DNA of 49,205 nucleotides from Sphaerochaetaceae bacterium (lineage in GTDB: Bacteria > Spirochaetota > Spirochaetia > Sphaerochaetales > Sphaerochaetaceae). Positions 1 to 49,205 of this stretch are shown one piece after another (position 1 is the stretch's first letter; each line of letters opens with the position of its first letter). The translations under genes and the position numbers were made by a program. Below the pieces are notes generated by a model. That model made no database searches, had not been told where the DNA came from, and was given only the letters and a program-made list of their open reading frames with translations. Where the stretch lies: assembly GCA_028702575.1 (NCBI GenBank), contig JAQVOO010000001.1, positions 1 through 49,205 on the forward strand. The letters run 5' to 3'.

Positions 1-553
1 GTATATTGATGACTTTGGCAGTATTGCCTGGGTCTAAGCTGCTGGTGGGTTCGTCAAGGAGCAAAACGCGGGGTTGCTGGGCAAGTGCACGAGCTAGTAG
101 TACCAATTGGTGTTCTCCGCCACTTAAGGTCGTCACTGGCCTCTGAGCAATAGGGTCAATCCCTATTTTACCCATTGCTTCGTAGGCAATTTCTACATCT
201 ATAGCTGAAGGACTTTGTAATTGATGCAAATAGGGAGAGCGGCCAAATAAGACATATTCTAAAACAGAGAAAGAGAAACGTGAACCCTCTTCCTGAGGCA
301 CAAGACTCACCGTTCTTCCTAATCTTTTCTTGTTATAGTCCGTCAGTGGCTCGTCAAATAAGGTGATAGCTCCCTCTTCGGGCTTTCTCCAGCGTAGTAA
401 CAAATCCATAATAGTCGATTTACCAGCACCGTTGGGACCTAATAAAGCGGTAGTTTTTCCCTCTGGGATACACAGGTCTAAGTTTAGAACCGCCGGTTTT
501 TCACGGGTAGGATAGGTATAGGTGACTCCTTTTAGGCGATAGGCGCAACTCAT
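1..553 (-). CDS. ABC transporter ATP-binding protein, Fe-siderophore/cobalamin type (3' end outside window)
   Basis: This is the cytoplasmic ATPase of the importer encoded by the next two genes. The first 184 codons are present and the C-terminus lies beyond the window edge. Walker A is GPNGAGKST near residue 39, the signature LSGGEHQ near 143, and Walker B VLLLDEPTSSLDP near 163. The ATG overlaps the permease stop as ATGA, which indicates translational coupling. FecE/BtuD-type ATPases pair with FecCD-type permeases and class III binding proteins, so the cargo is probably an iron chelate or a corrinoid; which one cannot be told from sequence. The family assignment is firm and the cargo is open. 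Confidence 0.9.
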   Translation of the reverse strand, partial: MSCAYRLKGVTYTYPTREKPAVLNLDLCIPEGKTTALLGPNGAGKSTIMDLLLRWRKPEEGAITLFDEPLTDYNKKRLGRTVSLVPQEEGSRFSFSVLEYVLFGRSPYLHQLQSPSAIDVEIAYEAMGKIGIDPIAQRPVTTLSGGEHQLVLLARALAQQPRVLLLDEPTSSLDPGNTAKVINI

Positions 554-1551
554 AATTTCACCTCGGTTTGGCGGCGGGTAAGAATGACCATAAAAAGGAG
601 TGCTCCCACTAGGCTGGTTAAGACCCCCAAGGGGATTTCACTAGAAAGTAAGCTTCGTCCCAGGGTATCGCTGGCTAAAAGAAATAAAGCTCCTAAAAGC
701 ATTGAACCTGGTAAGGCAAAGCGCGAGTCAGAGCCAAAGAGGCGGCGAGCTAAGTGGGGGATGATAAGGCCTACCCATCCTATTAAACCTGCAACTGAAA
801 TAATTGCGGTGGTCGCGACGGTTGCTACAAAAAGGAGGAGAGACTTCTCCCGGTTAACTGCAATACCAATCGAGTGAGCTGTTCTTTCATCGAGAGAAAG
901 GAGATTAATCCGCCAGCGAACAGCAAATAAGCCCAGTAGCGCTAACCACATGACCGGCATGACGCTTAAGGCTGTTTTCCAAGTAGTATTCCAAAGTCCT
1001 CCCATCATCCAAAAGGTAATATCTTGCAGACTAGTGGTCGGTGCAGCAATGAGCTTAATAATCGATAATCCGGCTGAAAATACTGCCCCAACAGCGATTC
1101 CCGAAAGGACTAGGCGTAATATCCATCCGCCAAAACGAAATCGCTTAGCCAGATAATAGGAAGCTATTAAAGCCGTTAACCCAAAAAATGTTGCACTTAA
1201 TTGAATAATTAACGGAGAAAAACCCCATAACGTAATTGCTGAAGCAGCCCCAAAAGCAGCTCCTTGGCTAATTCCAAGAAACCCCGGTTCTACAAGTGGG
1301 TTTGCGAATAACATCTGAAATACAAACCCAGCGGTAGCGAGAGAAGCTCCACCCGTAAGAGCCAATAAGACCCTCGGAAGGCGCACGTTTAAAACGATTT
1401 GCGCCAATAACGGGTCATGTAAGAGTTTTCTCGGGTTTGAGACCCCAGCGGTAGGGTAGCGCCCCACAAGCAAGGCAAAACTTGTTAGAGCAATTAAGAG
1501 GAAGACGAGGATGAGAATTCGCAAGCGGTAAGTAGTTATTTTTACCACCAT
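550..1551 (-). CDS. FecCD/BtuC-family ABC transporter permease
   Basis: Integral membrane permease of 333 residues, the usual length for the BtuC/FecCD family, rich in hydrophobic segments expected to form about ten helices. The N-terminus carries a basic leader and then a membrane segment. The family-typical stretches RLPRVLLALTGGASLA and GLIGWVGLIIPHLARRL are visible; the second is the region that contacts the ATPase. Its ATG shares one base with the stop of the binding-protein gene (TGATG) and its stop overlaps the ATPase start, so all three genes form one coupled operon. The transported ligand (siderophore, haem or cobalamin) is not resolved. Confidence 0.93.
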   Translation of the reverse strand: MVVKITTYRLRILILVFLLIALTSFALLVGRYPTAGVSNPRKLLHDPLLAQIVLNVRLPRVLLALTGGASLATAGFVFQMLFANPLVEPGFLGISQGAAFGAASAITLWGFSPLIIQLSATFFGLTALIASYYLAKRFRFGGWILRLVLSGIAVGAVFSAGLSIIKLIAAPTTSLQDITFWMMGGLWNTTWKTALSVMPVMWLALLGLFAVRWRINLLSLDERTAHSIGIAVNREKSLLLFVATVATTAIISVAGLIGWVGLIIPHLARRLFGSDSRFALPGSMLLGALFLLASDTLGRSLLSSEIPLGVLTSLVGALLFMVILTRRQTEVKL

Positions 1552-2660
1552 CAGATTCCCAAAGTTGCCCGGTAGGCCGCCACAAGAGTTGTCAGGATAG
1601 ATTCATCGGTGATGCCATAAAAGTCGTTATAGAAACTTCTAATAACTTTTTCCATATTAAAATCCTTGAATAATTGGGGATGTAATTCGGCAGCTAGCCA
1701 CTCTAAAGCCATAATCCAGCGACTATCCGATTGGATGTAATTCATAACATCGGCTGGACCTGAGACAAGGTTATTCTGCCTAATTGCTTGTAGCTGCTGC
1801 CACTGAGGGCTCTCCTTGATCTTTGTGATGAATTGCGTTGCTGGTGTTTTGTAACTAATTACAACAATATTGGCCGGATCCCAAGCAGCTATTTGTTCAA
1901 AAGAGACTTTACGCCAAGAGTTTGTCGCTAACTTAGCATCGAGCCAGACCGGTTTCCCTCCTGCTCGTTCAACCAAAGTAGTTTGAATCCATGTTTTCGG
2001 GGCCACACTGAAAGATGTTACTCCATCAGAGTCGGCTACTTGCATCATCACTACCGAAGGTTTGTCGTGTTCGTCTAACGTAGAAATACGGGAATCTACG
2101 GCAGCTTCTCTCTTTTCGAATTCACGAATAATACGCTTTGGAGTCTCCTCATCTCCTAAAAGTTTTCCCAGTTGAACTACCTCATCTTTCCATGCTTGCG
2201 GAGTTTCCAGATCCATCACAAAAACCGGAATATTGAAGGGTTCTAATTGAGTTCCAATAGAATCATAATTGCTCGATTTAGTAAGTATTAACGTGGGGTG
2301 GTAGGCTATAATTTCTTCCGCTCCTATCTTTTGACCTAAGCGGGGCTCCAAGGCGAATTCAGGTCGGAGCAAAGAGAAAAAATCCCCTAATCCTTGGTCC
2401 GTTTTAGCTAGAAGTATCTCAATTTCATCAAGTGATGGGAACATGAACAACGCATCTGCTGGCATCACTGCCGCCCTACCAACTACCATAATCCGTTCTA
2501 TGGGAACAGGAACAGTTACTTCACGCCCTAAGGCATCAGTGGCGGTGCGAACATACGGGTCCGCTATTTTTTCTTGGTGGCCTTGCGCCACAAGCGTGAA
2601 TGAGATAATAAGTAAGATACTCAGTGCACATACCAGTTTTCGCTTGTTTTTCTCTCCCAT
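1551..2660 (-). CDS. Periplasmic Fe-siderophore/cobalamin-type substrate-binding protein
   Basis: A class III (TroA/BtuF-like) binding protein of 369 residues. I start it at the ATG at 2660, where an AAGGAG ribosome binding site sits at good spacing and the protein begins with a basic segment plus hydrophobic signal peptide (VCALSILLIISFTLVAQG). The longer open frame to 2765 has no such support. No lipobox cysteine is evident at the cleavage region, so a soluble periplasmic protein is more likely than a lipoprotein. The mature part begins with TDALGREVTVPVPIERI, the standard opening of this family. First gene of the operon with the permease and ATPase; divergent from proA. Confidence 0.9.
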   Translation of the reverse strand: MGEKNKRKLVCALSILLIISFTLVAQGHQEKIADPYVRTATDALGREVTVPVPIERIMVVGRAAVMPADALFMFPSLDEIEILLAKTDQGLGDFFSLLRPEFALEPRLGQKIGAEEIIAYHPTLILTKSSNYDSIGTQLEPFNIPVFVMDLETPQAWKDEVVQLGKLLGDEETPKRIIREFEKREAAVDSRISTLDEHDKPSVVMMQVADSDGVTSFSVAPKTWIQTTLVERAGGKPVWLDAKLATNSWRKVSFEQIAAWDPANIVVISYKTPATQFITKIKESPQWQQLQAIRQNNLVSGPADVMNYIQSDSRWIMALEWLAAELHPQLFKDFNMEKVIRSFYNDFYGITDESILTTLVAAYRATLGI

Positions 2661-2819
2661 GAAATACTCCTTGTTATGGTGGTACCATTTAAGAATTTTA
2701 CCATTATATTTACAATAGTACAACGGGAAAATTAGCTTATAGATCAAGGGGAGGTGACCTTGCATCAGTTAAAAATTCAGAGTAATCTGTAAGGGATAGG
2801 ATATAAAGCGAGGACCAGA
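2661..2819. promoter_or_regulatory. Divergent intergenic region between importer operon and proA operon
   Basis: This 159-base gap must hold promoters for both directions. On the minus strand a perfect TATAAT lies at 2708-2703, preceded by no good -35. On the plus strand TTGCAT (2760) and TAATCT (2783) are 17 bases apart but match poorly. No Fur-box-like palindrome was recognised. Promoter placement is therefore tentative. Confidence 0.35.
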
Positions 2820-4139
2820 GTGGGAAAGCATAAATTATTAAAAGAACTCAGTACCATAAAAACTGCTCAACGGCGACTGAGCAATCTTTCAACCCAGGCT
2901 CGAAATGCGATGCTGTACACCATCGCCGATGCTCTTGAGCAACAAGCTCAGCGTATTTTTGATGCTAATGATCGAGATTTGCAAATTGCAGATCAAGAAA
3001 ATATTGAACTGCCACTTAGGAAAAGGTTAGTATTTGACCAGAATAAACTTGTGGAAGCCTGTGCAGGTATCCGCCAAGTGGCCGCTTTACCAGATCCTAT
3101 TGGTCGGGTCCGAGAACGACGCTTACTTGATGATAACTTACTTTTAGAGCGCGTCAATGTTCCTATTGGCGTTATTGGCATGATTTTTGAATCACGCCCC
3201 GATGCTCTTATTCAGATTCTCGCTTTGTGTTTGAAAAGCGGGAATGCTATAGTCCTCAAAGGGGGGCGAGAAGCATTATATACCAATAAAGAACTAGTTA
3301 GTGTGATTCGTGAAGCACTTAGCGACAACAAAGTTGGCAGTGAGTGGATTGTCCATATGGAAAGTCGTGAAGATGTCCAAGAAATTTTACAATTAGATAC
3401 CATTATTGATTTACTCATCCCACGTGGATCGAATGATTTTGTCCGTTATATCATGGACAACACTAAGATCCCCGTATTAGGACATGCCGATGGGTTGAGC
3501 TCTCTATATATCGACAAAGAGAGCGATATCGAGATGGCACTGACGGTGACTGTCGATTCGAAATGTCAATACCCTGCCGTGTGTAATGCAGTTGAAACCC
3601 TCTTAGTCCATAACACAGTCGCCTCTCAATTTTTACCTCGCTTGAAAAAAGCCTTCGAGCCGTGGTCCGTAATTATCCACGGCGATGAAAGGGTAGCTGA
3701 AATTATTACTTGCCAACCAGCCACTGTGGCCGTTTGGGATACTGAATTCCTAGGCTACGAGATTGCCATTAAGATTGTCGATTCCTTGCAAGAGGCTATT
3801 GATCATATTACGTATCATGGATCGGCCCATACAGATGCTATTATTACCAGCAATAAGGCGACAGCCCAACGTTTTTTACGCGAGGTGGATTCAGCTGATG
3901 TTTTTTGGAACTGCAGTACGCGCTTTGCAGATGGCTTCCGTTTTGGCTTGGGAGCTGAAGTGGGCATCAGTACCCAGAAAATACATGCCCGCGGTCCTGT
4001 CGGTTTAGATGGTTTAGTAACAAGCAAATGGCTCCTAGCCGGCGATGGACAAATAGTCGCCCCCTATGCCCAAGGTAAACCTTTTAAACATATTGATATG
4101 GATTTGGATGGAACCAGTTTATGGAAAGAAGAAGAGTGA
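2820..4139 (+). CDS. proA: Glutamate-5-semialdehyde dehydrogenase (gamma-glutamyl phosphate reductase)
   Basis: Second step of proline synthesis: NADPH-dependent reduction of gamma-glutamyl phosphate to glutamate-5-semialdehyde in the cytoplasm. 439 residues, slightly longer than the usual ~417. The GTG start has GAGG upstream. Family hallmarks include the IGVIGMIFESRPDA segment, KGGREA, LIPRGSN, and the catalytic cysteine region SKCQYPAVCNA; the C-terminal half has FGLGAEVGISTQKIHARGPVG. The stop overlaps the proB start (TGATG), so the enzyme and the kinase that makes its unstable substrate are coupled. The order proA-proB is reversed relative to many bacteria. Confidence 0.97.
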   Translation: MGKHKLLKELSTIKTAQRRLSNLSTQARNAMLYTIADALEQQAQRIFDANDRDLQIADQENIELPLRKRLVFDQNKLVEACAGIRQVAALPDPIGRVRERRLLDDNLLLERVNVPIGVIGMIFESRPDALIQILALCLKSGNAIVLKGGREALYTNKELVSVIREALSDNKVGSEWIVHMESREDVQEILQLDTIIDLLIPRGSNDFVRYIMDNTKIPVLGHADGLSSLYIDKESDIEMALTVTVDSKCQYPAVCNAVETLLVHNTVASQFLPRLKKAFEPWSVIIHGDERVAEIITCQPATVAVWDTEFLGYEIAIKIVDSLQEAIDHITYHGSAHTDAIITSNKATAQRFLREVDSADVFWNCSTRFADGFRFGLGAEVGISTQKIHARGPVGLDGLVTSKWLLAGDGQIVAPYAQGKPFKHIDMDLDGTSLWKEEE

Positions 4140-5248
4140 TGAAGCGAGATTTTTCAACTGTTCAGCGCGTTGTTGTTAAAGTTGGCACGAACCTCCTCTC
4201 TGAACACAATGGTATTAATATAGAGCGGATTGAACAAGTTGTTACAGACATTGTGGCCTTGCGCGAACGGAAAATACAAGTCTTGCTCGTCTCCTCAGGA
4301 GCAATTGGCCTAGGAGCTAAAGAATTAGGGATTAAAAGTGCAGTCAAGCGAATTGCTTTGCGTCAGGCTTGTGCCTCCATCGGACAACCACTTCTTATGA
4401 GCCACTACCGTACTGCATTCAAACAGCATAATGTTATCTGCTCGCAAATATTGTTGACTCGTAGTGAAATGAACCAACGTAAAACATTTGTAAACTTGAA
4501 GAACTCCATTACGACTTTGCTCGATATTGGGGTTGTCCCCATTATTAATGAAAATGATGTAGTCAGTACCGCTGAAATTGGGACCGCCTTTGGCGATAAT
4601 GATCGCATGAGTGCCTTCGTAGCTAGTAAGATTGACGCTGATCTTTTGATTATCTTAACTGACATCGCGGGATTATATACCAAAGACCCGCGTCAAAATA
4701 ACGACGCTCAATTGCTTACCGAGATAGTCAAAATTGACGATACGATTCTTTCATACGCCGGTTCAGCGGGGAGTGTTTTTGCTACTGGTGGGATGAAAAC
4801 TAAAGTACTTGCAGCAAAAATAGCTTCCACTGCTGGGTGTGCCACAGTGATTGCTAGTGGTTATGAAGATCAGGTGTTATCTAGAATTCACAGTGGAGAA
4901 GTGTTAGGAACCTATTTTCATGCTGAAAAGACCCTCAAACAACGTTCTCGTTGGATTATTAACAGCTCACCAGAAGGGACTATTTGGATTGATGCTGGTG
5001 CTGTAGAGGCTTTACGTCACCATAATAGCCTATTGCCATCCGGGATTGTAGCAGTTGAAGGCGTTTTTCACGCTGGAGATGTTGTCATGATAAATAAAGT
5101 TGCTAAGGCTGTTCCCTATTATAATAGCACAGAGATTATGGAAATGGCGGGGTGTCAGAGTAAAGATATACCTAAGCATGTGCGCAAAGGTAAGGCGGAT
5201 GTAATTTTCCGACCAGAGGATATTGTGTTTTTGGATTATGCAGAATAA
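4139..5248 (+). CDS. proB: Glutamate 5-kinase with C-terminal PUA domain
   Basis: First and feedback-controlled step of proline synthesis: phosphorylation of L-glutamate. 369 residues, the length of the two-domain form: an N-terminal amino acid kinase domain (VVVKVGTN near residue 12, LVSSGAIGLGAKELG near 51, NENDVVST, FGDNDRMSAFVA, TGGMKTKVLAAKIA) and a C-terminal PUA domain from about residue 275. I use the ATG at 4139, which overlaps the proA stop; starts upstream would add residues unlike the family. No residue loss is apparent. Proline feedback inhibition is known for the family but not readable here. Confidence 0.97.
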   Translation: MKRDFSTVQRVVVKVGTNLLSEHNGINIERIEQVVTDIVALRERKIQVLLVSSGAIGLGAKELGIKSAVKRIALRQACASIGQPLLMSHYRTAFKQHNVICSQILLTRSEMNQRKTFVNLKNSITTLLDIGVVPIINENDVVSTAEIGTAFGDNDRMSAFVASKIDADLLIILTDIAGLYTKDPRQNNDAQLLTEIVKIDDTILSYAGSAGSVFATGGMKTKVLAAKIASTAGCATVIASGYEDQVLSRIHSGEVLGTYFHAEKTLKQRSRWIINSSPEGTIWIDAGAVEALRHHNSLLPSGIVAVEGVFHAGDVVMINKVAKAVPYYNSTEIMEMAGCQSKDIPKHVRKGKADVIFRPEDIVFLDYAE

Positions 5249-6149
5249 TTACCAAATATTTCACAGAAAACAGGACATTGGCAAACGGATCAGTCTTTTG
5301 CATCGCGAAGAGACTCTTTCCATTGGGATGTTGGCAGTTGAGAGCGGGGAGATTTTAGCCCAATCCATTGCCTCTTTAGAAGATTATGAGCCATGGGCCT
5401 TACATGTCTTGATGTATGAAGATCAGGGCCGCATCCCTGAGCTACGAAAACGGTTTCCTGATGTTACTTTTATTGTGTTTAGACAACCAGTCTCCTTTGG
5501 TACCTTGGCTAACGCCTTGGCTAACGAGTGTTATACTACATTTTTTTACCTGACACGCAGTGATCTACGCCAAGTTGTATTTTCAGGTGAAACAGCCATT
5601 GAACTATTACATCGAAGCGATAAACCAGCTGCAGTGACACCCATAGTTACAAATAGGCTAGGTGAACTTATTCCAGTTATTCAAGCACCTATGCTAAAAA
5701 ACGACATAATTGATCCGATTTCCTTTATTCCACAACAATCTATTACCGCAACGTTGTATCCTTTTTTAGGAATAGGAATATATGAACGAGCATTATTTCA
5801 ACGGTTACGTGGCTTTGATGAGTTAATTGAAGGTGATTATTGGCAAGTGCTCGATTTTGGACTACGAGCTTGGCTCTACGGTTATCCGATTTTTAATATA
5901 GATGCAATACAATGTACTTTTGTTGATCGTCAATTTATCATAGAAGATCGTTCACAGCGTGAGGGGATTAAGCGAGTACATACCAAAGCCTTGGGGGTGC
6001 GCCAAATTAACGGGAAAAATTACCCAAAACGGGTCAGACGTTTTAACGATTCCCATCTGCACGCCGAAGTCAAAAAGCGCTTAGCCCTGTATAAAACTGA
6101 TTTCCAACAACTTGTAGAACAATGGGAAATAGCGGAAAAAGCTCAATGA
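5238..6149 (+). CDS. Glycosyltransferase-like (GT-A fold) protein of unknown substrate
   Basis: A 303-residue soluble protein that overlaps the proB end by 11 bases and whose stop overlaps the amidase start (ATGA). Its layout resembles a family 2-like glycosyltransferase: a nucleotide-sugar fold opening (QSIASLEDYEPWALHVLMYED), a middle TFFYLTRSDLR segment where a DxD-type metal site would lie, and a late GFDELIEGDYWQVLDFGLRAW stretch like the acceptor-site ExD region. A clear DxD motif is not visible, so catalytic status is uncertain. The start is ambiguous: an ATG at 5238 has a poor ribosome site, and a TTG at 5223 sits too close to AGAGGA. Context with an amidase suggests an envelope role, which is inference. 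Confidence 0.6.
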   Translation: MQNNYQIFHRKQDIGKRISLLHREETLSIGMLAVESGEILAQSIASLEDYEPWALHVLMYEDQGRIPELRKRFPDVTFIVFRQPVSFGTLANALANECYTTFFYLTRSDLRQVVFSGETAIELLHRSDKPAAVTPIVTNRLGELIPVIQAPMLKNDIIDPISFIPQQSITATLYPFLGIGIYERALFQRLRGFDELIEGDYWQVLDFGLRAWLYGYPIFNIDAIQCTFVDRQFIIEDRSQREGIKRVHTKALGVRQINGKNYPKRVRRFNDSHLHAEVKKRLALYKTDFQQLVEQWEIAEKAQ

Positions 6150-6886
6150 AAAGTACAAAATTATTCTGGGCACTTCTGTCCTTAGTGTTCCCTATCTTTG
6201 TAATTACCGCCTCTCCTTTTGCATCCCCAGTTGGTATCGTCGTCTTGGATGCCGGCCATGGAGGACACGATCCGGGAGCTATCGCGGAGGGGTCGCTGCA
6301 GGAAAAAGAGATTGTGTTGGACCTCACTTTGCGCGTAGGTCAACACTTGCGCCGACAAGATCCAAATCTTTCTGTAATTTTAACTCGTGAAACTGATGAA
6401 TTTATTCCCTTAGAAGAACGAGCCAATATAGCGACGCAACTAGATCCCGGCATCGGAAAAACGACTATATTTGTCTCGATTCATGTTAACTCTTCTCATT
6501 TTAGGAGTGCATCAGGTTTTGAAGTACTGCTAAAAGAGAGAGACAAATGGGTTCGCTTTCTAGATAGCAATGCTACCGATTGGGAGATAGCGCGGTATGC
6601 CAACTACACCGCTGGTGATGTAAATAAGTTTTTAAATCGTGAGAATGTATTATTGGCTACAGCCATGGTCGAAGAGATTCGCAAGAGTTTTCCCACCATG
6701 CCAAATCGGGGCATTAAGGAACAAAATCTATGGATTTTACATGCCAGCAAAGTCCCTACAATCCTAGTAGAAGTAGGTTTTCTTAGTAACGCTGAAGAAG
6801 CCTACAACATGACCCAAGAGAGTTGGCGCTCTGCAATGGCAAATGCGATTGCAGAAGGTATTTTACGCTATATTACACGTTATTAA
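6146..6886 (+). CDS. N-acetylmuramoyl-L-alanine amidase (Amidase_3 family)
   Basis: A zinc amidase that cleaves the bond between MurNAc and L-alanine of peptidoglycan. Starting at ATG 6146 gives a 246-residue protein with a signal peptide (about residues 1-24) and a single catalytic domain. Zinc ligands are visible as His in LDAGHGGHDPG, Glu in LQEKEIVLDLT and His in VSIHVNSS; the catalytic Glu is in ILVEVGFLSN near the end. There is no LysM, SPOR or AMIN domain, so it is a minimal periplasmic hydrolase for cell separation or wall turnover. It overlaps the glycosyltransferase-like gene by 4 bases and the convergent pncB by 14 bases. Confidence 0.93.
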   Translation: MKSTKLFWALLSLVFPIFVITASPFASPVGIVVLDAGHGGHDPGAIAEGSLQEKEIVLDLTLRVGQHLRRQDPNLSVILTRETDEFIPLEERANIATQLDPGIGKTTIFVSIHVNSSHFRSASGFEVLLKERDKWVRFLDSNATDWEIARYANYTAGDVNKFLNRENVLLATAMVEEIRKSFPTMPNRGIKEQNLWILHASKVPTILVEVGFLSNAEEAYNMTQESWRSAMANAIAEGILRYITRY

Positions 6887-8321
6887 TCTTCTTTCTTCCC
6901 TCTACTGCCAGCTGGGTCTTTAAAGTTTTTAAGTCTCTAGAGAGGGAAACTTTATAGATGTGAGGATTAATCATCCGCTTATAGGTGCTATGTAAAGATC
7001 TTAAATTATCTTTCGCATATTGTTGAATTTGTACTAATTCCACTGGATCATTGGTTATTTTTCCGGCACTCATTCGCATACGCAACAAGGGTGTTGCTGT
7101 TACGAACCGACTTTTGCGCATAGTGAAAAAATCAGCATCACTGAATGGGTGGTAAAAAACATAATCCTGATCAGTAGAAATAACTTCTTCTTCTAATGTT
7201 ATAAGATCGGCTAAAAAAGACCCTTCAGCATCGGCAAAGCGCCACACTTGTTTGCGCCCTGGATTAGTTGCCTTTTCAAAGGTATTGGTAACCTTCATGG
7301 TTGGTAACCAAGAACCATCTGGAAGTTGGCGTGATGAGAGTTTATAGACGCCATTAAGAGAACTCTGCGAACCTCCAGTTACTAAATGAGTTCCGATCCC
7401 CCAAGAGTCAATAGGGACTTTATCCCGAACAAGCGTCTCAATTATCTCTTCATTTAAATCATTAGAGGCATAGATCCGAGTATCGGTAAGGCCGGCAGCA
7501 TCGAGCTTTTTCCTAATTTCTCGTGACAAGTAACTGAGGTCGCCACTATCGAGGCGTACCCCCATTTTCTTTCCCTTTGCTTTGAGTTCCAAACCCACTG
7601 TGATGGCATTGTCTATCCCCGATCCTAGTGTGTCATAGGTATCGATTAAGAGAATTGTTGTGTCAGGATAAATATCGGCAAAAGCACGGAATGAATCTAT
7701 TTCCGATTCAAAGGACATCACCCAGGAGTGGGCCATGGTGCCTGCAACAGGTATCTTATAGATCTTACCGGCAAGAGTGTTGCTAGTGGCGGAACAACCC
7801 CCAATAAAAGCGGCTCGAGAGGCAGAAAGGGCTCCATCGGGGCCTTGGGCTCGCCGTAAACCAAACTCCATTATCTCCCCATCCGCACTGGCGTTATACA
7901 TTCTGGAGGCCTTCGTGGCAATGAGTGACTGAAAGTTTATAGTATTGAGGAGCATGCCTTCAATTAATTGGGCTTCCATCATGGTTGCTTCAACACGTAT
8001 TAAGGGCTCTCCTGGGAAAACTACCGTACCTTCTTCTACCGCCAAGATAGTACCTTCAAAGCGAAATTCAGAGAGGTAGGTGAGAAACCGCTCATCAAAC
8101 TTGTGGAGTGAACGGAGAAAGTCAATATCACCCTTGCTAAAAGCAAATAGTTCGATTCGTCTCAGTAGTTCTTGGAGACCAGCAAAAACCACATAACTAC
8201 CATTAAAAGGATTCGAACGATAAAACATATCAAAGATGACATGGGGATTATTTTTAGTAAGAAAATATCCCTGCATCATGGTTAACTCATAAAAATCTGT
8301 AGACAAAGCAGAAATTGTCAT
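6873..8321 (-). CDS. pncB: Nicotinate phosphoribosyltransferase
   Basis: NAD salvage (Preiss-Handler) enzyme that joins nicotinate and PRPP. 482 residues, within the range of the longer bacterial form. The N-terminus STDFYELTMMQGYF is the family opening; the phosphorylated histidine region reads GTMAHSWVMSFE; LIDTYDTLGSGIDNA and VRLDSGDLSYLS form the PRPP and product site, followed by WGIGTHLVTGG. It is the last gene of the murE-to-pncB minus-strand run, 14 bases after serS. Its 3' end overlaps the amidase 3' end tail to tail, leaving no room for a separate terminator between the two transcripts. Confidence 0.96.
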   Translation of the reverse strand: MTISALSTDFYELTMMQGYFLTKNNPHVIFDMFYRSNPFNGSYVVFAGLQELLRRIELFAFSKGDIDFLRSLHKFDERFLTYLSEFRFEGTILAVEEGTVVFPGEPLIRVEATMMEAQLIEGMLLNTINFQSLIATKASRMYNASADGEIMEFGLRRAQGPDGALSASRAAFIGGCSATSNTLAGKIYKIPVAGTMAHSWVMSFESEIDSFRAFADIYPDTTILLIDTYDTLGSGIDNAITVGLELKAKGKKMGVRLDSGDLSYLSREIRKKLDAAGLTDTRIYASNDLNEEIIETLVRDKVPIDSWGIGTHLVTGGSQSSLNGVYKLSSRQLPDGSWLPTMKVTNTFEKATNPGRKQVWRFADAEGSFLADLITLEEEVISTDQDYVFYHPFSDADFFTMRKSRFVTATPLLRMRMSAGKITNDPVELVQIQQYAKDNLRSLHSTYKRMINPHIYKVSLSRDLKTLKTQLAVEGRKKINNV

Positions 8322-8335
8322 TTTGTTCTCCTAAT

Positions 8336-9601
8336 TCAACGCCTAATTTCAGAAAATCCTAGATACGGAATTAAAGCTTTTGGCATTGTAATTGAACCAT
8401 CTTCCTGTTGGAAGTTTTCAAGGATAGCTACAATAGCTCGCGAAACTGCAACTGCGGTACCATTGAGTAGGTGGGGATACTGAATTGTCCCATCTGTATC
8501 ACGATAGCGAATATTCAAACGCCGCGCTTGGTAATCAGTACAGTTGCTGGTACTAGTTACCTCTCCATAATCACCCCTTCCTGCCATCCAAGCTTCAATA
8601 TCATATTTGCGGTACGCCGGTGCTCCCAAATCGCCTGTACAAGTATCAACAACCCGATAGGGTAATTCGAGACCTTGGAAAATTTCTTCCTCTATTGCAA
8701 GGAGTTCGCTATGCATCTCTTCTGATTGAGAGGGGAGGCTATAGACAAACATTTCAACTTTAGTAAACTGATGGACCCGATACAAACCCTTCGAGTACTG
8801 CCCAGCTCCCCCCGCTTCTCGTCTAAAACAGTGTGACAGTCCAGCCAACTTTATTGGCAGTTCACTCTCAGAGAGGATTTGATCACTATGATAGCCTCCA
8901 AGTGTTATTTCGGCGGTACCAACTAAGCAGGTCCCTGTTCCTTCAATTGTATAAATATTACTCTCTGGTCCTCGTGGATTAAAACCAATACCTTCCACTA
9001 TTTCTTCTTTGGCAATATCTGGGGTAATCGTGAGGGTAAAACCGTGTTTACGGAGTATATCGAGGGCGTAACGCTGAAGTGCTAGCTCTAAAATGACCGC
9101 TTCATTTTTCAGGTAATAGAACTTGGGCCCCGAGACACGGGTTGCGGTATCAAAATCGATCAAGTCTAAAGCTTCTCCAATTTCGGTGTGATCTTTGGGG
9201 GTAAATGGCAAGGATACAGGTTCGCCCCATCGCTTTATTTCTCGGTTATCGGTATCGAGAGAGCCAATTGGTGCATCGGGATGGGCATAATTAGGGATCG
9301 TTTTAGCCAGTGTAAGATACTTTTCCTCTACTTCCCTAAGAGAGGATTCAAGTGTAGCAATCTCTTCTTTTAGCTCTTTCCCTTCTTGGATGAGGGTTGT
9401 GCGGATATGTGGCTCGACTTTACCTTTCATTTTGGCTGCATTTTCATTTCGTCGTGCACGTAGACTCTCGCTAGCTTGGAGAATTCCAGCACGTTGTTCT
9501 TGCAGGGCTATGATGGTATCAATATCGACTTTCATACCACGATTTTTGATATTTGTGGCAATCTCATATTGTCTTGTTTTTAATTCTTTTAAATCTATCA
9601 T
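8336..9601 (-). CDS. serS: Seryl-tRNA synthetase
   Basis: Class II aminoacyl-tRNA synthetase that charges tRNA-Ser (and tRNA-Sec where present). 421 residues, the standard length. Residues ~1-100 form the N-terminal helical arm, here rich in charged residues (a coiled coil that grips the tRNA long variable arm). Class II motif 2 appears as CFRREAGGAG...YRVHQFTKVE, and motif 3 as LLNGTAVAVSRAIVAILE; TSTSNCTDYQARRLNIRYR precedes it. The ATG at 9601 follows GAGGAATAC. It lies in the operon between proC and pncB with short spacers. Confidence 0.97.
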   Translation of the reverse strand: MIDLKELKTRQYEIATNIKNRGMKVDIDTIIALQEQRAGILQASESLRARRNENAAKMKGKVEPHIRTTLIQEGKELKEEIATLESSLREVEEKYLTLAKTIPNYAHPDAPIGSLDTDNREIKRWGEPVSLPFTPKDHTEIGEALDLIDFDTATRVSGPKFYYLKNEAVILELALQRYALDILRKHGFTLTITPDIAKEEIVEGIGFNPRGPESNIYTIEGTGTCLVGTAEITLGGYHSDQILSESELPIKLAGLSHCFRREAGGAGQYSKGLYRVHQFTKVEMFVYSLPSQSEEMHSELLAIEEEIFQGLELPYRVVDTCTGDLGAPAYRKYDIEAWMAGRGDYGEVTSTSNCTDYQARRLNIRYRDTDGTIQYPHLLNGTAVAVSRAIVAILENFQQEDGSITMPKALIPYLGFSEIRR

Positions 9602-9620
9602 GTATTCCTCGTTGTGTATG

Positions 9621-10412
9621 TTATTTTTCTACGGCTTCTAAATCACGTGTTTTTTGGCTAGCTACTGCTACTGATTCCATGAGTATACCCATAAAACCAC
9701 TTTCTCCAAGTACTTTCATGGCTTCTATGGTGGTTCCTCCTGGTGAGCAGACTTGAGTTTGCAATTCTTGGGGGTGTTGGTGGGTTTGACGGGTCAGGGC
9801 TGCAGCACTTTCGATTGTATCACTAATTAAAGCTAGGGACTTGGCATAGGGTAATCCTTGATGCACGCCTCCCATAGCTATGCCATGTAAAAAGGCAAAG
9901 GCTGTAGCAATGGCCGAAGCTGAGACACCAATAAAGGCCGCCAAGTCTTTTTCTTCAAGGGTATGTCCTGTTCCGAAGTTATTTACAAAGGCCATTGCCT
10001 CTTCTATAAAATAGGGATCGGCTTGTTCATGGGGACACACTGCCGTCACAGATCTACCGATTGCTGCAGCAATATTAGGCATGATACGTATAATATTGTT
10101 TGAGTGGAGCTGCTTGGAAAGTGTTGCTAGAGAGACGCCAGCTGCCAAGGAGATCCAACGAATATCTTGGTACTTACCTAGTTGATTATAGAGGAGTGGG
10201 AGAACTTGCGGTTTCACAGCTAAAACGACAATGTGGGATTGTTCTAATAACTCAGTCAATGAAACAGCCGTAGCGTTCGTACTTGAGGCAAGCTTTTTGG
10301 CGGCTTCCTCTCGGACGTCATAGAGTAGAATCTTGGTGTTTTGTAAGGGCGCTATACATTCCGCTATGGCTGAACCCATCGTGCCACATCCGATAAATCC
10401 AAAGGTTTTCAT
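9621..10412 (-). CDS. proC: Pyrroline-5-carboxylate reductase
   Basis: Last step of proline synthesis: NAD(P)H reduction of 1-pyrroline-5-carboxylate. 263 residues, the usual length. The Rossmann opening is FGFIGCGTMGSAIAE, then VVLAVKPQVLP, IIRIMPNIAAAIGRSVTAVCP, and the C-terminal dimerisation/active-site helix with QTQVCSPGGTTIEAMKVL. The ATG at 10412 follows GGAGGGTAATAG. It is 3 bases from trmL in the minus operon, while proA and proB lie about 5 kb away on the other strand, so the proline pathway is locally clustered but split between two transcripts. Confidence 0.97.
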   Translation of the reverse strand: MKTFGFIGCGTMGSAIAECIAPLQNTKILLYDVREEAAKKLASSTNATAVSLTELLEQSHIVVLAVKPQVLPLLYNQLGKYQDIRWISLAAGVSLATLSKQLHSNNIIRIMPNIAAAIGRSVTAVCPHEQADPYFIEEAMAFVNNFGTGHTLEEKDLAAFIGVSASAIATAFAFLHGIAMGGVHQGLPYAKSLALISDTIESAAALTRQTHQHPQELQTQVCSPGGTTIEAMKVLGESGFMGILMESVAVASQKTRDLEAVEK

Positions 10413-10415
10413 CTA

Positions 10416-10928
10416 TTACCCTCCATACAATTGAGGCCATGAGAGACGATGCAAATTTCCAGAAGCAAGCAATCCTGAAAAATGGTGTTGGCGTTCAAAC
10501 TCATAGGCGCCAATTGCGACACTATTGGAGAGATTTAATGAACGGGCATCATCATACATGGGAATCCGGATACAACGATCCGCATGAGCGACTAAAAGTG
10601 CTTCATCAATACCAGCTGTTTCTTTGCCGAAAATTAAGAAAGCATCTTCTCCGTACGTAACTTCACTATAAATCTGATGAGCTTTTGTGGTGAAAAACCA
10701 CAAAGGAGCTTGATTATAACGATCCATAAAGGCTGAAATTGAAGTATGTTGTTGAATATCTAATAAATGCCAATAATCGAGACCAGCTCGCTTTAACTTT
10801 CGATCGGTAATGGTAAAACCTAAGGGGTGAACAAGATGTAAGGTGGCATGCAATGCAGCACAAGTACGGGCAATATTACCAGTATTTTGTGGTATTTCTG
10901 GTTCAAATAATACAATATGCAACCCCAT
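10416..10928 (-). CDS. trmL: tRNA (cytidine/uridine-34 2'-O)-methyltransferase, SPOUT class
   Basis: Methylates the 2'-OH of the wobble nucleotide of certain leucine tRNAs with S-adenosylmethionine. I choose the ATG at 10928, which has GGAGG eight bases upstream and yields the usual opening MGLHIVLFEPEIPQNTGNIAR; the open frame extends 7 codons further without family support. Protein length is 170 residues, slightly above the ~157 typical. The SPOUT knot motifs FGKETAGIDEALL and IPMYDDARSLNLSNSVAIGAYE are intact. The asparagine and arginine positions of the family are present. Located between dinB and proC. Confidence 0.93.
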   Translation of the reverse strand: MGLHIVLFEPEIPQNTGNIARTCAALHATLHLVHPLGFTITDRKLKRAGLDYWHLLDIQQHTSISAFMDRYNQAPLWFFTTKAHQIYSEVTYGEDAFLIFGKETAGIDEALLVAHADRCIRIPMYDDARSLNLSNSVAIGAYEFERQHHFSGLLASGNLHRLSWPQLYGG

Positions 10929-11005
10929 TACCAATTCCTCCGCTCTCATTTCCGTTGGTACTGTAGCACCAATTAAGTGACCCCTGCAAGGGAGTAGCTT
11001 TGAAC

Positions 11006-12184
11006 TTAGGGACTCTTTTCTTCTTCTTGCGGAGTAAGTAAGCTAGCTTTTTGGACATTACGCCCTTTGGATCGGAGATTAAGAACTACCTTCTCTAAAT
11101 CTCTTTTACGCTGATAGGGGTTCTCGAACAGTTCTTGCTGGAGAAAAGGGGTTCCAGCAGTAATTGAATGAAGGGCAACACCTAACAAACGTACTGGTTG
11201 CCCCTCTTGCCAACGACTGGCAAGGAGGGATTTGGCTAACGTAAAAACTTGTTCAGCTGAGAAAAATGGTTTTTCAGCCGTTGTTTGGACACTGATGGTG
11301 CTAAAATCACTAAAGCGAATTTTTACAGTTACCGTGGAGGCTAAAACTCCTTCTTGGATGGTACGAAACATCACTTCATGGCTCATCCCCAAGAGATTTT
11401 GTTCTAAGACGGTGCGTTTAGAAACATCGACGGGAAAGGTCATTTCTGTGCTTATAGACCTAGATTTAGTAACTCCTGTATGAATTCCTGGATCTAAGCC
11501 GTGGCTTACTTGGTGTAAGTAAAGGCCGGTAGCCTCTCCAAACAGCTGTTGAAGATGATTTAAGCTGTGTTGGCGCAAATGGGGCACACTCGTAATTGAA
11601 TGACGGGCTAAAGCCTTTAGGGTTGATTCTCCAATACCCCAGAGTTTCTTTAATCCGACTGCATCCACAAAAGCAATCTCGTTTCCTGGGGAAACTCGGC
11701 ACAATCCATCCGGTTTGTCATAACCGCTCGCCATTTTGGCAATAAAACGGGAAGCCCCAATTCCCACACTTATTACCAAACCTGTCTCATTTTTTACCCG
11801 GGTTTTTAAAAGAATTGCAGCTTGACGCGGTTTGCCAAATAACCGCTCTGTCCCACTCATATCGAGAAACGCTTCATCAATTGAGATTTGTTGAACCACC
11901 GGGCTAAAGGTTTCTAGGATGCTAATGACCTTGCGGCTGATTTGACTGTAACGTTCCATACGGGGACGTACATAATGGGCTTGCGGGCAGAGTTGGCGAG
12001 CTTTATAGATAGGCATAGCAGAGTGGACACCAAAAACGCGGGCCTCATACGAACAAGCTGAGACAACCCCGCGGTTCCCTAATCCGCCAACAATCACCGG
12101 ATTGCCACGATACTCTGGATGATCGAGTTGTTCGATAGCCGCATAGAAAGCATCCATGTCGACGTGGAACCAAATTGTCTCCAT
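11006..12184 (-). CDS. dinB: DNA polymerase IV (Y-family translesion polymerase)
   Basis: Error-prone polymerase for lesion bypass. 392 residues, slightly longer than the E. coli enzyme. Catalytic carboxylates are in FHVDMDAFYAAIEQ (first Asp near residue 8) and VQQISIDEAFLDMSG (DE pair near 105); the YEAR segment (ACSYEARVFG) contacts the nucleotide, and helix-hairpin-helix residues lie around KKLWGIGESTLKALA. The C-terminus has the little-finger domain and ends KSP, without a clear beta-clamp pentapeptide in the last few residues; QQELF near residue 354 could serve. It starts 3 bases after ddl. No LexA-type box was identified upstream. Confidence 0.95.
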   Translation of the reverse strand: METIWFHVDMDAFYAAIEQLDHPEYRGNPVIVGGLGNRGVVSACSYEARVFGVHSAMPIYKARQLCPQAHYVRPRMERYSQISRKVISILETFSPVVQQISIDEAFLDMSGTERLFGKPRQAAILLKTRVKNETGLVISVGIGASRFIAKMASGYDKPDGLCRVSPGNEIAFVDAVGLKKLWGIGESTLKALARHSITSVPHLRQHSLNHLQQLFGEATGLYLHQVSHGLDPGIHTGVTKSRSISTEMTFPVDVSKRTVLEQNLLGMSHEVMFRTIQEGVLASTVTVKIRFSDFSTISVQTTAEKPFFSAEQVFTLAKSLLASRWQEGQPVRLLGVALHSITAGTPFLQQELFENPYQRKRDLEKVVLNLRSKGRNVQKASLLTPQEEEKSP

Positions 12185-12187
12185 CCT

Positions 12188-13315
12188 TTACTCCACCGCC
12201 TGTACTTGTCGTACTGAGCGTTGATTGTAGGCAAAGAACCCTTCCAAGAGCAAGGTTTCAATTACTGTTTCCCACGTATAGCCCATAGTCTGGACAAGCG
12301 TGGGGAAGTGACTTTGAGCAGTCATGCCTGGTAAGGTGTTTATTTCGTTAAACCAAATTTCACCAGTCTTTGATTTATAGAAGAAATCTACACGGGCATA
12401 CCCTTGGACGCCAATAGATTGGGCTATTATTTTAGCTTGTTCAGATATTTGTAATAGCGTTCTTTGAGCAAGAGGAGCTGGAACTTGTATGTAAGCTTGC
12501 TGCGACGAGAGGTACTTTTGTTCATAGGTTAAAAAGTGATTCTTTGCATGTTCGCTATCGACAACGAGGCCCGCTTCACTGGCGTAGATCTGTCCTTTAG
12601 TAGATACTACTGCACACTCAATTTCTTGAATCTCTTGAAGAAATGGTTCAAGTAATACGGTTTGAGTAAAACGGAAGGCAGAGTGGAGGGCTTGCCACAA
12701 GTTTTCGCTTGAGACGGGGTGAAGGACCGAAATACCGACTGAAGAACCCCCATCATTCGGTTTGGCGATAATAGAAGGGCCCAGCTTTTGTTGGATAGCA
12801 GAAAAGAGCTTCATGAATTCTGGATTTTGTGCATCACGATATGGTTGTATTGTTTGAGCTTGACATAAATACGAAGGCAATACGCTAATTCCTGCTTGCT
12901 GGGCGACTATTTTTGCCAAATGTTTATGCATGCCAACCGCGGATGCTTGGACTCCACATCCGACGTACGGTAGATTAGTTAATTCTAAAAGGCCTTGGAG
13001 TAATCCATCCTCTCCGCCACTACCATGGGTAACGGGAAAACAGATATCAATGGGGAGGGGTTTTTCTTCTTTAGGCAACCACAGACCATGGCCCGGGCGG
13101 ATGATGACTTCACTTGCTTGTTTGAATGCTGAGGGCATATAATCACTGGCTGGCTCGTGTAAAGACCACTGCCCTTTTCGATCAATTGCTATAGGAATGA
13201 TGGTGTGGCCACATGCTTTTATCCGTTGGTACATAGTAGCTGCTGATCGGCAAGAGACAGCATGTTCTACCGATTTTCCTCCATATAAGAGAGCTACTGT
13301 TTGACCTTTAAGCAT
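12188..13315 (-). CDS. ddl: D-alanine--D-alanine ligase
   Basis: ATP-grasp enzyme that makes the D-Ala-D-Ala dipeptide for peptidoglycan. 375 residues, the typical length of the longer Ddl class. The N-terminal LLYGGKSVEHAVSCRSA binds the first D-Ala; PVTHGSGGEDGLLQGLLEL is the conserved Ddl loop region; ATP-grasp residues appear in IIAKPNDGGSSVGISVL and the end IWFNEINTLPGMTAQSHFP carries the Mg-binding Glu and Asn. The start overlaps the murE end by 8 bases and has GGAAGGATC upstream, so ligase and MurE are coupled. Nothing in the sequence points to D-lactate specificity, but that was not tested. Confidence 0.95.
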   Translation of the reverse strand: MLKGQTVALLYGGKSVEHAVSCRSAATMYQRIKACGHTIIPIAIDRKGQWSLHEPASDYMPSAFKQASEVIIRPGHGLWLPKEEKPLPIDICFPVTHGSGGEDGLLQGLLELTNLPYVGCGVQASAVGMHKHLAKIVAQQAGISVLPSYLCQAQTIQPYRDAQNPEFMKLFSAIQQKLGPSIIAKPNDGGSSVGISVLHPVSSENLWQALHSAFRFTQTVLLEPFLQEIQEIECAVVSTKGQIYASEAGLVVDSEHAKNHFLTYEQKYLSSQQAYIQVPAPLAQRTLLQISEQAKIIAQSIGVQGYARVDFFYKSKTGEIWFNEINTLPGMTAQSHFPTLVQTMGYTWETVIETLLLEGFFAYNQRSVRQVQAVE

Positions 13316-14816
13316 GAAGATCCTTCCTTTGTTCTAGAAGTCTTTCAACGATTTCTCGTTCATTCCAGGCTAGGCTGAAATTTGCATATTGGATACTTTT
13401 TTCGTGTCCCTTGCCGAGTAAAAGGAGGATGTCAGAGGCTGTGCAATAATCTAGAGCTGCCGCAATTGCCTGTGTTCTATCGGGTATCCAAAAAACTTCA
13501 GGATGGCTAGGCACCGCTTCAATGCCCTGACGCAAGTCACTTTCAATCTGGCTAGGAGGTTCTCCCCGGGGATCTTCGTCGGTCAAAAAGATTGCATCGC
13601 ACCACTTAGCGGCACTGGCTCCCATGGAAAAGCGTTTATTACGGTCGCGTTCGCCCGCTACGCCGAAAAGGGCGATCAGTTTTTTGTTGGCTTGGAAAGA
13701 GCGCACATGGGCAAAGAGTTTTTCAAAAGCATCCCCCGTGTGGGCGAAATCTATAATGATCGTGCACGGACTTTTCTCGGCTATGACTTCAAATCTTCCC
13801 GCAACAGGAAGCAGTGGGTTCTTTGCCACGATAATATGTTCAAAGGCTTTTTTCGTTACTGCATGGGTCGCCAAAAGAGCCCCTAAGGCATTATGAGCAT
13901 AATAATGGGGGCCATAGGGTATGTTGAAAAACAAAGAAGGGGTGAGGGCAATGGTACGAGAGAGCCAACTCTGTTTAGCAGTGGTTGCCTTTAAATTTAC
14001 TTCCTCTGCGGGAGCATCTAAGGCGTAGGTAAGGATGCGGGTCCCCTTATGTGCCGTTGCTAAGATAAGATCGCGGTAGAGAAAGTCATGTGGAATAACT
14101 ATCCAACCATCTAAAGCGACTTGTTTAGCTAGATTCATTTTAGCTTCAATATAGCGGGTGTGAGTTTTGTGGAATTCCAAATGTTCGCTAGTGATAGTAG
14201 TAAAGATAGCCCCAGCAAAGGTAAGGTCGGCCAAACGGGAACCCTCTTCAGATAGGCCATGACTGGTGGTTTCTAAGATGACTGTTTCGAGGCCGTTTTG
14301 GTAACAGGTAGTCAGAAATTCATATAATTGGGGCGCTTCGGGAGTACTTTGTCGATACGGACTCTCTTTACGCCCACCTCCGTCATCCCTAGAAATAGTT
14401 GAAAGAAGGCCACAACGAATTTTCATGTTTTGGAGTAATTGCCAGAGGAATTCACAAGTGGTCGATTTACCATCTGTCCCGGTTACCCCAATAATAGTGG
14501 AGGGGAGGGGACCAGCTAAAGCATGGCAGAACAGCGATGCAATCCGGCGTGGGTTAGGGTGAGCTATATAGACAACTCCTTTTTTATATTCTTTGAGTGG
14601 GTCACTGTGGACAATTACGGGAGCTCCATTAGCAATTGCTTGGGTAATATAAAAGTGGCCGTCAACATGGAGACCCTGGATAGCGATAAAAATAGAAGTG
14701 GGAGTACAGCTTTGTGATGAAAATGAGACAGTGTTCACCATAGGGTCTGATTCTCCATGGATTCTGCATTCAGAACGGACCTTGTTATTTGTCCATAACA
14801 CTGATAATCTTTTCAT
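13308..14816 (-). CDS. murE: UDP-MurNAc-tripeptide ligase MurE
   Basis: Adds the third amino acid to UDP-MurNAc-L-Ala-D-Glu in the cytoplasm. 502 residues, normal length. Domains in order: N-terminal uridine-binding domain (to ~110), central ATPase domain with GVTGTDGKSTT and TTSHGLSEEG, and a C-terminal domain with FAHTGDAFEKL and the amino-acid recognition loop DEDPRGEPPSQI. Enzymes adding meso-diaminopimelate carry DNPR; the DxDPR form here is less diagnostic, and spirochaetes are known to use L-ornithine, so the added residue is left open. First gene of the minus-strand run that ends at pncB. Confidence 0.94.
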   Translation of the reverse strand: MKRLSVLWTNNKVRSECRIHGESDPMVNTVSFSSQSCTPTSIFIAIQGLHVDGHFYITQAIANGAPVIVHSDPLKEYKKGVVYIAHPNPRRIASLFCHALAGPLPSTIIGVTGTDGKSTTCEFLWQLLQNMKIRCGLLSTISRDDGGGRKESPYRQSTPEAPQLYEFLTTCYQNGLETVILETTSHGLSEEGSRLADLTFAGAIFTTITSEHLEFHKTHTRYIEAKMNLAKQVALDGWIVIPHDFLYRDLILATAHKGTRILTYALDAPAEEVNLKATTAKQSWLSRTIALTPSLFFNIPYGPHYYAHNALGALLATHAVTKKAFEHIIVAKNPLLPVAGRFEVIAEKSPCTIIIDFAHTGDAFEKLFAHVRSFQANKKLIALFGVAGERDRNKRFSMGASAAKWCDAIFLTDEDPRGEPPSQIESDLRQGIEAVPSHPEVFWIPDRTQAIAAALDYCTASDILLLLGKGHEKSIQYANFSLAWNEREIVERLLEQRKDLHA

Positions 14817-14893
14817 TAAGCAACCTTTTTACACGTATCGTACCAATGTTCTTTTGAATTTACAAGGTAAAGTGCGGGAAGGAGTCGAGCCGA

Positions 14894-16525
14894 GTGGCAT
14901 TGGCATTACCAAGATATGAGACCAACCAATTAATCTCTATAATCGGTAGCAAACGTCCGATTAGTGACTCTTTGCGCCTAATATTATCGAGTTTAACTCC
15001 AAGACGGGGCACCCCCTTGTTTCTTGATCCCTTTTGTGGCTCCGGTGTTGTTTCTCGGCTGGCGCGGGGAATGGGCATGGCTGTACGTGCTGGGGACACT
15101 CAACCATTCTCCTATCTGATTAACCACGTTTATCTCTCGTTAGAAAATGATGATTTAAATCCTATGTTGCCCGAGATGGGAGGGCTCGATGCCTATTTCT
15201 CACTTTTGAATATGCAAGGGTTGTTTGCCAGTGAATCGGCTTCAGCTTTAGCACGCCCTTTTCTTAGTCGCTACTATGCACCGCAGGATGATGAAGATTA
15301 TGATGGTAAGCGCGAGCGATTGTTTTTTACCGCAGCTAATGCCCGGTTTTTGGACGCGGTACGCGAGGTAATTGAAACCGATTGGATTGAAGGGCGCATA
15401 AGTGCGAATGAAAAAGCGGTCGTATTAGCTTCAATTCTCTACGAAGCTTCGCGCAAGGCCAATACCTCTGGTTCTTTCACCGCTTACCATAAAAGTTTTG
15501 CAGGTGCTGGCAATGTTATAAGAAAACGCATTGTAGAGCCTTGTTTGCTCACCCCACCAGTGTTACCCGATGCAGAAGTGCCCCGAGGAGAAATGAATCT
15601 CTGTGAAGCTTCAAAATTTGTTAAACGCTCTAGTGCTGATATTTGTTATCTAGATCCTCCGGCTACTGTGCACCAATATGGCAGTACGTATCATCTCTTA
15701 AATACAATTACGATGTGGGATGACTTTAGCCCTTCTAATCAACGGGATAAGGAGGGGCAGCTACTTTCTAAAGCTGGTATTCGAAGTGACTGGAAACAGA
15801 CCCATAGCCCCTTTTGTTCACTATCCAAGGCCGATAAGGCCTTTGTACACCTTCTGGGAAGTATTGATGCGCGCCATATTGTCTTAACCTATCCTGCTTC
15901 CGGCATTGTGGAAATTGAACGTATCCATGAGTTATTAATGCCTCGGCATCAGCCGGTGACTGTTATTCCGCTTTACAAACGGAATCAAGGAGGGCGCCAA
16001 AGAGTTGCAGGTAACAAGAATGTTGAATATGTATTTATCACGGGCAAGAGCGAGGGCTTACAAGTCCCCGTTGGAACCGGTTTAAAAATATTGCCCTTGA
16101 TGGAGCGGTTAGATGAGCTCAGTGCAGCAGTGTTTCGTACTCCCCAAAATCTTCCCCCTTTTCAGTTTATTGGAGGGTTGATGCTAGATGGACTCCCTCG
16201 TGGTGATGTTCTTTTGAATATGGCGCTTGCTGATCTAGAAAAACAGGTTGCAGTGTTAGAAAAATCATCTTGTACAACGGAGGAGGAAGCGCTAGAAATC
16301 TTAGTTGCAGCTTGCGTTGGTCTAGGGCCAGAGATGGAGGGGAAGGCACGAGCTCGTCTTGAAAAACGACTTTATGCGTTATTGCGCAAAATTACTGAAA
16401 AACATACACTGGATAAAGTTGAAATGTTTCTTGCCCAAAGTAATGGGGATGTTTTAGCTTGTCAAAGAATTAAGTCGTTTCTAAATATGAGAGGAGAGCA
16501 AAAAAAGTGCGAAGGTCTTGGCTGA
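14894..16525 (+). CDS. D12-like adenine-specific DNA methyltransferase with altered DPPY motif
   Basis: A 543-residue protein with an N-terminal methyltransferase region and a C-terminal extension of about 180 residues. The SAM-binding motif is LFLDPFCGSGVVSRLA near residue 43. The catalytic motif expected as DPPY reads DPPA at about residues 254-257, followed by HQYGSTYHLLNT, a context I know from COG3392-type enzymes. The GTG start has GGAG nine bases upstream. Possible roles are orphan DNA methylation or an RNA/DNA-binding function without catalysis; no restriction enzyme is nearby. The C-terminal extension (from ~residue 400) is not recognised and is rich in Leu, Glu and Lys. It overlaps the UPF0164 gene by 19 bases. 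Confidence 0.72.
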   Translation: MALALPRYETNQLISIIGSKRPISDSLRLILSSLTPRRGTPLFLDPFCGSGVVSRLARGMGMAVRAGDTQPFSYLINHVYLSLENDDLNPMLPEMGGLDAYFSLLNMQGLFASESASALARPFLSRYYAPQDDEDYDGKRERLFFTAANARFLDAVREVIETDWIEGRISANEKAVVLASILYEASRKANTSGSFTAYHKSFAGAGNVIRKRIVEPCLLTPPVLPDAEVPRGEMNLCEASKFVKRSSADICYLDPPATVHQYGSTYHLLNTITMWDDFSPSNQRDKEGQLLSKAGIRSDWKQTHSPFCSLSKADKAFVHLLGSIDARHIVLTYPASGIVEIERIHELLMPRHQPVTVIPLYKRNQGGRQRVAGNKNVEYVFITGKSEGLQVPVGTGLKILPLMERLDELSAAVFRTPQNLPPFQFIGGLMLDGLPRGDVLLNMALADLEKQVAVLEKSSCTTEEEALEILVAACVGLGPEMEGKARARLEKRLYALLRKITEKHTLDKVEMFLAQSNGDVLACQRIKSFLNMRGEQKKCEGLG

Positions 16526-17571
16526 TTATAATCATTGTATTGCTCCTTCCGCTACATATTCTCATGGCCACAGGGGAAGACTTTTCTACAATCACTCGCT
16601 TTTCGGATTTGCGGAGTGTCGCTATGGGTTCTACTGGAGTTGCGTTAACTGATCTGCAAGGTGCTTTTTATCGTAATCCAGCAGCGTTGTATAAGTGGGA
16701 GTTTCCCGTGTTTCATCTTGGAGCACGATTTGGTGAGAATATGGGGGTTGCTACAGTTGCTGGAGATCCGATCCCATGGGTACAACATCCCTCTACTACG
16801 GTGGAGATGTTGTTTAGTAACCGCTATATTGCCTTGGCAATAGGCTTGGCCAGTGTACTAGAGGAGAGGACTCTCTCTGGTTCAGAACTAGAATTTATAG
16901 CTTACAATGATTCTCGAATCCAACTTACACTGGCCTATGGATGGCCCTCGATTTCAGTTGGGTTTTATGCCCGAGGTGGAAACCGGTTTGAGCGCGATGT
17001 CACTATTCGTGAGGGGCATGCCATCAGAGATTACATTACCAGAACTCACCTCGAACGTTACAACCGAACCAGTGCTGACGGTCAAATTTTTACGACAGGG
17101 CTTGGGCTACTTCTTTCCTATCAGTGGGTTTCGATTGGATTGGTAACGAATTCCCTATTTAATTTCGATTACACTACCAATGAATTGGTGTTAGATATTG
17201 TCGATTTGTTTAATAGTTCTACAGTTGGTTTAGCTTTTTCTTCTCCTATATACAATGAAAATAATGAATTAAATCGTGTAGTGATCAATAGTGCTATTGA
17301 TTTAACCGACCTCGGTGATACCAATAATCGTTCGGTACGGCTAGGTCTTGAAGGGAAAGTCCAATTTTTAAGTAATTTTTGGGTTGCTCTACGTGCTGGC
17401 TACCGTGAAAAAAGGCCCCTTGATGTCTCGTTATTTAACTTACATGGAACCGGTGCTATTACCTTTGGAATTGGTGGTCAAATTAGGAAGGTTGTTCTCG
17501 ATATTTCGGCGAGCATCCCCTTAAAAACCGAAGATCCGGCTATACATATTGGTCTGCGTTGGACGTTATAA
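16507..17571 (+). CDS. UPF0164-family outer-membrane beta-barrel protein
   Basis: A 354-residue exported protein. The GTG start lies inside the end of the methyltransferase gene with GAGGAG upstream, and gives a clear signal peptide (RSWLIIIIVLLLPLHILMATG). The mature part starts with LRSVAMGSTGVALTDLQGAFYRNPAALYKW, the glycine-rich opening of the UPF0164/PorV-like group, and continues with alternating hydrophobic segments that fit beta strands of an outer-membrane barrel, ending in IHIGLRWTL with a terminal hydrophobic pattern. The family is known mainly from treponemes, which is one of the taxonomic clues here. The transported molecule, if any, is unknown. Confidence 0.8.
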   Translation: MRRSWLIIIIVLLLPLHILMATGEDFSTITRFSDLRSVAMGSTGVALTDLQGAFYRNPAALYKWEFPVFHLGARFGENMGVATVAGDPIPWVQHPSTTVEMLFSNRYIALAIGLASVLEERTLSGSELEFIAYNDSRIQLTLAYGWPSISVGFYARGGNRFERDVTIREGHAIRDYITRTHLERYNRTSADGQIFTTGLGLLLSYQWVSIGLVTNSLFNFDYTTNELVLDIVDLFNSSTVGLAFSSPIYNENNELNRVVINSAIDLTDLGDTNNRSVRLGLEGKVQFLSNFWVALRAGYREKRPLDVSLFNLHGTGAITFGIGGQIRKVVLDISASIPLKTEDPAIHIGLRWTL

Positions 17572-17630
17572 CCATATTCCAATACTGCCAATTACCCCGT
17601 TTTATCCTATAAGGTGTAAGATAGCAACGC

Positions 17631-17659
17631 TTGACAATCTTTTTCTTGCTCACTATAGT
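17631..17659 (+). promoter_or_regulatory. Sigma-70-type promoter of the small zinc-ribbon gene
   Basis: A perfect TTGACA at 17631 is followed after 17 bases by TATAGT at 17654. The expected transcript starts about 30 bases before the zinc-ribbon ATG, which has AAGGAG upstream. This is one of the best consensus promoters in the window. Confidence 0.75.
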
Positions 17660-17695
17660 CATAGCGTATTGATTTCCAGTATGAAGGAGTAATTC

Positions 17696-17866
17696 ATGGC
17701 AAAAGCACATAGAGGTGCCGGCATCAGAGATCAGAAGTCTCAGGGCCGGGGAGATTGTCCTGTTTGTAAACGAACAGGGATTAAGGTTTTATATGAACAT
17801 GAGGTTGATGGCGCTAAAGCTATGATTTGTAAGCAGTGCAATGCAACCTTTAAAAACGCGAAATAA
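17696..17866 (+). CDS. Small zinc-ribbon protein (56 residues)
   Basis: A short basic protein, MAKAHRGAGIRDQ at the start, with two CxxC knuckles: CPVC near residue 20 and CKQC near residue 46. The ATG has AAGGAGTAATTC upstream, the gene has its own strong promoter (17631-17659) and is followed at once by a hairpin-plus-T-run terminator (17888-17918), so it is a monocistronic, probably well-expressed unit. The spacing of the Cys pairs and the basic N-terminus resemble ribosome-associated or RNA-binding zinc ribbons. I recall similar short proteins in treponemes but know no function. It is not one of the standard ribosomal proteins as far as I can judge. Confidence 0.8.
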   Translation: MAKAHRGAGIRDQKSQGRGDCPVCKRTGIKVLYEHEVDGAKAMICKQCNATFKNAK

Positions 17867-17887
17867 CATTATTTGTACGTTTGCATG

Positions 17888-17918
17888 AGACTGTCGTGAT
17901 GTGGCAGTCTTTTTTTGT
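17888..17918 (+). terminator. Intrinsic terminator after the zinc-ribbon gene
   Basis: AGACTG (17888-17893) pairs with CAGTCT (17905-17910) and is followed directly by seven T. It lies 21 bases after the zinc-ribbon stop and 18 before the murC start, so murC transcription either depends on read-through or starts nearby. Confidence 0.7.
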
Positions 17919-17935
17919 TTCTAGAGGAGAATTTG

Positions 17936-19384
17936 ATGAGCTTTCTCTCTGATTTACAGGGCAAACAGCTCTTTTTGGTGGGGATCAAAGGAACCGGTAT
18001 GGCTACCCTTGCTTGCCAATTAGTCCGTTTCGGTGTAAATGTCACAGGTTCTGATGTGCCTGAAGTGTTTGCTACAGAGGCTGTATTGAAGGCTGCGAAT
18101 ATTACCTGGTTTGAAACTTTTTCAGCTGAAGTGATGCCTGCTGATTGTACTATGCTCATCCATAGCGCAGCTTATACTAGTGCTAACCCACAAGTAAGTA
18201 GGGGCATCCAAAATAAAATTCTCGTTTTTAGTTATCCCCAGTTTGTTGCTCATTTGAGTCGTACGCTCCCTAGTTTTGGTATCGCTGGTACTCATGGCAA
18301 ATCGACAGCCTGTGGCAGTTTAGATTGGATCCTTAGAAAAACTGGAGTCTCGTATTTGTCCCTCTATGGGACCCATATTCAAGGAGAGCTTGTTCCTGCA
18401 AATCCAATTGGTGAGGATTTCTCTATTCTAGAAGCTTGTGAGTATCGTGATCATTTTCTCTTATACGACTTACAAGGGGTCTTGGTGACCACTGTTGAAC
18501 ATGATCATCCCGATTGGTTTAAAGATGAAGAGCAGACGTTACAATCTTTTAAGAGGTTATTGCTTCAATTACCGTTTTCTAGTTTTGCAGTATGCCCAAC
18601 TGATTCTTCTATGAGTCGCCAATTAATCGAATGGATTGGTTTTGAACGGCCAGATCTTACTGTAATAACGTATGGGCAACACGCTAGCAGTATGTTGCGT
18701 TTAACAGAGTATACCGGGGGCTTGCAGGAAAGTTCTTATCGGTTAGAACCGCTTCATGGCCATTTCCATACTCAATTAGCCTCAATTCCTCTTTGTTTAG
18801 ATGGTGTTGGAGCCGCGATTTTAGGTTCTTGTATTCTTCTGCGGTGCAAAAGTGGCTCTTTTGATGTTCAATCTCTTTTGGCAGATCCTATCTTGGCGGC
18901 ATTGTTGAATGAAAATTCTTCTTTTCCTGGTTGTGCTGGCCGTGTTGAAGTGTTGTTTGAAGCTGAAGGTGTAGTATATGTACAAGATTATGCCCATCAT
19001 CCGCGTGAAATTGAAGTTTCACTAGCAAGTTTGCGAGAGCGTTTTCCCTGGCGACGGGTGGTGGTTGTTTTTTTTCCGCACACAGCATCGCGCACGATGG
19101 CTTTCTTTGATGAGTTTGTCACGGCCCTCAGTTTAGCAGATAAAGCTGTTATTAGGCCAATAGCGACCTCGGCACGACACGATGGGGATTCTAATTGCGC
19201 GCATGCGTTAGGCCAGCAATTAGCCCAGGCAGCTGGTGCCCTCTTTTGTGAGGCAGAAGAAGTTTTAATCTCATCGTTAGGAGACCTGTTGCACCCCGGT
19301 GATCTCTGCGTTACGATGGGGGCGGGAAACACCCACGGAGTTGCAATGCGAATTGCCTCTCACAGAAGGAGTGAATCATGCTGA
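17936..19384 (+). CDS. murC: UDP-N-acetylmuramate--L-alanine ligase
   Basis: Adds L-alanine to UDP-MurNAc, the first peptide step of peptidoglycan synthesis. 482 residues, normal for MurC. ATG 17936 follows GAGGAGAATTT; the open frame extends upstream only into the terminator T-run. The N-terminal Rossmann part has FLVGIKGTGMATLA, the ATPase P-loop is GIAGTHGKSTACGSL near residue 118, ILEACEYRDHFL and TTVEHDHPDWF are MurC-type, and the C-terminal domain has VQDYAHHPREIEVSL. The Mpl recycling ligase is a related alternative, but the EACEYRDHFL and EHDHPD features favour MurC. The end overlaps yicC by 7 bases. Confidence 0.87.
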   Translation: MSFLSDLQGKQLFLVGIKGTGMATLACQLVRFGVNVTGSDVPEVFATEAVLKAANITWFETFSAEVMPADCTMLIHSAAYTSANPQVSRGIQNKILVFSYPQFVAHLSRTLPSFGIAGTHGKSTACGSLDWILRKTGVSYLSLYGTHIQGELVPANPIGEDFSILEACEYRDHFLLYDLQGVLVTTVEHDHPDWFKDEEQTLQSFKRLLLQLPFSSFAVCPTDSSMSRQLIEWIGFERPDLTVITYGQHASSMLRLTEYTGGLQESSYRLEPLHGHFHTQLASIPLCLDGVGAAILGSCILLRCKSGSFDVQSLLADPILAALLNENSSFPGCAGRVEVLFEAEGVVYVQDYAHHPREIEVSLASLRERFPWRRVVVVFFPHTASRTMAFFDEFVTALSLADKAVIRPIATSARHDGDSNCAHALGQQLAQAAGALFCEAEEVLISSLGDLLHPGDLCVTMGAGNTHGVAMRIASHRRSESC

Positions 19385-20247
19385 GCATGACTGGGTTTGG
19401 CTATAGTGAGCGTTTAACAGAAGATTTTTTATTAACCGTAGAATTAAAATCTTATAATAGTCGTTATTTAGAGATTATTCATAACATTCCCCCCTCTCTT
19501 TCGTCATTTGAGATTGCTTTGGACGAACGTATTAAAACTGTAGTTTCGCGCGGGCGGGTTGAACTGAACATTCGGTTGCGTCAGTTGAAAACTGATTTGA
19601 ACTTACGTGTTGATGAAGCTGCCGTTCAGCAATATAAAACAGCGTTTGCAACTATCCAACGTCTAGCCGGTTTACAACAAGAAGCTACGTTACAAGATTT
19701 TCTACTGACTGAAGGAGTTTTGGTTCCTTTACGTGATAGTGATGTCTCACGTTACAAAGAGCCTCTCTTTGATCTCTTAGATGAGGTTTTAGTGGTCTTT
19801 AAAGCTTCGAAAGAGCGCGAAGGGGCGGCGACTAAGCGAGATCTGTTTCGCTTAGGAACGCAGTTACAATCTAGTTTAGATGGTGTGGTATCGAATGCGG
19901 ATGCGTTAGAAGAGAAATTAAAAGAAAATTTAATCAATCGTTTTGAAGAGCTCCTTGGAGAAAAAGGCTATGATGAAAATCGCTTTCTACAGGAAGTTGC
20001 AATGTTGTTAGCCAAGTATTCTATCAATGAAGAGATAGTCCGCTTACAAGCCCATATTGAAGCATTTCATGATTTATTGGAGTCTAATGAACCAATAGGT
20101 AAACGGCTCGATTTTTTAGCGCAAGAGATGAATCGTGAAATTAACACGATTGGGAGTAAGAGTATTATGATCGAGGTGAATCAACAGGTGATTGCCCTAA
20201 AAGATAATCTTGAAAATATTCGTGAACAGGTACGTAACATTGAATAA
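19378..20247 (+). CDS. yicC: YicC-family endoribonuclease
   Basis: 289 residues, the standard length. The N-terminus MLSMTGFGYSERL and the C-terminal stretch GKRLDFLAQEMNREINTIGSKS are the two conserved family blocks (YicC_N and DUF1732); the very end AIALKDN/ENIREQVRNIE is also typical. Family members are metal-dependent endoribonucleases implicated in RNA turnover. The gene starts within the end of murC and its stop is 13 bases ahead of the CMP-kinase-like gene. In many bacteria yicC sits next to gmk; here a CMP-kinase-like nucleotide kinase occupies that place. Confidence 0.93.
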   Translation: MLSMTGFGYSERLTEDFLLTVELKSYNSRYLEIIHNIPPSLSSFEIALDERIKTVVSRGRVELNIRLRQLKTDLNLRVDEAAVQQYKTAFATIQRLAGLQQEATLQDFLLTEGVLVPLRDSDVSRYKEPLFDLLDEVLVVFKASKEREGAATKRDLFRLGTQLQSSLDGVVSNADALEEKLKENLINRFEELLGEKGYDENRFLQEVAMLLAKYSINEEIVRLQAHIEAFHDLLESNEPIGKRLDFLAQEMNREINTIGSKSIMIEVNQQVIALKDNLENIREQVRNIE

Positions 20248-20260
20248 ATCGGAGTCAGGC

Positions 20261-20785
20261 ATGCGAGTGGCAATTTCAGGAAGAAGTGGATGTGGGAATA
20301 CGACAGTGAGTACTTTTGTCGCTGAGCGCATGGGATATCCTCTGATTAACTATACTTTTCGTAACTTAGCCCAAGAACGGGGTGTCGATTTTTGGACATT
20401 TTGTAAGATGGCCGAAAAAGACGATTCGATTGATCGCGAACTAGATGCCAGACAAGTTGCGATGGCCTTAGAGCATACCAATTGTGTACTCGGTTCCCGT
20501 TTAGCGATCTGGATGTTGGAAGATGCTGATCTTAAAGTGTACTTAAAAGCTTCGTTGGAAGAACGAGTCACTCGAATTCATAAACGAGAAGGGGGTTCTT
20601 GGCAAGATCGACTAATTGAGACTAAAAGGAGAGATGCTTATGATACAGCTCGTTATAAGAGAATCTACGGCATCGACAACACCGACCCTACAGTAGCCGA
20701 TTTAGTCATCCAGACCGACAGCTTAATTCCCGAACAAGTAGCCGAAATAATAATAGCAGAGATCAATAAACGATTGGCTCGTTAA
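20261..20785 (+). CDS. Cytidylate-kinase-like P-loop protein
   Basis: A 174-residue small nucleotide-kinase-fold protein. ATG 20261 with CGGAG upstream gives the opening MRVAISGRSGCGNTTVS. The P-loop reads GRSGCGNTT at residues 7-15, with Asn at position 13 where nearly all P-loop kinases have Lys. Later segments fit the short 'CMK type 2' layout: FRNLAQERGVDF, DRELDARQVAMA, CVLGSRLAIWML, a lid region RIHKREGG, and RYKRIYGIDNTD near the end. The likely substrate is (d)CMP, but the P-loop change leaves activity in doubt. I recall spirochaete relatives with the same GCGNTT form and cannot verify it. Last gene of the plus-strand run. Confidence 0.7.
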   Translation: MRVAISGRSGCGNTTVSTFVAERMGYPLINYTFRNLAQERGVDFWTFCKMAEKDDSIDRELDARQVAMALEHTNCVLGSRLAIWMLEDADLKVYLKASLEERVTRIHKREGGSWQDRLIETKRRDAYDTARYKRIYGIDNTDPTVADLVIQTDSLIPEQVAEIIIAEINKRLAR

Positions 20786-21121
20786 AGGTTGCACGAATTA
20801 TTTAGCGATTAGAGTTCTTGTTACTATAAAAACCCATTAAGATGTTAGTTATACGCTACTTATGGCTCGGTATTCTGAGGTTTGCCAAGATCTCTCTTTG
20901 GAGCAATTCCTTTATGTTTGGTGTTAAGGTAAAATATTATGAGCACGGTAAGTAGAATCAGTTTTTGTAAAAGGCATTTTTCTGTCAGGCTTATTTGGTC
21001 AGGGATTATCTCAACTGAGGGCCACATCGTCTAAGAACAGGTATAGCGGTTGTAAAATATACTACGTGCAACCTATGCCAGAGCGAGCATCTCGTCTGCT
21101 TAAGAAAAAGCTTTCGATTGG
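20786..21121. other. Intergenic stretch without recognisable gene
   Basis: This 336-base gap separates the CMP-kinase-like gene from the convergent deacetylase gene. I see no convincing reading frame, no strong terminator hairpin and no tRNA. It marks the change from housekeeping genes to the first carbohydrate locus. Confidence 0.5.
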
Positions 21122-21922
21122 CTAAAACGTTGGCTTAGCAGGTAGCACATAAGCGTGTAAAACCTGCTCCAGTGGTTTATAATTAGGCATACTGTAACCT
21201 AATGGATTATGGCGTATCCATCCTTCTGCATAGCTATAATGTCCCGAGTCATTCCCCACCTGCTGGCTCATATCGCGCATAGTTTGAACATAGGAGTCGA
21301 GCTTCTGACTATCGTCTAACCAGTTACGCTGTGAGACGTGGCAGGAGAGCATATGTTCTTTATGGTCGATGACCGAAGAAATGTCGGTGTAGAGTTGCGC
21401 TTCAACTTTCCGGGATAACCCATCGTGGAGTCCATACGGTAAAGCGTGGTACAAAGCGACCTCTTTTCGAATAGGATCAACTTGGGGTATCGTATAAAAG
21501 TTAGGCATGTTTATAGTAAAGGCCGCTGTCACCGCTATACGGGCTGTATTCATATGGTCTTCCATATAATCGAGCAAAGCGGGTATTAGGATGATATCTG
21601 GGGCGACCTGACGAATAACTGCAGCTGTTTTGCGGACAATATCTAGGTCATAAACTACTTCCAAATCATTGGTAAAACTTGGATACCATGTTGCGCCGAG
21701 ATAAGCTGCTGCTGTCTGAGCTTCTTTTCTTCGAATAACCTCAATTTCTTCACGGTTATATTCCAAAGTACCACAATTGCCATTTGCAATATTCAGGTAA
21801 TGCAGGGAAATGTTTTGTCCTTTTAATAAAAACAACGTTCCTGCCATCATGAATTCAATGTCATCTGGGTGGCAGCCAATAGCTAGAGCAGTTCGTGGTG
21901 TATACGAATTTTCTTTTGACAT
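21122..21922 (-). CDS. LmbE/PIG-L family N-deacetylase
   Basis: A 266-residue zinc-dependent deacetylase-type protein. The family zinc site is visible as IGCHPDDIEFMMAG near residue 16 (HPDD) and the third ligand in LDYMEDHMNTARI near residue 117. Family members remove N-acetyl groups from GlcNAc-type sugars, their lipids or conjugates, usually in the cytoplasm; no signal peptide is present. Starts 2 bases after the oxidoreductase stop, with GGAGG somewhat far upstream (13 bases). It is the distal gene of the minus-strand sugar operon, where it could deacetylate the imported compound or a pathway intermediate. Confidence 0.85.
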   Translation of the reverse strand: MSKENSYTPRTALAIGCHPDDIEFMMAGTLFLLKGQNISLHYLNIANGNCGTLEYNREEIEVIRRKEAQTAAAYLGATWYPSFTNDLEVVYDLDIVRKTAAVIRQVAPDIILIPALLDYMEDHMNTARIAVTAAFTINMPNFYTIPQVDPIRKEVALYHALPYGLHDGLSRKVEAQLYTDISSVIDHKEHMLSCHVSQRNWLDDSQKLDSYVQTMRDMSQQVGNDSGHYSYAEGWIRHNPLGYSMPNYKPLEQVLHAYVLPAKPTF

Positions 21923-21924
21923 GA

Positions 21925-22992
21925 TTAAATAAAGACCTCCTTTCCATCTGCTTGTGCAGACTCATGACAAGCTAAAACCAGCTTGATATTTCGTAAACCT
22001 TGAGACCCATCTAAGGGATGCTTATTTATGATAGAATCGGCATGTTCAGCAATTTGTGCTTGATAGATATTTTCTACATCTGTCAAACAAAACGATTTAC
22101 AGAGTTCAGGGTTTTGTAGTTCTAATTTTATAGGTACTGGCTCATCTGGATGTCCAGATAATTGAAATAACGTGCCATAGCCTCGGATGATGCCATCGTT
22201 ACCATAAATTTCATACCCTAAATTATGTAGAGTCCCTAGGAGTCCGCCACGCGGTTGGTTAAAGCCTACGCGGATGCTACCTTTTATTCCATTTTCTAGT
22301 TCATAAGAGATTACTGCCCCATCCTCTACGCCAATATCGAGGGTTTTGGGGTAGTAGGTACAGTGGACACTTTTTATTTTTTTTTGGAATAAAAATTCAG
22401 CCATATCTAAACAATGTCCCCCTAATTCGCTGATGGGCCCTTCTGTTTCATTTTTTTTAAAATAACGCCAGAAAGCTGCCTCTATTGGATCCTTTCCACA
22501 GTGAAACTCCATGTGCAAAACTGCATAAGGGTTTTTACCGATAGCTTCCTGTTTCAGTAGTTCGCGGGTCTTATGGTTGTAAGCATTTTTAGTCATCATG
22601 AGATTTACCGACACACTTAGATTGTGTCCGGTAGCGTAATTGATTAGTTCTTCAGCCTCTTCAATTGTGGTTGCTATCGGGTTTTCAGTTATGACATGTT
22701 TTCCTGCTTTCAGAGCTTCCATTGCTATCGGAAAGTGGGTAGCATTGGATGTCGTTATATAGATGGCATCAATTTTAGGGTTTTCTAAGAGCTGCTGGTA
22801 CGTTTCGTACCAGCGGATACCCAACGCTTTAGCACCTTCCTTACGGCCTTGATTCAAGTCCGTAGCACCAGCTAACATAAATGAGGGTAATGCTTGATTA
22901 AAGCGGTTCTTGTCTAGGGCAAACCCCTCTTTAGCAATCCTGTTTTCTGCTATTTCCCCAAAACCAACAATCCCATACTGAATCTTTTCCAC
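21925..22992 (-). CDS. Gfo/Idh/MocA-family NAD(P)-dependent oxidoreductase
   Basis: A 355-residue two-domain oxidoreductase. The Rossmann opening is YGIVGFGEIAENR; the usual EKP motif is present as TENPIA near residue 101 (Lys replaced by Asn), and the active-site helix reads SELGGHCLDMAEFLF with the conserved His. Members oxidise a ring or chain hydroxyl of a sugar (myo-inositol, 3-keto-sugar formation and others). The EKP lysine normally helps catalysis, so its loss may alter the reaction. GTG start with GGAGG. It is paired with a DegT-type aminotransferase upstream, a pairing known from keto-sugar amination pathways. Confidence 0.85.
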   Translation of the reverse strand: MEKIQYGIVGFGEIAENRIAKEGFALDKNRFNQALPSFMLAGATDLNQGRKEGAKALGIRWYETYQQLLENPKIDAIYITTSNATHFPIAMEALKAGKHVITENPIATTIEEAEELINYATGHNLSVSVNLMMTKNAYNHKTRELLKQEAIGKNPYAVLHMEFHCGKDPIEAAFWRYFKKNETEGPISELGGHCLDMAEFLFQKKIKSVHCTYYPKTLDIGVEDGAVISYELENGIKGSIRVGFNQPRGGLLGTLHNLGYEIYGNDGIIRGYGTLFQLSGHPDEPVPIKLELQNPELCKSFCLTDVENIYQAQIAEHADSIINKHPLDGSQGLRNIKLVLACHESAQADGKEVFI

Positions 22993-23002
22993 TGTAATCC
23001 TC

Positions 23003-24277
23003 CTACTTATAGTGGGCTTTCAGGATGTTTTTCACCGCATCTATACAGCGCTGAATGTGTACTTTTTCCCAAGTAGGGTGTAAAAAGAGACTCAATGTTT
23101 GACTTCGTAAACCTTTTGCAGTTGGGCAGACAACTTCGCCATATTTTACTGCCTCGGGGTTTGTATACTCTTGAGACTTAAAGGGGAATTTAACGGAACC
23201 AAAGCCATTGAGCTCTTTATAAGCGCGCTCTTCGTATGCTTCTGGCCACTGGATACCGTAACATGGGATTCCTAGTGCAATTAATTCTTTACTAAATTGA
23301 GGTGCCTCAATATTTAGTTCCTTTAAATCAAGTAGGATCGGGTACCACCAATAGGCATTTTGGCGATCTTCGGTGTTTACTGGTATTGCTTTTATGCCTC
23401 GCAAGGCGTTCAAGGCCTCATCGTATGTTTTGGCATGCTCTCTTCTTCGCTTAAGGTTCCATGAATCGAAACGTTTAAGTTCGTTGATTCCAATTATGGA
23501 CTGTATCTCTGTCATACGGTAATTGAAGCCGACCCGGTTGTGGACATAAGTAAGTTTTTCTTCCATAGCTAATAGGTTTAATCTCTCTTTGACATCGTAA
23601 CCGTGGTCTCTAAAAGAGCGACATTCCCAAGCTAAGTCTTCGTTATTTGTTACAACCATGCCCCCTTCACCACCAGTGGTAAAGTGCTTGCTTTGGCAAA
23701 AACTAAAACAGCCAACATCCCCGAGTGTACCAACCTTTTTGCCTTTATAGGTTCCCCCAAAGCACTGCGCACAGTCTTCAACAACATAAAGTTTGTTAGC
23801 TTTAGCAAAATCGAGAATTGGGTCCATGTCGGCCACCACTCCATAGAGGTGGACAACCACAATCGCTTTGGTTTTAGGACTGAGTAATGACTTCAGTACT
23901 GCCGGATTGAGGGTATGTTCTTCGGTTACGTCAGCAAAGACAGGGATTGCCCCAGCCTGTACTATACAAAACGAAGAGGCTATGAAGGAGTAAGAGGGGA
24001 CAATTACTTCATCTCCAGGGCCAATACCAAGACTGGCGAGGGCAATGTGTAATGCCGCGGTCCCATTTGAACAACTAATGGCGTAGGCTGAACCTTCCCA
24101 TTCGGCAAACTGCTTCTCAAATCCCATCCCTTTTTTGCCAGTCCAATAATTTACTAAACCACTTTTAATGGGCTCTTGGATAGCCGTTAAGGTTTCTGGC
24201 GCAAATTGTGGCCACATGGGGAATCCTAATTTTGCAGCGCCGTCTGCATTCATAATTAAATCATCATTTTTTTTCAT
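23003..24277 (-). CDS. DegT/DnrJ/EryC1-family PLP sugar aminotransferase
   Basis: A 424-residue PLP enzyme of the fold that transfers an amino group to or from a keto-sugar. I start at ATG 24277, which has AAGGAGG seven bases upstream. Hallmarks: CSNGTAALHIAL, GDEVIVPSYSFIAS, VVEDCAQCFGG and the PLP-lysine region FSFCQSKHFTTGGEGGMV (Lys in SKHF). Length is slightly above the ~370-400 typical. The family usually acts on nucleotide-linked or phosphorylated keto-sugars in biosynthesis; in this catabolic-looking operon it might run the other way. It lies 10 bases before the oxidoreductase and 500 bases after the NagB-like gene. Confidence 0.87.
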   Translation of the reverse strand: MKKNDDLIMNADGAAKLGFPMWPQFAPETLTAIQEPIKSGLVNYWTGKKGMGFEKQFAEWEGSAYAISCSNGTAALHIALASLGIGPGDEVIVPSYSFIASSFCIVQAGAIPVFADVTEEHTLNPAVLKSLLSPKTKAIVVVHLYGVVADMDPILDFAKANKLYVVEDCAQCFGGTYKGKKVGTLGDVGCFSFCQSKHFTTGGEGGMVVTNNEDLAWECRSFRDHGYDVKERLNLLAMEEKLTYVHNRVGFNYRMTEIQSIIGINELKRFDSWNLKRRREHAKTYDEALNALRGIKAIPVNTEDRQNAYWWYPILLDLKELNIEAPQFSKELIALGIPCYGIQWPEAYEERAYKELNGFGSVKFPFKSQEYTNPEAVKYGEVVCPTAKGLRSQTLSLFLHPTWEKVHIQRCIDAVKNILKAHYK

Positions 24278-24777
24278 GGATGAGCCTCCTTGGTCTCTCT
24301 CATTCATAAGTTTTTTCTATTTATTTTCGACTTGTGTAATTGGGTGTCCTCCAGCACCTAGAGTTGTCTTTTCTATCATCTCCTTTTCCAAACTAGGCCA
24401 CAGCTAGGAAGGTGTCTTGACTATAACTCCTTAGGTTCATTATAGGCTATATTAATAACATTGCCACTAAAACAATTAACTGCTTGCATTGCAACCATGA
24501 CAAAATTATATGGAATAAAGATTTTTGCAAATAATAAAAAAAAGTAAAGTGAAATACGGCATGCTCAGCATAATGTCTGGCCATGGTGCAAGTTTCTTGA
24601 TTCTATTGTATCTGTGAATACCTCCCCTATAGTAGTGATATTAGCAGGAGGCTTTAGTACATCCTGCCGGTGTCTGACTGTAGATAGGTTGTGTTTTCTG
24701 GCATGCTCCTAAGCGGCTGTGTAATGGTAGGATTAATCTTTTGCTTCGCATCACCTGCCTATCTCATAGGCGTGCTC
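24278..24777. other. 500-base gap inside the minus-strand sugar operon
   Basis: No gene is recognised. The stretch holds the aminotransferase ribosome site (near 24285), a short perfect inverted repeat GCCTAT-CTC-ATAGGC at 24757-24771 just after the NagB-like stop, and an AT-rich core around 24430-24560 that could carry a second promoter. A minus-strand open frame of about 40 codons around 24590-24720 shows no start or similarity I recognise. It may be a deleted gene remnant or an internal promoter region. Confidence 0.4.
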
Positions 24778-25707
24778 CTAGTGCATTTCGACTGTACAGG
24801 TACCAAAATTTGGTTGTAGGTAGTGGAAAACAACATTTGGGTGGTCGGCCAATAGTGACATTGGGACACTTGAGTCGGCTATTTTTTTACTAATCATGTA
24901 GGCAGAAAGGCGCATGCCGAAGGGGTTGTCATGCCAACCTGGATGCCAAATACTTACCATTTCCGACTTCCAAGTTTCCACAGGTCCCACGGTTACAGCG
25001 TGTGATGGTACGTTAGTGACTACACCGCCGCCAGACGTTCTTGCATTTTGAATCATGGTCATAGGGTGAATTTCTAATACCCTGGTACCTAGTTTGCGAT
25101 ACTCTTCTGGACTAGGTGGGTTTTTATCATATGGGGCAACTCTTTGCGGAGGGTCGTTAAAAGCCCAGTGTTTGGTCTCTCCTTGTCCCCCCTGCATGCA
25201 AAGACACTTTATAGTATCATAAGATGCAGTGTAATCGGCTATGCCTGCGACGGTAGGGAAATGGAGGTTTTTCTCGGGCATTCGGAGTTTTTTGTCGATT
25301 CGGTTATAGAATAATTCCAAAACTGCACGTTTAAAACTTAAAGGATACGAAACATCGACTTCTTTACCATCGGCGACCCATTCATCCATACTCCAGAAAT
25401 GACCCTCTCGGACATCAATTTCCAAGTCATTAATGATGCGTGCTACTAACGGCAACTGTTCAGTGGGACCAATAGGACCACAGATTCCTGTTGGATTGTC
25501 TGCAGTTGAGGCGGTGAAAGCTTTAATATACTCCAACGCTTCAGCTAAGAAAAATTCATCGCGGGTTTCATACATTTTTATGATAAACCCTGGCCTTTGT
25601 AAGGCGAGTAGATCCTTGACATTGAGTCTAGCAGCAGCGTCTAGAATTTCCGGGTCCATGGTTGTATAGTCCCACCAACCTTTTGCTACTTTACTGATAT
25701 TTCTCAT
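24778..25707 (-). CDS. NagB/glucosamine-6-phosphate isomerase-like protein
   Basis: A 309-residue protein of the glucosamine-6-phosphate deaminase fold, longer than NagB (~260). Phosphate-site and catalytic segments are recognisable but altered: [10 protein letters not shown] at 77-86, FWSMDEW with the Asp at 108, and [14 protein letters not shown] at 173-186 where NagB has GIGxDGHIAFNEP. His180 is kept; the motif Asp is absent and the motif Glu is Asp. It probably isomerises or deaminates an amino-sugar phosphate or a related compound, with changed specificity. A perfect 8-bp hairpin sits directly ahead of its ribosome site. It follows the ROK gene by 43 bases. Confidence 0.75.
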
Positions 25708-25722
25708 TGGGCAAATCCTCCT

Positions 25723-25744
25723 TTGATGTGTTTTTACACATCAA
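25723..25744 (-). promoter_or_regulatory. Perfect hairpin abutting the NagB-like gene ribosome site
   Basis: TTGATGTG (25723-25730) and CACATCAA (25737-25744) are perfect complements around a six-base loop. On the minus transcript the stem is followed immediately by AGGAGG and the ATG at 25707. It could modulate translation or message stability, or as DNA serve as a repressor site. Confidence 0.55.
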
Positions 25745-25750
25745 TCATGT

Positions 25751-26983
25751 TTATATATTATAGGGGAAGGCTTGCAATATTGTATTTTCCAACCCCATTT
25801 GACATGCTCCTATAACTGCCGATTCACGTCCCAAGCGGGTAAGTCTGAATTTGGGAAGGGGAAACGGCACGGATTTTTCAAGCTGTAGACGCATTGGTTC
25901 TAAGACAAACTTTTCACAATTTGGGATGTCAAGTAAATTACCTCCAAAAACAACTAATTCTGGGTTTAGTATAACTAGAATGTTACCGATTCCCCTAGCC
26001 AATAATTTTGCATACGAAGCCAGTATAGTTTGTGCTGTAGCATTACCAGCGTTAGCCATCTCACCAATTAAGGTATGGGTAACCTTTTCATAGGAATAAT
26101 TGGCTGCTTGGAAAACATCTTCTCCTTTACCCGCATGAATCAAGTTTAGGGCAATCCGTTGGATCTGATGAATTGATCCAGTTGATTCAAAGGTTTGAGC
26201 TTCCTTAGTTCCTGCATATCCATCTGACGCAATATATTGGTAGCCAATTTCCCCGGCTGCACCATTAGCTCCTCGATACAACTGACCATGGAAAAGGATG
26301 CCAGCACCAATGCCATAGTGGATAGTAATGTAGACACAATTTTCTTCAGGAATCGAATTTTGATAGTGTTTTTCAGCTATTATAGCTAGATTTTCATTAT
26401 TTTCTAAAAATACTGGTACTGTGTAGGTGCTTTCTATTAGTCGTTTAAGATTCAATTCTTTTAAGTTACTGTATAATACTGCATAAATCTTTTGATGTAC
26501 CAAATCAATAGCAGCGGGAACGCCGATTGTGAAAGCTATTACTGGGATTTCCTGATCATCGATGTATTGCTTATGATGTAAGAAATACTCTAATCGTTGT
26601 AGTATGTGGTCCTCTATACAACTGTTTGTAATATCTAGAACCACCTCTTCAACGGTCAACATATGACCAGCCATATCCATCTTAGCGATTTTTAAAAATG
26701 GCAGTTCGATTGAAATCCCGACCGACATTCCCAGTTGGGAGTTGATTTCAACTTCATGGGCCTGACGGCCATGTTTTGTGATAATTTTTCTTTCTTTTAA
26801 ATATCTAAGTTCAATTAGTTGGTCAACGGCCCGTGAGACCGCTGGAAGGCTCAGGTTGAGAACTTTGGATATTTCAGACCGATATGTAGGTCCTAGCTTT
26901 CTAACATGATTCAAGATCAGGGAGATGTTCATCGTATTTTGCAAGTTAGCGTTGACCGCGCTATGTAACTTTAGGCGATGCAT
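25751..26983 (-). CDS. ROK-family transcriptional regulator
   Basis: A 410-residue NagC/Mlc-type regulator, presumably of this sugar locus. ATG 26983 has GGGAGG upstream and is preferred over the extended frame. An N-terminal winged HTH (about residues 15-70, with the recognition stretch SEISKVLNLSLPAVSRAVDQL) is followed by a ROK sugar-binding domain (FTIGVPAAIDL, IHYGIGAGILFHGQL, GANGAAGEIGY). The kinase END motif is ENN, as expected for a non-catalytic sensor. The zinc site normally CGxxGCxE is missing; the region reads TKEAQTFESTGSI. Its start overlaps the end of the URO-D gene by 13 bases. Confidence 0.9.
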   Translation of the reverse strand: MHRLKLHSAVNANLQNTMNISLILNHVRKLGPTYRSEISKVLNLSLPAVSRAVDQLIELRYLKERKIITKHGRQAHEVEINSQLGMSVGISIELPFLKIAKMDMAGHMLTVEEVVLDITNSCIEDHILQRLEYFLHHKQYIDDQEIPVIAFTIGVPAAIDLVHQKIYAVLYSNLKELNLKRLIESTYTVPVFLENNENLAIIAEKHYQNSIPEENCVYITIHYGIGAGILFHGQLYRGANGAAGEIGYQYIASDGYAGTKEAQTFESTGSIHQIQRIALNLIHAGKGEDVFQAANYSYEKVTHTLIGEMANAGNATAQTILASYAKLLARGIGNILVILNPELVVFGGNLLDIPNCEKFVLEPMRLQLEKSVPFPLPKFRLTRLGRESAVIGACQMGLENTILQAFPYNI

Positions 26984-28017
26984 AGCTTTCCTCCCAGCGT
27001 AACTTCTTCTAGATAATCCATCATATGCTGAATTATGGGGATAGGAGTCCACAGATAGAGGCTGTAGGTAAGAATTAATCCTCCAGCGGGGTCATACATG
27101 GTTTGCATTAGGTACGATAAATAGTCTAGCACTTTTTTAGGGTCCTCTTGTTGAGTAATAAATTGTCGGTCAATATCGAGGTCGATAGCTACCCTGTTTT
27201 TTATAGTCTTTTTAATCCATTCTAAAGTATTTACCCGATCTAGGACATTAAACACACGTATAGGTAAGGTGAGTAGGTCTTCAGCCAAATCTCTTATGTC
27301 TCCATCACTGTGCATATGAATAATAGATCCGTGCTGTTCCGCCGGTGCCATAATGTTTTTGTAGAGGGGTAGAATATGTTTTTTGAACATGGTTGGTGAG
27401 AGCATGGGCCCTTTGTGCATTCCCAGATCTTCTGCAAACCCCATCCATTCAACATCCGCATATTCTACAAACCGTTCAACTAAACCAAGATTCAAGTCTT
27501 GCAACATTGCTAGAAGAGTAGAGAGCTCAGCAGGATCGTCATAAAGCGTATAAATTGCTTGCTCATACCCTAAAAGGTCTAATAGTTTTAGGAAAGTGTG
27601 ACCATGACCAATCTCCCCTGAGCGTAAACAGGAGAAAAAGCCGATAGAGCCGCCGGTTGGTGAACTTCCTTTCTCGAGATACCAATGAGTAGTTCTATCG
27701 GGATCAGGCGGGGTGTAGGTGTGAACTTTTTCTAAGTTAGCAAGAGAGTGTTGGGTTACAGTGCCGATGAGCCCGCCCATCTTTGTTTCCCAGACACATC
27801 CCCAAAGGTCGGTCCAAAGAAGAAAGGGTACTTCTTCTTGAAGGTTACTGTAAACAGGAAGACCCTCAGGAAAAAGCTGTGGATAACTAAGGATAATATC
27901 AGCGAGTTGGCTACGGTCATAATGGTCCCAACAAACCATGTTTATATGAAATATTACAGGAATAGCAGAAGGAAAATCATACTTCACTGTCGTCTGTAGC
28001 AATGTCTTTCTATCCAT
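26971..28017 (-). CDS. URO-D (uroporphyrinogen decarboxylase/methyltransferase) superfamily protein
   Basis: A 348-residue cytoplasmic protein with the URO-D TIM-barrel layout (COG0407-like). Visible features include FAEDLGMHKGPMLSPTMFKKHILPLYK and IIHMHSDGDIRDLAEDLL, the place where corrinoid methyltransferases of the MtaA/CmuA group carry a zinc HxC; here it is HxH. The porphyrin-site residues of true HemE at the N-terminus are not seen, and a haem role is unlikely in a sugar operon. First gene of the minus-strand run, divergent from the binding-protein gene. Possible functions are methyl transfer from a methylated substrate or another lyase reaction; neither is shown. Confidence 0.75.
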   Translation of the reverse strand: MDRKTLLQTTVKYDFPSAIPVIFHINMVCWDHYDRSQLADIILSYPQLFPEGLPVYSNLQEEVPFLLWTDLWGCVWETKMGGLIGTVTQHSLANLEKVHTYTPPDPDRTTHWYLEKGSSPTGGSIGFFSCLRSGEIGHGHTFLKLLDLLGYEQAIYTLYDDPAELSTLLAMLQDLNLGLVERFVEYADVEWMGFAEDLGMHKGPMLSPTMFKKHILPLYKNIMAPAEQHGSIIHMHSDGDIRDLAEDLLTLPIRVFNVLDRVNTLEWIKKTIKNRVAIDLDIDRQFITQQEDPKKVLDYLSYLMQTMYDPAGGLILTYSLYLWTPIPIIQHMMDYLEEVTLGGKLCIA

Positions 28018-28085
28018 TTACCCGCCTAAAGGTCACTATCGCACAGCATATGTAACAGTACGTTAGTGATAAATTGCACAATTTG

Positions 28086-28115
28086 ATAGTAGTATGAGAC
28101 TTTTTTTTGTGTCAA
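28086..28115 (-). promoter_or_regulatory. Promoter for the minus-strand sugar operon
   Basis: On the minus strand TTGACA (28115-28110) is followed after 18 bases by TACTAT (28091-28086). It points toward the URO-D gene start at 28017, giving a leader of about 60 bases. Confidence 0.5.
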
Positions 28116-28144
28116 GCAAAATTATGGGTTTAGCAAGATTATGG

Positions 28145-28173
28145 TTGACAACCAAATTGGGGTGAAATAGAAT
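28145..28173 (+). promoter_or_regulatory. Promoter for the plus-strand sugar transporter operon
   Basis: TTGACA (28145-28150) and TAGAAT (28168-28173) are separated by exactly 17 bases. It lies about 80 bases before the binding-protein ATG and 30 bases from the opposing -35, so a regulator bound between them could control both transcripts. Confidence 0.7.
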
Positions 28174-28202
28174 GATTCTAGTGGAATACAGTAGTTATGA
28201 TT

Positions 28203-28232
28203 AACACTGAGTAACTTATTAGGATCAGTGTT
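28203..28232 (+). promoter_or_regulatory. Inverted repeat in the leader of the transporter operon
   Basis: AACACTGA (28203-28210) and TCAGTGTT (28225-28232) are perfect complements separated by 14 bases. The site lies downstream of the promoter and directly before the AAAAAGGAGG ribosome site, so it may be an operator for the ROK regulator or a leader hairpin. Confidence 0.45.
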
Positions 28233-28251
28233 TAAAAAAGGAGGATTAACT

Positions 28252-29496
28252 ATGAAAAAGGTATTCTTGATATCAGCTTTAGTGCTGGTAATAATAACGT
28301 CCATGGTTTTTGGTGCTGGCCAACAAGAAGCTGCCAAACCCAAGGTAACGGTTTTCTGGGCCCTGTATGATGGGTTGACCGAAGAGTATCGGGCGGATCT
28401 CCAAAGCGCGTTCATGGCAGAGTATCCCGATATTATTCTCGATATCGTGCCAATCCCTTGGGATAACGTCTATGATAAGTTGACGACTTCGCTAGCAGGC
28501 GGTAATGCTCCTGAGCTGAGTGTTATTGGTACGCGTTGGGCTCTTGAGCTACTTTCAATGGATGCCATAGAACCAGTCGACAAATATGTAAGCCAAGCTA
28601 CGTTGGATAATATTTTTGACGGAACTAAAGAAGCTCTTATTGATGGTAAGCTATGGGGTCTTCCTGTAGCAGCAGGAGCGAGAATCTTAGCAATCAATAA
28701 TGACCTTACAAAGAAAGTCCCAGCTACGATGGAAGAAATGCGTGCTGAGGCGTTAAATGTGGTCAGAAGAACCGGTAAATATGGTATTATTATGCCTGGA
28801 AAGAAACATACTGAACTTACCGATTTCGGTTATTATCTCTATGCGGCTGGTGGCGACATCTTTGAGGTCAATCCGGATGGTAGCTTTGGTAAATGTGCCA
28901 TTAACAGTCCTGCTGGTGTCAAGGCCCTTGAGTTTATGGTACAGCTAGCTAAGGACAAGGTTGTCCCAGGTGGTTACTTGTCACAGACACGCATGGAGGC
29001 ACACCCTGTTTTCTATGCGGGTGATGCAGCTTACGTTATGATTGGTGCTTGGGTTGATTCTGCTCTACAGCAGGCTGGGGCTAAGTTTGATGTGACATAT
29101 GCCCAGATTCCAGGATTTGCTGGATATAAATCAGCACCCTTGGTAATTACCGACTCTATCGCTATCTTTAAAGATGCTAAGAATAAAAAAGAAGCTGGTA
29201 TATTCCTTGACTTTTTCTATCGTGATGAGTGGAAAGCAAAGTTTGACGAATTAATCGGTTTCCCACCAGTAACTATTTCTGCAAGCAAACTTCCTCAGTT
29301 CCAATCACCTCTGTACCAAGCTCTCAATGAAGCAGCTGGAAATGCAAAACCATGGCCTTTGATTGAAGGGTTTGCTGAGATGACAGATATAATTTGGGAT
29401 GCAATAAGTATGGCGTATCTTGGACAAAAAACTCCTAAGAAAGCTCTTGACGATGCAGCCAGAAGTATTGATGAACTCAAGGCTACTTACGAATAA
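28252..29496 (+). CDS. CUT1 carbohydrate ABC transporter substrate-binding protein
   Basis: A 414-residue family 1 extracellular sugar-binding protein. ATG 28252 has a strong AAAAAGGAGG site and begins MKKVFLISALVLVIITSMVFGAGQQEA: a signal peptide cleaved near GAG, with no lipobox cysteine. The mature GQQEA start is the pattern I associate with Sphaerochaeta-like binding proteins. Typical family segments are the opening VTVFWALYDG, SVIGTRWALELL, DGKLWGLPVAAGARILAIN and AGDAAYVMIGAW. It is the first gene of the importer operon and is followed by a strong intercistronic stem-loop. The sugar is unknown; oligosaccharides or substituted sugars are typical for CUT1. Confidence 0.92.
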   Translation: MKKVFLISALVLVIITSMVFGAGQQEAAKPKVTVFWALYDGLTEEYRADLQSAFMAEYPDIILDIVPIPWDNVYDKLTTSLAGGNAPELSVIGTRWALELLSMDAIEPVDKYVSQATLDNIFDGTKEALIDGKLWGLPVAAGARILAINNDLTKKVPATMEEMRAEALNVVRRTGKYGIIMPGKKHTELTDFGYYLYAAGGDIFEVNPDGSFGKCAINSPAGVKALEFMVQLAKDKVVPGGYLSQTRMEAHPVFYAGDAAYVMIGAWVDSALQQAGAKFDVTYAQIPGFAGYKSAPLVITDSIAIFKDAKNKKEAGIFLDFFYRDEWKAKFDELIGFPPVTISASKLPQFQSPLYQALNEAAGNAKPWPLIEGFAEMTDIIWDAISMAYLGQKTPKKALDDAARSIDELKATYE

Positions 29497-29511
29497 GATG
29501 TGAACAATGGA

Positions 29512-29544
29512 ATTCCGCCCAACTATATATGGATTGGGCGGAAT
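29512..29544 (+). promoter_or_regulatory. Intercistronic stem-loop after the binding-protein gene
   Basis: ATTCCGCCCAA (29512-29522) pairs over 11 bases with TTGGGCGGAAT (29534-29544) around an 11-base loop, with no T-run after it. Placed between binding-protein and permease genes, it probably stabilises the upstream message or causes partial termination, giving more binding protein than permease. Confidence 0.7.
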
Positions 29545-29584
29545 CGTTTATAGTACTAACTACCTTTTGTGAGGAAGGCCGCAC

Positions 29585-30487
29585 ATGAAACAACTATCAG
29601 TAAAGCGTCTCAGTGGGGATGCTAAAATGGCATATGTGCTACTTGCTCCTGCGGCAGCTTTTATTGCTGTTTTTATGATCTACCCTATTTTCTATGTTAT
29701 TATGATGTCTCTATATAGGACGAATAAACTCGGTATTCTACAAGAATTTATTTGGTTTAAGAATTTTACTCGAATATTCAAACAAAAAGTATTTTGGGAA
29801 GTGACAGGACGGTCTCTGCTCTGGACAGCTATTGGTGTTACCGTAAAAACAGTGGTCGGGATGATTATAGCCCTCTGTTTGAATGTGGAATTTAGAGGTC
29901 GCAAATTTTCCCGTTTGCTATTTATTATTCCCTGGGCTTCGTCGGTCCCAATTAGTGCGATGCTTTGGAAATGGGTCTATGATCATGAGTTTGGGCTTCT
30001 CAATCACACCTTAATTGCTCTTGGCATCACCCAAAACCCTCCAGTGTGGCTTGGAACCCCTATTTGGTCGTTTGTCTCTTGTATGTGGGTCGATATTTGG
30101 ATTGGTATTCCTTTTATGGCCTTGGTGTTTCTCGCCGGAATGCAGTCAGTCCCAAAAGATTTGTATGAATCGGCAGAGGTTGATGGAGTAAATTCGGCAG
30201 GGAAGTTTTTCTATATTACCATTCCTAGCATTAAACAAATTATTTTTATTGCCACGCTTCTTTCCAGCCTCTGGACATTTAACGATTTCAATGTGATCTA
30301 TATTCTTACTCGTGGAGGCCCTGCTGGAGCAACCGACATTCTCATTACTGCGATTTATAAGAATGGATTTGAGTGGTTGCGCTTTAGTGATTCTGCTGTC
30401 ATGGCTGTGGTGACGTTCATAATTTTGATGGCCTTGAGCATCGTGTATGCAAGGGTCTACTTCAGAGGGGGGGATGACACATTATGA
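29585..30487 (+). CDS. CUT1 ABC transporter permease (MalF/UgpA type)
   Basis: A 300-residue permease with a short cytoplasmic N-terminus and about six membrane helices. The ATPase-contacting EAA loop reads DLYESAEVDGVNSAGKFFYITIPSIK near residue 193. The end RGGPAGATDILITAIYKNGF is typical for the family. Its stop overlaps the second permease start (ATGA). The operon has no ATPase gene, so it must use an ATPase encoded elsewhere, as is common for CUT1 systems served by a shared MsmK/UgpC-type subunit. Confidence 0.93.
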   Translation: MKQLSVKRLSGDAKMAYVLLAPAAAFIAVFMIYPIFYVIMMSLYRTNKLGILQEFIWFKNFTRIFKQKVFWEVTGRSLLWTAIGVTVKTVVGMIIALCLNVEFRGRKFSRLLFIIPWASSVPISAMLWKWVYDHEFGLLNHTLIALGITQNPPVWLGTPIWSFVSCMWVDIWIGIPFMALVFLAGMQSVPKDLYESAEVDGVNSAGKFFYITIPSIKQIIFIATLLSSLWTFNDFNVIYILTRGGPAGATDILITAIYKNGFEWLRFSDSAVMAVVTFIILMALSIVYARVYFRGGDDTL

Positions 30488-31323
30488 AGAAGTTGACTTA
30501 CCGTAATAAATATAAAATTCCAGTGGTTTTACTAACCCTAATATTACTTTTCATTATGTTATTTCCCTTTTTTATCATGCTTTCAACTATGTTCAAATCT
30601 AGTAGCGAAGTGTATACAAGACCTCCGTACTGGATTCCAAAAGGGTTTGCCTTTAATAACTTTGTTAAAGTCTGGACTGAATACAATCTCTTAGGTTATT
30701 TTAAGAACAGTATAATTGTTGGTCTTGGTACCACGTTGTTGAACACTATAATTATTGTACCAGCCGCTTATGCGATAGCTCGGTTTAAATTCAAGGGTCG
30801 CTCTATAGCTCTCTATTCCCTATTGGCGATGCAGATGTTCAGTCCTGTAATTATAATCATTTCACTCTTTCGAGTATTCGTAAAATTGCAATTACTGGAT
30901 AAACTCAGTGGTCTTATATTAGCAAACACGGTAATAACTTTATCGTTTACCACGTGGCTGATGTTTGGTTATTTTTCCTCAATTCCAAAAGAGATTGAGG
31001 ATGCGGCGAGAATAGACGGGTGTAACAGAATGGGGACCTTGCTTCGGATTATGATTCCGATCGCTTCCCCTGGTTTAGTGACTGCTATGATTTATACTTT
31101 TATCCAAGCCTGGAATGATTTCCTTTTCCCCCTCTCTTTCATCAATGCCCAGAGTAAAATGCCATTAACATTGGGTATTTATCAGTTTGTGGGTCGTTGG
31201 TCCACGCAGTGGGAGATGTTAAATGTAGCTGCATTCTTGGCATTAATTCCCGTATTGATACTTTTCTTTATTATTGAAAAACAGTTGGTAGCTGGTTTAG
31301 CTGGCGGAGCAGTAAAAGGGTAG
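30484..31323 (+). CDS. CUT1 ABC transporter permease (MalG/UgpE type)
   Basis: A 279-residue inner-membrane permease, the partner of the preceding one, with six predicted helices. The EAA loop is IPKEIEDAARIDGCNRMGTLLRIMIP near residue 167, and the C-terminus ends with QLVAGLAGGAVKG, the standard MalG-like tail that contacts the ATPase. Start overlaps the previous stop. A 60-base spacer with GGAGG leads to the isomerase gene, so the same message probably continues into the catabolic genes. Confidence 0.93.
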   Translation: MKKLTYRNKYKIPVVLLTLILLFIMLFPFFIMLSTMFKSSSEVYTRPPYWIPKGFAFNNFVKVWTEYNLLGYFKNSIIVGLGTTLLNTIIIVPAAYAIARFKFKGRSIALYSLLAMQMFSPVIIIISLFRVFVKLQLLDKLSGLILANTVITLSFTTWLMFGYFSSIPKEIEDAARIDGCNRMGTLLRIMIPIASPGLVTAMIYTFIQAWNDFLFPLSFINAQSKMPLTLGIYQFVGRWSTQWEMLNVAAFLALIPVLILFFIIEKQLVAGLAGGAVKG

Positions 31324-31383
31324 GGCTTTAAAGGTAAAATTATACGAAGGTACATATTTAATAAAAAATGGAGGCGTAAGAGG

Positions 31384-32226
31384 ATGTTAAAGGGAATTAA
31401 TTATTGGGCTTTCCCAGCTGATGCGAAAGGGGCTTTATTAACAGGAATTGAAGTTCTGGATCGGGCTGTAGAGTTAGGGTTCGATGCGGTGGAGTTTACT
31501 GTAGATCCAGTTGGAGCTGTTACTCCTGAAACAACCCAAAAAGAGGTTGAGCAGTTACGTAACGAGGCTGCTAAGCGCAATATTATACTTCGAACTCTAG
31601 CAGCAGGTCTGGCTTGGGGAGCTTCTCCGAGTAGCCCTGATCCTAAGGTTCGTGCACAAGCAGTTGAAAATGCTAAGAAACAATTGAGACTTGCCTCATG
31701 GCTGGGTTGTTCTTCAATCCTCTATTTACCGGGTATGGTCTCAGCTTGTTTTGTCCCAGAGTTTAGTCCTCAACCTTATGATAAAGTTTTACAATGGTCT
31801 AAGGAATCACTTAGTGCCATTTTACCGCTGGCTGAAGAGTTGAAGATTGGCATTGGCGTAGAAAATGTCTGGAATCGATTTTTATTAAGTCCAGTTGAAA
31901 TGGCTGAGTACATCGATTCTTTCTCTTCTGAATATGTCGGTTCCTATTTTGATGTTGGGAATGTGATGTTGTATGGCCATCCTGAGCATTGGATTCGCAT
32001 TCTTGGCAAACGTATTTTAGCGGTACATATGAAAGATTTTAGAGTTAATGTTGGTAATTTAGACGGATTCGTCGATTTATTGGCCGGGGATGTTTGTTTT
32101 CCAGAAGTTATGAAAGCTTTTAAAGAGGTTGGTTATAATGGGACATTTACGGCTGAGTATGTACCAGGTACGTTAGGTGCTACCGAAAAAGCGGCTGTAG
32201 CTTTAAAAATTATTGAGAAGATGTAG
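31384..32226 (+). CDS. Sugar phosphate isomerase/epimerase-like TIM-barrel protein
   Basis: A 280-residue protein of the xylose-isomerase-like/AP-endonuclease-2 fold. Metal ligands expected for this fold are visible: Glu in IGVENVWNRF, Asp in SYFDVGNVML, His in AVHMKDFRV and Glu in FTAEYVPG. Members include hydroxypyruvate isomerase, tagatose/psicose epimerases and inosose isomerase or dehydratase, so it probably moves a carbonyl or inverts a centre on a keto-sugar. The ATG at 31384 follows GGAGG at nine bases. It directly precedes a Gfo/Idh/MocA oxidoreductase, and such pairs are common in inositol-like and 3-keto-sugar pathways. Confidence 0.87.
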   Translation: MLKGINYWAFPADAKGALLTGIEVLDRAVELGFDAVEFTVDPVGAVTPETTQKEVEQLRNEAAKRNIILRTLAAGLAWGASPSSPDPKVRAQAVENAKKQLRLASWLGCSSILYLPGMVSACFVPEFSPQPYDKVLQWSKESLSAILPLAEELKIGIGVENVWNRFLLSPVEMAEYIDSFSSEYVGSYFDVGNVMLYGHPEHWIRILGKRILAVHMKDFRVNVGNLDGFVDLLAGDVCFPEVMKAFKEVGYNGTFTAEYVPGTLGATEKAAVALKIIEKM

Positions 32227-32237
32227 GAGGAGCTGGT

Positions 32238-33251
32238 ATGGTGCGTGTTGCATTAGTTGGTCTAGGATTTATGGGGCGTATGCATTTGAGCATTTATGGA
32301 AACCTTCCAAAAGCTCAAATTACTGCATTGTGTGACTCTAGGGAAGAGAGTTTGGACCTTTCAAAAGCTGGTGGAGGAAATATTGCAGTCGGAGAGATGA
32401 AAACCGATGTATCAAAAGCTAAAGTATATACCGATTACAAGAAGATGTTAACTGATGGTGGTTTCGATTTTGTCGATCTTTGTATTCCTACCTTTTTGCA
32501 TAAGGAGTTTGCCGTTTCAGCTTTACGAGCTGGATATGATGTGTTCTGTGAAAAGCCCATGGCCCGTAGTGTAGAAGAAGCTGAAGAGATGGTTACCGTC
32601 GCTAAAGAAACGGGTAAATTCCTCGCGGTGGGGCAATGTCTTCGCTTCTGGCCTATGTATGTAAAGATAAAAGAACTACTTGATTCTAAGAAATATGGCA
32701 AAGTCATCAGTGCAGAATTTTCACGCTATTCGCCTTACCCAACCTGGACGGTAGGGGGATGGACAGATGATGGAGAGTTATCTGGCAGTGCTGCCCTTGA
32801 TCTTCACATTCACGATGTAGACATCATGAATTTCTATTTTGGCCCCCCAAAGGCTGTCACTTCTTCAGGAGTAGAGGCCCCTGGCGGTGGGTTTGGGCAT
32901 ATAGCAACACTATATGATTATCCTGGTATGACCGTGACATCGGTTGGTGATTGGCTCTGCAGTGACTCTTTTAACCTAATCATGCGGGCACTCATTGTTT
33001 TGGAAAAGGGAGTAATTAACTTAGATACTTCTCAGCCAGAGGCATTGGTTGTGTATGAAGATGGTAAAGGTAAGTTCAGTCCGGAACTCGATAGCAAGGA
33101 TGGTTACTATTATGAGTTAGAGGCATTCGTTAATAATGTAGCAACGAGAAAAGCACCTACTGTAGTAACCCCTGAGTCAGCTATGGGATCACTTAAAATT
33201 GTATTAGCTGAAATTGAATCAGCGTCTAAGGGTAAACAGATTAAGCTGTAA
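32238..33251 (+). CDS. Gfo/Idh/MocA-family oxidoreductase (second copy in locus)
   Basis: A 337-residue NAD(P)-dependent sugar dehydrogenase. The opening is VALVGLGFMGRMHLS; CEKPMARS keeps the canonical EKP lysine, unlike the copy at 21925-22992; and ALDLHIHDVDIMNFYFG carries the active-site His and Asp. AGGAGG lies just upstream, 11 bases after the isomerase stop. Together with the isomerase it probably oxidises the imported sugar or reduces an intermediate. It is the last gene of the operon and is followed by a 14-15-bp stem-loop at 33287. Confidence 0.9.
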   Translation: MVRVALVGLGFMGRMHLSIYGNLPKAQITALCDSREESLDLSKAGGGNIAVGEMKTDVSKAKVYTDYKKMLTDGGFDFVDLCIPTFLHKEFAVSALRAGYDVFCEKPMARSVEEAEEMVTVAKETGKFLAVGQCLRFWPMYVKIKELLDSKKYGKVISAEFSRYSPYPTWTVGGWTDDGELSGSAALDLHIHDVDIMNFYFGPPKAVTSSGVEAPGGGFGHIATLYDYPGMTVTSVGDWLCSDSFNLIMRALIVLEKGVINLDTSQPEALVVYEDGKGKFSPELDSKDGYYYELEAFVNNVATRKAPTVVTPESAMGSLKIVLAEIESASKGKQIKL

Positions 33252-33286
33252 GGCTTCACTCTCTCATAATAAATTACTATGCTAAA

Positions 33287-33320
33287 TCAGTAGTTTTGGT
33301 GGGAACATCAAAGCTACTGG
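33287..33320 (+). terminator. Strong stem-loop after the sugar operon
   Basis: AGTAGTTTTGGTG (33289-33301) pairs with CATCAAAGCTACT (33306-33318) around a GGAA loop, with a few G-U pairs, and the stem extends by one or two more pairs outward. No T-run follows, so it may be a weak or Rho-assisted terminator or a 3'-end stabiliser. The relE remnant converges on it from the other side. Confidence 0.55.
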
Positions 33321-33350
33321 TGTGAGTTGCTACATGTATCAAAGGGGCAA

Positions 33351-33641
33351 TTAGTTTGTTTTTGTTAACCTTTGTATAACTTGTAAATATTTTTGTGGTG
33401 TCCCAACGTTAAGCATGAGAATTACAACTTTATCTTCCATTATCTCTGTAATAAGGCGATATTCGCCAATCCGATACCGCCATTGACCACTACGGTTTGC
33501 TTGTAGACTTTTTCCATGTTGGTAGGGGTTCGAACAGCCTTCAAGGTTTTTACGAATCCAAGCAATTATAAGAAGTGAGATATGTTTATCAAGTTTTTTC
33601 ATTGCCTTTAGGGCATTTTTTGTAAACTCTACTGTGTACAT
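33351..33641 (-). pseudogene. RelE/ParE-type toxin, frameshifted near the C-terminus
   Basis: The 96-codon frame matches RelE-type mRNA interferases through LEGCSNPYQHGKSLQANRSG, QWRYRIGEYRLITEI and VILMLNVG. After that it reads TPQKYLQVIQRLTKTN, which is unlike the family. Removing one base from the GGG of the coding strand (33402-33404) gives VGHHKNIYKLYKG and then TAA at 33367-33365, the expected RelE ending with its His and Tyr region. So the present gene appears to have a +1 frameshift that removes catalytic C-terminal residues. Its ATG shares one base with the antitoxin stop (TAATG). A sequencing error in the GGG is the alternative. Confidence 0.8.
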
Positions 33642-33777
33642 TATTTCAGTCCTAATTCGCTCTCCACTTCATCAAGTGAATAGGTCTCTGCCTTGGCCCG
33701 AAATTCTGCAATCGCAGTGTTATAAACCTGAAGATCGTATTCATCTTCAGTACGGTCTAAAACAGATTGCCGTACTA
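33641..33777 (-). pseudogene. RelB-like antitoxin, C-terminal part (separated by IS insertion)
   Basis: The frame RQSVLDRTEDEYDLQVYN...SLDEVESELGLK is the toxin-binding half of a short antitoxin (DUF6290/RelB-like). Its ribbon-helix-helix N-terminus is absent here and lies on the far side of the IS element (35818-35908). The frame continues into the IS end only by chance. Rejoining at the duplicated TAGTA gives MSELVRQSVLDR, a perfect in-frame fusion, for a total of 73 residues once the upstream A-run is corrected. It ends at the toxin start codon. Confidence 0.85.
33773..33777 (+). repeat. Target-site duplication, left copy
   Basis: TACTA directly outside the left IS end, identical to 35818-35822. 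Removing one copy and the IS restores the antitoxin reading frame at the junction. Confidence 0.85.
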
Positions 33778-33794
33778 CTGGCGTTCGACAGTTG
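33778..33794 (+). repeat. IS terminal inverted repeat, left
   Basis: 17 bases, CTGGCGTTCGACAGTTG, perfectly complementary to 35801-35817. Confidence 0.92.
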
Positions 33795-33940
33795 GGCCTA
33801 CAAAAATCGGCGTGAAAAAGTAGCAACTTGCATTCTAGGGGCTTAGAACGCAGGTTTTCTCCATTTCGAACTAGCTACAAACCCGAAATCTCATAGTTAC
33901 AATGATAAATTATTTATTGCAAATTAACGGCTAGTAGGTA

Positions 33941-33969
33941 TTGAGTTACTGAAATACTTCTGCTATAAT
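33941..33969 (+). promoter_or_regulatory. Transposase promoter with almost no leader
   Basis: TTGAGT (33941-33946), a 17-base spacer and a perfect TATAAT (33964-33969). The transposase ATG is at 33980, so transcription should begin only a few bases before it and no Shine-Dalgarno sequence fits between. Confidence 0.7.
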
Positions 33970-33979
33970 TTTAGTTACA

Positions 33980-35686
33980 ATGTACTTGCGAATTACTAAA
34001 GCAAAAACAAAGGCTGATGGCCTAGTCGAATACCTCCAACTCTGTCAGAACTATTATGACAAAGAGACCAAACGATCCAAAACTACAGTTGTCTACAATT
34101 TCGGCCGCAAGGATGCCGTTGATATTTCCGCTATCAAACAACTGGTGTCCAATCTTGCCTCCTACATCGCTAAGGAGACCAAAGAGGTCCTTCCTCAGCT
34201 GTTTGCTGGAGATGCAGATCTTCACACTACTTTCCTTGGCTCCGTTTCCCTCGGTGGTACATGGCTACTCGACCAGATGTGGAAACGTTTAGGTATCGCC
34301 AAGGCCTTGAAATCGGTCTTGAAAGATCGTAACTATAGCATCCCCCTTGAACGACTCATCTTCTCCATGGTGGCTAACCGGGCCTTGGCACCTTCGAGCA
34401 AGCTTCACTTGGAGCATTGGGTGGCTCACGAGGTATACATCGAAGATCTTGATTCAGTGGATTCACAGAACCTGTATCGTGCGATGGACTTTCTCCAAGA
34501 GCACTCGGATGTGCTACAGAAAACTATATTTCATGCAGTCGCCGATCTGTTCAACCTTGAAGTCGACCTGCTGTTCATTGATACGACTACCACCTATTTC
34601 GAGATTGAAGGTGAGGATGCCGATTATAGCGAAACTGATGACGCTGGTACAGAATCGGTGCATCTTGGGTATCGTCGCCGGAGTAAGCATGGGAAAGATA
34701 ACCATCCAGAATTAGCCCAAGTAGTGATCTGCTTTGCAGTCACTCGTACTGGAATTCCGGTAAAGTGCTGGTCTTGGCCAGGCAATACCAGCGACAAGGC
34801 TATTGTAGAAGAAATCAAGAAAGACCTTAACTTGTGGGATCGTGGTAGAACCATCTATGTAGAAGATACCGGTTTCAATTCTGAGAAGAACCGTAGGATT
34901 CTCCGGGGTGCTGGTGATCACTATATCATCGGTGAGAAACTACGGTTAGGTCGGTATGCCGATGCTCATGAGGCACTCAGTAAGAGAGGAAAATTTACGC
35001 AACTCGAAAACGGTCTTGAGATCAAGGACATGTTGTTAGATACCGATAGCACCATATGTCGTCGTTTCATTCTTATTCGGAACCCGGATGAGGCGAAACG
35101 AGACAAGCTCAAACGTGATGATATTGTTGCGGAAGCTGAGCGACGCATCGAAGCTTTAAAACAGGAACAGCAGAACCAACACACGAAACGCACCTGTGCT
35201 TTGCGTAGTCATGCAGTATTTGGTAAGTACATCAAGCAGAGTAAGACGGGTAAGCTCAGCATCGATAAGATGAAAATCCGTAAGGAAGAACAGTTTGATG
35301 GCAAATACCTGATCAGTACCAGTGACTTGAAGCTCTCATCCGAAGAGGTTGTGATGGGGTATAAGCAATTGGCCAACATAGAACGAGTATTTCGAGATAT
35401 GAAACATCTTATTGATATCCGGCCGGTGTACCATCGTAAGGAGCAGCGCATCAAAAGCCATATCCTCCTTTGTTGGTTGGCGATGTTGATGATTCGTATT
35501 GCTGAACAAGAGTCACACCTGACGTGGTTTCAGATGAAAAAAGTTTTTAATAAATTGCACCTTGGCACACTTAAAACCCCTCAGGGAACCGTACGACAGA
35601 CCAGTGAAATCACAGGCGATATGAATAAGTTATTCAATGCATTGCAAATAGATACACCAAACAAGGTGATGCACATCGAGACGTAA
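33980..35686 (+). CDS. IS1634-family transposase
   Basis: A 568-residue DDE transposase of the IS4-like superfamily, full length for the IS1634 family. The N-terminus MYLRITKAKTKADGLVEYLQL is the family opening. Acidic residues appear in LLFIDTTTTYFEIEG and TIYVEDTGFNSEKN, and the C-terminal YKQLANIERVFRDMKHLIDIRP is the Y-R/K-E signature region with its Glu. A long lysine/glutamate-rich insert lies around residues 370-420. The frame is intact, so the element may still be active. Expression should be from the IS promoter with a leader of only a few bases. Confidence 0.93.
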   Translation: MYLRITKAKTKADGLVEYLQLCQNYYDKETKRSKTTVVYNFGRKDAVDISAIKQLVSNLASYIAKETKEVLPQLFAGDADLHTTFLGSVSLGGTWLLDQMWKRLGIAKALKSVLKDRNYSIPLERLIFSMVANRALAPSSKLHLEHWVAHEVYIEDLDSVDSQNLYRAMDFLQEHSDVLQKTIFHAVADLFNLEVDLLFIDTTTTYFEIEGEDADYSETDDAGTESVHLGYRRRSKHGKDNHPELAQVVICFAVTRTGIPVKCWSWPGNTSDKAIVEEIKKDLNLWDRGRTIYVEDTGFNSEKNRRILRGAGDHYIIGEKLRLGRYADAHEALSKRGKFTQLENGLEIKDMLLDTDSTICRRFILIRNPDEAKRDKLKRDDIVAEAERRIEALKQEQQNQHTKRTCALRSHAVFGKYIKQSKTGKLSIDKMKIRKEEQFDGKYLISTSDLKLSSEEVVMGYKQLANIERVFRDMKHLIDIRPVYHRKEQRIKSHILLCWLAMLMIRIAEQESHLTWFQMKKVFNKLHLGTLKTPQGTVRQTSEITGDMNKLFNALQIDTPNKVMHIET

Positions 35687-35800
35687 AGACTCCTCAAGCA
35701 GACTTAAAAACACCCTCAAAAATAGGCATACAATGCGATTTATGACAAATCGTTAATAATTTGATATAAATAAAAGAGTTGCTGACGATTTTGTAGCTAG

Positions 35801-35817
35801 CAACTGTCGAACGCCAG
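35801..35817 (-). repeat. IS terminal inverted repeat, right
   Basis: CAACTGTCGAACGCCAG, the exact complement of the left terminal repeat. Confidence 0.92.
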
Positions 35818-35908
35818 TACTAGTTCTGACATGCTTATTCCATTCAATTGAGCATATTTTTATTATGAGTTGTGCCTCTTCTTTGCTTAACTGTACAGAA
35901 ATTGCCAT
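35818..35908 (-). pseudogene. RelB-like antitoxin, N-terminal part (cut by IS, frameshifted)
   Basis: From ATG 35908, with AGGAGG seven bases upstream, the minus strand reads MAISVQLSKEEAQLII. It then needs a shift of one base in an A5 run (35857-35861) to continue as KYAQLNGISMSELV, the rest of a ribbon-helix-helix antitoxin N-terminus. The IS interrupts at residue ~30; the remaining 43 residues are at 33641-33777. Includes the right TACTA duplication copy (35818-35822). The unshifted frame (KICSIEWNKHVRTSTG) matches nothing. Confidence 0.85.
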
Positions 35909-35920
35909 CGCATTTCCTCC

Positions 35921-35939
35921 TGTAATACGCTGTATTACA
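35921..35939 (-). promoter_or_regulatory. Palindromic operator of the toxin-antitoxin module
   Basis: TGTAATAC-GCT-GTATTACA is a perfect 8-bp inverted repeat located just upstream of the antitoxin ribosome site. Ribbon-helix-helix antitoxins usually bind such a repeat to repress their own operon. With the antitoxin broken, the site is now an orphan. Confidence 0.65.
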
Positions 35940-36134
35940 AGAGGGATAAGCTTTCAATAACTATATGGGACAATCCATGTAGGCTTACTAAATAGTTTGT
36001 GTGAAAAATTTGACAAGAAAATAATATAAGAATCTTGAGCAGTATTCCACGAGAATTAGGATAACAAGCATAGCGCTCTGAACTGACGGGAGCTAAATAT
36101 TGGAAGCACCTATGATTCAATTCTTGGTCTGTTC

Positions 36135-37163
36135 TCATTCTAGATAAAAAACACTTTTTATAAATCCATCAACTCTTGAAATTGAGTCTTGCATGCACTG
36201 GCTAATTTCTTCGGCCTTATACTTATGTGTTATTAAGTAAGATAAATCAAACACACCTCGTTGTATCAACTCAATTGTTGTAGGCCAATGACGTTCATAC
36301 GCCTTTCCGTAATCGGTAGCAGGGGAGGTATGTAAGAAATGTTGTCCTCTTAAATGGCCCAGTTTAAAATCAACGGTTCGTGTCTTACGATGCCAACCGA
36401 AGAGGTAGATATGTCCAGCCATTCCACACTGTTGTATTGCTAGGTCTAGACCTTTTTGTGAACCTGAACACTCAATAACGATATCAAAATAACCTTCTGG
36501 TAGTCGATTAAAATATTCTTGATCTTTTTCAGATCCTGTTTGCACTATAGTATGAGCTCCTGCCCGTCGGGCTAGTTGTAAATTAAAGGGTTTGAGGTCT
36601 GCAACAGTGAATTCAGCAAGAGGATAACGAGAGACGATTTGCACCATTAGTAATCCCATGAAACCTGCACCTACAAGGAGGATTTTTGAACCAGGTTTTA
36701 TGTCCATATAAGAAACCGCATTGACAATTGACGCGACGGGTTCTATAACCCAATTTGCTGGATCTTTCATATCATCCGGTAATTTCCATGCAACCGATGC
36801 TGGACCAATGACTTTACGTGACCATTGGCCCATATACCAACAACAACTTACGAAGTCACCTTCTTTAAGATGGGAGACGCCTTTTCCTACTCTTGTTACT
36901 CTGTGTACTGCCTCATGGCCTGGCACCATCGGATATTTAGGGTGGGTCAAATCGCCTAAAAACAAAGAAACTTCATGAGTGCAAACTGCTCCGAGAATCG
37001 CTTCTGTTTCAATTTCTCCTTCCAATGGATCTCCTATTTGTCTAGTCACAACTTTTGTCCCGTGGTCGATTTCTTCTTGGGGTGTAGGCTTATAGACGTC
37101 GGATTCTCGTAATTCACGATAATGTATTTGGCCAATTTTTTCTAAAATTACCGATTTTGCCAT
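36135..37163 (-). CDS. Zinc-binding medium-chain alcohol/polyol dehydrogenase
   Basis: A 342-residue MDR-superfamily dehydrogenase. The catalytic zinc region is present as LGAVCTHEVSLFLG (Cys) and VPGHEAVHRV (His-Glu); the nucleotide-binding fold has ILLVGAGFMGLLMVQI. The four-cysteine structural zinc lobe of classic alcohol dehydrogenases is absent. Relatives oxidise polyols, sugars or threonine with NAD(P). ATG with GGAGG upstream. It follows the binding-protein gene on the same strand, separated by a stem-loop at 37185-37210, and is the likely first oxidation step of the second sugar locus. Substrate unknown. Confidence 0.85.
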   Translation of the reverse strand: MAKSVILEKIGQIHYRELRESDVYKPTPQEEIDHGTKVVTRQIGDPLEGEIETEAILGAVCTHEVSLFLGDLTHPKYPMVPGHEAVHRVTRVGKGVSHLKEGDFVSCCWYMGQWSRKVIGPASVAWKLPDDMKDPANWVIEPVASIVNAVSYMDIKPGSKILLVGAGFMGLLMVQIVSRYPLAEFTVADLKPFNLQLARRAGAHTIVQTGSEKDQEYFNRLPEGYFDIVIECSGSQKGLDLAIQQCGMAGHIYLFGWHRKTRTVDFKLGHLRGQHFLHTSPATDYGKAYERHWPTTIELIQRGVFDLSYLITHKYKAEEISQCMQDSISRVDGFIKSVFYLE

Positions 37164-37184
37164 TTGTTCCTCCTGCTACAGGTA

Positions 37185-37210
37185 AAACGCGGGGTACGTC
37201 CCCCGCGTTT
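37185..37210 (-). promoter_or_regulatory. GC-rich stem-loop between binding-protein and dehydrogenase genes
   Basis: AAACGCGGGG (37185-37194) pairs over 10 bases with CCCCGCGTTT (37201-37210) around a six-base loop. On the minus transcript it follows the binding-protein stop and precedes the dehydrogenase, mirroring the stem-loop at 29512-29544 in the first locus. Confidence 0.7.
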
Positions 37211-37243
37211 CCAATTAAACTAGATTGTTCTAACTATTCAAGC

Positions 37244-38515
37244 TCATTTGAAGTACCAGCTCTGTGCGCTCATCATGAAATCAGCAGCCTGTCTGGGAGT
37301 ATAATTCTCCATCAAAAGTTTATACACAGCTTCACCAATTGCTGCAGTATAATCAGGACTCCTATCTGACAACTTTTCATAAGGAATTTGCTGATACTTA
37401 TCGACGTTCGCTCCGCGGGCAGCCATATCGGCGGCTATTGTATTTTCGAGTTCAGTGGCTTTGGGATTGGTTGCAAATTGTCCTACGACCTCATTTCCGA
37501 ATAGCAGACTTCCCTTTACACCCGCTAACCAATTTAGATAAGTCTTCGCCGCAGCAAGTTTTTCTCCTTCTGTTTTACTGTTAATCCCGTACCCCATAAT
37601 CATATTAAAATTAGCTGAAATTTGTGTCCCTTCCTTTAGAGGTGGCATGAAGAACCACCCTAATTTAAGATCGGGGTTTGTTGTTTCTAAGAAGTTGAGT
37701 TCCCAGGTTCCAACAGGGTATATAGCTGCTCTTTCAGACAAGAATAACTGTTGCATGTCACTATAACCGATTCCTTCATGTCCTTTCGGGAAATATTGTG
37801 CCAATTCTTTGATCATTTCAAAATGTTTGATGTAGGCAGGATCCATGTATGTGACTTCTTTATTCATTAACTTGCGATGCCAAGCACTTGAAACTGTAGC
37901 TGCGGGAAGTACATTACCAGAAAGATATTCAGCAACCATCCATGAATCCTTAATGCCAAATGCAAAAGGTGTTACTCCATTAGATTGAAGTGTCTTACAG
38001 ACGCGAAGTAATTCATCATAGGTTTTAGGTTCACTCAAGCCGTATTTTTCAAATATAACTTTGTTGTAAAAGAACCCCCCATAGCACGATGAACCCGGAA
38101 TTCCATATACCACCCCTTTTTCTGTTCTCCAAGGGTTTATTGCAGAATCAGGTAAGAGGGAAAGGTTTGGAATGTCGTCTACTGTTAGCGGAATTACGTA
38201 CCCAGCATCAAAGATTTGACGTCCAACACCATAGGTGCGTAGGAAAATAATGTCAGCAGCACGACCAGATTGTAAGCTAGCCATCAACACGGAGTCGTAT
38301 TCGGTTGCCGTTACTGGTTCAAAACTAACAATGATATTAGGATAATCTTTTGAAAATTCTGCATTGATTCTGTTCCATGCAGCAAGATCATCCGTTCTCC
38401 AGCTGGTTACAGTCAATTTAATTCCTGCGTCCACTTCCTTTTCGGTTTGTGCTTGAGCAAAGACTATCCCTGCGCCAAGCATAACCAACATAGTGATTAA
38501 TAAAATTTTTTTCAT
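37244..38515 (-). CDS. CUT1 carbohydrate ABC transporter substrate-binding protein
   Basis: A 423-residue extracellular sugar-binding protein. ATG 38515 follows AAAGGAGG and begins MKKILLITMLVMLGAGIVFAQAQ, a signal peptide without lipobox. The mature protein starts near QTEKEVDAGIKLTVTSWR and contains IIFLRTYGVGRQIFDAG, VYGIPGSSCYGGFFYNK and AAIYPVGTWELNFLE. It lies about 3.3 kb from the two permease genes (41838-43584), which are on the other strand; it most likely belongs with them because no other binding protein accompanies those. A consensus-like promoter lies at 38601-38573. Confidence 0.9.
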   Translation of the reverse strand: MKKILLITMLVMLGAGIVFAQAQTEKEVDAGIKLTVTSWRTDDLAAWNRINAEFSKDYPNIIVSFEPVTATEYDSVLMASLQSGRAADIIFLRTYGVGRQIFDAGYVIPLTVDDIPNLSLLPDSAINPWRTEKGVVYGIPGSSCYGGFFYNKVIFEKYGLSEPKTYDELLRVCKTLQSNGVTPFAFGIKDSWMVAEYLSGNVLPAATVSSAWHRKLMNKEVTYMDPAYIKHFEMIKELAQYFPKGHEGIGYSDMQQLFLSERAAIYPVGTWELNFLETTNPDLKLGWFFMPPLKEGTQISANFNMIMGYGINSKTEGEKLAAAKTYLNWLAGVKGSLLFGNEVVGQFATNPKATELENTIAADMAARGANVDKYQQIPYEKLSDRSPDYTAAIGEAVYKLLMENYTPRQAADFMMSAQSWYFK

Positions 38516-38572
38516 GTAGATGCCTCCTTTACATGACCTCTCAAATTTAACCAATCTTAATTCAGTGAGTAA

Positions 38573-38601
38573 AGTTTATGCTAGGATATATTGCCTGTCA
38601 A
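38573..38601 (-). promoter_or_regulatory. Promoter of the second binding-protein gene
   Basis: On the minus strand TTGACA (38601-38596), a 17-base spacer and TAAACT (38578-38573). The transcript leads into the binding-protein and dehydrogenase genes. The facing ROK gene is 190 bases away. Confidence 0.6.
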
Positions 38602-38786
38602 CCAAAAATAATTATGCAAGGTCACTATTTTCTGTAATTGCTGTAAAAACCAGCTATTTTCGAACGTTGTGATATTTTGTATTGATTAATAATTGTAAAT
38701 ATTTATACTTAATTTACATGCTGAATTGTTTAATGTTAGAGAATTCTTTATATTAAGCTCAATATATTGAATCAGAGGTAGGTTGT

Positions 38787-39881
38787 ATGTTCAAAAATAG
38801 CTTTCTTTCGCATGCGGATGCTGCCCAATATAATAGAAACCTAGTGCTCAACTATATAAAAGATTACGGTCCTGTTTCCCGAACTCAGATATGGGAAAAT
38901 ATGAATCTTTCAAGAGCTTCTGTAACAATGATTGTACGCCAACTACAAGAGTTAAATTTTGTCGATGAGGTCGGTGTTGGTGAATCAAGTGGTGGAAGAA
39001 AACCACTATATTTAGAATTTAATAAAGATTCTCGGTTGATGTATATTGTCGATTACTGGGAACCAAGTAAAGTCTACCTTGTAAATATGGCAGGAGATAT
39101 AAAGCTTGAGTCGCCTCCTCTGGATTTTCCTAGATATTGTTCTCCAAGCGAGTTTAGCCGTATCGTTATGCATGGAATCAGAGAGATTGAAAGACAGATC
39201 AAGGTAGATTATAACCTTCTTTTGGGCCTAGGATTTTGCTTACCTGGAACGATAGATTCGCGAAACGGTTTCGTTTTACATTCGGTAGAACTCGGCTGGC
39301 AAGACGTCAATATAAACGCATTGTTTAAAAAATATTTTCCGAAGAAGATTTACCTTGAGCGGACCGGTAATCTTATGGCCTTAGGTTTATGTAATAGTCG
39401 TGAAGATGTTATTTCATGCTCACACTTCATGTTAGTACTTTTAGCTACGCATGGAATTGGGGCCTCGCTCCTTATACGAGGCAGTTGTCAACATGGTAGT
39501 AATTACATGGTAGGGGAAATTGGTCATTCAAAATTTGACGATGAGACCCTGTGTTCATGTGGGCAAACTGGGTGTCTGGAAGCGATAATTCGAGAAGATT
39601 TAATGCATAATAATGGTGAGGTAGGAAATGAATCTCTAACTTATTTATCTAGAGCGATTTCTAGTGCTATAAATCTTATGGATACTTCTTTGGTGATCCT
39701 CACCGGAGATTTGTTACCGAAAATGGGCAATGAGAAGCAGTTAATTCTAATCGAAATGATTAAAACCCAAGTCGTGAGTTCAAAACAACGCAGATTGAAA
39801 ATCAGTATGGTTGATAATTGTGAGAACGCCATTATTTCCGGTATGAGTGCTCACATTTTTAAAGAACATTTTGGTGTTTAA
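38787..39881 (+). CDS. ROK-family transcriptional regulator (second locus)
   Basis: A 364-residue NagC/XylR-type regulator. The winged HTH covers about residues 15-70 (SRTQIWENMNLSRASVTMIVRQLQ). The ROK domain has LGLGFCLPGTIDSRNG, THGIGASLLIRG, GEIGHSKFDDE and a complete zinc site CSCGQTGCLEAI, unlike the regulator at 25751. The kinase Asp position is ERTGN rather than END, so it is a sensor and not a kinase. It faces the binding-protein gene and precedes the transketolase genes, so it is placed to control both directions. The ATG has GAGGTAGG upstream. Confidence 0.9.
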   Translation: MFKNSFLSHADAAQYNRNLVLNYIKDYGPVSRTQIWENMNLSRASVTMIVRQLQELNFVDEVGVGESSGGRKPLYLEFNKDSRLMYIVDYWEPSKVYLVNMAGDIKLESPPLDFPRYCSPSEFSRIVMHGIREIERQIKVDYNLLLGLGFCLPGTIDSRNGFVLHSVELGWQDVNINALFKKYFPKKIYLERTGNLMALGLCNSREDVISCSHFMLVLLATHGIGASLLIRGSCQHGSNYMVGEIGHSKFDDETLCSCGQTGCLEAIIREDLMHNNGEVGNESLTYLSRAISSAINLMDTSLVILTGDLLPKMGNEKQLILIEMIKTQVVSSKQRRLKISMVDNCENAIISGMSAHIFKEHFGV

Positions 39882-39887
39882 CTTTTA

Positions 39888-39916
39888 TTGCCGGATTTTA
39901 GCTAAATGTTTATAAC
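39888..39916 (+). promoter_or_regulatory. Probable promoter of the transketolase operon
   Basis: TTGCCG (39888-39893), a 17-base spacer and TATAAC (39911-39916), about 140 bases before the transketolase ATG. The -35 matches at four of six positions and the -10 at five of six. Confidence 0.45.
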
Positions 39917-40055
39917 CCCCATTAACATTTAGAAAGGACCATAAAATTCTTCTACTAATACTAATTTTTCCTTTACAACCAATAATTCATACGATAAACT
40001 TAATTTAGTCACTTAATAAATGAGAATTGTTTTTTCTGGTGGAGGAAGGAGTGGA

Positions 40056-40862
40056 ATGACGAAAAAATATAAGAGATTTGCAGATTTAATCCGAAAGGAT
40101 TGCCTGCGCATGTGCCATATTGGGGGGAGTGGGCATATCGGCAGTATGCTTTCTAGTGCTGATATAGTTTCGGTTCTTTACGAAAGTATATTGCATGTCG
40201 ATCCCGAAAATCCAAAAAAAATAGACAGAGATCGCTTTATATTAAGTAAAGGTCATGCAGGCGCTGTTGTTTATGCGGCATTATGTGAAAAAGGGTTCTT
40301 TCCCCGTGAATGGTTGCCTACATATTACGGAGATGACGGTAAACTCATGGGACATATTAGCCATTATGTACCAGGTGTGGAATATTCTACAGGTTCTTTA
40401 GGGCATGGGTTGGGAGTATGTTGTGGGATGGCCCTAGCTGCCAGAGAAGCGGGAGAAAAACATCGTATAATTTGTTTAATGAGCGATGGGGATTGTAATG
40501 AAGGATCTACTTGGGAAGCAATTATGTTTGCCGCCCAGCAACGCTTGGATAATCTTACTGCTATTGTCGATTACAACTATATTCAAGCGCTAGGATTTAC
40601 TAGAGATATCATTGATTTAGGTGATTTATCCTCTAAAGTAAAGAAATTTGGATGGTCAACTTGTGATATAGATGGACATGACTATCTCGAGATTGAAAAC
40701 TCTCTTTCAAAATTGCCCCATGAGAAAAATAAGCCAACTCTTATTGTCGCCCATACTGTAAAGGGAAAAGGGGTAAGTTTCCTAGAAAATACGGTGGCAA
40801 GCCATTATGCGCATATAAGTGATGAGGTTTTAGCTAAGGCCTTAAAAGAGATTGGAGAATAA
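40056..40862 (+). CDS. Transketolase, N-terminal (ThDP pyrophosphate-binding) subunit
   Basis: A 268-residue N-terminal half of a two-gene transketolase. I prefer ATG 40056 (AAGGAG just upstream) over 40020. The ThDP-Mg segment is MSDGDCNEGSTWEAI followed by TAIVDYNYIQALG; GGSGHIGSML and DRFILSKGHAGAVVYA are the substrate and cofactor histidine regions. Split transketolases act in pentose phosphate metabolism but also in catabolism of unusual sugars. The C-terminal subunit starts 3 bases after the stop. No sugar kinase is present in the locus. Confidence 0.92.
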   Translation: MTKKYKRFADLIRKDCLRMCHIGGSGHIGSMLSSADIVSVLYESILHVDPENPKKIDRDRFILSKGHAGAVVYAALCEKGFFPREWLPTYYGDDGKLMGHISHYVPGVEYSTGSLGHGLGVCCGMALAAREAGEKHRIICLMSDGDCNEGSTWEAIMFAAQQRLDNLTAIVDYNYIQALGFTRDIIDLGDLSSKVKKFGWSTCDIDGHDYLEIENSLSKLPHEKNKPTLIVAHTVKGKGVSFLENTVASHYAHISDEVLAKALKEIGE

Positions 40863-40864
40863 TC

Positions 40865-41788
40865 ATGAGAAAAATATTCAATAAAACGTTACTTGAAATT
40901 GCACGAAAGGATGCGAGAATTCATTTAGTTCTTGCCGACATTGGATATGGAGAAATTGAAGGTTTTGCCAAAGAATTTCCTGATCGTTATTACAATGTCG
41001 GCGTTGCTGAGCAGAATATGACTGCTGTTGCTTGTGGGTTAGCGATGGAAGGAAACATCTGTGTTACCTATTCTATTGCGAATTTTCCAACTCTTCGCTG
41101 CTTAGAGCAGATCCGTAACGATGTCTGTTACCATAATGCTAATGTAAAGATTGTGATTATTGGGGGAGGAGTTTCATATGGCCCTCTAGGGGTATCACAT
41201 CACTCTACTGAAGATATTGCTATTATGCGGGCATTGCCTAATGTTGTCGTACTTGTCCCTTGTGATTTACAGGAAGCCGAATCAGCGACTCATGCTATGA
41301 TGGAATATGAGGGGCCAGTCTACTATCGTTGCGGGTATAAAAATGAACGTGATATTCATCATAAGCCTTTTAAATTTGAGTTTGGGAAATCCATAACGGT
41401 TGAAGATGGCGATGATGCCACTATTATATTCTGTGGGCCTATTGGTTTCGAAGCTCAAGAAGCTGTTATTGCTGCACGTAAAAAAGGAATAAATGTTCGA
41501 TTGATCAGCATGCATACAGTAAAACCAATTGATCGGGAGGCTGTAATTACCGCTGCAAAAGAAACTAGAAAAATAATCACGGTTGAAGAACATAACCTTT
41601 CCGGAGGGTTAGGTAGTGCAGTGGCCGAAGTTCTTGTTGATGAAGGAAATCTTGACGTTAAGGTGAAAAGGATGGCCTTTCCAGATGTGTATGTACATGA
41701 AGTTGGATCCCAAGAATGGCTGAGATCCTTATATAATATGGATGCATCTGCTATAGAGCAGGAGATTTATGCTATATGCAGAACTTGA
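40865..41788 (+). CDS. Transketolase, C-terminal (pyrimidine-binding) subunit
   Basis: A 307-residue partner of the previous gene, with the pyrimidine-binding and C-terminal domains. The catalytic Glu is in YYNVGVAEQNMTAVACGLA; YSIANFPTLRCLEQIRND and GVSYGPLGVSHHSTEDIAIMR are the usual substrate-site blocks; EEHNLSGGLGSAVAE marks the C-terminal domain. ATG after GGAGAATAATC. Together the two subunits total about 575 residues, normal for a split enzyme. Followed after 49 bases by the permease genes. Confidence 0.93.
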   Translation: MRKIFNKTLLEIARKDARIHLVLADIGYGEIEGFAKEFPDRYYNVGVAEQNMTAVACGLAMEGNICVTYSIANFPTLRCLEQIRNDVCYHNANVKIVIIGGGVSYGPLGVSHHSTEDIAIMRALPNVVVLVPCDLQEAESATHAMMEYEGPVYYRCGYKNERDIHHKPFKFEFGKSITVEDGDDATIIFCGPIGFEAQEAVIAARKKGINVRLISMHTVKPIDREAVITAAKETRKIITVEEHNLSGGLGSAVAEVLVDEGNLDVKVKRMAFPDVYVHEVGSQEWLRSLYNMDASAIEQEIYAICRT

Positions 41789-41837
41789 AGTGTTTACTCT
41801 GCATGTGTAAACTAAATTTTGTTGGAAGAGGAACGTA

Positions 41838-42749
41838 GTGAAAAGATCAAAAACCGCTTTCTGGATTTTTGTGATTCCCAGCCTTGTAATCTATGTAACT
41901 TTTATGCTGGTGCCACTCGTTGCATCCCTTGGGCTGAGTTTTTTTGAGTGGACAGGGTATGGAGCTAAGAAGTTTGTAGGATTTTCAAACTATATTAAGC
42001 TTTTTACCGAAGAACCCAATAACCAGCGTTTGGGTAATGCCCTCAAGAATAACGCATATTTTTTCGTTATTACGATGTTAATCCAAAATGTACTGGCCTT
42101 AGTACTGGCAGTATTCCTTCAGAAAGGATTGCGTGGGTTTAAAACACTTCGTACCATTTTCTTTGCACCTTGCACTGTATCAGTAATTATCGTTGGTTTT
42201 CTCTGGACATTGATCTATAACCCAATTTGGGGGCCTTTGAACAATATTCTGGCTGGAATAGGATTAGAAAAATTACAGATGGCGTGGTTGGGTAATAAAG
42301 CTACCGCATTACCAGCTATAGCGGTTGCAAATGCGTGGCAATACTCTGGCATACCTATGATGTTGTTCGTCGCCGGGTTGAATGCTATTCCTAATGAATT
42401 GTATGAGGCCTGTGCAGTCGACGGTGGGAATGAATGGCATAAATTCCGGCATGTAACAATCCCAAGCATAAAATCTGTTATTTTAATCGTATCAACTATG
42501 ACATTTGTAGGTAACTTTAGTTCATTCGAAATCATATATGCAATGGAGGGAACTCTAGCCGGACCTAATTATGCTACTGATGTAATGGGGACATTATTTT
42601 ATCGAACAGCATTCGGAGCACGGACAGGGTCTCCAGCGGATATGGGGTTGGGTGCTACGATTGCAGCGGTTATGAGTGTTGTCATTGGGGTAGGGGTTCT
42701 ATTCTGGCTCCGCTTGTACATTAAGCAAGATGACACAAAAGGAAGTTGA
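41838..42749 (+). CDS. CUT1 ABC transporter permease (MalF/UgpA type)
   Basis: A 303-residue membrane permease with about six helices. GTG start with GAGGAACGTA upstream. The EAA loop is NELYEACAVDGGNEWHKFRHVTIPSIK near residue 190. The C-terminal part carries GTLFYRTAFGARTGSPADMGLGA. It shares no ATPase in the cluster. It follows the transketolase genes and precedes a second permease, with which it would form the channel for the binding protein at 37244-38515. Confidence 0.92.
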   Translation: MKRSKTAFWIFVIPSLVIYVTFMLVPLVASLGLSFFEWTGYGAKKFVGFSNYIKLFTEEPNNQRLGNALKNNAYFFVITMLIQNVLALVLAVFLQKGLRGFKTLRTIFFAPCTVSVIIVGFLWTLIYNPIWGPLNNILAGIGLEKLQMAWLGNKATALPAIAVANAWQYSGIPMMLFVAGLNAIPNELYEACAVDGGNEWHKFRHVTIPSIKSVILIVSTMTFVGNFSSFEIIYAMEGTLAGPNYATDVMGTLFYRTAFGARTGSPADMGLGATIAAVMSVVIGVGVLFWLRLYIKQDDTKGS

Positions 42750-42750
42750 A

Positions 42751-43584
42751 ATGGCCCGAAAAAAAATTAGTTTATCAAACATTATTATTACAACTTTCCT
42801 TCTTGTCTATTCTGCCTATGTGATTTACCCCCTGTTCTTAATGGTCATGACCTCACTTAAGCCAACGATGGAGATTATGAAAAACCCATTAGCCTTACCA
42901 ACAAAGCCAATTTTTACTGGTTTTATTAGGATCTTCAGGGATGCAAACTTCTTGCTTTACTTAAAAAACAGTGTGTTTGTGACTGTATTAGCGCTAACTT
43001 TCAGTTTAACCTCCTCTATTTTCCTTTCATATGCCTTGGCGAGGTATGATGGAAAAACAGTCAATCGCCTCTATTTCTTATTTCTAGCTGGTATGATTAT
43101 TCCTATTCGCTTAGGTGTCTTGTTTCTCAATGTGATGCTCAATGCCTTGGGGATGCTTGATTCATTGTTTTCTCTAGTGTTGATTTATACTGCAATGTCG
43201 ATTCCATTCTCGATGTACATCCTTACCGGATATTTCCGTATGATACCTCGGGAGATGGATGAAGCGGCGTTCATCGATGGTTGTTCAAGTTTTCAAATGA
43301 TTCCCAAGATGATTGTTCCATTGTTGAAACCAGCTATAGCTACTGTTGCAATTTATAATTTTCTCCCCATTTGGAACGATGTATATTTTCCATTAATCTT
43401 TATATTCGATTCCTCAAAGAAAACATTTATGCAATATGTGACACTTTTCTTTGGTCAATACCAAACGGATTGGAACCTTGTATTTGCGGCATTAACATTT
43501 GCTACTTTGGTAAGCCTTGGATTCTACGCGATTGGATCAAAACAGTTAGTTCAGGGATTGACCGCCGGTGCATTAAAAGGTTAA
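42751..43584 (+). CDS. CUT1 ABC transporter permease (MalG/UgpE type)
   Basis: A 277-residue permease. The ATG at 42751, one base after the previous stop and preceded by AAAAGGAAG, gives the normal cytoplasmic N-terminus ARKKISLSN; the longer frame to 42730 is inside the previous gene. The EAA loop is IPREMDEAAFIDGCSSFQMIPKMIVP, and the end KQLVQGLTAGALKG is the family tail. Six membrane helices are expected. Confidence 0.92.
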   Translation: MARKKISLSNIIITTFLLVYSAYVIYPLFLMVMTSLKPTMEIMKNPLALPTKPIFTGFIRIFRDANFLLYLKNSVFVTVLALTFSLTSSIFLSYALARYDGKTVNRLYFLFLAGMIIPIRLGVLFLNVMLNALGMLDSLFSLVLIYTAMSIPFSMYILTGYFRMIPREMDEAAFIDGCSSFQMIPKMIVPLLKPAIATVAIYNFLPIWNDVYFPLIFIFDSSKKTFMQYVTLFFGQYQTDWNLVFAALTFATLVSLGFYAIGSKQLVQGLTAGALKG

Positions 43585-43606
43585 TCAGATCTACTCAGGA
43601 GTTTAT

Positions 43607-44374
43607 ATGCGGTTGAATGATAAGATTGTAGCTATCACTGGCGGAGGTGGTGGTATCGGAAAGGTTGCTTCTTTGTTGTTTTCTAAAGAAGGTGCAACAG
43701 TATTGGTACTTGAATCTGATATTATTTCTGGCAAATCTATTGTCGAAGAGATTACTAAAAAAGGTGGAAGGGCTGAATTTTATCAATTAGATATATCGCA
43801 TGAAAAAGATGTAGCGAATACATTTAAATCTATTGATACAAAATTCGGTGGTTTAGATATTCTATACAACAACGCCTCAGTGTTTTGGGGTAAAAAGGAC
43901 GCTCCTTTGGATTTGTTAGATATGCAGATATTCGAAAGGATTGTAAAAATAAATCTTTTTGGATTGGCTTATTGTTCAAAGTATGCAATTCCTCTACTGA
44001 AAAAACGTCACGGTGGGTCAATCATTAATACTTCCTCAAGTGCAGGGATAATTGGTATCCCAAAATGCGATGCCTATACAGCAGCAAAAGGGGGAACAAT
44101 AGCGCTTACCCGATCAATGGCAGTTGAATATGGTCCGTATAATATCAGGGTCAATTGTATTGCTCCCGCTGCCATCAGAACCCCCATGGTGGCTGAGAGC
44201 AATCTCAATGACCCAGAATTTGATGAACAAGCGTTCCTCAATAAAGGTACGCCCCTTAGGCGTTGGGGATTACCGGAAGAGATAGCCAATATTGCACTCT
44301 TTTTAGCCAGCGATGAAGGTTCGTATTTAAATGGATCCATTATTGTAGCAGATGGAGGTATTACGATTACTTAG
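43607..44374 (+). CDS. Short-chain dehydrogenase/reductase (SDR)
   Basis: A 255-residue classical SDR. Cofactor motif TGGGGGIGK near residue 11, NNAS near 88, catalytic Ser in INTSSSAGI and YTAAKGG (Tyr, Lys) near 151-155, and the C-terminal SYLNGSIIVADGG. The Asp/Glu after beta-2 (VLESD) suggests NAD preference. ATG after CAGGAG. Probably oxidises or reduces a polyol or keto-sugar in the same pathway as the MDR dehydrogenase and the transketolase. Last gene of the plus-strand operon. Confidence 0.92.
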   Translation: MRLNDKIVAITGGGGGIGKVASLLFSKEGATVLVLESDIISGKSIVEEITKKGGRAEFYQLDISHEKDVANTFKSIDTKFGGLDILYNNASVFWGKKDAPLDLLDMQIFERIVKINLFGLAYCSKYAIPLLKKRHGGSIINTSSSAGIIGIPKCDAYTAAKGGTIALTRSMAVEYGPYNIRVNCIAPAAIRTPMVAESNLNDPEFDEQAFLNKGTPLRRWGLPEEIANIALFLASDEGSYLNGSIIVADGGITIT

Positions 44375-44383
44375 TAACGTTGA

Positions 44384-44647
44384 TCATATTTTCCTCACCC
44401 TAAAACCAACTTTTGACGGGTAATTATTCTCAGGTTTTTTTGGCTGGAAATCCTCAGTTTCCTCGCGCATAAGGAGCGAGGCGACCTCGAAGGCATCCTG
44501 CGAAACCTCCTTCATCTGCTCGATGATCGATTCAAGCTCAATGCGATTTGCGATCCATTGTTGCACAATTTGTGCATCGGGTCCAGTGAGGCTAGAAAGT
44601 GTTACCCTACAGGGATTCAGATCCGTAGGAGTTTTTAAGATGGTACC
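44384..44647 (-). other. Unrecognised minus-strand reading frame in decayed mobile DNA
   Basis: A frame open from about 44647 to a stop at 44384 reads SSLTGPDAQIVQQWIANRIELESIIEQMKEVSQDAFEVASLLMREE, helical and charged and probably once coding. It has no convincing ribosome site or start; GTG or ATG near 44570 are possible. I recognise no family. Its position next to an IS21-like remnant suggests it is a fragment of another mobile or cargo gene. Confidence 0.3.
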
Positions 44648-44736
44648 TTAACGCCTTTTTTAGGTAAAGGAAGCCATCAGCGCAAATCCGAAGTAAAGTG
44701 AATTTAATCAAATACATCTTTACAAGGAGGCTGCCG

Positions 44737-45162
44737 ATGGCTGTCAGCAAAAGAATCATCATGAAACAGAATATCCAAGAGCTGAAGGAAATAGGTTTAA
44801 CAAAGATCCAAATCATCCATCAATTTTCAGAAGACAAAGAACCCCCTCCGTCTAGGTCTTCTGTGGCCAAATATTACAACATGGATGAAAGTGAGCCCAG
44901 TGGCGACTCCCCATTCGAAAAAGAGCGTCATTCTACACAGAACCGCATCGGACAGTAATTCTAGAGATCCTACATAGAAACAACCGTAAGTTGAGAATCA
45001 GTAACATCTACGATGTCCTGCAAGAGAAATTTTCGATATGAGTGTTCACCGACCTCTAGGAAAGAACAGACATTGCGCAACTTGATGTCCGTTGGCTACA
45101 GGATACCGGCCAAGCCCCAGCTCTTGAGAGCAACAATTGCGTGTATTACTTCACTGTATGAT
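44737..45162 (+). pseudogene. IS21/IstA-like transposase remnant, frameshifted and truncated
   Basis: ATG 44737 has AAGGAGG six bases upstream and starts MAVSKRIIMKQNIQELKEIGLTKIQ. After ~67 residues the frame breaks; a neighbouring frame continues FYTEPHRTVILEILHRNNRKLRISNIYDVLQEKF, then further breaks follow before VRWLQDTGQAPALESNN. This order resembles the N-terminal part of IstA-type transposases in spirochaetes. The catalytic part is missing, and no terminal repeats or IstB gene are seen. Confidence 0.55.
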
Positions 45163-45261
45163 AACTGAGATACATTTATAGAGGTAAGCGGACACAATGT
45201 TTTGGCTTATATCAATCAAAGCTCTTGCTTACTTTCAAAATAATCATAGGTAGGAACTGGG

Positions 45262-45753
45262 TTATTTAGCCATCTTTTCTTCAATTCTCTTGTGTTGGGT
45301 CTTTTCTATTGCGTTTATAATCTTGTCATATCCCGTGCATCTGCAGAGGTTGCCTGCTACCTGTTTCCGGATTTCGTCTCTACTGGCAGGCTCCTCTTTG
45401 GTGATGATGGGAATTGAGGCCATAATAAAGCCAGGAGTACAGAATCCACATTGTACGGCCCCTTCATCGATGAAGGCCTGTTGGATGTCAGAGATAGTTC
45501 CCTTTTTGTCAGAGAGCCCCTCCAGGGTCAAGATGGTTTTTCCCTCAGCCCAAACTGCAAGATAAATACAGGAGTTGAAGGGCTGGCCATCGATGAGGAC
45601 AGTGCATGCTCCGCATTCACCCACATCACAGCCGTGTTTAACACTATCTAATCCTCCCTTTCCTCGAAGCATGTCCGAAAGAGAAGAACGTACGTCAATT
45701 ACATATTCTTTTTTACTACCATTGATTGTACATGTTACTGTTCTACTAGCCAT
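45262..45753 (-). CDS. xdhC: Molybdenum hydroxylase [2Fe-2S] subunit (XdhC/CoxS-like)
   Basis: Small iron-sulfur subunit of a xanthine-dehydrogenase-type enzyme, 163 residues from ATG 45753 (AGGAGG upstream). The plant-type cluster ligands are in KHGCDVGECGACTVLIDG and a further Cys in SCIYLAV; the second cluster is in VQCGFCTPGFIMA and GNLCRCTGYDKI. It passes electrons between the Mo centre and FAD. Its start overlaps the end of the FAD subunit gene by 8 bases. Naming follows the E. coli xdhABC usage; the substrate could be another purine or N-heterocycle. Confidence 0.92.
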   Translation of the reverse strand: MASRTVTCTINGSKKEYVIDVRSSLSDMLRGKGGLDSVKHGCDVGECGACTVLIDGQPFNSCIYLAVWAEGKTILTLEGLSDKKGTISDIQQAFIDEGAVQCGFCTPGFIMASIPIITKEEPASRDEIRKQVAGNLCRCTGYDKIINAIEKTQHKRIEEKMAK

Positions 45754-46633
45754 TGATCTTTCCTCCTGCTCTTTCGATCGCTTTGCGAGTGGCACGTCTT
45801 GAAAGTTCTTCAACTAAGTGAAGTCTAAACTCTTTTGAAGCTCGCCAGCTGGTTCTAGGCATAACGTCTGCGAGGGCTCCTTCGGCCACCTTATTAAGGA
45901 GTTCTTCATTAATTACATGATCGTTAGCACTCTTTTCTGCTGTGTGTGAACGGATGGGAGTAGGGGCGGCAACACTGTAGGCGATACGTAATCGCTCAAT
46001 TTTTTTCTTGTCTTTGGTAAGTCTAACGTTGGCCGAACAACTCAAAGTTGCTATATCCATGGCACGGCGCATAGCATACTTGATGAAACATCCGTAGGTG
46101 TTCTCCCAACTAGTTTGTGGTATGCGAATTCCTGTGAGAATTTCACCCGGCTGTAAATCAACAAGGCCTGGCTTAATATTAAATTCTGCATAAGGGAGAA
46201 TACGTGTCCCATCGAGACTAGCAATCTCGAGTACGGCATCATAGGCCTTAAAAGTAGCTGCAGAGTCGGCACTGGTCACTCCATTGCAAATATTGCCTCC
46301 AATAGTACCAATATTGCGAATCTGGGGGCCTCCAATCTGTTCTACAGCCTCACCAAGTACCGGTATATATTTTTTTATGAGGGGATGCATCGTGACGTCG
46401 GTAAAGCTGGCCAAGGGCCTGATCAAAAGGGAGCCATCATCTTCTAGACAGATACCACGCAGTTCATCTAGAGCATAGATGCTAATAAGGTCACAGCCTG
46501 CCAATTTCCCTTCCCGAATCTTTATGAGGATGTCGCTTCCTCCAGCGAGGACTAATGCTTCTGGGTGCTCTTTTCTCAGTTTCAGTGCTTCAAGGACTGA
46601 AGTTGGTTCATATAGGTTTTTAAAATTGTACAT
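45746..46633 (-). CDS. xdhB: Molybdenum hydroxylase FAD-binding subunit (XdhB/CoxM-like)
   Basis: A 295-residue FAD subunit. The FAD motifs ALVLAGGSDILIKI and IGGPQIRNIGTIGGNICNG are clear, the second followed by TSADSAATF. The C-terminal domain ends in basic residues. It receives electrons from the iron-sulfur subunit and passes them to NAD or another acceptor. ATG follows AAAGGAAAGCCAGT, 12 bases after the Mo-subunit stop. Middle gene of the operon. Confidence 0.92.
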   Translation of the reverse strand: MYNFKNLYEPTSVLEALKLRKEHPEALVLAGGSDILIKIREGKLAGCDLISIYALDELRGICLEDDGSLLIRPLASFTDVTMHPLIKKYIPVLGEAVEQIGGPQIRNIGTIGGNICNGVTSADSAATFKAYDAVLEIASLDGTRILPYAEFNIKPGLVDLQPGEILTGIRIPQTSWENTYGCFIKYAMRRAMDIATLSCSANVRLTKDKKKIERLRIAYSVAAPTPIRSHTAEKSANDHVINEELLNKVAEGALADVMPRTSWRASKEFRLHLVEELSRRATRKAIERAGGKING

Positions 46634-46645
46634 ACTGGCTTTCCT

Positions 46646-48934
46646 TTATTTGAAGAGTCCCGCGTCTCGTATTGCGTAAAACAGTTTTTCAGGGTTGAGA
46701 GGGATAGAGTTTACTGCGATTCCAGTTGCATTGAGCATCGCATTCCTAATTGCTGGTGCTACCGGAATTGTAGGCGGTTCTCCCAGTGATTTGTTACCAT
46801 AGGGCCCGGTTGGATCATCAGTTTCCACAAATGCAACATGCAGATCTGGAGTATCCATCGGTGTCATCAGTTTATAATCAAGTAAATTATCATTGAGCAT
46901 CCGGCCTGTTTTTTGATCAAAATCGAGATGTTCGTAGAGTCCGTAACCAAGTCCCATGCTCATACCACCTTGGACCTGTCCTTCGGCAGTCTGATGGTTG
47001 ATGATCCTTCCTGAGTCATGGACGTTAATAATATCTAGCACTTTTATTTGACACATGGGGATGTCGATTTCAATCTCAGCAAAACAGACTCCAAAGGAAT
47101 AGGTGTTATCTGAACAGTGGTGGGATTCCTCAGCCGAAATATGCCTTGAGTTCGACAGGCTGTAACACGACTCTTCAGCTACTGTAGCAACAGAAAGAAG
47201 ATGTTTGTCTTTGTTCGTGTGGACAATATAATTGTCTTTGATATCTAAGTCCCAAGGATCTTTGTTTAACATGAAGCCTGCATAGTCTAGCAATTTCTTT
47301 CGAAATACTTGAGCTGTCTTTTTAACTGCCATACCCGATACATAGGTTTGTCTAGAAGCATAGGCACCCGTGTCGTAGGGGGTAACGTCAGTGTCTTGTT
47401 TACTAATCACATGGATCTTATCCATAGAGAGCCCGATAGTCTCAGCTGCCATCATGGCAAAGACGGTGTCGGCTCCCTGGCCGATCTCGGTGGCTCCCAT
47501 TTGCAGTTGTAAAGACCCGTCCTGATTGAGAATCATGCGGCAGGCTGAGGTCTCTAAGCTAATCGGGTAGACTCCCGTTTTGTAACAAAAGATTGCCATC
47601 CCGACACCCTTACGAATAGGACCGGTCTGGTTGGCATATTGGGCCCGTTTCTCTCTATAGTTGAGGTATTTCTCCCCTACATCGATACACTCTGAAAGGC
47701 CAGTTGAGTGGCACTCGATCGTAGTTATAGGGTCAACAAAGCCGAGCTTCATCATGTTCTTTTTTCTAAACACGATAGGGTCGAACCCAGTCTCTCTGAC
47801 AATATCATCGATGTGGGCCTCTAGGGCAAATCCTATTTGTGGGATTCCGTAGGCACGCATGGCGCCCGCTGTTGGTAAGTTAGTATAGACTGTATAAGCT
47901 TCACCCTTAATGGCCCCTACGGGGTACATCATGCGAAAGCCATTGACTGCATTAGCAACTAAAGCGTGGGCGTGCGAAGCATAAGCTCCCTGATTGGAAT
48001 AGGCCAAAATGGACCGAGCAGCAAAGGTGCCGTCTTTACGGACATACGAGACAATATGGAATTTCATAGCATGGCGTACTCGTGTGCAAGCAAAGGTCTC
48101 TTCCCTCGTATATTCTAAACGGACCTGACGTCCTCCAACGCGCAAAGTGAGGTACGCATTCAGTGGTTCAGTTAAAGCATCTTGTCTATTACCGAAACCC
48201 CCACCAATATAGGGCTTTATGATGCGGATATCTCCATAGCTGACTCCGAGGGCCTGGGCACAGACCCGCCGCACGATGTGAGGGATCTGGGTCGCTGAGA
48301 CTACTACTATTTTACCTTCTTCCATATAGGCAAAGGAGGTGGCCTTTTCTAAATGGCAGTGTTGGACAATTGGAGTCTCGTAGTGGCCTTCAATTTTGAT
48401 GAGTCCCTTTTCCTGACGTGCCTCCTCAAAAGAACCAACTTCGTAGGAGGATTGTACAACGATGTTATCTGGTTTTTCTTCGTGGATAGTACTAGCTGTA
48501 GGGGCTAGGGCTGCCTCAACAGAGAGGATAGGTTCATACTCTTCATAAGTAACTTTGATCTTGCTAACTGCTTCATGAGCAGTGATCTCATCTTCTGCAA
48601 TTACTGCAGCAATATCATCGCCGTAAAAGCGAACTCTCGTATTAAGGAGTTTTCTATCAGCGATATCCTGATGTTTTTTTTCAGTGGACCAGGGATGCCC
48701 GGCTGTTGGGTATTGAATATCGGGGACATCAAAACAAGTGACAATATCGATGACACCGGGTACCTTCCAAGCTTCCTCCAAATCAAAAGATTTTACTAAG
48801 CCATTTGCAATAGTACTGTGCATAACTTTTGCAAAGAGAGCGTGAGGACTGACCAGATCTCCTGTATATTTTGCTTTACCCGTGACTTTTTCTTTGGCGT
48901 CGACTCTGTTCAAGGGTTTTCCGATTATTTTCAT
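46646..48934 (-). CDS. xdhA: Molybdenum hydroxylase catalytic subunit (xanthine dehydrogenase-like, XdhA)
   Basis: A 762-residue molybdopterin-binding subunit. Domains in order: the N-terminal a/b hammerhead (to ~130), then the Mo cofactor domains. Landmarks are GGGFGNRQDAL, MRAYGIPQIGFALE, ATEIGQGADTVFAMM and the catalytic Glu in KSLGEPPTIPVAPAI; GEPP is the xanthine-dehydrogenase type, unlike CO dehydrogenase. ATG 48934 follows GGGAGGAAAGCA. Substrate is most likely hypoxanthine/xanthine or a related purine. First gene of the xdhABC operon. A promoter overlapped by a palindrome lies about 120 bases upstream. Confidence 0.93.
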   Translation of the reverse strand: MKIIGKPLNRVDAKEKVTGKAKYTGDLVSPHALFAKVMHSTIANGLVKSFDLEEAWKVPGVIDIVTCFDVPDIQYPTAGHPWSTEKKHQDIADRKLLNTRVRFYGDDIAAVIAEDEITAHEAVSKIKVTYEEYEPILSVEAALAPTASTIHEEKPDNIVVQSSYEVGSFEEARQEKGLIKIEGHYETPIVQHCHLEKATSFAYMEEGKIVVVSATQIPHIVRRVCAQALGVSYGDIRIIKPYIGGGFGNRQDALTEPLNAYLTLRVGGRQVRLEYTREETFACTRVRHAMKFHIVSYVRKDGTFAARSILAYSNQGAYASHAHALVANAVNGFRMMYPVGAIKGEAYTVYTNLPTAGAMRAYGIPQIGFALEAHIDDIVRETGFDPIVFRKKNMMKLGFVDPITTIECHSTGLSECIDVGEKYLNYREKRAQYANQTGPIRKGVGMAIFCYKTGVYPISLETSACRMILNQDGSLQLQMGATEIGQGADTVFAMMAAETIGLSMDKIHVISKQDTDVTPYDTGAYASRQTYVSGMAVKKTAQVFRKKLLDYAGFMLNKDPWDLDIKDNYIVHTNKDKHLLSVATVAEESCYSLSNSRHISAEESHHCSDNTYSFGVCFAEIEIDIPMCQIKVLDIINVHDSGRIINHQTAEGQVQGGMSMGLGYGLYEHLDFDQKTGRMLNDNLLDYKLMTPMDTPDLHVAFVETDDPTGPYGNKSLGEPPTIPVAPAIRNAMLNATGIAVNSIPLNPEKLFYAIRDAGLFK

Positions 48935-49045
48935 TGCTTTCCTCCCGCTTCAGAGAAGTCATATATATTAGACAGCTATCATAAACGTTTTAGGTATTCC
49001 TTGACTAGGTATGGGGCCAAGGGTAGTAAACTTAACGTCCATTCC

Positions 49046-49080
49046 ATCTGTTATGATACAACAGATTGCAACATTTTCAA
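49046..49080 (-). promoter_or_regulatory. Promoter with overlapping palindrome upstream of the xdh operon
   Basis: On the minus strand TTGAAA (49080-49075), a 16-base spacer and TATCAT (49058-49053). The -10 lies in the middle of an inverted repeat ATCTGTT-ATGATAC-AACAGAT (49046-49066), so a protein bound there would block RNA polymerase. A second, AT-rich repeat (ACATTTT...AAAATGT, 49071-49090) overlaps the -35. The rest of 48935-49205 holds no gene. Confidence 0.55.
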
Positions 49081-49205
49081 GAAAAAATGTATTGATTTCA
49101 CAATTATTCTCTTGTCCTATCCCATTATCTAAGATTTTAGAAGGAAGCTAGTGTATCGTGGTGAAAACAAACAACTTTTTATGGTATTAAGTTTCAGTAG
49201 ATAGC

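Follow-up and report, generated by a model that had tools for sequence, protein, structure and literature searches.

A conserved pair of genes for a NagB-like protein and a PIG-L deacetylase at the core of a spirochaete locus that probably dismantles an N-acetylated amino sugar

The locus at positions 21122 to 33251 of a 49,205-nucleotide stretch of DNA from a Sphaerochaetaceae bacterium (the window) has as its core a NagB-like protein, NagBL, and a PIG-L/LmbE-family N-deacetylase, LmbE. NagBL represents a new branch within the family of glucosamine-6-phosphate deaminase folds, and the locus probably serves to take up an N-acetylated amino sugar and break it down along a previously undescribed route. 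Sediments and guts hold a large store of organic nitrogen as amino sugars, and nearly all of the known degradation of these compounds passes through glucosamine 6-phosphate. A deaminase-fold family that lacks a Pfam model, is strongly conserved across hard-to-culture phyla and is linked to a deacetylase suggests a route overlooked by current annotation, and NagBL and LmbE make up a gene set small enough for direct in vitro testing. The earlier note on this DNA had known of no described pathway with this set, and no characterised one was found in curated models or in the literature on inosamine/DegT and on LmbE/PIG-L plus deaminase combinations.

Identification of NagBL (309 aa; 24778..25707, minus strand) from its single sequence failed: neither Pfam nor NCBIfam gave a match at E ≤ 0.001, the best PDB match reached only E = 0.15, and a profile was required. 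None of 40 family members has a Pfam match, and no NCBIfam cut-off was reached in the family. The 40-member profile searched against the PDB retrieved glucosamine-6-phosphate deaminases only (best E 2.4e-6), and the same enzymes were the top Foldseek matches (E ~3e-14, TM 0.6–0.8) of the AlphaFold model, which has a pLDDT of 88. The label "NagB-like" given earlier is therefore upheld by profile and fold. Mean column identity is ~75% across several phyla. D108 (in MDEW) and H180, invariant in 40 sequences, correspond to the catalytic Asp (MDEY) and His (DGHIAF) motifs of NagB. The lysine region of NagB becomes HDNPFGMRL in NagBL (N61-type; H259, D260, N261, F263, G264, R266 and L267 invariant) and its PTGGTP-type loop becomes GPIGPT; we take these two regions of NagB to form its phosphate-binding site. 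R223, aligned by eye to the phosphate-site Arg, is kept. It should be added that the loop aligned here is divergent and that the model is of low confidence near residues 177–181, so that NagBL might still use a phosphorylated sugar.

These features bear on the possibility that the locus is a variant duplicating the ordinary NagA/NagB route, with GlcNAc-6-P or a closely related phosphate as its substrate. The deaminase fold and the retention of R223, Asp and His would suit such a variant. However, NagBL scores 16.5 bits against the canonical NagB model (TIGR00502, cut-off 236.9), the importer supplies unphosphorylated sugar with no kinase in the cluster, and the genome encodes elsewhere a canonical NagA and two NagB proteins over cut-off, which would handle ordinary GlcNAc-6-P without need for the window locus. 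We consider this variant quite unlikely.

LmbE (266 aa; 21122..21922, minus strand) belongs to PF02585 (E 8.4e-20; 72 bits, cut-off 28.2), and its metal-site motifs HPDD and EDH are near-invariant in 57 relatives. The His2-Asp metal site of the PIG-L superfamily has been described (PMC4101496). LmbE falls short of the BshB1 bacillithiol deacetylase model (89.8 bits, cut-off 182.5), and its closest solved relatives include diacetylchitobiose deacetylase, the best PDB match. In related loci, where gene calls were weighted by conservation, LmbE is the immediate neighbour of NagBL in 54 of the 68 informative cases and lies within 4 kb of it in 58. The pair recurs across phyla, and the same 11-gene block occurs in other spirochaetes, so that gene linkage exceeds chance. 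The earlier note would have been refuted by families scattered without conserved linkage or by a match to a characterised pathway; neither was found in the genomes, curated models and papers searched. The genome of the window also carries a second, paralogous cluster with distinct sequences, comprising ROK, TIM-barrel, CUT2 (ribose-type) importer, LmbE, NagB-like, TIM-barrel and Gfo/Idh genes, one TIM protein of which is 42% identical to that of the window. On a broader and rather doubtful reading, NagBL and its sister NagB2 would form a clade of deaminases for hexosamines that are unphosphorylated or carry other substituents and, with PIG-L deacetylases and 3-keto-sugar enzymes, would constitute a widespread phosphorylation-independent catabolic route in Spirochaetota, Lentisphaerota, Planctomycetota and Kiritimatiellota.

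The genes of the locus split into separable modules. Many Lentisphaeria carry the NagBL-LmbE pair alone, without importer or oxidoreductase, and across loci the pair mostly lacks DegT and GfoA. The TIM-GfoB module joins the pair in several loci and in the paralogous cluster of the same genome, whereas UROD, DegT and GfoA occur without NagBL or LmbE in another spirochaete, G122. The closest relative, G020, has lost the transporter and retains only scraps of ROK, UROD and GfoA, but still has GfoB, TIM, NagBL, DegT and LmbE. The nine families named in the earlier note are thus linked in other genomes, but the G122, G020 and Lentisphaeria loci rule out a single obligatory unit. The retention of the enzymes without the importer in G020 and the stand-alone pairs in Lentisphaeria count against a catabolic reading, as does the absence of a kinase gene from the window cluster. 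In relatives, the pair is found with PfkB (L085, L087, L102 and L094), a class II aldolase (L085) or a DeoC-type aldolase (L077 and L080); such sugar kinases and aldolases are what one would expect further down a catabolic pathway.

Of the two Gfo/Idh/MocA oxidoreductases, GfoA (355 aa; 21925..22992, minus strand; PF01408, E 8.9e-24) has decayed in the window. K104N in the EKP motif, G13E, G184E, G188S, D189E and three more changes fall at positions invariant in 13 relatives. Judged from these replacements, which include the catalytic lysine, GfoA is probably catalytically dead, leaving one working dehydrogenase where the earlier note had counted two. GfoB (32238..33251, plus strand; PF01408, E 1.9e-25) retains EKP and DLHxHD motifs that are invariant in seven relatives, and its PDB matches include DgpA. 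DegT (23003..24307, minus strand) is a member of the DegT/DnrJ/EryC1/StrS family (PF01041, E 1.9e-91, 307.5 bits), has no changes at invariant positions and carries the PLP lysine motif SKHFTTGGEGG, present in all complete alignment rows. Conservation of the catalytic motifs of LmbE, DegT, GfoB and NagBL supports a catabolic reading. DegT might equally work in the direction of synthesis, which counts against that reading. Its closest PDB entry, 7l7x, is a UDP-4-keto-sugar aminotransferase. A biosynthetic locus, in which Gfo/Idh and DegT would, as in the pathways to UDP-GlcNAc3N, produce a 3-amino or diamino sugar, would fit this UDP-sugar-using relative and the top NCBIfam match of GfoB, the archaeal UDP-GlcNAc 3-dehydrogenase (NF040723; 136.9 bits, GfoA 79.3). 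Yet 136.9 bits is far below the cut-off of 450, the locus includes an importer of the CUT1 type and a regulator resembling NagC, and no glycosyltransferase or nucleotidyltransferase is seen among its genes, making biosynthesis the least probable of the alternatives weighed here.

The same enzymes could instead break down an N-acetylated aminocyclitol (inosamine- or aminoglycoside-like), with DegT and GfoA as inosose aminotransferase and inositol dehydrogenase in reverse, LmbE as deacetylase and TIM acting on a ketocyclitol. DegT is related to 2-deoxy-scyllo-inosose aminotransferases; the inositol 2-dehydrogenase model (TIGR04380, cut-off 355; GfoA 88.4, GfoB 103.5 bits) is, with that of UDP-GlcNAc 3-dehydrogenase, nearest to both Gfo proteins, though below cut-off; and an aminoglycoside 3-N-acetyltransferase-like gene lies near GfoA in L091. 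But a NagB-type deaminase requires an openable aldohexosamine and not a cyclitol, DegT and GfoA are absent beside most NagBL-LmbE pairs, and GfoA is decayed in the window, so that we regard an aminocyclitol as an unlikely substrate.

UROD (26971..28017, minus strand; PF01208, E 4.5e-8) is a divergent URO-D-family protein with 18 changes at positions invariant in four relatives. If a methylated amino sugar were broken down by a route that involves corrinoids, UROD might be its first methyltransferase, the one that hands the methyl to a corrinoid protein. In G122, UROD-DegT-GfoA stand immediately behind a corrinoid cassette, which consists of corrinoid protein, MtaA-like protein, RACo-like activator and PocR regulator; in G123, the same cassette is followed by the paralogous LmbE2-NagB2 cluster with a URO-D gene at its end; a related cassette lies on another contig in G000. 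However, G122 and G123 have the same genus code and may reflect one event at one site, the window has no corrinoid gene, and UROD is a scrap in G020. A standard MtaA methyltransferase is ruled out by a score of 19.5 bits against a cut-off of 400 and by H-x-H in place of the H-x-C presumably expected of an MtaA-type zinc site. The corrinoid route appears very unlikely for this locus.

All the families named in the earlier note are present, with matching open reading frames; Pfam recovers PIG-L, two Gfo/Idh/MocA, DegT, ROK, URO-D, SBP_bac_1 and the PF01261 TIM barrel (TIM, xylose-isomerase-like; 31384..32226, plus strand; E 2.3e-37). The CUT1 solute-binding protein (28228..29496, plus strand; PF01547, E 6e-33) has a 67% identical relative adjoining NagBL-LmbE in L055, where the CUT1 components beside the pair show 64–67% identity. 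Its two permeases (29585..30487 and 30484..31323, plus strand) were identified by reading and conservation, with no profile scan; in related loci they hold the same place at 61–83% and 79–88% identity. No importer ATPase gene was seen among the cluster genes. The ROK-family regulator (25751..27052, minus strand; PF00480, E 2.7e-33) is NagC-like at 100 bits against the NagC cut-off of 650, with a weak HTH match, and its true start probably lies downstream of 27052. Both divergent promoters bear matching, conserved operator-like boxes. The importer promoter, TTGACA-17-TAGAAT (28145..28173, plus strand; 11/12 consensus matches), is conserved in L048 and L049 and is followed by the box TTATGATTAACACTGAGTAACTTAT (28195..28219, plus strand), within which TAACACTGAGTA is identical in three genomes. 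The UROD promoter (−35 at 28115, −10 at 28091–28086) is followed by the similar box TTATCACTAACGTACTGTTAC (28052..28072, minus strand), kept in L048 and L049. These two loci hold a weakly ceramidase-like gene (PF04734) where the window has a 470-bp non-coding gap (24308..24777); a tblastn search of the gap for a relic of it gave nothing convincing. GfoB and an alcohol-dehydrogenase gene, direct neighbours in a relative, are separated in the window by an insertion sequence and a gene for a ParE-like protein, which may set the locus boundary at 33251; a search for a target-site duplication found none.

An amino sugar is a reasonable prediction of the substrate class. Our preferred, still tentative reading is that ROK controls a catabolic locus for an N-acetylated amino-sugar compound, which is imported unphosphorylated and on which NagBL acts once it has been deacetylated. 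Besides the conserved motifs and the kinases and aldolases of relatives, this reading is favoured by the adjacency of NagBL and LmbE, the second cluster of the genome, the separate canonical NagA and NagB, the CUT1 components beside the pair in L055, the survival of five enzymes in G020 and the gene content of L075. The CUT1 importer would bring in the compound unphosphorylated and LmbE would take off the acetyl group. NagBL, which keeps the active-site Asp and His but apparently not the phosphate-binding lysine region, would turn the freed hexosamine into a ketose and ammonia. GfoB and TIM may perform 3-keto chemistry, oxidation at C3 followed by elimination or rearrangement, as LgdA/LgdB1 do in levoglucosan breakdown; DegT might strip a further amino group or recycle a keto-sugar by transamination, and UROD and GfoA would be accessory.

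Several known systems resemble parts of this scheme. The NagA/NagB pathway for GlcNAc-6-P likewise pairs deacetylation with a subsequent deaminating isomerisation, and NagBL has the NagB fold. That pathway, however, uses NagA and PTS import where the window locus has a PIG-L deacetylase and an ABC importer, NagBL scores far below the NagB cut-off, and canonical NagA and NagB lie elsewhere in the genome. The glucosamine-6-phosphate deaminase-like family PRK02122 (NF002557), which we take to be a NagB and PIG-L fusion, would hold in one chain the two domains that are separate genes in the window; 21 of 40 NagBL relatives match its model weakly (best E 2e-4) and the window NagBL does not. The NtdABC kanosamine pathway also combines DegT with Gfo/Idh, NtdA being a 125-bit PDB match of DegT, but the window locus lacks a HAD phosphatase and has an importer and a deacetylase. 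Archaeal diacetylchitobiose deacetylase, of the same PIG-L family, acts in a catabolic amino-sugar route, chitin breakdown; unlike that route, the window locus shows no exo-glucosaminidase gene and has other partner genes. The levoglucosan system LgdA-LgdB1-LgdB2-LgdC (PMC7676230) has two Gfo/Idh/MocA enzymes, PF01261 TIM barrels and a sugar ABC importer, with ROK regulators among its neighbours, and its family make-up is matched in L075, where NagBL, LmbE and CUT1 are accompanied by two proteins each of the Gfo and TIM families. In the window, however, GfoA and GfoB reach only 69.7 and 74.2 bits against LgdA (NF052479, cut-off 650), and while Lgd loci are without LmbE, NagBL and DegT, the window locus has all three.

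The window corresponds to a single contig in a spirochaete genome bin (2.29 Mb, 92% complete). At 21122-33251, two divergent gene sets point away from a shared 210-bp control region. The leftward set consists, in order, of the URO-D-family protein UROD, the NagC-like regulator ROK, the NagB-like protein NagBL, a 470-bp gap, the sugar aminotransferase DegT, the Gfo/Idh/MocA oxidoreductase GfoA and the PIG-L/LmbE-family deacetylase LmbE; the rightward set encodes a CUT1 solute-binding protein, two permeases, a xylose-isomerase-like TIM barrel (TIM) and a second oxidoreductase, GfoB. The families named from sequence alone in the earlier note were all correct, and we regard the families, their linkage, the NagBL fold and the modules as established. 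Both divergent promoters are kept in the homologous spirochaete loci L048 and L049. Each is followed by one of two similar boxes, TTATCACTAACGTACTGTTAC (28052-28072) and TTATGATTAACACTGAGTAAC (28195-28219), which we read as putative ROK operators because of their placement and conservation rather than motif rarity, the motif being not unusually rare at three mismatches allowed.

It is noted that weakly ceramidase-like (PF04734) proteins, absent from the window, lie between NagBL and DegT in the same two loci (L048 7360-8685, L049 10945-12249) and between GfoA and NagBL in a Lentisphaeria locus (L125 8634-9959). A ParE-like gene (33351-33641) and an insertion sequence (33773-35822), which encodes a DDE transposase and has 22-nt terminal inverted repeats, separate GfoB from an alcohol-dehydrogenase gene (36135-37163), whose homologue in the closest relative, G020, adjoins GfoB convergently. 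This gene belongs to a second sugar locus (36135-44374: ADH, CUT1 SBP, ROK regulator, split transketolase, two permeases, SDR); counterparts of its permeases and SDR (65-74%) directly precede GfoA and NagBL in locus L045. A three-subunit, xanthine-dehydrogenase-type molybdenum hydroxylase is encoded at 45262-48934; in locus L175 a few kb separate its close homologues (69-76%) from a distant NagB homologue.

NagBL (24778-25707, 309 aa) is NagB-like by profile and predicted fold. Neither NagBL nor any of 39 relatives has a Pfam match, and it scores 16.5 bits against an NCBIfam NagB cut-off of 236.9. Searched against the PDB, a 40-member profile matched glucosamine-6-phosphate deaminases only (best E 2.4e-6), and these are also the fold matches (E ~3e-14) of the AlphaFold model (pLDDT 88, pTM 0.88). 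The family is strongly conserved (75% mean column identity, ~90 invariant columns), and its records carry the labels Spirochaetota, Lentisphaerota, Planctomycetota, Kiritimatiellota, Verrucomicrobiota, Actinomycetota and others. In NagBL the MDEW motif keeps its Asp and KHWAFNDP its His. At the loop and lysine region, which we take to be the phosphate site of NagB, the alignment places other invariant residues; this apparent replacement suggests that the substrate may carry a different head group, model confidence being low around residues 177-181.

One scan of ~85,000 species genomes gave 145 loci, of which 80 were kept. An LmbE relative directly adjoins NagBL in 54 of the 68 loci having enough downstream sequence and lies within 4 kb in 4 more of these. 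The NagBL-LmbE pair is the entire unit in most Lentisphaeria, flanked by unrelated housekeeping genes, and is accompanied by window-type DegT and/or GfoA at 12 loci, in spirochaetes and Lentisphaeria including Victivallis. The complete block with importer is common to the window and L049, and L048 shares it up to its contig end. On the NagBL tree, LmbE requires 7 label changes and GfoA at least 10, a count inflated by truncated loci scored as being without GfoA; because of these GfoA changes, its association with NagBL is not simply a single inherited block. At several loci the pair has PfkB sugar kinases and aldolases as direct neighbours, which fits catabolism. In L091, GfoA is separated from GfoB-TIM by genes for creatininase and for cyclase-like and aminoglycoside 3-N-acetyltransferase-like proteins (2265-5447). 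Two Actinomycetota bins have NagBL without LmbE (L061 7439-9894, L084 1177-3629); the adjoining M24 and M20 family hydrolases are perhaps an alternative deacylase.

A second cluster on another contig of the source genome (L155, 3-9320) encodes ROK and a first TIM barrel, then a ribose-type ABC importer, LmbE (33% identical to that of the window), a NagB-like protein (31%), a further TIM barrel that is 42% identical to that of the window, and a Gfo/Idh protein. Its NagB-like protein has no Pfam match either. The spirochaete G123 has the same gene order at 73-86% identity. Since the same set recurs with unrelated transporters, the core is LmbE, NagB-like, TIM and Gfo/Idh.

In G122, of the same genus as G123, UROD, DegT (81%) and GfoA form one run that has no close NagBL or LmbE with it. 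A corrinoid-methyltransferase cassette, in which no first methyltransferase was recognised, lies directly upstream of this run (L146 196-10534) and, in G123, of the cluster with the LmbE and NagBL paralogues LmbE2 and NagB2 (L172 3-13114). In G020 the locus is divided between two contigs, each ending within NagBL. GfoB (72%), TIM (74%), NagBL (84%), DegT (83%) and LmbE (75%) are intact, no importer is present, and UROD, ROK and GfoA are reduced to C-terminal scraps, GfoA to a short frame-shifted remnant (L043 3734-3903) between conserved neighbours. The window GfoA (21925-22992) is full length and is changed at eight positions that do not vary among 13 relatives, with the EKP lysine, a Rossmann glycine and the GGPIGDV motif all affected, unlike DegT and NagBL, which have zero such changes. 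Because of these losses, judged from sequence, GfoA looks dispensable in this lineage and is probably inactive; DegT appears to function without GfoA or together with GfoB. UROD, with 18 private changes in a comparison of five sequences only, also looks to be under relaxation.

From family knowledge, the CUT1 importer would take up an N-acetylated amino-sugar compound, LmbE would remove the acetate, and NagBL would release ammonia and form a ketose, with DegT acting on a further amino group or on a keto intermediate. GlcNAc-containing compounds are substrates of the PIG-L/LmbE superfamily (PMC4101496). By analogy to LgdA and LgdB1, which carry out C3 oxidation and elimination/rearrangement in levoglucosan breakdown (PMC7676230, PMC10066097), GfoB and TIM may perform C3 oxidation followed by elimination or rearrangement, a reading helped by locus L075, in which CUT1, NagBL and LmbE are accompanied by two Gfo and two TIM proteins. 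The proposal leaves the steps of LmbE, GfoB, TIM, NagBL and DegT unordered.

The canonical NagA/NagB route was rejected as the identity of the locus because the genome encodes that route separately. The levoglucosan, inositol, bacillithiol and UDP-GlcNAc3N pathways were also rejected, no curated cut-off being reached. The PRK02122 model, that of a putative NagB-PIG-L fusion family, weakly matches 21 of the 40 NagBL family members, which makes this family a plausible relative. Since the nearest published systems resemble the locus only in part, and given this plausible relative, we file the locus as a variant form of amino-sugar breakdown that includes a new NagB-fold branch, rather than as a categorically new system.
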